A stretch of 35,438 nucleotides of DNA from Sphingomonadales bacterium (GTDB taxonomy: Bacteria; Pseudomonadota; Alphaproteobacteria; Sphingomonadales; JAKSBY01): NCBI GenBank assembly GCA_022360855.1, contig JAKSBY010000123.1, positions 1 to 35,438 of the forward strand. The letters are read 5' to 3'. The translations under genes were made by a program, and so were the position numbers. Below the pieces are notes generated by a model. It had not been told where the DNA came from. It saw nothing but the letters and a program-made list of their open reading frames with translations, and ran no database searches. Below, one piece after another: positions 1-35,438 of the stretch (the stretch's first letter is position 1; every line of letters starts with the position of its first letter).

Positions 1-692
1 CAGGTGGTCAGCCCCTGGGCCTCCACCACCTGCTCCACCGTGCCCGAGGTGAGCAAGCGGCCGGCGGCGATATAGGCCAGGCGGTGGCAGCGCTCGGCCT
101 CGTCCATGTAATGGGTGGAGACGAGCACGGTGATGCCTTGGCCGGCGAGGCGGTGGATCTCATCCCAGAACTCCCGGCGTGCCTTGGGGTCGACGCCGGC
201 GGTGGGCTCGTCCAGCAACAGCAGGCGCGGCTCGTGCAGCACGCAGGCGGCGAGCGCCAGGCGCTGCTTCCAGCCGCCGGAGAGCGTGCCCGTGAGCTGC
301 TTGCGGCGCTCATGGAGGCCGAGGGTCTCCAGCGCCTCACCGACCCGCTCGCGGCGCCTGTCGAGCGCGTAAAGCCGCGCCACGAAATCGAGATTCTCTT
401 CGATGGAGAGATCTTCGTAGAAGCTGAAGCGCTGAGTCATATAGCCAGTCTGGCGCTTGATGGCGGGCGCGTCCTTGAGGATATCGAGCCCGAGGCAGGT
501 GCCGCCGCCGCCGTCCGGCGTCAGGAGACCGCAGAGCATGCGCAAGGTGGTCGTCTTGCCCGAGCCATTGGGGCCGAGGAAGCCGCAGATGCGGCCCTCG
601 GGCACCTGGATCGTCGCCTCGTCCACGACGCGGCGGTCGCCGAAAATCTTGACGAGCCCCTGGGCATCGATGGCAAGCGGCGGCTCGGTCAT
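1..692 (-). CDS. ABC transporter ATP-binding protein (3' end outside the window)
   Basis: Manual translation of the minus strand from ATG at 692: MTEPPLASMAQGLVKIFGDRRVVDEATIQVPEGRICGFLGPNGSGKTTTLRMLCGLL... with Walker A (GPNGSGKTT), LSGGWKQRLALA signature and LLLDEPTAGVDP Walker B. Absent from the ORF track because it is open at the window edge. Confidence 0.93.
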   Translation of the reverse strand, partial: MTEPPLAIDAQGLVKIFGDRRVVDEATIQVPEGRICGFLGPNGSGKTTTLRMLCGLLTPDGGGGTCLGLDILKDAPAIKRQTGYMTQRFSFYEDLSIEENLDFVARLYALDRRRERVGEALETLGLHERRKQLTGTLSGGWKQRLALAACVLHEPRLLLLDEPTAGVDPKARREFWDEIHRLAGQGITVLVSTHYMDEAERCHRLAYIAAGRLLTSGTVEQVVEAQGLTT

Positions 693-1660
693 GGCGCGAG
701 GGGCTCCACGTCGGCGGGCAGGCCAACAGGCAAGGTCACCGCGCCCTCCGGGATCGCCTCCACCAGGAAGACCAGTTTGTCGCGGCTCTCGGCCGAGTAG
801 ATGACCGGCGGCGTGAACTCCACCTCCGGCGCGATGTAGCTGATTTTGGCGGTCAGGCCGGCGGGGCAGCCATCGCAGGCAAAGGCGACGCGGGCGCCGG
901 GCTGAAGCGCGTGCACGTCGCTCTGCGGCACGAAGAAGCGCAGCTTGCGTTTGTCGGGCGGCAGCAGCGACACGATGACCGCATTGGCCGGCACCCATTC
1001 GCCGGGCAGGAACATCGTGTCCTCCACCATGGCCTCTGACGGTGCGACCGGCCGGTGCTCGGCCAGCCGGCGTTCGGCGGACGCCAGGGCGGCCTCGGCC
1101 TGGCCGACCGCAGCCTCGGCGGCGGCGATCTGATCGTCGCGCGCGGGCAGGCGCAGCGCGGCGATGGCGGCGTCCAGCTCCTCGATGCGGGCCTGGGCCC
1201 GGTCGCGGGCTTCGCGCCATTCGTCAAGCCGCGCCCTGGAGGCAAAATCGTCCTTCACCAGCTCCTGCTGGCGGGTGTGTTCGGCTTCGGCGCGGACGAG
1301 GCTGGCCGCGGCTTGGGCGCGCTGCGCAATCGTCGCCTTGATCTCTTCGGCGCGCGTGCCCTTCTGCCGATCGGCGAGCATGGCGCGGGCCTCCGCCAAT
1401 GCCGCCACTGCCCGGTCGCGCTCGGCGGTCGCGGCGGTCAGGTCCATGGCAAAGAGGGCCGCGCCTTCTGTCACCTGATCGCCGCGGGAGACATAGAGGG
1501 CCTGAAGCGTGCCGGAGGCCGGTGCCGAGAGCCGGACATACTCGCCCTCCACATAGCCGTAATAGCGGCCGTTCTCGCCGTCCGGACTGAGATACCAATA
1601 GACTCCGGCCACGGCCGCGAGCAGCAACACGGCAAGCAGTCCCGCGCGCCGCGCGATCAT
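689..1660 (-). CDS. HlyD/membrane-fusion family secretion protein (YbhG-like)
   Basis: N-terminal TM anchor (GLLAVLLLAAVAGVYWYL), lipoyl/barrel segments (GYVEGEYVRLSAPASGTLQALYVSRGDQVTEGAALFAMD) and a coiled-coil hairpin; overlaps the ATPase start by 4 nt. Confidence 0.9.
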   Translation of the reverse strand: MIARRAGLLAVLLLAAVAGVYWYLSPDGENGRYYGYVEGEYVRLSAPASGTLQALYVSRGDQVTEGAALFAMDLTAATAERDRAVAALAEARAMLADRQKGTRAEEIKATIAQRAQAAASLVRAEAEHTRQQELVKDDFASRARLDEWREARDRAQARIEELDAAIAALRLPARDDQIAAAEAAVGQAEAALASAERRLAEHRPVAPSEAMVEDTMFLPGEWVPANAVIVSLLPPDKRKLRFFVPQSDVHALQPGARVAFACDGCPAGLTAKISYIAPEVEFTPPVIYSAESRDKLVFLVEAIPEGAVTLPVGLPADVEPLAP

Positions 1661-2325
1661 GACGGGGCTCCTTCTCGTTTGGCGAGACCGGTCAGCAGTA
1701 CGTCGAGATGCGTGTCGCGCATCGCCGCGACGTCGAGGGGCGCGCCGCCGAGGGGCTCGATGGCGCCTTTCCAGACCGCGGAGAGCAGCAGTGGCGCGAT
1801 GACGAGCCGGGCCACGGGCCCCGGGTCGAGGTCGCGGAACTCGCCGCGTTCGATGCCGCGTTTGACGATTTTCGTCAACAGCGCGATGCCGCGGCTGATC
1901 ACCTCATCGTGGTAGTAGCGCCCGAGCTCGGGGAAACGCCCCAACTCGCCGATCACGAGCTTGAGGATACGCGGCAGTTTCGAGTTCAGGATGCGGTCCG
2001 CGAGCAAGGTGACGATGCCGCGGATGAGGTCCGGGGTGGGGCCGGTAAAGGATGCCGTCAGATCCTCGGCGACCGCCAGATTCTGCCCGATCGCGCTCTG
2101 GATCACCGCCTTGAACAGCTCTTCCTTGGTGTCGAAGTAGAGGTAAAGCGTGCCCTTGGAGACGCCCGCCTTGGCGGCGATATCGTCGAGCTTGGCGGCG
2201 GCATAGCCGTCCTCGCCGAACACCTCCAGGGCCGCGGCGATGATCTCGTCGGGCCGCGCATCCTTGCGCCGTCGCCACCGCGGCGCTTGTGAGGGTTGTG
2301 CTGGCGCATTATCAGGCATCATCAC
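1657..2325 (-). CDS. TetR/AcrR family transcriptional regulator
   Basis: Canonical N-terminal HTH: DEIIAAALEVFGEDGYAAAKLDDIAAKAGVSKGTLYLYFDTKEELFKAVI; overlaps the downstream HlyD-like gene. Confidence 0.95.
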   Translation of the reverse strand: MMMPDNAPAQPSQAPRWRRRKDARPDEIIAAALEVFGEDGYAAAKLDDIAAKAGVSKGTLYLYFDTKEELFKAVIQSAIGQNLAVAEDLTASFTGPTPDLIRGIVTLLADRILNSKLPRILKLVIGELGRFPELGRYYHDEVISRGIALLTKIVKRGIERGEFRDLDPGPVARLVIAPLLLSAVWKGAIEPLGGAPLDVAAMRDTHLDVLLTGLAKREGAPS

Positions 2326-2336
2326 GACTCGGTAAA

Positions 2337-2354
2337 TTACTAACTAGTCAGTTA
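2337..2354. promoter_or_regulatory. Probable TetR-family operator (imperfect 18-bp palindrome)
   Basis: TTACTAACTAGTCAGTTA, centred on CTAG, lies 12 bp upstream of the TetR start codon. Confidence 0.5.
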
Positions 2355-2469
2355 TTAATTTATTTTTGCGGAGATTTCAAGCCCTCATCGCCGGATTGCG
2401 GGGCAGACACAGGCGCGCCGACCGGTTAAATCAGCCAATGGATGACCGGCGAAGCGGGAGGAAGGCGTC

Positions 2470-3252
2470 ATGACTCGGCTCTCGGACAAATTTGCGCTCG
2501 TCACGGGGGCTGCGCAGGGCATCGGTGCTGCCATCGCGCGGGCCTTCGTGGCGGAAGGCGCCAACGTGCTGGTGACAGACATCGATGCCGAGGCCGGAGC
2601 GGCGACGGCGCGCGAAATCGGCGCCGGGTTCGCCGCACTCGACGTGCGCGAGGAGGCGGACTGGCAGCGGGTCACGGGCCGCCTGGAACGCCTCGACATA
2701 CTGGTCAACAACGCCGGCATCACCGGGCTTGAGGCTGGCGCCGCGCATGACCCGGAAAATGCCGGCCTGGAAGACTGGCACGCCGTGCACCGCACCAATC
2801 TGGACGGCGTGTTCCTGGGCTGCAAATACGGGATCCGCGCCATGCGGAAATCGGGCGGCGGCGCCATCATCAACGTCTCGTCGCGCTCCGGGCTGGTCGG
2901 TATCCCCGCCGCGGCGGCCTACGCCTCCTCCAAGGCGGCGGTGCGCAACCACACCAAGACGGTGGCGCTCTATTGCGCCGAGCAGGAGCTCGACATCCGC
3001 TGCAACTCCATCCATCCGGCGGCCATCCTGACACCCATGTGGGAGCCCATGCTGGGCTCGGGCCCGGATCGCGACGCCAGGATGCGCGAATTCGTCGCCG
3101 ACACGCCCCTGCGTCGCTTCGGCACGCCGGAGGAGGTCGCTGCCGTGGCCGTGCTCCTGGCCTCGGACGAGGCCGCTTACATGACCGGCACCGAACTCAA
3201 CATCGACGGCGGGATCCTGGCCGGCTCCGCCGCCGCGCCCGCGACCGACTAG
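2470..3252 (+). CDS. SDR family NAD(P)-dependent oxidoreductase
   Basis: [15 protein letters not shown] (TGxxxGxG), NNAG, YASSKAA (YxxxK) and a C-terminal [12 protein letters not shown]. Confidence 0.95.
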
Positions 3253-3329
3253 GTGTTCACATTTCGGCAAACCCGCCGTAAGAAGGACAGAGGCCATAAG
3301 AGCCAATCAATCCGACGGAGGAGGATCAA

Positions 3330-5492
3330 TTGAAAAAATTACTGACCGCGACAGCGGCTTTGACTCTGCTTGCCGGGGCGGCAAGCGCGAAAGAGGGCAT
3401 GTTCACCCCGGACCAGCTCCCGGACATCGCCCGCGATCTGCGCAAGACCGGGCTCCGGCTGAAACCCGATAGCCTGACTGATCTGACGTCCTTCCCCATG
3501 GGCGCCGTGATCTCGCTCGGCAACTGCACCGCGTCCTTCGTGTCTCCCAATGGTTTGGTCGTGACCAACCACCACTGCGCCCGCGGCTCGGTGCAGTTCA
3601 ATTCCACCGAAGAGAACAACTACCTGGCAAACGGGTTCCTCGCCGCCGATTTGGCGGACGAGCTGCCCGCCGCGCCGGGCTCGCGCATTTATGTCACCGT
3701 CGCGGTCGAGGACGTGACCGACAGGGTGACCGGCGGCCTGGCCGCCGGCTTGTCGGGCCGGGAGCGCTACGAGCAGGTCGAGATCGCGGAAAAGCAGCTC
3801 GTCAAGGACTGCGAAGCCGATGCCGGGCACCGCTGTCAGGTGGCCGCGTTCTTCGGCGGCCTGCAATACAAGCTGATCAAGCGGCTCGAGATCCAGGACG
3901 TGCGCATCGTCTACGCGCCGGCCGACTCCGTCGGCAGATATGGCGGCGATATCGATAACTGGCAGTGGCCGCGCCACACCGGCGATTTCGCCTTCTACCG
4001 TGCCTATGTGGCGCCGGACGGCTCCCCGGCCGCGCATTCTGAGGACAACGTCCCCTATCGGCCGGAGCACTACTTGAAAGTCTCCGCCGCCGGGCTCGAT
4101 GACGGCGATTTCGTTATGGCCGCCGGCTATCCGGGCTCGACCTCGCGCTATGCCCGCCTCGCCGAGGTCAGGAACACCTTCGAATGGCTGTACCCGACCT
4201 TTATCGACCTTCTGGAGGACTGGGTTGCGACCATCGAAGACGCGTCGCCCGAGGGCAGCGATGCCCGTATCAAATATGAAAGCCGGCTCGCCGGGCTGAA
4301 TAATTTCCTTAAAAATCTCTACGGCCAGATCGACGGCGCGCGCCGTGTCGGGCTGGTCGACCGCCGCGCCGAGCGCGAGGCGGCGCTGAATGCGTGGATC
4401 GCCGATGATGCCGCCCGCGCGTCCTATGCCGACGCGATTCTTCAGGTCGACGCGCTTACCGACGAGCGGGCTGCCGTGCAGCGCCGCAATTTCTGGTACA
4501 ACAATGCCACCCGGCCGCAGCTCCTCGGCGCCGCGCAGCGGCTCTACCGCCTGGCGGTCGAAAAGCAGAAGCCCGACGCCGAGCGCGAGCCCGGATTTCA
4601 GGACCGCGACATGGCTTTCTTCAAGCAGCGGCTCGAGGTCATCGACCGCCGTTTCGACCCTGCCGTCGACAAGGCCGAGTGGCTGATGTTCCTGCGCCGC
4701 TACATGGCGCAGCCCGCGGCCGAGCGGGTCACGGCGCTGGACGCGGCGCTTGGGCTCGGCGAGACGAAGGACGAAGCAGCACTCGCGGAGACGCTCGACC
4801 GTTTCTACGCCGAAACGACGCTCGGCGATAACGCGACGCGGCTCGCGCTGATGGAGGCTACGCCGGAGGAATTGGAGGCCAGCGAAGATCCCTTCATGGT
4901 GCTCGCGGTCGCGCTGCACGACACGGAGATGGCCGAGGAAGAGGCCGGCAAGGACCGCTCGGGCCGCAGCGCGGCGCTGCGCCCGCAATACATGTCGGCG
5001 ATTATCGCCTGGCAGCAGGCGCAGGGCTTCGCCGCCTACCCGGATGCCAACTCGACCTTGCGCGTGACCTACGGCACGGTGCTCGGCGGCTCGCCGAAAG
5101 ACGGGCTGATCTACGAACCGTTTACCCGGCTCGAGGGCATCCTGGCGAAGGATACGGGCGAAGACCCGTTCAACGCGCCGGCAAGACAGCTCGAATTGAT
5201 CGCCGCCGGCGACTATGGCGACTACGCCTTGCGGTCGGTCGGCTCGGTGCCGGTCAACTTCCTCTCCGATCTCGACTCGACCGGTGGTAATTCCGGCTCG
5301 CCGACGATGAACGCGCGCGGCGAGCTCGTCGGGCTCTTGTTCGACGGCACTTTCGAGAGCGTCAATTCCGACTGGGATTTCGATCCCCGGACGACGCGCA
5401 CCATCCACGTCGATTCGCGCTACATGCTCTGGGTCATGGAGAAGCTCGACGGCGCCACCCGGCTGCTCGACGAGATGACGATCGTGCGGTAG
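3330..5492 (+). CDS. S46 family peptidase (dipeptidyl-peptidase 7/11-like), exported
   Basis: Signal peptide MKKLLTATAALTLLAGAASA; catalytic-region motifs VVTNHHCARGSVQ and STGGNSGSPTMNARGELVGLLFDG. Confidence 0.92.
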   Translation: MKKLLTATAALTLLAGAASAKEGMFTPDQLPDIARDLRKTGLRLKPDSLTDLTSFPMGAVISLGNCTASFVSPNGLVVTNHHCARGSVQFNSTEENNYLANGFLAADLADELPAAPGSRIYVTVAVEDVTDRVTGGLAAGLSGRERYEQVEIAEKQLVKDCEADAGHRCQVAAFFGGLQYKLIKRLEIQDVRIVYAPADSVGRYGGDIDNWQWPRHTGDFAFYRAYVAPDGSPAAHSEDNVPYRPEHYLKVSAAGLDDGDFVMAAGYPGSTSRYARLAEVRNTFEWLYPTFIDLLEDWVATIEDASPEGSDARIKYESRLAGLNNFLKNLYGQIDGARRVGLVDRRAEREAALNAWIADDAARASYADAILQVDALTDERAAVQRRNFWYNNATRPQLLGAAQRLYRLAVEKQKPDAEREPGFQDRDMAFFKQRLEVIDRRFDPAVDKAEWLMFLRRYMAQPAAERVTALDAALGLGETKDEAALAETLDRFYAETTLGDNATRLALMEATPEELEASEDPFMVLAVALHDTEMAEEEAGKDRSGRSAALRPQYMSAIIAWQQAQGFAAYPDANSTLRVTYGTVLGGSPKDGLIYEPFTRLEGILAKDTGEDPFNAPARQLELIAAGDYGDYALRSVGSVPVNFLSDLDSTGGNSGSPTMNARGELVGLLFDGTFESVNSDWDFDPRTTRTIHVDSRYMLWVMEKLDGATRLLDEMTIVR

Positions 5493-5504
5493 GACGGGGA
5501 GGGC

Positions 5505-6167
5505 CTACTGCACTTCTTCGAGCTCGACCGCCGGGCGTTCGATCTCCGCCTGCTCGGCGCGGCCGCGGATGGCGAGGAATTGCGCCTGGATGTAGCTCGC
5601 CGGCACGGTGACGGTCATCTGCACGCCGGTGAGCGCCGTCAGGCTGGCCTGAAAGCCGGTGTCGCTGTGGTCCTCGAGGTATCCGTCTTCGAGCGCGACA
5701 CCGACGATTTCGCGGAAAGTGCAGGTCTCGCGCACATTGCGGTGCGACGGCAGGTCGAGGCCGTAATTGTCTTCATACTGCCGAGAGATCTCGATCGGAC
5801 TTTCCGAGCGGCACTGGCTGGACGATGCGATCACCTCGACGCGGTTTGTCTCCTGGGTGCCGAGGCGGACGAATTTGAACTCGTGGGCCTCCTGCTTCTC
5901 GTAGCGCATGGCGACCACGAGCTGATGGCGGACCGCCCCGGTCTCCAGGTTCTTCCACGACCGGATCCAATAGGTCGAGGGGCCGACGAGCACTTTATAG
6001 GTATCGATCTGGCGGCCGGAGATGGTGACCTCGCCGTCCTGGCGCGGGTCGGAGATCGTCACCCGCTCGGCGATGCGCTCCGGGCTGCGCCCGGCGATCC
6101 GCGACGCGGTGGCGCAGCCGGCAAGCAACACGCAAAGGAGAAGAAGGCCTGAAATGCGTCTGGTCAT
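5505..6167 (-). CDS. Putative lipoprotein of unknown function
   Basis: MTRRISGLLLLCVLLAGCATASR with lipobox LLAGC; the listed ORF extends to 6215 but the signal peptide favours the internal ATG at 6167. Confidence 0.75.
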   Translation of the reverse strand: MTRRISGLLLLCVLLAGCATASRIAGRSPERIAERVTISDPRQDGEVTISGRQIDTYKVLVGPSTYWIRSWKNLETGAVRHQLVVAMRYEKQEAHEFKFVRLGTQETNRVEVIASSSQCRSESPIEISRQYEDNYGLDLPSHRNVRETCTFREIVGVALEDGYLEDHSDTGFQASLTALTGVQMTVTVPASYIQAQFLAIRGRAEQAEIERPAVELEEVQ

Positions 6168-6404
6168 GAAGCTGCTTTCGGGTCTCGCCGGCCTCGAAAA
6201 AATTCCGCGTGACACCGAGATGACCCTAACATAGTGACCAAACCGTGGCGTTCACAATTTATCGAAAAATCGCACCAAATGCCCTGAAAATAGGGAACCG
6301 TCTCTGATTTCCTAATTTTGCAGGTTCCAGCATAAGCCCTTGCGGATACGGCGGGATTGGCATTAAAAGGGCCTGAGTTGGCAAGGAGACCCAGAGACCG
6401 GGCG

Positions 6405-6524
6405 ATGATCGATACGGTCAAGACACGCGATGCCAAAGCCGCCGTGACGGAACGCCGTCAGGGCCGGGCCGGGCGTGCTCTCCTTACGCTCATTTGCGGG
6501 GCGGCGCGACTTACCCGCCCTTAA
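6405..6524 (+). promoter_or_regulatory. Candidate leu leader peptide (39 codons)
   Basis: ATG at 6405 to TAA at 6522-6524: MIDTVKTRDAKAAVTERRQGRAGRALLTLICGAARLTRP*, with four Leu codons in the last 14 codons, ending inside a strong hairpin upstream of leuA. Confidence 0.4.
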
Positions 6525-6563
6525 GCGCGTCCACTGACTCCCCGAAGGGAGTGCGTTTAAGGG
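6518..6563 (+). promoter_or_regulatory. Candidate attenuator/antiterminator hairpin upstream of leuA
   Basis: CCCTTAAGCGC (6518-6528) pairs with GCGTTTAAGGG (6553-6563), and ACTCCC/GGGAGT closes a CGAA loop. Confidence 0.45.
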
Positions 6564-6611
6564 AAAAATTCGAGCCGATCGTTTTCTCAACATTCATATT
6601 GGGGCCCGACC

Positions 6612-8165
<1,554 letters not shown>

Positions 8166-8274
8166 CACGAGCTTGGCATAAAGTAACACCTGCCGCATTA
8201 ACCATCCGTCAGGCTGGCTGGGCTAGAAAAAGAGCGGAATCAGGCGGCAGGGCCGCGCAATAAGGCAACACTAG

Positions 8275-9309
<1,035 letters not shown>

Positions 9310-9351
9310 AACCGGGCGCGCTTGGACGGAGCCGCCGATCGGAGACACCAG

Positions 9352-10227
9352 GTGAAGCGACCCATCGCGACCAGCTCCGCATCCAAGCCTCGCGGACGCG
9401 GTGTCGGCCGGCGCTGGCTTCTGGTTTCGCTCACGGTGCTCGCGGTGGCGCTGTTTGTCGCCAGCCAGCTCAATTTCCCGCTCGTCAAGCGCCTGCGCGT
9501 GACCATCGCCGATGGCGCCGGGGTCGTGTTGGAGGTCCTGTCGCGCCCGGTCGACGGAATTCAGGACCTCTATGGCTCGGTTAAACGCCTGACCGAGATG
9601 GCGGACGAAAACGAGGCGCTGCGTGCGGAGAACGAGCGCCTCAAGCAATGGCAGCAGGCAGCGATGCGGCTGGAGGAGGAGAACCGCCGGCTGGCCGAGC
9701 TCGTAAACCTGCAGTCCTCGCGCCCGAATCCGGTGGCCACGGCACGGGTAATAGCCGTTACCGGCGGGCCGTTCGCGCGCACGGTACTGATCAATGCGGG
9801 CAGCCGGGCCGGGGTGCGCCGCGATCTCGCCGTGGTCGACCGCGAAGGTGTGGTCGGGCGGGTGATCGAAGCCGGATTCCTGTCCTCCCGGGTGCTGCTG
9901 ATCAGCGATATCAACAGCCGCATCCCGGTGCGGATCGCGGGCCAGGATGCGAACGGTATCCTTGTCGGTGATAATGCGGACGAGCTCAGACTGGAGTTCC
10001 TGTCGCGCGGCGCCGAGCCGAAAGCCGGCGATCTGCTCCTGACCTCCGGCCATGGCGGCATCTTCCCGCCTGACATCCCGGTCGCCACCGTCACCGCGGT
10101 CGCGCCGTCCGTGATTGCCGAGCCGGTCGCCGGCCTCGATGCACTTGGCCTGGTGCAGGTCATCGAATTCGCCGCGGCCCAGCCGCCGGCCGAAACTGCG
10201 GACTCGGGCGCCGGAGATGGGCCATGA
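9352..10227 (+). CDS. mreC: Rod shape-determining protein MreC
   Basis: Position in the mre cluster; TM helix, coiled coil (ENEALRAENERLKQWQ) and beta domain (VDREGVVGRVIEAGFLSSRVLLISD). GTG at 9352 preferred over the longer TTG-started ORF at 9322. Confidence 0.93.
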   Translation: MKRPIATSSASKPRGRGVGRRWLLVSLTVLAVALFVASQLNFPLVKRLRVTIADGAGVVLEVLSRPVDGIQDLYGSVKRLTEMADENEALRAENERLKQWQQAAMRLEEENRRLAELVNLQSSRPNPVATARVIAVTGGPFARTVLINAGSRAGVRRDLAVVDREGVVGRVIEAGFLSSRVLLISDINSRIPVRIAGQDANGILVGDNADELRLEFLSRGAEPKAGDLLLTSGHGGIFPPDIPVATVTAVAPSVIAEPVAGLDALGLVQVIEFAAAQPPAETADSGAGDGP

Positions 10228-10730
10228 CCAGCCGCATGGAGGCTCTTGACCAGGCGGTTGAAGCGGCGACGCCCGCGGCCTTGGGACTGATTCTGATCTT
10301 TGCTGCCGCGGTGCCGATGCATGTCGGGCAGTTCGAGTTTTTCACGCCGAAGGTGCTGCTTATCATGGTCTATTACTGGACCATTCACTTTCCCGAGCGG
10401 CTTACGCTCGGCACTGTGTTCCTCTTGGGGCTGTTCGAGGATCTCCTGCTCGGCGCGCCGCTCGGCATGAACGCGCTGGTGTTGGCGCTGGTCCATTTCC
10501 TGCTCGTCGGCCAGCTCAATGTCTTCATCGGCCGGCCGTTCGTTCTCACCTGGGCTGGCTTCCTTCCGGTCGTCCTCTCGGCCGCGGTTATATTCTGGCT
10601 GATGTCGAGTATGGATCACGGTGCCTTCCTGTCGCCCGTCCAATTCCTGCTGCAGGCCATGGTCACCATGGCGCTCTACCCCCTCCTCGGATGGGTGCTT
10701 GGACGGCTCTTCCGTTCTGCGGTAAGGTGA
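10224..10730 (+). CDS. mreD: Rod shape-determining protein MreD
   Basis: Small multi-TM protein between mreC and mrdA with a 4-nt overlap to mreC; GLFEDLLLGAPLGMNAL segment. Confidence 0.88.
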   Translation: MTSRMEALDQAVEAATPAALGLILIFAAAVPMHVGQFEFFTPKVLLIMVYYWTIHFPERLTLGTVFLLGLFEDLLLGAPLGMNALVLALVHFLLVGQLNVFIGRPFVLTWAGFLPVVLSAAVIFWLMSSMDHGAFLSPVQFLLQAMVTMALYPLLGWVLGRLFRSAVR

Positions 10731-10747
10731 GGTGAAGAGGACGGGTT

Positions 10748-12607
10748 GTGCGCTCCGAAACCGAACGATTTTCTACCTTTACACGACGCGGGGCCCTGCT
10801 GGCCGGAGCGCAGGGTCTTCTGAGCATCGCCCTGGCCGGGCGCATGTATTATCTCGGCGTCGTCCAGTCCGACCAATACAAGACCCTGGCTGACGAGAAC
10901 CGGTTCAGTCTCAGGCTTCTCGCGCCGGAGCGCGGCGAAATCCTCGACCGCGCCGGGCGCAGGCTCGCGACCAACCGGCATGACTACCGCGTCTTTCTGA
11001 TCCCCGAACAGTCGGCCGATATGGTCGATACCCTGAACCGGCTCGGCCGGATTATTGAAATCTCCGAGGGCACCCGCAACCGCATCTTCAAGCAGATCAA
11101 GCGGCAGAGGGGCTATCTGCCGGTAACGGTGGCCAGCAATCTGAGCTGGGACGATTTCGCTCGCATCAATGTGGAAAGCCCGAATTTGCCAGGTATCCAG
11201 CCGGATGTCGGCCCGACGCGGCTCTATCCGCACGGCGCGCATCTGGCGCCGGTCACCGGCTATGTCGGCGCGGTCAGCGAGGAGGAGCGGCAGAGGGACA
11301 ACCCGCTGCATTCTCTGCCGGGGTTCAAGATCGGCAAGTCCGAGATCGAGAAGTCCGTCGACGATTATCTCCGGGGCACCGCCGGCTCATCGCGGGTCGA
11401 GGTCAACGCCAACGGCCGCGTCGTGCGCGAGGTCGCGCGTCAGGACGGCCTTGCCGGAGAGGACGTGACCCTGACCGTCGATCTGGAGTTGCAGCGCTAC
11501 GCCGCCGAGAGGCTCGGCGAGGAAAGCGCCGGGGTGGTCGTAATGGACATGGATACCGGCGGCGTTTTGGCTTTGGTTTCCACGCCGTCCTACAACCCCA
11601 ACGACTTCAATCTCGGCATCAGCCCCGAGAACTGGCAGGCCCTGGTCAAGGACCCGCGCACGCCGCTCGTCAACAAGGCCATTGCCGGGCAGTACCCGCC
11701 GGGCTCCACGATCAAGATGCTGGTGATCCTGGCGGCGCTGGAAGACGGGCTCGTGGACCCGGACGAAACCGTCTACTGCAACGGCAAGCACCGTTTTGGC
11801 GACCGCACCTTTCATTGCTGGGAAGAGCGCGGCCATGGCCGGGTCGACCTGCTCGATTCCATCGCCAAATCCTGCGACGTTTATTTTTATGAGCTTGCTC
11901 CCAAGGTCGGCATCGACCGCATCGCCGCCATGGCGCGAAGGTTCGGCCTCGGCGGGGGCTTCGGCCTGCCACTCTCCAGCGAAGCCGCGGGCCTGGTGCC
12001 AAGCCGGGACTGGAAGATGGGCGCCATCGGCGAGCGCTGGCACCCCGGCGAGACGCTGGTCACCGCCATCGGCCAGGGTTACATGCTGGCGACGCCCTTG
12101 CAGCTTGCGGTGATGACGGCGCGGCTTGCCAATGGCGGCCGCCGGGTGAAGCCACGGCTGATCAGGTCCATCGGCGGCGTCGAACTTCCGCTCGAGCCGG
12201 CAGAGCCGCTGGGTATCGACGCCGAGCAGTTGGCGCTGGTGGCGCGCGGCATGGAAATGGTTCTGGAGGAGGACGGCACCGCCTACCTCTCGCGACTGCG
12301 CGGCGAGGGCTTTTCCATGGCCGGCAAGACCGGCACCTCGCAGGTGCGCCGCATCAGCAAGGCCGAGCGCGAGGCCGGCGTGGTCAAGAATGAAGACAAA
12401 CCCTGGCAGGAGCGCGATCACGCCCTGTTCGTTGCCTATGGCCCACAGCCGTCACCGCGCTACGCGCTCTCAGTCGTGGTCGAGCATGGCGGCGGTGGCG
12501 CCAAATACGCCGCGCCCATCGCCCGCGACATCATGCGCCGGACGTTGGAAATCGATCCCGCCGGCACGCGCGAAATCGCCGCGACCGATCCGCGCGAGGC
12601 CGGCTAG
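10748..12607 (+). CDS. mrdA: Penicillin-binding protein 2 (peptidoglycan D,D-transpeptidase)
   Basis: PPGSTIKM (SxxK), SCD (SxN-like) and KTGTSQ motifs; PBP dimerisation domain; next to rodA. GTG start. Confidence 0.96.
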   Translation: MRSETERFSTFTRRGALLAGAQGLLSIALAGRMYYLGVVQSDQYKTLADENRFSLRLLAPERGEILDRAGRRLATNRHDYRVFLIPEQSADMVDTLNRLGRIIEISEGTRNRIFKQIKRQRGYLPVTVASNLSWDDFARINVESPNLPGIQPDVGPTRLYPHGAHLAPVTGYVGAVSEEERQRDNPLHSLPGFKIGKSEIEKSVDDYLRGTAGSSRVEVNANGRVVREVARQDGLAGEDVTLTVDLELQRYAAERLGEESAGVVVMDMDTGGVLALVSTPSYNPNDFNLGISPENWQALVKDPRTPLVNKAIAGQYPPGSTIKMLVILAALEDGLVDPDETVYCNGKHRFGDRTFHCWEERGHGRVDLLDSIAKSCDVYFYELAPKVGIDRIAAMARRFGLGGGFGLPLSSEAAGLVPSRDWKMGAIGERWHPGETLVTAIGQGYMLATPLQLAVMTARLANGGRRVKPRLIRSIGGVELPLEPAEPLGIDAEQLALVARGMEMVLEEDGTAYLSRLRGEGFSMAGKTGTSQVRRISKAEREAGVVKNEDKPWQERDHALFVAYGPQPSPRYALSVVVEHGGGGAKYAAPIARDIMRRTLEIDPAGTREIAATDPREAG

Positions 12608-12609
12608 CC

Positions 12610-13761
12610 ATGGGCTCCCGTCTCATGTTCGGGCCACGCAAGGCCGACCGCAGCGTCCTGCAAAAGCTGAGCGAGCTCAATTGGGCGATGGTGCTGACGC
12701 TCTCGGTCATCGCCGGCATCGGCATTGCCATGCAGTATTCGGTGGCGTTCGGCAGTTTCGACCCGTTTGCGCTGCGTCAGCTCATCCGCTTCACCGCCAT
12801 GCTGCTGCTGCTGCTGGTAATCGCGCTCGTGGACATCCGCATCTGGATGACCCTGGCTTATCCGGCCTATCTGGCGGGGCTCGTGCTTCTGGTGGCGGTG
12901 GAATTTTTCGGCTTTTCCGGCAAGGGCGGTCAGCGCTGGCTCGATCTCGGTGTGATGACTCTGCAGCCCTCGGAGCTCATGAAAATCGGCGTGATCATGG
13001 CGCTGGCCCGCTATTTTCACGGGCTCACGGCGCATCAGGCGCGGCAACTCAAGAGCCTGGTCCTGCCGGCCCTTATACTGGCAATCCCGGCGATCCTGGT
13101 TATCCGTCAGCCGGATCTGGGCACTGCCATGATGCTGCTCCTCGGCGGTATCGCGGTGATCTTCCTGGCGGGCGCGCGGCCGTGGCTGTTTGTCACCGGC
13201 GCCATCGCCGGTATCGCCGCCATCCCGGTGATCTGGAACCTGCTGCGTCCCTATCAGAAGGAGCGGGTTCTGACCTTCCTTAACCCCGAGCGCGATCCCT
13301 TGGGCGCCGGCTATCAGATCCTGCAGTCGAAGATCGCACTCGGCTCCGGCGGGCTCTTTGGCAAAGGGTTCATGGAAGGCACCCAGAGCCACCTCAATTT
13401 CGTGCCCGAGATGAAGACCGACTTCATTTTCACGGTCCTGGCCGAGGAATTCGGCGTGGTCGGCGGTGTCGGTCTGCTCTGCCTCTACCTCGTACTGCTC
13501 GGCTATGCGGCGCTGATCGCCGTCTCCAGCCGCAACCAGTTCGGCCGCCTCCTGGCGCTCGGGCTCGCCTTTGCCCTGTTCCTTTACGTCTTCATCAATA
13601 TGGCGATGGTCATGGGGCTGGTGCCGGTGGTCGGCGTGCCGCTGCCGCTGGTCTCTTACGGCGGCTCGGCCATGCTGACCATGATGATCGCCTACGGTCT
13701 GATCCTTTCCGTGGCGCTCAACCGGCGGCTGTCGATCCCGCGCAAGCACCCGTTCGGATAG
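12610..13761 (+). CDS. rodA: Rod shape-determining protein RodA (SEDS family)
   Basis: Multi-TM SEDS protein; GKGGQRWLDLGVMTLQPSELMKI, RPYQKERVLTFLNPERDPLGAGYQILQSKIALGSGGLFGKGF. Confidence 0.97.
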   Translation: MGSRLMFGPRKADRSVLQKLSELNWAMVLTLSVIAGIGIAMQYSVAFGSFDPFALRQLIRFTAMLLLLLVIALVDIRIWMTLAYPAYLAGLVLLVAVEFFGFSGKGGQRWLDLGVMTLQPSELMKIGVIMALARYFHGLTAHQARQLKSLVLPALILAIPAILVIRQPDLGTAMMLLLGGIAVIFLAGARPWLFVTGAIAGIAAIPVIWNLLRPYQKERVLTFLNPERDPLGAGYQILQSKIALGSGGLFGKGFMEGTQSHLNFVPEMKTDFIFTVLAEEFGVVGGVGLLCLYLVLLGYAALIAVSSRNQFGRLLALGLAFALFLYVFINMAMVMGLVPVVGVPLPLVSYGGSAMLTMMIAYGLILSVALNRRLSIPRKHPFG

Positions 13762-13891
13762 GTCGGCTGCCCGCCTGGCGGCCCTTCAACGCCGTGGCTT
13801 AAGGTTATGGACAGTTTCCACGGCCGATGGTACAGGGCGATCTGGGGTTCGCTGCAATTGGATTGTAACCGATTGAGCGGAGCCCCGAATT

Positions 13892-16147
13892 ATGTCCGAC
13901 ATAGACGCGAAGAGCGACGTCGACCTGACAAATTGTGACACCGAGCCCATTCACATTTCGGGCGCCGTCCAGCCACACGCTTACTTCTGTGCATTTCTTC
14001 CGGATACGCACCGCATTTGCGCGGTCAGCGAAAATCTCGCCGGCGTGGTTGGCGCGTCCCCCGGAGACCTCATCGGGCGTCCGGCCACGGCAATCATGGT
14101 CCCGGCTGCTGCCGAAAGCGTGGCGGCGGCATTGGGACGGCAGGGCGATGCCACGTCATTCGAAGCCAAGCTCGGAGACGGCGAGGACTACTGGGCCCAT
14201 TCCTATTGGACCGACGATGTCCTTGCGATTGACCTCGAGCCGCTTGGTTCCGGAGCAGCGACCGATACCGCGGTGCGCAGGGTCACCGCGGAGATATCCA
14301 GACTGCGGCTGAGCGACGACATCGAGGAGCTCATCGGCGCCTTTGCCGATGCGGCGCAAAGCGTCCTCGGTTTCGATCGCACCATGGTCTACCGGTTCGA
14401 CGGCGCGTTCAACGGCACTGTCGTCGCGGAACGTTCGTCGGATCATGCGCCAGGCTCGTTTTTGGGATTGACCTTCCCCCATTCCGACATACCGGCGCCG
14501 GCCCGCGCGCTCTTCATCCGAAACCGCGTGCGGTCCATCCGCCGCGCCGACTACGAGGTGGCGGAGATCGTCCCGGCACTCAACCCCTTGACCGGCGCGG
14601 CCTTTGATCTCTCGGATTCGACGATCCGAAGCGTCTCGCCGATCCATATCGAGTATCTCCGGAATATCGACGTCAAGGCCAGCTTCTCGATCTCCCTGAT
14701 CGTCGACAACCAGTTGTGGGGCCTTATCGCGTGCCACCATTTCCAATCGGAGCGATACGTACCGCCGGCGGTCCGGGCGTCGTGCATCCTGATGTGCGAG
14801 GCGTTTTCGGTGCGGCTTTCGGAGATAAATGCCAAGCGGCGCGCGGCGCGTCTGACCGGCAAGCTGCGCCGGATCAACGAGCTCCAGGACAGGGACATCG
14901 CCGATAAGACCCTCGATCAAACCGCTTTCCTCGCGGCAGCCGGGACGGAAGTCCTGAGCATCCTGGACGCCGACGGCGTCGCCATCCAAATGGCGGACTT
15001 CAGCACGAATCTCGGCCTATTGCCGTCGGACTCGCGCATCGAGCAGGTTCGCTCCGCGGCCAGGGCCGCGCTCAAAACGGAGCCGCGCGCGGTTCTGGCG
15101 ACTGACACTATTCAATCGCTCGATCTGGACCCTGCGGAGGACTGCGCCGGCATTCTGTTTTTCGCGCTTCCCGGAGGGCAGGGCGACATTCTCGCCGTGC
15201 GCAGGGAAGAGCCGCAGCCGATCAGCTGGGCCGGCGACCCGGACAAGAAGGTATTCGCCGATCCCGAAACCAAGCGGCTGCACCCGCGCCGGTCGTTTGA
15301 GCTGTTCCGGGAGCTGCGCCGCGGCCGCTCGGCGCCGTGGCCGGCGGAAACCGCCGATATCGTGCCCGATCTCGCCAACATGATCTACAAGATCCTCGTG
15401 CGCAAGGCGTTCGAGAAAAAGCTCGAGAATCTGGTGGAAGCCCTGACCGAATCGAATACCGAGCTTGAGCGTTTCGCCCACGTCGCGTCGCACGACCTGC
15501 GCGAGCCACTGCGCATGATTGCGGGCTTCAATAAGCTGATCGCCGATCGCTGCGGCGAAAGCCTGAACGATGACGGACAGGAATATGTGCGGCTCACCGT
15601 GGACGCCGCGACCCGCATGCAGCAGCTCATCGACGACCTGCTCGCCTATGCGCGGCTCGGCCAGGAGGGCGAACGGGTCGGGGTGGTCGACGTCGACAAG
15701 ATCATGAGCGATGTTCTGGAAAACATCGGCGAAGCCATCGCAGACAGCCGCGCCGAAGTCACCTATGGCGCGCTCCCGCGCGTTGTCGGAAATGACATCC
15801 GGCTGACGCGGCTCCTCCAGAATCTGGTCGGCAACGGGATCAAGTATCAGCCGCCGGACCGCGACCCGAAGGTCCATGTCAGCGCCGAGCGCGACGGTGC
15901 CGACTGGGTGTTTTCCGTGAGAGATAACGGAATGGGCATTGCCGAGGAGTACCAGGCGCAGATATTCGAGCCGTTCAAGCGCCTGCATGGCAAGCAGGAA
16001 TTCAGCGGCACCGGGATCGGCCTGGCGATCTGCCGGAAAATCGTCGACGGGTATGGCGGCCGCCTCTGGGTCGCGTCCTCCGTGCCGGGGGAGGGCAGCG
16101 TGTTCAAGTTCACGATCCCGGTGCGGGACGAGGCCGACCTGGCGTAA
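13892..16147 (+). CDS. bphP: Bacteriophytochrome histidine kinase (PAS-GAF-PHY-HisKA-HATPase)
   Basis: N-terminal LTNCDTEPIHISGAVQPHA with Cys in the biliverdin-attachment context; GLTFPHSDIPAPARALFIRN; PRRSF PHY tongue; FAHVASHDLREPLRMIAGF H-box; GTGIGLAICRKIV G-box. Confidence 0.95.
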   Translation: MSDIDAKSDVDLTNCDTEPIHISGAVQPHAYFCAFLPDTHRICAVSENLAGVVGASPGDLIGRPATAIMVPAAAESVAAALGRQGDATSFEAKLGDGEDYWAHSYWTDDVLAIDLEPLGSGAATDTAVRRVTAEISRLRLSDDIEELIGAFADAAQSVLGFDRTMVYRFDGAFNGTVVAERSSDHAPGSFLGLTFPHSDIPAPARALFIRNRVRSIRRADYEVAEIVPALNPLTGAAFDLSDSTIRSVSPIHIEYLRNIDVKASFSISLIVDNQLWGLIACHHFQSERYVPPAVRASCILMCEAFSVRLSEINAKRRAARLTGKLRRINELQDRDIADKTLDQTAFLAAAGTEVLSILDADGVAIQMADFSTNLGLLPSDSRIEQVRSAARAALKTEPRAVLATDTIQSLDLDPAEDCAGILFFALPGGQGDILAVRREEPQPISWAGDPDKKVFADPETKRLHPRRSFELFRELRRGRSAPWPAETADIVPDLANMIYKILVRKAFEKKLENLVEALTESNTELERFAHVASHDLREPLRMIAGFNKLIADRCGESLNDDGQEYVRLTVDAATRMQQLIDDLLAYARLGQEGERVGVVDVDKIMSDVLENIGEAIADSRAEVTYGALPRVVGNDIRLTRLLQNLVGNGIKYQPPDRDPKVHVSAERDGADWVFSVRDNGMGIAEEYQAQIFEPFKRLHGKQEFSGTGIGLAICRKIVDGYGGRLWVASSVPGEGSVFKFTIPVRDEADLA

Positions 16148-16811
16148 GCGGCTCGTGGCCGGAAACCGCATGCGCGACCGCTAAGGAAAGCTCGATATTG
16201 AGCCGAAAGGCGAAGGCCGCCTCGTTTAGGAGTGCGGCGTGTGCGCCGACTTCGCGTCCGGCGCGGTCGAAGGCCCGGCGGTAGCGGATCTTGAAGGCCT
16301 CCCGGTCCGCAATGTCGGGGAAGTCGTAGAAGGCAAGCTCGTCCGCGGTCAGGCCCGGGGAGCGCGCCAGCACGCGGCTGAGGACCTGCCCGCCGTTGAG
16401 GTCTCCGAGATAGCGCACATAGGCATGGGCGATCAGGCCGACGCCATCGTCTGCGGCAAGCCGGGCGATACGGGCCGCATAACGTTCGCCCTCGGGCAGG
16501 TGTGCAAGCGAGCGCCGCCAGTCCCGGCCGGCCAGCGCCGCGAGATCCGATTCCAGCGCCGGCGTCCGGTAGACCGTCGGCTCCGCAATGCACCGCACGC
16601 CGGACGCGGCGCGATGCCGCTCGAGCCCGGCCTCCAGGGCGCGATAGGCGGGCAGCAGATTGGCGATCAGGAGCGCATGGCCGGCGCGCTCGGCCTCGCC
16701 CCGCAAGACCCGCCGGACATAGCCGGTGCGTTCGGCCTCGGCATGCAGCGCGTGCGTGTGCGCTCGCAACGCGTCGGCCAGTCCGGTCGCTGGCTCGCTG
16801 GCCATCTCCAT
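16110..16811 (-). CDS. bphO: Heme oxygenase (biliverdin-producing), BphO-like
   Basis: LADALRAHTHALHAEAERTGYVRRVLRGEAERAGHALLIANLLPAYRALE...HAYVRYLGDLNGGQVLSRVL (YxRYLGDLxGGQ heme oxygenase motif); next to bphP. Confidence 0.92.
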   Translation of the reverse strand: MEMASEPATGLADALRAHTHALHAEAERTGYVRRVLRGEAERAGHALLIANLLPAYRALEAGLERHRAASGVRCIAEPTVYRTPALESDLAALAGRDWRRSLAHLPEGERYAARIARLAADDGVGLIAHAYVRYLGDLNGGQVLSRVLARSPGLTADELAFYDFPDIADREAFKIRYRRAFDRAGREVGAHAALLNEAAFAFRLNIELSLAVAHAVSGHEPLTPGRPRPAPGS

Positions 16812-17031
16812 ACACCCAGACTAGCAAAAAACGACCGCCCTCTTCCACCGGCGCGCCGAACACATTACAATTGAATACAATTGACCCGCCATGCGTTGCG
16901 GTATAGAAGACCGCGCCGCGCAGGCGGCAATGACTGCAGGAGATTTAGGCAAGGGCCGACCAGGAAGCGACCCGGCACAAGCCCAGCGAGACGGGACAAA
17001 TCTCCTAAGCCATTGAAAACCTTTTAAGGAT

Positions 17032-17107
<76 letters not shown>

Positions 17108-17340
17108 CCCAAGCCCTTGCAGACGCTGCGCTTTTTCTGATCGGGCGGGATCTAGGCATCCGGGCAAGCACCGAATAAGCACAGCATAATGACTTCGGTT
17201 GGCAAAGTACTGTGCGTCCCTGTTTTTCTGTGCCATTCATACTGTATCGAAACTTCCAGCTGAGATTTAGAGCATATTGTCCGAGATGCAAAGTACCGGC
17301 TCTCGGATCTGCTGTAATGGATATCGCCTGGCGAGAGGAA

Positions 17341-17586
17341 TCAGCGCTTGAGCGCCCAAGTTCCACGAGGTGTAGCGGATGTCGGTGCCAATCTTCCCTG
17401 TTTTCTAAGCTCGAAAGCGGCCCAACGCATATCGTACTGCCAAGTGTAGAGGAATTTGTCCGACGACCTTATTTCGTGCTCGTACTCCTCCCAGATTTTC
17501 TTTGCTAGGTATAGTATTGTGGCTTCACCGCCCGCATCCTCAAGCGCTTTGTACAGCCACACCATCATGTCCAATCGGCTCGCCAA
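17341..17586 (-). CDS. Small winged-helix protein, Mrr N-terminal-domain-like
   Basis: 81 aa: LYKALEDAGGEATILYLAKKIWEEYE...YTWQYDMRWAAFELRKQGRLAPTSATPRGTWALKR, a wHTH pattern similar to Mrr_N domains, judged by eye. Confidence 0.6.
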   Translation of the reverse strand: MASRLDMMVWLYKALEDAGGEATILYLAKKIWEEYEHEIRSSDKFLYTWQYDMRWAAFELRKQGRLAPTSATPRGTWALKR

Positions 17587-17781
17587 TCAAACCTCCTGTC
17601 AAAGGCCAACAACTTCGTCCAGAATAGCATCGTTGCGTCGAAGAGGATTCACTTCGTCTCTCAAATGGCCAGCGCGGCTTGAGGGGTGCCAATCTCCTCT
17701 TGGTTGAATCGGCTATGTACGAATGGACTGCCACAATATATGGTGTCGTGAGTTGGGATGAACACAAAATAAAGAGAAAAT

Positions 17782-18903
17782 ATGGCAGTCTGGGGAAAAC
17801 ATTACGAAATTGAGATACCTAAACAGCCTCGTCCTAGGCGCCGCACCTCGAAACCGCTGTACGCTACCGAACTAGGCGCAATGTACTGCGGTAAGTCTGA
17901 GAAGGTGTTGAAGAGCAGACGGCTTAAGGAGCTTCACGGCCAGGCGCAGCTGATTTTCACCTCGCCCCCGTTCCCGCTGAACACCAAGAAGCGGTACGGC
18001 AACCTTCAGGGTGACGAATACGTGCGATGGTTCGCGCGATTTGCTCCTCTTCTTCGCGAATTTCTTGTCAACGACGGTTCCATCGTCATTGAGATCGGGA
18101 ACGCATGGGAGCCTGGTCGCCCCGTTATGTCTACGACGGTTCTCAGGGCCCTTCTGGCATTCCTCGAGAGGGGTGGCTTGCACCTTTGCCAGGAATTCGT
18201 CTGGTATAACTCGGCACGGCTGCCTTCTCCGGTTGAGTGGGTCAATAAAGAACGCATTCGAGTAAAAGATGCATTCACACGCATCTGGTGGATGTCCCCT
18301 ACAGAGCGTCCAAAGGCCGACAATCGAAAGGTGTTGAAGGAATACAGTCCCAGCATGAAACGGCTAATCGAGACGGGAAAATACAATGCTGGTGCCCGGC
18401 CATCTGAGCATCATATTGGGGCGGAGAGCTTTAAGACAAACAACAATGGGGCCATTCCACCCAACGTTGTTGGTGCGGACGAAATGCATTCATTGAACGA
18501 CCTGATCACTCCGAGTTCTGTCCTAAAGGCTGCCAACACTGGCTCGCGCGACACCTATCGAGACTTCTGCAACGAACGCGGTGCCTCTATCCACCCTGCC
18601 CGTATGCCGCGAGCTCTTGTGGAGTTTTTCCTAAAGTTCCTGACAGAAGAGGGCGACCTCGTACTCGATCCATTCGGAGGTAGCAATACCACGGGCGCGA
18701 CTGCGGAGCAGATGGGTCGCCGTTGGGTTTCAGTAGAGGCGGAATGGGAATATGCCGTCCACTCTATCGGCCGTTTCGATCCTGAGGCGCTTGTTGGCTG
18801 TGATCGTGAATTATCGATCTTTGAGCTGGTTGAGACTAGGGACAAGGATAGAACGTTGTTTGATGAAGACTGGTCCGACGCGTCTATTTCAACCGCTTCG
18901 TAA
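17782..18903 (+). CDS. DNA methyltransferase (beta-class N4-cytosine/N6-adenine type)
   Basis: Catalytic motif IV TSPPFPL precedes SAM motif I LDPFGGSNTTGATAEQMGRRWVSVEAE, the beta-class order. Confidence 0.9.
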   Translation: MAVWGKHYEIEIPKQPRPRRRTSKPLYATELGAMYCGKSEKVLKSRRLKELHGQAQLIFTSPPFPLNTKKRYGNLQGDEYVRWFARFAPLLREFLVNDGSIVIEIGNAWEPGRPVMSTTVLRALLAFLERGGLHLCQEFVWYNSARLPSPVEWVNKERIRVKDAFTRIWWMSPTERPKADNRKVLKEYSPSMKRLIETGKYNAGARPSEHHIGAESFKTNNNGAIPPNVVGADEMHSLNDLITPSSVLKAANTGSRDTYRDFCNERGASIHPARMPRALVEFFLKFLTEEGDLVLDPFGGSNTTGATAEQMGRRWVSVEAEWEYAVHSIGRFDPEALVGCDRELSIFELVETRDKDRTLFDEDWSDASISTAS

Positions 18904-19588
18904 TTGCTTCAATTTGGTCCGCAAATCGATCTTTGATCGTTGCGTAGAAGTCTTGGAGTTGATTTAGGTTTTCTCTCGATATCGCTTCTCCTGACCCGGA
19001 AACACCGCGGCGGATCACACTAGTTTCATTTTCGTCCATCCAAGCAATTGCGTTCTCAATGGCCTTTTCGGTGGCGATCATTCTATCGCGTAGGTGTTGC
19101 GGGTCCGATGAGGTCAACTGAAGGAATGACGCGGCGCCCAGCCACATTCGCGGCTCGTCCTTATATTTGCTGTGTTTCCTAAATACGCTGCTTCTGTACA
19201 AAGGTGCCACCGCATCGTAGACTGCCTGAGGTGACCGGCGAGATTCACCTCCGGTTTTCCCTTTCTGGCTAAGTCTCTCCGCTTCGGTGCGGCCGAGATT
19301 CGTCAGGCTGTAGGTATTTTGCCGTACCTTCTCAAGCCAACCACGTCGGATCGGGTTTTCCTTCTTTGTGGTCCCCATTATCTCCATCATGACCCGTTTG
19401 TGGTCCGGATACTGCGCCTCATATCCGCGGCACCCGAATCGATTCGGGTTGCGCTTCCAGGTCGCCACCGTCAAATCCCACTCCGAAAACTCGGCTTTGC
19501 CTTCAGCATCCAAATCGACAGCACCGAATAGGATTTCCTGGGCCGCCGTAAGGGCCTTTGAGCTCTCATATCCCATTTCCACCCCCAT
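18884..19588 (-). CDS. Hypothetical protein, likely DNA-binding (winged-helix-like N-terminal half)
   Basis: 234 aa; NPIRRGWLEKVRQNTYSLTNLGRTEAERL resembles a wHTH. Overlaps the GHKL ATPase end by ~23 nt (translational coupling) and the MTase 3' end by 20 nt (convergent). Confidence 0.7.
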   Translation of the reverse strand: MGVEMGYESSKALTAAQEILFGAVDLDAEGKAEFSEWDLTVATWKRNPNRFGCRGYEAQYPDHKRVMMEIMGTTKKENPIRRGWLEKVRQNTYSLTNLGRTEAERLSQKGKTGGESRRSPQAVYDAVAPLYRSSVFRKHSKYKDEPRMWLGAASFLQLTSSDPQHLRDRMIATEKAIENAIAWMDENETSVIRRGVSGSGEAISRENLNQLQDFYATIKDRFADQIEAITKRLK

Positions 19589-22007
19589 CTCGACTAAGCA
19601 ACTGGTCAGTCATCTCCCATGCCGCATCGATGAAATCGGCGCACTCCATCTCAGCGTCAGCCGCGTACTGCATGAAGGTGAATTCGGTCACGGCATCTCC
19701 CGCAATCTGTTGCCGCACGTACAATCTCTTCAGAATGTCGAAGCACTTCAGAGCGACAAAGTGCATGAACGTCTTGTTGCCGACCTTACCCAGACCACTT
19801 GAGCCTCCGGCGCCCCTTCTGACGCGCATCGCCTCCTTGCTGTTGGGGTTGATCCATACTATGCCGGAGAACAGCGGGTCCTCGATAATCGTAGGGTATT
19901 CTGCGCCACCAGGAATTGTGCGTCGTTCAGGCGGGTACTCCTCCATCCCTGGTGCATGTTCGCCGCAGAGGAGAATCTCAGGCACGTCGCTTCCGGTATC
20001 GCCTTTGCCCTCCTTTGGAGGGACCCTCTCGGTACTTACTGGGATCGAAAAGTCACGATAGGCCGACGCGTCAGCGCCGTACCAGATCCGGACGTCGGCG
20101 TTGCCCTCCATGTGTCTGACGGTAAGCCTGCCATGTCGTCCGATGGCGCCGAATCTCGAGTCCAACACCTCGCCGTCTATGAGGGCGTCGTCAAGGGGCC
20201 CCTCTGGTGTCTGAAAAGTGATATTCAATCTCAGACGCTGACCCTGCAACAAAGGCTCAGCGGGAATCTCCAATTCAACGTCTGTCGCCGCAATCGTCCA
20301 AAACTCACGTCGATTGGATTGCAAGCTACCGTCCTCGGTCTCCAGCCAAATTTCGCCAAGACCAGATGTGTGCGCGGTGAGCATTCCATCGGGGTCAAGA
20401 GTGAACATCCCCTCCGGCTCAGACCTCAAGATTAGGCCGGAGGCACGGACGGGTCTCTTGCTCCCGTCCTCGTGATGCTCTAGACAACGATGCAGAAGGG
20501 GAATTTTTGTCCCCGCTATAAGCGTAACGTCTCGTAGATTGGGTTCCAGGATAATCTCATGGATTTCGGTTCCGTATTCGATCGGTTCGCGTGGTTCCTT
20601 TCGGCCACTACCTGAAGCACCGGAGCCTGCACCATCTGAACCGTCCCCGGAGGCTGCACCCGAAGAGTCGGGGTCAAGATACTTGCGCATCAGTTCCCTA
20701 ATATTGCTAAGGGCACTGCGGGCGCGTTCTCGGTCTCTTGGTGCCGTGTTCTCGGCCATCGCGCGGTGTAGGTCTTCGGCAAGCTGCTTGACGTGCTCAG
20801 CCGCCCACTCCCTCAAGGCTCGTACCAGAGCAGAGTCTGACAGGTGTTGCCGGGTGGCGCCGTCCTGGTGTTCATCCGTCAACGAAGGACAACGGAGCTC
20901 TCCGTATATAAAGCTGGCCGCACTCAAACCGTGCAATTCCTGAGGAGTCCAGGTAGCAACGTTATTACGTTGGTTCCAAATCCGTATGACATTCTTGGCG
21001 CGAGTCTTCGGTGAAATTTGGAGCTGGCTTTGGCTCGTGCTTAGCCTTAGGTACCCTGTCTTGCCCGGTTCCTCGAAGACCTTTATTGACTCGCTGGTCC
21101 CGGGGTCAGGCAACAAGTCCGGTATCTTAAACTCTCGAGGTGTCTCGAACCCGGGAAAGGGTGGGATCTCGGTAGGTCTTACCGGTCCAGGGCCCGCAAT
21201 CTCTCCATCCCGGACCACCCAGACTTGGCAGGTCTCAATGGTAAGTGCTGTCTGTCCGTGGCTGGCGATGATCTCGGCGAGCCCGGTTCCGGCTAGTGTT
21301 CGCAGTTTGGGCTTCCGACGGCCGATCCAATCTTGGACCTGCTCCAGATAAGCGATGGTGAACGCTTGCCGTTCGTGGAATACAGATTTTGCGGCTTCTG
21401 GCAGAAGGTTGATCTGCATACCGACCATAGAAAGTGCCTCGTTCAGGCGACTTGTAGGGTCGGACTCTTCGATGTTGTCGAGCCTGACGCCATGATGATT
21501 CGCAAAACCTGGTTTGTATCGTTCCTTCGGTTGATCGTTTATAAAGCCTTTCCTGGTTCGCTTGCCCTCGTAGCAGGACTCCAAAAAGGCGGTTCTAGTA
21601 GCGCCGCGCACCATGAATGCCTTACCCCCGTTACCGTGCCCGGCCTCGATGTCATCTGCGCGATCGGTTTGACCAGCTGTCGGGTCGGACCAATTGGTCC
21701 AGCCCTTAAAATTCTCAGCGGGCGCGCCTGCGAAATCCAATACGGCGAGGGTGCGCTGAGCCGTATCGGCGACAACTACTATCTGACGATCTATCTCGTC
21801 CTTAATACCGAGCCGAGAGTATTGGTCCTTGGAGTTTTTGACGAGTTCGGGCAATCCGTCTCGCACGCTACGGAAACGGCCGGTGAGCTGATTCAACGTC
21901 TCGACCGGATCTATAGGGATTTCTTCAGGGAGGATGAATTCCCGCATACCTTGGACCTGTGGCTTAGGTTCTAAAGACATATTCGCCTTAAAGTTTAAAT
22001 TTTGCAT
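19566..22007 (-). CDS. GHKL (MORC/MutL-like) ATPase with C-terminal beta-rich, Ig-like domains
   Basis: GHKL N-box LPELVKNSKDQY (ExxxNSxD), VLDFAGAP (DxxG) and AGHGNGGKAFM (GxGxGG); Gly/Ser linker DSSGAASGDGSDGAGSGASGSG; Ig-like repeats. Start uncertain: 21980, 22007 or 22031. Confidence 0.8.
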   Translation of the reverse strand: MQNLNFKANMSLEPKPQVQGMREFILPEEIPIDPVETLNQLTGRFRSVRDGLPELVKNSKDQYSRLGIKDEIDRQIVVVADTAQRTLAVLDFAGAPAENFKGWTNWSDPTAGQTDRADDIEAGHGNGGKAFMVRGATRTAFLESCYEGKRTRKGFINDQPKERYKPGFANHHGVRLDNIEESDPTSRLNEALSMVGMQINLLPEAAKSVFHERQAFTIAYLEQVQDWIGRRKPKLRTLAGTGLAEIIASHGQTALTIETCQVWVVRDGEIAGPGPVRPTEIPPFPGFETPREFKIPDLLPDPGTSESIKVFEEPGKTGYLRLSTSQSQLQISPKTRAKNVIRIWNQRNNVATWTPQELHGLSAASFIYGELRCPSLTDEHQDGATRQHLSDSALVRALREWAAEHVKQLAEDLHRAMAENTAPRDRERARSALSNIRELMRKYLDPDSSGAASGDGSDGAGSGASGSGRKEPREPIEYGTEIHEIILEPNLRDVTLIAGTKIPLLHRCLEHHEDGSKRPVRASGLILRSEPEGMFTLDPDGMLTAHTSGLGEIWLETEDGSLQSNRREFWTIAATDVELEIPAEPLLQGQRLRLNITFQTPEGPLDDALIDGEVLDSRFGAIGRHGRLTVRHMEGNADVRIWYGADASAYRDFSIPVSTERVPPKEGKGDTGSDVPEILLCGEHAPGMEEYPPERRTIPGGAEYPTIIEDPLFSGIVWINPNSKEAMRVRRGAGGSSGLGKVGNKTFMHFVALKCFDILKRLYVRQQIAGDAVTEFTFMQYAADAEMECADFIDAAWEMTDQLLSRDGGGNGI

Positions 22008-22239
22008 CTGTTTTTCCCTTTGGTGATGCAAATCGCTTTTCGACTTCCGAAATGGACTGTTTGAGCGCTCTAATTATCTTTTTCACTTCAGAATCGTCCC
22101 ACTCATAGAGCTGCCGGTTTGAGAGGTTCCCGATGCGGCCAATAGCATCAAGCGCTTTATTTGTGCGACCTTCAGCTAATTCTCTGAATTTATTATGTTT
22201 TTCAGATCGTCTGATGTTGTTTTCTGACTTATCAGCCAT
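21988..22239 (-). CDS. Small conserved-looking protein of unknown function (83 aa)
   Basis: RTNKALDAIGRIGNLSNRQLYEWDDSEVKKIIRALKQSISEVEKRFASPKG; directly upstream of and in an operon with the GHKL ATPase. Confidence 0.7.
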   Translation of the reverse strand: MADKSENNIRRSEKHNKFRELAEGRTNKALDAIGRIGNLSNRQLYEWDDSEVKKIIRALKQSISEVEKRFASPKGKTDAKFKL

Positions 22240-22544
22240 GGAGGCTCTCCAGTTTTATCTCTGATATGAGACATTTTTGACGATTTAGAAAAATTAAATG
22301 TGGTTTGAGTATCATATTTGTCAATATATTTGACCAAATACTTTTGCATTTATGAATTTTATGGGTATCTATTTCGGCCATAAACTACGGTTTTCGGCGA
22401 CATATTAATTGCTTGAAGTGGCAAGAAATTTGGGTTTTGCCAAATGAAACTTTCTCGAAATGCCGACAAGGACGACCTTGTGGCTTCTTCGAGCCATTTA
22501 CTGAGTGCACTGAGCCGCGCTAGAATGCATTCGCGGTCGCCGGT

Positions 22545-22704
22545 GGGGCGATCGTGGGGCGTTGGAACCCCGACAGAAGCACCCAGCCCGTATGGGCCGG
22601 GTGGCGTGAAATGTTCAGGGCCGCCCGGTTCGCCGGACGGCCTAAAATAGCGCGCGCGCCAGCTTCTGTCGCGTTCCAAACACCCGGCTCGCCAGGGTCG
22701 CCCC
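22545..22704. other. Highly structured intergenic segment, candidate ncRNA or cis element
   Basis: Outer stem 22545-22557/22692-22704; middle stems 22562-22568/22673-22679 and 22571-22580/22662-22671; two inner hairpins 22581-22602 and 22619-22642. Confidence 0.6.
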
Positions 22705-22729
22705 CGTTTGGTTGAAGCAGAGGGGTGAC

Positions 22730-23173
22730 ATGGCACGGCCTAGCTCAAGACATTCGATTGCGGTTTTTCTGATTTCGGCACTTTTGACGTCCGTTGTCTT
22801 AACTTCGGCACAGGCGCAGAACACCGAGCGTACGGAGGAAGTTGCTGCGACCCTTGGACAGCTGCTGTCCGATTTGATGACCAAGACCTACATGTGTCAG
22901 CGTCAGTTGGGTGGGCTTGGCCACTATCAGTTGGCCATGTCATGGGCCGAGAGGACTATGAGGCAAGTCGGGCTCAGCACGCTGGAGGCGGCGGAGCTGG
23001 TGAACACACACCACGAGAGGCTGGAAAAGGAACGTCCCGATCTTGAAATGGCCAAAGCTGCGGAGGAGAGCGAGATGGACGTGTCAGTCGAGCTCTTTCA
23101 GGTCTGCAGCGAAGACGTCAACGAACTCTACCGTCTCATAAACCTTCATCTTGCGAGGCTTGGGCTGAGATAG
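22730..23173 (+). CDS. Exported hypothetical protein
   Basis: MARPSSRHSIAVFLISALLTSVVLTSAQAQ signal peptide; ATG at 22730 follows an AGGGG ribosome-binding site; mature part helical with two Cys. Confidence 0.7.
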   Translation: MARPSSRHSIAVFLISALLTSVVLTSAQAQNTERTEEVAATLGQLLSDLMTKTYMCQRQLGGLGHYQLAMSWAERTMRQVGLSTLEAAELVNTHHERLEKERPDLEMAKAAEESEMDVSVELFQVCSEDVNELYRLINLHLARLGLR

Positions 23174-23302
23174 GATCGAGCCGATTGCTCGCCAAGGACC
23201 AGAGCTTGAAATGGCAAGGGAAGGGGCCCGGTCTGACGCCGGACCCCGCCCCGTCGGCACGGATCATAGGGAAGGAGGTACCCGGGTCCGCGCGGTGACT
23301 GT

Positions 23303-23803
23303 TCAGTCCATGTAGGCGCCCAGCATGCGCGCGCCTCTCTGGGCGGCCGCCTCGCGCTCCTGCATCTCGACGACCTTGGCGTACGCCCGCCTGCCGATCG
23401 GGTCCCTGGCCGCCCTGGCGTGTGCGGTCCCGGCATCGCAGCCGTCGCGCTCAATGATGCGCTCCACCACCGAGTCGTAGAGGTCCTCGGCGCGCTTCCG
23501 GACCGCCCGGCAGTCGGCGCCCGCCGAGGCGACCGCCTTCTCGATGATCTCCAAGCTGTGCATAGCGTCCATGCTTGTCGCTCCCTTATGTACTTCGCTT
23601 TGGCCGCCCTGCCGGCGCACTCCCAGCTCCTCCCTCAGCCGGGCGATCTCGGCCTCCAGCTCGAATATGCGGCGCAGGTCGTCGTCCGCCGCGTTGAACC
23701 CGGCGAGCTCCTCGTCGAGCCGGTCGCGCCGGCGCTCAAGCTGCTCCACCCTGGCCCTAGTCCGCTCCGAGGCCTGCCTGCCCGTGATCTTGGCGTAAGG
23801 CAC
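23303..23803 (-). CDS. Hypothetical protein with N-terminal coiled coil
   Basis: RTRARVEQLERRRDRLDEELAGF...LEAEIARLREEL; GTG start 3 nt after the upstream stop. Confidence 0.65.
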   Translation of the reverse strand: MPYAKITGRQASERTRARVEQLERRRDRLDEELAGFNAADDDLRRIFELEAEIARLREELGVRRQGGQSEVHKGATSMDAMHSLEIIEKAVASAGADCRAVRKRAEDLYDSVVERIIERDGCDAGTAHARAARDPIGRRAYAKVVEMQEREAAAQRGARMLGAYMD

Positions 23804-23806
23804 GGG

Positions 23807-24364
23807 TCAGTCCTCCTCCTCGGGGATGGCGGGGACGACCCGGCGCGTCAGCTCCTCAAGTGTGTAGCGCTTGGATACCGGCGTGCGGGCCACCTCGGCC
23901 TGCTCGCACCAGGTCGGCGCCGACATCCAGCCGGACCACTTCGCGTGCGGCCTGGCCATGCGAGCCGGGCGCCCGTCGTCGGGGATCCCGGCGCGCCTCA
24001 GCGCGGCCAACAGGTCGAGGCATGCCAGACGGTACGCGACGGCGGCCTCCTCGAGACCGGCGAGCGCGCTGTCTACGGACCTGGCTGCCGCCACGTAGGA
24101 CTCCACCGCCTTCGAGGCCTCGGCCCTTGCGGTCCGACGACGCCCGCGCTCTTGTGTTGCTGCTTCGGCCGCCGCGCGATCCTCCGCTACGCGGAGCGCC
24201 TCGCCGGCGTCGTCGGCCTCCTCGGCGGCGTCACGCCTGCGGGCGCGGAGCTTGCGGATCTCTCTATCTGGCTTTCCGTCGGTGATCGCCTCTGCGATCC
24301 CGGCGTCCAGCCTCTCGTACTCGGCCTCGGCGTCCGAGCGCCTCTTCATCAGGCTGTCGAGCAT
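23807..24364 (-). CDS. Hypothetical coiled-coil protein
   Basis: MLDSLMKRRSDAEAEYERLDAGIAEAITDGKPDREIRKLRARRRDAAEEADDAGEALRVAEDRAAAEAATQ; operon with 23303-23803. Confidence 0.65.
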   Translation of the reverse strand: MLDSLMKRRSDAEAEYERLDAGIAEAITDGKPDREIRKLRARRRDAAEEADDAGEALRVAEDRAAAEAATQERGRRRTARAEASKAVESYVAAARSVDSALAGLEEAAVAYRLACLDLLAALRRAGIPDDGRPARMARPHAKWSGWMSAPTWCEQAEVARTPVSKRYTLEELTRRVVPAIPEEED

Positions 24365-24512
24365 TCCCGTCGGTTCCTATTCGGGTGGGTGTGTGCGCGT
24401 ACGTTGCACAGATCTTGCCTCGGGCGAAGCCAGCATTCACTTTCGGAGGACAAATGGTAGTCACGGAATCTTGCGCTGACAGTACGGGGAATCGAAACCG
24501 TTAGTCCACGGG

Positions 24513-24741
24513 GAGCACCGGGAGCACCATTGAGCACTCGATAACAGGAGCACGCATGAGTGCTACATTTCCGGCTCAAGCGGCTGAAATATCAGCACTT
24601 TTTCATAAGGCCAATCTAATAAAATCTCTTGAGTCGACAATAAGCCATGCAAACTCGAGAACTCAACGCGCACAATATACACGATATCCATGTAGTTGAA
24701 TAATAACTAAATCATTGATTTTAGGAGATTTTTTATCCACA
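24513..24741. other. Candidate replication origin (iterons + AT-rich region + DnaA box)
   Basis: Four direct GAGCAC copies (24513, 24522, 24532, 24548), an AT-rich tract ~24590-24735, and DnaA-box consensus TTATCCACA at 24733-24741. Confidence 0.45.
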
Positions 24742-24768
24742 ATATGTGGTATCGAGAGATCGCGCCGT

Positions 24769-24870
24769 CCCGGTGGGGTCCAAACCACCGGGCTCCGGCG
24801 CTACTCACTTCTTGGCATGAGGTGCGTGGACCAGATCATCTCGAAGGGCCGGGGGTCCAAACTCCGGCCC
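24769..24870. other. Twin hairpins with a shared loop sequence
   Basis: 24769-24792 CCCGGTGG-GGTCCAAA-CCACCGGG; 24846-24870 GGGCCGGGG-GTCCAAA-CTCCGGCCC. Confidence 0.6.
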
Positions 24871-24899
24871 GCCCTCCCTCGAGCGTGGAGACTATATAA

Positions 24900-25445
24900 A
24901 TGGCGACCATCCCGAAGAAAAGGCGGAGTTCGATCGCGCAAAGAAAAGCTGATATGCGATCGTCGCTATGGCCGGACATCGACGAGTCCATTTTGTGGGA
25001 TCGCAAGAGGTCAGATGGCTGGCTGAGCATCCCCCGAGCAATGCCGCTATTGCTGCAAATTATGGACAGTCTTTCGAAGGGTAAGCCCGTTTCCGCAACA
25101 TACTTGGATTTGTGGTGCCGGACCTACGATGACTCCTTCGTTATCGCAAACAAGCAACGCGAAATGGCCTACTACTCCGGTTTCACCGGCGAGCGAGCGG
25201 TGCGCACTTGGATGACCCGTATGCGCATACTGCAGGACCTTGGCTTCATCGATATCTTGGAGGGTCCGAATGGGCCAATCAGCTATGTGTTGATTTTCAA
25301 CCCCTACTTTGTGGTTCGTGATCATGACGAATCTGGACGAGTCAATGCTGCGCTAATCAATTCGCTAACCCAGCGTATGATTGAAATCGGCGCCCATGAC
25401 TTGGACAAGCCGCCACGGGAACGAAAAAAGAAAGGCACAAAATAG
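24900..25445 (+). CDS. Hypothetical winged-helix-like protein, possible replication/regulatory protein
   Basis: 181 aa; EMAYYSGFTGERAVRTWMTRMRILQDLGFIDILEGPNGPISYVLIFNPYFVV resembles a wHTH; lies just downstream of the origin-like region. Confidence 0.65.
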   Translation: MATIPKKRRSSIAQRKADMRSSLWPDIDESILWDRKRSDGWLSIPRAMPLLLQIMDSLSKGKPVSATYLDLWCRTYDDSFVIANKQREMAYYSGFTGERAVRTWMTRMRILQDLGFIDILEGPNGPISYVLIFNPYFVVRDHDESGRVNAALINSLTQRMIEIGAHDLDKPPRERKKKGTK

Positions 25446-25450
25446 TGCCG

Positions 25451-25708
25451 CTAAGGACTATCTTCCGGACTCTCAAGCCGTACCGCTAGCAGCGACTCCA
25501 CGAACCCCCGCATCTCAGGCGTCGATAGGCAGCTGAGGACGGTATCGCGGTCCTCCTCGCTCGCAAGAGGCGTGCTGATGCCGCGCCCGTGCTCGTCGCG
25601 AAGTGACCCCTCCCCGTGGCCGGCGGCGCAGCGGACCCGGACCCCATTCAGCACGTAACAGCCGTCCCGGCCCACATACTGGACCACGATGCTAGGGTAG
25701 GGGGCCAT
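25451..25708 (-). CDS. Small hypothetical protein
   Basis: Probable ATG at 25708 (MAPYPSIVVQYVGRDGCYVLNGVRVRC...) overlapping the end of the TerS-like gene. Confidence 0.55.
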   Translation of the reverse strand: MAPYPSIVVQYVGRDGCYVLNGVRVRCAAGHGEGSLRDEHGRGISTPLASEEDRDTVLSCLSTPEMRGFVESLLAVRLESPEDSP

Positions 25709-26210
25709 CCTCGGCCTCCGTGTCCTCGACGTCATCTTCCTCGTCGGCAGGGCCGATCCGCCGCCCATCGACGTCGTAGTAGACGACGGCCATGCCCTCA
25801 CGAGCGACGTGCTCGAACCGGCCCGCCACTGCAGTCCGCTGGTCGACCCGCTGGACCTCGTCCCGCATCGTCTTGTCCATCAGCTTCATAAGCACCCTGG
25901 CGTCGACGTGGCGGGTCTCGAAGCGCATCACGGGCTCGAAATCGTCGTCGAGCAGCGGGCGCCCCGTCTCGGGGTCGAGCTCCGGCACCCACTCCCCGAT
26001 GCCCAGGGCGCAGGCCGTCTCGACGACCCGCTCCCTCAGGCCCTGCCGCGCCGCCTGCAGGGCCGCGTCCCAGAGGTCGGCGAACTCGGGGTCCTCGCGC
26101 CAGCCGTAGGCGGTCATCCTGTTGATGCCGAGGAGACGGGCCGCCTGGGAGACGTTTCCGGTCTCGGCCAGCAGGCCGATGAACTCGTCCCTGACTGAGG
26201 CTGGAAGCAT
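25692..26210 (-). CDS. Small-terminase (TerS)-like HTH protein
   Basis: MLPASVRDEFIGLLAETGNVSQAARLLGINRMTAYGWREDPEFADLWDAALQAA, the typical N-terminal HTH of TerS-like proteins. Confidence 0.7.
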   Translation of the reverse strand: MLPASVRDEFIGLLAETGNVSQAARLLGINRMTAYGWREDPEFADLWDAALQAARQGLRERVVETACALGIGEWVPELDPETGRPLLDDDFEPVMRFETRHVDARVLMKLMDKTMRDEVQRVDQRTAVAGRFEHVAREGMAVVYYDVDGRRIGPADEEDDVEDTEAEDGPLP

Positions 26211-26476
26211 GGATTCGGTTCCCTCATCTGTGCCCGGTTCGGTGTTCGGCGATAGGCGGCGGGTGCCATGTCCTTGATCGGGCTGCGACTATCTCGGCCA
26301 CTCCCGCCGATCAACGGTCAGATGCTCTGGCCGGAGATTGGCGCCGATATCTCAGGCGCCGCTGCGTCAACCGTCACGGAGCAGTTTGCCAAATCGGTAG
26401 GGCGGTTGAATGCCAGCGTTGATTGTTTTGATCGTTCTTCGCTGTTTCCAGGGGCCGAAGGATCGAGGGCGGTCGA

Positions 26477-26599
26477 GGCGGTCAGGGCAATATCCGACAA
26501 CTAACGCACAAAGGTCCGCAATAAGTACCGACACCGCAGGAACTCGGCGGAGCGCTCACAAAAGGCATTGCGATTATTGCCCTGACCGCCCTGACCGCC
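26477..26599. repeat. Inverted/tandem GGCGGTCAGG repeat cluster
   Basis: GGCGGTCAGGGCAATA (26477-26492) is the exact reverse complement of TATTGCCCTGACCGCC (26575-26590), followed by another CTGACCGCC (26591-26599). Confidence 0.6.
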
Positions 26600-26600
26600 T

Positions 26601-29021
26601 CTATTCTTCCAGGTCCGCGAAATCGCGGATGGCGTCCATGTGGATCTTCTTCGAGAAGTCCTCCTTCAAGTCCAGGCCGTTCAGGTAGGCGACCCTCCTG
26701 CCGTCCTCCCTGGGCCTGGACTGCTTGAACCGCGCGCCTGCGCTGTTCAGGTCCTTGATGAAGTGCTCCTTACGGCCGCTGAAGTGCAGGCCTTCGTCCA
26801 GAGTCCATGAGATGAACGCCTCCCAGAACCTGTCCTTACGCACGCGGTGGCCTGGGCCCTTGACGACTTCCGTGTCCAGAAACCACTTCACCGGGCTTGT
26901 AAGCTTGTGCATCTGCATCACCTCGGCCTTGCAGCTGCGAGGCTGCACGAAGTGTCCCCGACTTTTCAGACGGTCGAGTCCGTCGAGTGCCCAGTTCAGT
27001 ATGCCCGGCAGCTCTTCGCGCAATTTGTCGGTCAGTCCTTTGTCCTCGCGACCGAGGAAGCTCTGCCGGGTGACGATCACGATCATCCTCGATCCCAGCG
27101 CGTCTGACGTGTCCTTGAGCTGCAGTACCTCGTTGGACACGATCAAAAAGCGGGTGTTCAGCTTGCCTTCCCAGTTTTCGATTTTCTTGCGTTCGACGGA
27201 TACAGAGTCTTCTCCTGAAATGGTCAGAAGAGTTTCTACGAGACCGGTGGAGTTTATGTTCTTGCCATGGCGCATGTCCGAAATTACCGCCAGCTGCTTG
27301 CCAATCAGTGGCTGGAGGCCGAACCTGCCTGCCAGATTCCTGGCGATAGGTGAGGTGTAGTTGCCTTCCCCGATGAGGCTTTGCAAAACACGAGTGTACA
27401 CGCCCTTCCCAGCGCGGGGAGGGCCGACGAACAGTACGATCTTCTGCAGGGAGGTGTCCTGGGTCAGAAAGTAGCCGGTCGCCTCCTGCAGCGTCTCGAT
27501 GCAGTCGGGCTCGTTCGGGAAGATTTCCTCAAGAAACCTCATCCACCGTTTCGGCAACGGCGCGTCGGGATTGTAGTGCACGGGCGTTCCGTTCACCGAG
27601 AAGAACCGTTCGTCGGCCGCGAGCAGCCTCCTCGTCGGCAAGTGCAGCAGCCCGTTAGCGCATACCATCAGCTGATCGGCCCGCGGGTCCTCGGGCGCCT
27701 GATTCAACCAGCTCGGCGCGTGGTCGGGACCCTGGCGCAGTGACCTGGCCGCCTCTTCTATGTTCGCTATCTTGTGCTTCCCTGCAACGAACCGCTTTAC
27801 CTCCGGTTCGGCCTTGCTGCTGTCGGTATAGGGCCGGCCGTCAGACCACTTCCAGCACCAGGACGTGAACCGCTCGTGAGGGACCGCCACGTAGTGGTTG
27901 AGCTGCCGATCGTACCTGAACCACTCGGAGTTTGAGCGCAGCAGCGCCTTGCCTTTAAGCATCTCCAACGCCATGGTCATGGGCGCATCGCTCGCCAGCG
28001 GCGTCGCGGAGCCGTAATCGGTCGCCTGTCCGACGATGTCGGATACGGCGTCGGCTCTCCCAGCGTCGAAATCGTCTTCTGCGGCCGTCCTCGGGATAAC
28101 ATCGTCCCGGCCCGCATCCAGCAGCAGTCTGTGCAGGGAGCGGTATGTGATGAGCGGGCGGTCGCCCGTCGGGCGGAGACTGTCCCAGCGGGCGCCGATT
28201 ATGTCGCCGTGACCGGCGTACTCGGGGTCGCCCGTCGAGCAGTCTATGAACTCCTGCCTGGCCGACCCGTTGGAGGCATGGTGGCAGGCACACATCACCT
28301 CAAACCATCTGTCGTGTTCCCTGAAGTCCTCAGGGTCGAGCGCCTCCAGCATCGCCGCAATCTCTTCCGCGTCGTACTCGCCGCCGCCGTTTGAAAGAGT
28401 CACAGCCGTCTTAGCAATCGCGTCCAGTAGGGCACCAGGCACCGGAGGTGCGCACCATAGGTCGCTCTCATTTGCCGCCCAGCGGTAGGCTCTGCCCGTC
28501 TCGGGGTGGGTAGAGCCGGGGGCGACGACCTGTCTCCCGACCGACTTGAACTCGATGCCAGGGAATTCGGGCAGGCTGTTCCTGACCGATGCGCCGGGCG
28601 GAATCGAGAGGTAGTAGTGTTCGCCGCCGCTGCCCGTCTCAACCCTCGGCCATTCGGTAGGATCCAGTCCCAGCGACAACACCAATTCATCAAAGGGTTC
28701 GACTTCTTCCCAGCCCTCGCCGAAGTTGCGCGGGTCGACGTCGATCACCAGGTCGGTGGGGCGCAGGCGCACGCCGACATTTCCTCCCCGTTCCATGTGG
28801 CCGATCTGGTCCTCGTTGCGGTAGGGCCGGCGTGTCCAGTCTTTGTCTCGCGGGATCTTCTGGCCGTCGCGCAACGGTATGAGCTGGTAGCCTGCCTCGA
28901 TCAGTGGCCCAAGCGTCGGCGTCCTGGTTCCCGACCCGATATTGAGGGGCGCCGAGGCACCGCTCTCGCTAGGCTCGTTCGCTGGCTTATCTCCGCGTGT
29001 CGTGGTGCTATCATCCGTCAT
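26601..29021 (-). CDS. Phage/satellite-type primase-helicase (prim-pol + D5_N + SF3 helicase)
   Basis: Prim-pol: PLIEAGYQLIPLRDGQKIPRDKDW...GNVGVRLRPTDLVIDVDPRN...GSGGEHYYLSIP; SF3 Walker A: IVLFVGPPRAGKGVYTRVLQSLIGEGNY. ATG at 29021 favoured over 29096. Confidence 0.92.
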   Translation of the reverse strand: MTDDSTTTRGDKPANEPSESGASAPLNIGSGTRTPTLGPLIEAGYQLIPLRDGQKIPRDKDWTRRPYRNEDQIGHMERGGNVGVRLRPTDLVIDVDPRNFGEGWEEVEPFDELVLSLGLDPTEWPRVETGSGGEHYYLSIPPGASVRNSLPEFPGIEFKSVGRQVVAPGSTHPETGRAYRWAANESDLWCAPPVPGALLDAIAKTAVTLSNGGGEYDAEEIAAMLEALDPEDFREHDRWFEVMCACHHASNGSARQEFIDCSTGDPEYAGHGDIIGARWDSLRPTGDRPLITYRSLHRLLLDAGRDDVIPRTAAEDDFDAGRADAVSDIVGQATDYGSATPLASDAPMTMALEMLKGKALLRSNSEWFRYDRQLNHYVAVPHERFTSWCWKWSDGRPYTDSSKAEPEVKRFVAGKHKIANIEEAARSLRQGPDHAPSWLNQAPEDPRADQLMVCANGLLHLPTRRLLAADERFFSVNGTPVHYNPDAPLPKRWMRFLEEIFPNEPDCIETLQEATGYFLTQDTSLQKIVLFVGPPRAGKGVYTRVLQSLIGEGNYTSPIARNLAGRFGLQPLIGKQLAVISDMRHGKNINSTGLVETLLTISGEDSVSVERKKIENWEGKLNTRFLIVSNEVLQLKDTSDALGSRMIVIVTRQSFLGREDKGLTDKLREELPGILNWALDGLDRLKSRGHFVQPRSCKAEVMQMHKLTSPVKWFLDTEVVKGPGHRVRKDRFWEAFISWTLDEGLHFSGRKEHFIKDLNSAGARFKQSRPREDGRRVAYLNGLDLKEDFSKKIHMDAIRDFADLEE

Positions 29022-29135
29022 GTGATTGTCCTTTCCAGCAGATTGGTTGATCCGTCCTAAAAAACTTGGCCCGTCGGCCCGCGCCGGCGGGCCCATTCTT
29101 TCTTCGCCTGGTCACTGTGTGGCGGTCTCGGTCCG

Positions 29136-29339
29136 TCATCGCGGTCCTTCCCCAATCACGTAGGCGTCGAGCTCGTCGCGGCGGTAGCGCACGGCCCTGC
29201 CTGCCTTGTGGTATGGGGGACCCTCGCCCCTGGACCTGAAGGTCCTGAGCGAGCCGGGGCTGAGGCGCAGGTATTCCGCGGCCTCGACGGTGTCGAGCCA
29301 GGGTCTCTTGCAGAATTCTGGGGATGTGTCGCTGGCCAT
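29136..29339 (-). CDS. AlpA/excisionase-like HTH regulator
   Basis: LDTVEAAEYLRLSPGSLRTFRSRGEGPPYHKAGRAVRYRRDELDAYV; classic HTH_17 pattern. Listed ORF starts at 29393; internal ATG at 29339 also plausible. Confidence 0.85.
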   Translation of the reverse strand: MASDTSPEFCKRPWLDTVEAAEYLRLSPGSLRTFRSRGEGPPYHKAGRAVRYRRDELDAYVIGEGPR

Positions 29340-29505
29340 ATTGTCCTCCTGTCCAGACGCGTCAGCCGAGTTGCCGATCCCCTCAGGACGCACTAAGCCA
29401 TTGAGGGAAAGCGGCTTTCTTTCGACTGTCTGGATGGGAGTCGTTGGTCTCGCCTACGACTTCGTCGATTATGCCGATTCGCGCCAATCAGGGTCAACCA
29501 ACGTT

Positions 29506-30633
29506 TCAGGCCTGCCGTTCAGTCCTCTCAAAAACGTAGTCCTCAAGCGCCTGCGCGTGGGGCCTCAGCGCCTCGACGAGGTGCTCTGGGTGGACGTAAC
29601 CGCCGCTCGCCCCCGGCAGCTTCTGCCCGAGGAGGAGCGCGCTCTCGGCGTAGGGCACCCCCGCAGCGATCATCATCGTCCTAGCATGGTGTCGCAGGGC
29701 GTGGGGCGATGGCATGCTCTTCTGCTTGGGCTCGCTGATGTGCCCTGTGGCGCTGGTGACTGAGGGCCAAAGCCACTCGCTCTTGAGCAGCAGATCGTCC
29801 CTCAAGCGCTCGGTCAACATTTGGGTGAGGCGGTTACCCGCTGGGAATACTAGCTGTCCGCCCGTCTTCATATGGGTGAAGGTCAGTGTGCGCCCCTCAG
29901 TGCTAAAGTCCGCCCGCCGCACCGACAGGATGGAGCTGCGCCGGGCGCCTGTCAGCAGTGTGGCGCGCTGCAGGTCCCGCATCAGGGGCGAAAGCTTGGC
30001 GGTCTCCTTCCACCAGCCGGCGATGTCCAGCGGCTCGACCTGCCTTGGCTTCGGCACGGGTATCCTGACGGCACACACAGGGTTGGACGTCACCGTCTCG
30101 TCAATCCGCATCGCCGTGTTGATGAGCGTCCTCAGCACGCGCATGGTGCTGGCGGCCGTCGTCCTGCCGCTGCGCCGTTCCAAGGTGTAGAACAGCTCCC
30201 GTACCTCGGTCCGAGTGATGTCTGCCACGGCCCGGCGCCTCAGTCCCCTGAGGTACTTGTTCAAGACGTAGCGGTAGTCCTCCTCTGTGGCTTTGCGCAG
30301 GTGTCTGTCGGCGAGGTGCGCCTCGAAGGCCTCAGCGAGCGTGATACCCGAGCCCCTGGGTGCGGCGGTCGGGTCGATGCCCGACTGAATTTCCGACATC
30401 AGCGCCTTCGCGCCGCGCCGTGCCTCCGCCAGCCTGATGCGGTCGACCCGGTCGATCTTGACCCTGACCGTCCTGACGTGCCTGCCGTTCCGGCGCACAT
30501 CGCCCTGGACCGCGTAGGTCTTGGTGGTTTTGTGGCAGATGACCATCAGCCCCTTGACCTCGGCGTCCCTGTATATCCCCGAGCCGTAGGGCAGGGCCCT
30601 GATTCTCGCCTCGGTCAGCTTCATGACCGCCAT
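29506..30633 (-). CDS. Tyrosine recombinase/integrase
   Basis: N-terminal arm-like domain (LTEARIRALPYGSGIYRDAEVKGLMVICHKTTKTYAVQ), TGARRSSILSVRRADF, SPHALRHHARTMMIAAGVP and GGYVHPEHLVEALR; next to attR. Listed ORF starts at 30693. Confidence 0.93.
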   Translation of the reverse strand: MAVMKLTEARIRALPYGSGIYRDAEVKGLMVICHKTTKTYAVQGDVRRNGRHVRTVRVKIDRVDRIRLAEARRGAKALMSEIQSGIDPTAAPRGSGITLAEAFEAHLADRHLRKATEEDYRYVLNKYLRGLRRRAVADITRTEVRELFYTLERRSGRTTAASTMRVLRTLINTAMRIDETVTSNPVCAVRIPVPKPRQVEPLDIAGWWKETAKLSPLMRDLQRATLLTGARRSSILSVRRADFSTEGRTLTFTHMKTGGQLVFPAGNRLTQMLTERLRDDLLLKSEWLWPSVTSATGHISEPKQKSMPSPHALRHHARTMMIAAGVPYAESALLLGQKLPGASGGYVHPEHLVEALRPHAQALEDYVFERTERQA

Positions 30634-30788
30634 CGCCTTGTCCTCCGCAAACACAGAACCAGGCACCGGACCGTGCTCGCTTTTGGTCAGCACCGGTCAG
30701 ATGTGCGAAGGACATTGTGTCGTCTAAGCTATTGAAAGTACGCCATTAATCAGCACAGGCCGGCTCTGGCCGGCGCTGCCTGCCGCGC

Positions 30789-30833
30789 CTCTTAATCAGC
30801 GGGTCCGGGGTTCGAATCCCCGACGGCCCTCCA
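30789..30833 (+). repeat. attR: 45-bp duplication of the tRNA-Lys 3' end
   Basis: Identical to 17063-17107; no 5' half of a tRNA is present here. Confidence 0.95.
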
Positions 30834-30954
30834 TTCCGCAAAATCAGCTATGCCGTGATTGCTTTGAGAACAAAGCGAGCGGCTCTAAACTCAAATCGAG
30901 AACAGCCGTCCTGGCCGAAGATATCGGGACCGGGCAACCACAACCGGTGCGACC

Positions 30955-31566
30955 ATGCGAGAAGTTGCGATCTTGACTTTTGTTACGCTCGACGGGGTCA
31001 TGCAGGCGCCGGCCGAGCCGGAGGAGGACTTCTCCGGCGATTTCAAGCATGGCGGCTGGGCGAGGCCCTATTGGGCCGAGGTGATGGCGCAGGTTGGCGA
31101 AGAGGCGATGGCCGAACCTTACGATCTCTTGCTCGGGCGGCGGACCTACGAGATTTTTGCGCCCCACTTCTCGGAGATTGGCGACGGCGATGCCGAAGCG
31201 GCCATGATGAACAACGCGACCAAATATGTTGCGACGAATACTCTCGAGAAGCTGACCTGGAAGAACGCCGTTCGCATTACCGGCGACGTCCCGGCGGAAG
31301 TCGCGCGGCTTAACGAGCAGGACGGCCCCCTGCCGCAGGTACATGGAAGCTGGCGGCTGATCCAGACTCTGCTCGACCACGACCTTGTCGACGAGTTCCG
31401 GCTCTGGACCTTCCCGGTCGTCCTCGGGGCGGGAAAGCGGCTCTTTCAGGAGCTCGGCGTGCGCAAGACCCTGGTCCGCATAAAGTCCGGAACGACACCG
31501 AGCGGTGTTGTGATGGGCATCTACCGCCGTGGTGCCGCCGGCCCCGTCGACACATTTTCCCCTTGA
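30955..31566 (+). CDS. Dihydrofolate reductase family / RibD C-terminal domain protein
   Basis: TFVTLDGVMQAP, LLLGRRTYEIFAPHF, VHGSWRLIQTLLDHDLVDEFRLWTFPVVLGAGKRLF. Confidence 0.88.
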   Translation: MREVAILTFVTLDGVMQAPAEPEEDFSGDFKHGGWARPYWAEVMAQVGEEAMAEPYDLLLGRRTYEIFAPHFSEIGDGDAEAAMMNNATKYVATNTLEKLTWKNAVRITGDVPAEVARLNEQDGPLPQVHGSWRLIQTLLDHDLVDEFRLWTFPVVLGAGKRLFQELGVRKTLVRIKSGTTPSGVVMGIYRRGAAGPVDTFSP

Positions 31567-31573
31567 ATGCTGC

Positions 31574-31587
31574 TTGATTGAAATCAA
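31574..31587. promoter_or_regulatory. FNR/NnrR-type box upstream of nosR
   Basis: TTGATTGAAATCAA, a perfect TTGAT-N4-ATCAA palindrome 48 bp before the nosR ORF start. Confidence 0.75.
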
Positions 31588-31634
31588 GGTTGGCATGCCG
31601 ACTCGCATTAAGGTGTATCTAATTTGACACTTTA

Positions 31635-33854
31635 ATGTGGGCGGCAGTGCCGATGCGATACAGGGAGGACACCGCAAGCCGTCTCGAGCTCCGGTCATGG
31701 GTCTGGCTGGCGGTGCTGGTGTATTGCGCAATCCCATACGCCGCGAGAGCGGCCGATGGGCTGGCACGCTTCGCCGAGGCCGCGGCTCCCGCCGGGCTGG
31801 TTCCGGGCGCCGAGCGGCTCGGGGCGTTCGAGGGCACGCCGCCGGTGGCGCCGGCTTATCGCGGCGATGAGTTGATCGGCTACGTCTTCCTCAATTCCGA
31901 CTTCGCCAATGCCGGCGGCTATTCGGGCCGGCCCATCCATATCCTGGTCGGGCTCGACTCCGCGGGCGCGATCACCGGCGCCGAGCTCGTGGAGCATCAC
32001 GAGCCCATCGTTCTCGTCGGCATCTCGGAGGCGCGCATCCGCAAGGTGCTGGACGCCTATGTCGGCCTGAACGTGGCCAACTTTGCCCGCGGCAGGCTGG
32101 CGCATGAGGTGGACATCGTCTCCGGCGCCACGGTCACGGTCATGGTGATGGACGACTCGATCCTCCGGGCCGCCATCAAGGTGGCGCGGCGCTATGGCCT
32201 CGGCGGCCTCGCGCCGGAGCCCGCCCGGCGGCACGGGCGCCGGATGATCGTCGATGGCGGGCTGGATACGGTGGAAGACTGGCAGACCCTGCTTGGCGAC
32301 GGCTCGGTGCGCCGGCTCAACCTGACCGTCGCCGACGTTAACCAGGCTTTCGTTGAGACCGGCGACGAGGCCGCCATGGCGCGGCCGGAGGAAGGCGAGG
32401 CGGACGAGGACTTCGTCGATATCTACGGCGCGGTCGTTTCCGTGCCCGCCATCGGCCGGTCGCTCCTGGGTGATGCCGAACACGCCAATCTTCGGAAAAG
32501 GCTGGGGGAGGGCGAGTCGGCGGTCCTGGTGATGGGGCGCGGGCGTTATTCCTTCAAGGGCTCGGGCTATGTGCGCGGCGGCGTGTTTGACCGCTTCCAG
32601 ATTATCCAGGGCGATGATTCGATCCGTTTCCGCGACCGGGACCACAAGCGGCTCGCCGAGGTAGTGGCCGCGGGCGCCCCGCGGTTCCGCGAGGTCGACC
32701 TGTTCGTGATTCCCGAAGACGCCGCCTTCGACCCGGCCGAGGCCTGGCGGCTGGAACTCCTTATCGCGCGCGCCACGGGCGCTACCTCTAAGGCCTTCCT
32801 CACCGTGGACATGGGCTACCAGACGCCGCCGCGCTACCTCAAGCCGGATCCGGACGCGCCGGGACCCGTAAGGGCCGCAATGGCCGGCTTCGGCACGCCG
32901 GACGCGCCGCTCTGGCAGCGGCTGTGGCGGGACAAGTCGTCGGAGGCCGTCGTGCTGGTCTTCGCCATTGCCCTCCTCACCTGCATATTCTTCTTCCAGG
33001 ATACCCTGGTGGAGAATCTGGTGCTCACCGAGCGCATCCGGCTCGGCTTCATGATCTTCACCCTGGTCGGCATCGGCTGGTATGCGGGCGCGCAGCTTTC
33101 GGTGGTCAATGTGATGACCTTTGCCAACGCGCTGATCACCGAGTTCCGCTGGACCGACTTCCTGATGGAACCCCTGATCTTCCTCTTGTGGTGCTCGGTC
33201 GCCGCGTCGCTCCTGTTCTGGGGGCGTGGGCCGTTCTGCGGCTGGCTCTGCCCGTTCGGCGCGCTGCAGGAACTGATGAACAAGGCGGCCAAGGCGCTCA
33301 AGGTGCCGCAGGTGCAGGTACCCTGGCGCCTGCATGAGCGGCTGTGGCCGATCAAATATCTGATCTTCCTGGCCTTGCTCGGGGTCTCTTTCTATTCGCT
33401 GGCGTTGGCCGAGCAGATGGCCGAGGTGGAGCCGTTCAAGACCGCCATCGTGCTCAAATTCGCCCGCGACTGGCCGTTTGTCCTCTTCGCGGCGCTGGTG
33501 CTGCTGCCGGGCCTGTTCATCGAGCGCTTCTACTGCCGCTATCTCTGCCCGCTGGGCGCCGCGCTTGCGATCCCCGGGCGGCTCAGGATGTTCGAATGGC
33601 TCAAGCGTTACCGGGAGTGCGGCGCGCCGTGCCAGCGCTGCGCGAAGGACTGCATGGTCCAGGCGATCCACCCGGAAGGCCATATCAACCCCAACGAGTG
33701 CCTCTACTGCCTCAATTGCCAAACGCTTTATTGGGACGACAAACGCTGCCCCGTGATGATCGAAAAACGTCTGCGTCGGGAGCGCCGGCTGGCGCTCGCC
33801 TCGCAAAGCATGACCGGCGGGCCGACGCCGGTCGGACCACCCAAACAGACCTAA
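31635..33854 (+). CDS. nosR: NosR/NirI-type FMN-binding membrane iron-sulfur protein
   Basis: Periplasmic FMN-binding region ([17 protein letters not shown]), multiple TM helices, [13 protein letters not shown] and [14 protein letters not shown] motifs, C-terminal Fe-S cysteines ([16 protein letters not shown]); upstream of nosZ. Start may be 31653. Confidence 0.93.
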
Positions 33855-33868
33855 AAAGGAGGGAAGTC

Positions 33869-35438
33869 ATGACCAAAGAGACCAAGACCAAATCCCGCGT
33901 GTCGCGCCGCGACATGCTGGCTGGAACCGCCGCGGCCGGGACGCTCGCGGGCTTGGCTGCGGCTGGCGAGCTCAAGATCGACGGCTCGCTCTTTGCCAAG
34001 CAGGCGCGCGCCGCGAACCGTGCCGAAGTGGCGCCCGGCGACCTCGACGAATATTACGGCTTCTGGTCGTCCGGACAGTCGGGCGAGGTGCGCATTCTCG
34101 GCGTGCCGTCGATGCGCGAGCTGGTGCGTATCCCGGTGTTCAACCGCTGCTCCGCCACCGGCTGGGGCCAGACCAACGAGAGCAAGAAGATCCTCTACGA
34201 GAACATCACGCCCGAGACCCGCGCCCATCTCGCGAAGGACGGCGGCATGTGGCAGAACGGCGATGCCCACCATCCGCATATGTCGTTCACCGACGGCACC
34301 TATGACGGCCGCTACGTCTTCATCAACGACAAGGCCAACACGCGGGTTGCGCGCATCCGCTGCGACGTGATGAAGGTCGACAAGATGCTGGAGATCCCTA
34401 ACGCGGCGGATATCCACGGAATGCGGCCGCAGAAATACCCGCGCACGGGCTATCTGTTCTGCAACGGCGAACACCGCATCCCGATCCCCAATGACGGCCT
34501 GATCCTGGACGAGCCGGAGAAATACCACTCCATCTTCACCGCCGTGGACGGCGATACCATGACCGTCGCCTGGCAGGTCATCGTCGACGGCAATCTCGAC
34601 AATTGCGACGCCGACTATCAGGGGCTCTACGCCTTCTCCACCTGCTACAACGGCGAGGAGGGCGTGACCCTGGCGGAGATGACCGCCAACGAGCAGGACT
34701 GGGCCGTGGTGTTCGACATCAAGGCCATCGAAGACGGCATCGCCAAGGGCGACTTCACGGAGATCGGCGGCGCCAAGGTGCTCGACGGCCGCAAGGGCTC
34801 GCGCTACACGCGCTACATCCCGGTCTCCAACAGCCCGCATGGCTGCAATACCGCGCCCGACGGCCGCCACGTAATGATCGCCGGCAAGCTCTCGCCGACG
34901 GTGACCGTGATCGACGTGACCCGGCTGCCGGATCTGTTCGCCGACCGGATCGGGCCGCGCGATGTCGTCGTCGCCGAGCCGGAGCTGGGCTTGGGCCCGC
35001 TGCACACGGCGTTCGATACCAAGGGCAACGCCTTCACCACGCTGTTCCTCGACAGCCAGGTGGTGAAGTGGGACATCGACAAGGCGATCCGGGCCTATGC
35101 CGGTGAGGATGTCGATCCGATCCTCGAGAAGGTCGACGTTCAGTATCAGCCGGGCCACAACCATGCCTCCATGGGCGAGACCAAGGAGGCGGACGGCAAA
35201 TGGCTGGTGTCGCTGAACAAGTTCTCCAAGGACCGCTTCCTGGACGTCGGCCCGCTGAAGCCGGAGAACGAGCAGCTCATCGATATCTCGGGCGACAAGA
35301 TGGAGGTCGTCCACGACGGCCCGACCTTCTCCGAGCCGCATGACTGCATCATCGTGCACCGCTCCAAGGTCAATCCCAAAAAGATCTGGGACCGCGATGA
35401 TCCCTATTGGGACGAGGCGCGGAAATGGGCCGAGGCCG
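33869..35438 (+). CDS. nosZ: Nitrous-oxide reductase, Tat-exported, truncated by the window end
   Basis: Tat signal [83 protein letters not shown]. Absent from the ORF track because it is open-ended. Confidence 0.96.

Follow-up and report, generated by a model that had tools for sequence, protein, structure and literature searches.

A putative restriction-modification-like module combining a GHKL ATPase, a predicted winged-helix protein and a PvuII-type DNA methyltransferase on a satellite-like element

GHKL ATPases of the MORC and paraMORC families occur in prokaryotic restriction-modification (R-M) operons, and their role in R-M was predicted from gene neighbourhoods in 2008 (Iyer, Abhiman & Aravind, PMC2292703). 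The contribution of the ATPase is hard to test in these operons because helicases and nucleases are encoded alongside it. VcSduA, a GHKL-Shedu protein (paraMORC3), protects against phage (PMC12137116), and CapK/CapS are GHKL and wHTH pairs regulating immune operons (PMC13373217). ATPases of the MORC/MutL type also lie near a methyltransferase (MTase) in mzaABCDE and related MORC/AIPR-associated systems (PMC9523054), and in mismatch repair the GHKL clamp MutL acts, by way of a partner, on the state of methylation.

The locus described here lies in a stretch of 35,438 nucleotides from a Sphingomonadales bacterium (the window) and is best read as a rare, previously undescribed variant of GHKL (MORC/paraMORC)-associated restriction-modification. 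It is carried by a 13.7-kb integrase/primase element with 45-bp att repeats at tRNA-Lys on either side. The features are as follows.

17063 to 17107, + strand: att copy 1, the 3' part of tRNA-Lys(CTT) (gene 17032-17107); 45-nt perfect direct repeat of 30789-30833
17341 to 17586, - strand: 81-aa ORF with TTG start, possible wHTH (Mrr_N E=0.1 at best), outside the conserved module
17782 to 18903, + strand: beta-class amino-MTase, M.PvuII-like, 373 aa (PF01555, PADLOC and M.PvuII matches)
18884 to 19588, - strand: p234, 234 aa, predicted N-terminal winged helix and all-helical C-terminal domain (AF2, Foldseek, alignment)
19566 to 22007 (ORF 19566-22031), - strand: GHKL + S5 ATPase with Ig-like (Big_2) domains, then a C-terminal region (alignment, AF2, Foldseek)
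21988 to 22239, - strand: p83, 83 aa, with a conserved GNLSN motif; encoded directly 5' of ATPases belonging to three GHKL sequence families
25692 to 26210, - strand: terminase-small-subunit-like HTH protein of the carrier element (phrog_4044, 4e-7)
26601 to 29096, - strand: Prim-Pol/D5 (P4-type) primase-helicase of the carrier element (profile matches)
29506 to 30693, - strand: tyrosine integrase of the carrier element (profile matches)
30789 to 30833, + strand: att copy 2, 45-nt perfect direct repeat

The module thus reads p83, GHKL ATPase and p234, followed by the convergent MTase gene. An earlier sequence-only reading had described five tightly packed genes and noted that phage satellites often carry defence cargo; the coordinates and strands of all five were correct, and the att repeats, integrase and primase bear out a satellite-like carrier. 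The two overlaps of p234 that it had reported were also found (ATPase/p234, 23 nt; p234/MTase, 20 nt, convergent), and p83 and the ATPase gene overlap by 20 nt. Its fifth member, the 81-aa 'Mrr_N-like' wHTH, had to be dropped, as the Mrr_N score was far below the Pfam cut-off and no homologue was present at related loci or on plasmids. Chance does not account for the grouping of the remaining four, which turn up together as one unit in distant taxa. A promoter and terminator scan gave no more sites than shuffled sequence.

The ATPase is 821 aa long from a TTG at 22031 and 813 aa from an ATG at 22007. The latter position is common to the window ATPase and its Rhodobacteraceae homologue and is the likely translation start. 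The N-box ELVKNSKDQY, DFAGA and GHGNGGK (of the form G-x-GNGGK) motifs are intact, and their key residues, among them E62, N66 and D99, were invariant in an alignment of eight close homologues. An AF2 model (pLDDT 74.5, pTM 0.50) predicted a GHKL domain, an S5 domain of MORC/Hsp90-like type and Ig-like domains, and in Foldseek the model matched MORC2, MORC3, Hsp90 and Ig-like folds. Matches of the GHKL-S5 part to the ATPase modules of MORC2, MORC3 and MORC4 had E-values of 1e-8 to 1e-7 and low TM-scores, so support for a MORC-like S5 domain is only moderate. The MORC S5 signature GhXhhpXXRhl is absent: the corresponding stretch is NVIRIWNQRNN, in which N/H stands in place of G and the hydrophobic residue after R is not conserved. 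By its sequence the ATPase is not a MORC, since this motif is missing; the MutL/MORC-type label given to it earlier holds for the resemblance of GHKL plus S5 to MORC, not for strict membership.

The marks of the paraMORC groups 2 to 5 were also looked for; paraMORC1 is set apart by a C-terminal extension specific to that family. H258 was the sole invariant histidine and lacked the conserved ExxxH spacing of the paraMORC2 S5 domain. The C-terminal RE-fold nuclease of paraMORC3/VcSduA-type Shedu proteins (E-D-ExK, DUF4263) had no Pfam match in the eight homologues, and its motif was absent. Neither a C-terminal TIR domain nor a neighbouring TIR gene, as in paraMORC4, was found, and no C-terminal histidine was invariant, which leaves no HxH of the paraMORC5 type. 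With MORC/paraMORC operons the module shares a GHKL + S5 ATPase beside a DNA methylase on laterally mobile DNA and the fold match to MORC. It differs from them in having no SF2 helicase (present in the operons of about 70% of MORCs; none was seen inside the module, either in the window or in homologous loci), no nuclease and no MORC S5 signature, and in having Ig-like domains and p234 as a dedicated wHTH partner. Those operons also contain mostly C5 MTases, whereas the module has a PvuII-type amino-MTase.

The MTase matched PF01555 (6e-31), the PADLOC family MTase_II (9e-87) and M.PvuII (1boo, 1.7e-74). Motif IV (TSPPF) and motif I (DPFGGSNTTG) stand in the beta-class order of M.PvuII-type N4-cytosine MTases, and the protein provides the DNA methyltransferase expected of a Type II R-M system. 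It is 44% identical to M.PvuII of the PvuII system (Proteus vulgaris pPvu1), but R.PvuII and the small HTH controller of that system are lacking and p83, the GHKL ATPase and p234 stand in their place. The nearest plasmid relatives of the MTase adjoin genes for R.PvuII, HNH or DEAD plus DndD-like proteins.

Adjacent homologous ATPase/p234 pairs were found in eight places besides the window, in Rhizobiales, Rhodobacteraceae, Armatimonadetes, Phycisphaerales, a Pacearchaeota MAG and a distant planctomycete, in line with the co-inheritance proposed earlier. The ATPase family is very rare, with single matches in hundreds of genomes per group, and had no homologue among 50,697 phage records. In seven of the nine loci, spread over four phyla and including the archaeal MAG, a convergent DNA MTase gene lies directly past p234, as the proposed link between these genes would have it. 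No DNA MTase was found near the distant planctomycete pair, and in Ensifer the MTase is located in an adjacent McrBC-like block; given these two exceptions, an MTase in cis is not a strict requirement. The condition that the earlier reading had set for its own refutation, ATPase and p234 homologues occurring apart from the MTase, was for the most part not borne out. The alternative that an orphan MTase, shielding the element from host restriction, lies by chance next to an unrelated GHKL system could draw on both loci and on the occurrence of solitary MTases on mobile elements and plasmids. It is nevertheless quite unlikely in view of the convergent placement repeated in seven loci and with different MTase lineages. 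A rough estimate puts the probability of such linkage arising by chance in the five deepest lineages at about 4e-15, rising to 4e-10 if 10-fold clustering is allowed for.

The MTases also differ where the rest of the module is conserved. Between Ensifer and Methylobacterium the ATPases are 86% and the p234 proteins 91% identical, while the MTases, which belong to different subgroups, are only 41% identical. The Pacearchaeota MTase (18-28% identity) has a different motif order, which rules out membership of the same MTase subfamily. These comparisons indicate that the MTase was exchanged at least two times while ATPase and p234 were kept, which argues for functional coupling. An unchanged effector with swapped MTases is odd for an R-M pair of matched specificity and counts against the R-M reading.

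Homologues of p83 were searched for on plasmids and phages. The protein was the upstream neighbour of two further GHKL families besides the module ATPase; four of these GHKL genes lay in or beside clusters of the Dcm/Vsr/REase or MutH type and a fifth close to an Mrr nuclease, a further likeness to the MORC/paraMORC operons.

The AF2 model of p234 (mean pLDDT 85.6) had an N-terminal winged helix and an all-helical C-terminal domain. Its Foldseek matches were to winged-helix and MukE-like folds, at E-values above 0.006, with no nuclease among them; a DNA-binding fold is thus predicted, as had been supposed, and the model does not support the cryptic nuclease suspected in this protein. The predicted winged helix would also suit a regulatory or signalling pair that controls the MTase or neighbouring cargo and is not an effector, since GHKL and wHTH pairs regulating defence operons exist (PMC13373217). 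We consider this quite improbable: the ATPase, MORC/Hsp90-like and 821 aa long, carries S5 and Ig-like domains and is no compact HTH-STAS-GHKL kinase, the MTase is the only constant third gene, and p83 ties the ATPase to operons of complete R-M systems.

No match of the ATPase, p234 or p83 to any Pfam, NCBIfam or PADLOC family was obtained. The MTase was the sole module protein matched by PADLOC, and no named defence system was found there; the module appears to be unclassified. Nor was a nuclease domain of any known kind, and with it a cognate Type II endonuclease, detected in any module protein (Pfam, NCBIfam, PADLOC, p234 model with Foldseek), as the sequence-only reading had noted. The literature searched contained nothing on DUF6339. 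The module accordingly differs from VcSduA, with which it shares a GHKL ATPase at the core, in having no DUF4263 PD-(D/E)xK nuclease or Shedu match and in its linked MTase. Unlike mzaABCDE and its relatives it has no AIPR, PD-(D/E)xK component or PADLOC match, and unlike MutL-MutH it has Ig-like domains and neither MutH nor a MutL C-terminal nuclease motif.

A conventional R-M-type system, in which the GHKL clamp, like MutL with MutH, switches on cutting of unmodified sites, would place a cryptic nuclease in the last 135 or so residues of the ATPase or have it supplied by the host. That region is conserved among homologues and has no domain assignment; the Ensifer copy adjoins a protein with weak PD-(D/E)xK matches; and in Priestia, Planococcus, Arthrobacter and Deinococcus the neighbours of p83-GHKL operons include genes of REases such as MutH/Sau3AI, AlwI and Vsr. 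We nevertheless regard this possibility as unlikely. Besides the lack of family matches, the PDB sequence search gave no match for the C-terminus, the invariant C-terminal residues contain no E-D-ExK, HxH or MutL-type metal motif, and no nuclease gene is common to the loci. With the whole ATPase profile, Ig-like repeats were the sole matches in the PDB. A candidate for the MutL motif DQHA(X)2E(X)4E in the C-terminus (LQHAAHAEIECA in Ensifer) was rejected, its spacing being one off and its residues not conserved.

The reading preferred here, a putative R-M-like defence module in which p83, a GHKL-S5 clamp and the wHTH protein p234 fill the restriction slot with no recognisable endonuclease, is given roughly even chances. 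We infer the defence role from the MTase linkage and exchange, the position of p83 near R-M operons, the neighbours of the plasmid MTases, the structural match to GHKL/MORC proteins and the MORC/paraMORC and VcSduA precedents; the rarity of the family, the two loci with no MTase directly past p234 and the moderate confidence of the ATPase model count against it. The PvuII-type MTase would mark the DNA of element and host. The GHKL protein, going by fold and family, would dimerise on ATP and close around DNA, while p234 and p83 would contact the DNA or assist in loading. When unmarked DNA comes in, the complex might remain clamped to it and block replication or transcription, or it might bring in a nuclease whose gene lies elsewhere, in the way that MutL recruits MutH. 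Restriction wholly free of a nuclease, in which methylation licenses self DNA while a MORC-like clamp, driven by ATP and joined by its winged-helix and small partners, silences or entraps unmarked DNA, would be a counterpart in bacteria and archaea of eukaryotic MORC silencing; this stronger form is a tentative and rather doubtful proposal. Pared down to an ATPase, its two small partner proteins and a methyltransferase, the module would make it possible to ask directly if a GHKL clamp needs a nuclease to restrict DNA. The GNLSN motif of p83 may serve as a small sequence marker for more GHKL defence operons, even where the ATPase is too divergent for Pfam.

All five ORFs of the defence module proposed in the sequence-only reading (17341-22239) were found as placed when the ORFs of the window were read. 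The features discussed here are:

21988-22239, minus strand, p83 (83-aa protein), ORF
22007 (ATG) to 19566, minus strand, GHKL ATPase, ORF
19588-18884, minus strand, p234 (234-aa protein), ORF
17782-18903, plus strand, methyltransferase (MTase), ORF

On the minus strand p83 and the ATPase gene overlap by 20 nt and the ATPase gene and p234 by 23 nt. The MTase gene converges on p234 and shares 20 nt with it, so that p234 overlaps both neighbors, as had been noted. The G+C content of the module was 46-57%, compared with about 64% in the flanks. The module is carried by a 13.7-kb element bounded by a perfect 45-nt repeat (window 17063-30833); the 3' part of tRNA-Lys coincides with one of the two copies. 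The element also encodes a tyrosine integrase, a Prim-Pol/D5 primase and a terminase-small-subunit-like protein, a gene set that would fit a phage satellite of an alphaproteobacterium. As DNA-level matches in a relative of the same order (G410) were limited to the integrase and primase stretches, the module is probably exchangeable cargo. Just outside the element (13892-16811), a bacteriophytochrome-like sensor gene adjoins a heme-oxygenase-like gene, as judged by reading the sequence.

No family describing the ATPase, p234 or p83 was present in any family library searched. The earlier statement that nuclease and helicase motifs are lacking held, as no nuclease, helicase or TIR domain was detected in any module protein. 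The GHKL motifs of the ATPase were invariant in the homologue alignment. Its AF2 model, which like that of p234 rests on six sequences, showed GHKL and S5 domains, a beta-rich, Ig-like portion and a C-terminal region (pLDDT 74.5). Foldseek matched it to Ig-like proteins, Hsp90s and the ATPase modules of MORC2, MORC3 and MORC4 with E values of 1e-8 to 1e-7 and low TM-scores, while a PDB profile search returned only Ig repeats. The assignment to the MORC type was reflected in the fold matches. The module would work like a MORC/paraMORC-associated R-M system but is not a MORC, as it lacks the S5 motif that defines the family and the helicase that usually accompanies it. It does not show the features stated for paraMORC2-5, nor is it a Shedu, Mza or PvuII R-M system. 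The p234 model consisted of a winged helix followed by helices (pLDDT 85.6); its nearest solved folds were winged-helix proteins, none significant in Foldseek. A regulatory role for ATPase and p234 as a pair, on the model of CapK/CapS (PMC13373217), was considered improbable.

The homologue set consists of nine loci, mostly from MAGs. In the plasmid search, Ensifer had the gene order of the window (ATPase 46%, p234 54%, p83 42%). A genome-collection scan gave six further loci, in Methylobacterium, Rhodobacteraceae, Armatimonadetes, Pacearchaeota and two Phycisphaerales; all except the Rhodobacteraceae locus were MAG contigs, and gene order was taken from ORFs. The locus in Rhodobacteraceae is cut by the end of its contig, and the continuation (L020) has p234 (72%) together with a convergent MTase (68%); the contiguity of ATPase and p234 is therefore only inferred there. 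The pair in a planctomycete (L021:7344-10896) is distant, at about 20-25% for the ATPase and about 21-28% for p234, and is followed by an MNT-like nucleotidyltransferase gene; no DNA MTase was found in its neighborhood. A DNA MTase lies convergently, directly past p234, in seven of the nine loci including the window, but not in Ensifer or the planctomycete. In Ensifer it is on the opposite side of the trio, grouped with genes for an AAA_5 (McrB-like) ATPase and for a possible PD-(D/E)xK protein, which had weak matches of that type. Together these genes form an McrBC-like R-M block (L002:725-4906) adjoining the GHKL trio, and its PvuII-type MTase has an RHH-like N-terminal extension. In the Pacearchaeota contig (L006:2874-7569), gyrB- and gyrA-like genes were read near the module.

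Chance clustering was judged quite improbable. Based on the number of PF01555 matches in the relevant genomes, the chance of MTase adjacency in the five deepest lineages was roughly 4e-15, or 4e-10 with ten-fold clustering, as order-of-magnitude estimates only. The ATPase family is rare, with one match (the group's own centre) per group sample of 199-386 genomes and two clear matches among 393 planctomycete genomes.

For the METHYLTRANSFERASE exchange, trees of the ATPase and of p234 agreed and the MTase tree was discordant. Between Ensifer and Methylobacterium the identity was 86% for the ATPase and 91% for p234, but only 41% for the MTases; an insertion in the region presumed to recognize the target also distinguishes the two. 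In the archaeal MAG MTase motif I precedes motif IV, whereas the other MTases have the beta-class order. That the ATPase pair keeps some MTase while the identity of the MTase changes suggests that what counts for the pair is methylation itself. The swaps are a puzzle, since R-M of matched specificity should forbid them unless the target stays unchanged or the complex is MTase-guided. The presumed recognition helix of p234 (PDHKRVMMEIM) is nearly invariant across species with differing MTases; p234 is therefore unlikely to provide varying sequence specificity. The plasmid-borne MTases outside the module that are most closely related to its own have as neighbors R.PvuII, an HNH nuclease, a further REase, or a DEAD helicase together with DndD-like genes; for one, no partner was annotated. 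On an Aurantiacibacter plasmid (L022:3992-8951), an M.PvuII-like MTase (49%) is accompanied by a DEAD helicase, a DndD-like ATPase and a small protein, so that methylation is paired with a DndFGH-like restriction set.

For GHKL+S5 ATPases of R-M operons, DNA looping between recognition and cleavage sites has been proposed (Iyer et al., PMC2292703), and VcSduA is an example showing that a GHKL domain can be essential to anti-phage action (PMC12137116). By analogy, the MTase of the module would mark self DNA, and p83, ATPase and p234 would engage unmarked DNA as an ATP-gated clamp. Because the module has no nuclease, the DNA would be blocked by the clamp itself, or a nuclease would be recruited from outside. 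Such an R-M-like clamp was given about an even chance. Its more radical form, restriction entirely without a nuclease, was thought unlikely, and a cryptic or borrowed nuclease equally so.

The strongest new link is p83. On other plasmids (L036, L037, L039, L040, L041, L043 and L044) its homologues (36-54%) mark operons of two other GHKL families, lying just 5' of the ATPase. The first family (about 620 aa) occurs in Agrobacterium, Dinoroseobacter and Rhizobium; two members match HATPase_c_3 at E about 0.001-0.003, which does not reach the cut-off set by Pfam itself. The second (619-636 aa), with GHKL motifs recognized by eye, occurs in Priestia, Planococcus, Deinococcus and Arthrobacter, in or adjoining clusters with Dcm, Vsr, AlwI or MutH/Sau3AI-type endonucleases. 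A DUF6339 protein, on which a literature search found nothing, was present in three cases, and a Shedu nuclease in Arthrobacter. The order in Priestia, Planococcus and Arthrobacter was p83, GHKL (~620 aa), a ~285-aa protein and DUF6339, beside Dcm/Vsr/REase or MutH-type genes.

Homologues of p83 had no GHKL neighbor in Neorhizobium, in Vescimonas (where the gene beside p83 encodes an N-6 DNA methylase) and on a second plasmid of R. leguminosarum; a Rhizobium copy interrupted by an IS likewise had none. No p83 counterpart was seen in the Armatimonadetes locus, and in Phycisphaerales its position is held by two mutually similar ~210-aa proteins. In L036:6031-11303 and L037:5986-12213, the genes after p83 and GHKL encode an OLD-like ATP-binding protein and a UvrD-like helicase, a Gabija-like pair, possibly forming a compound defence locus.
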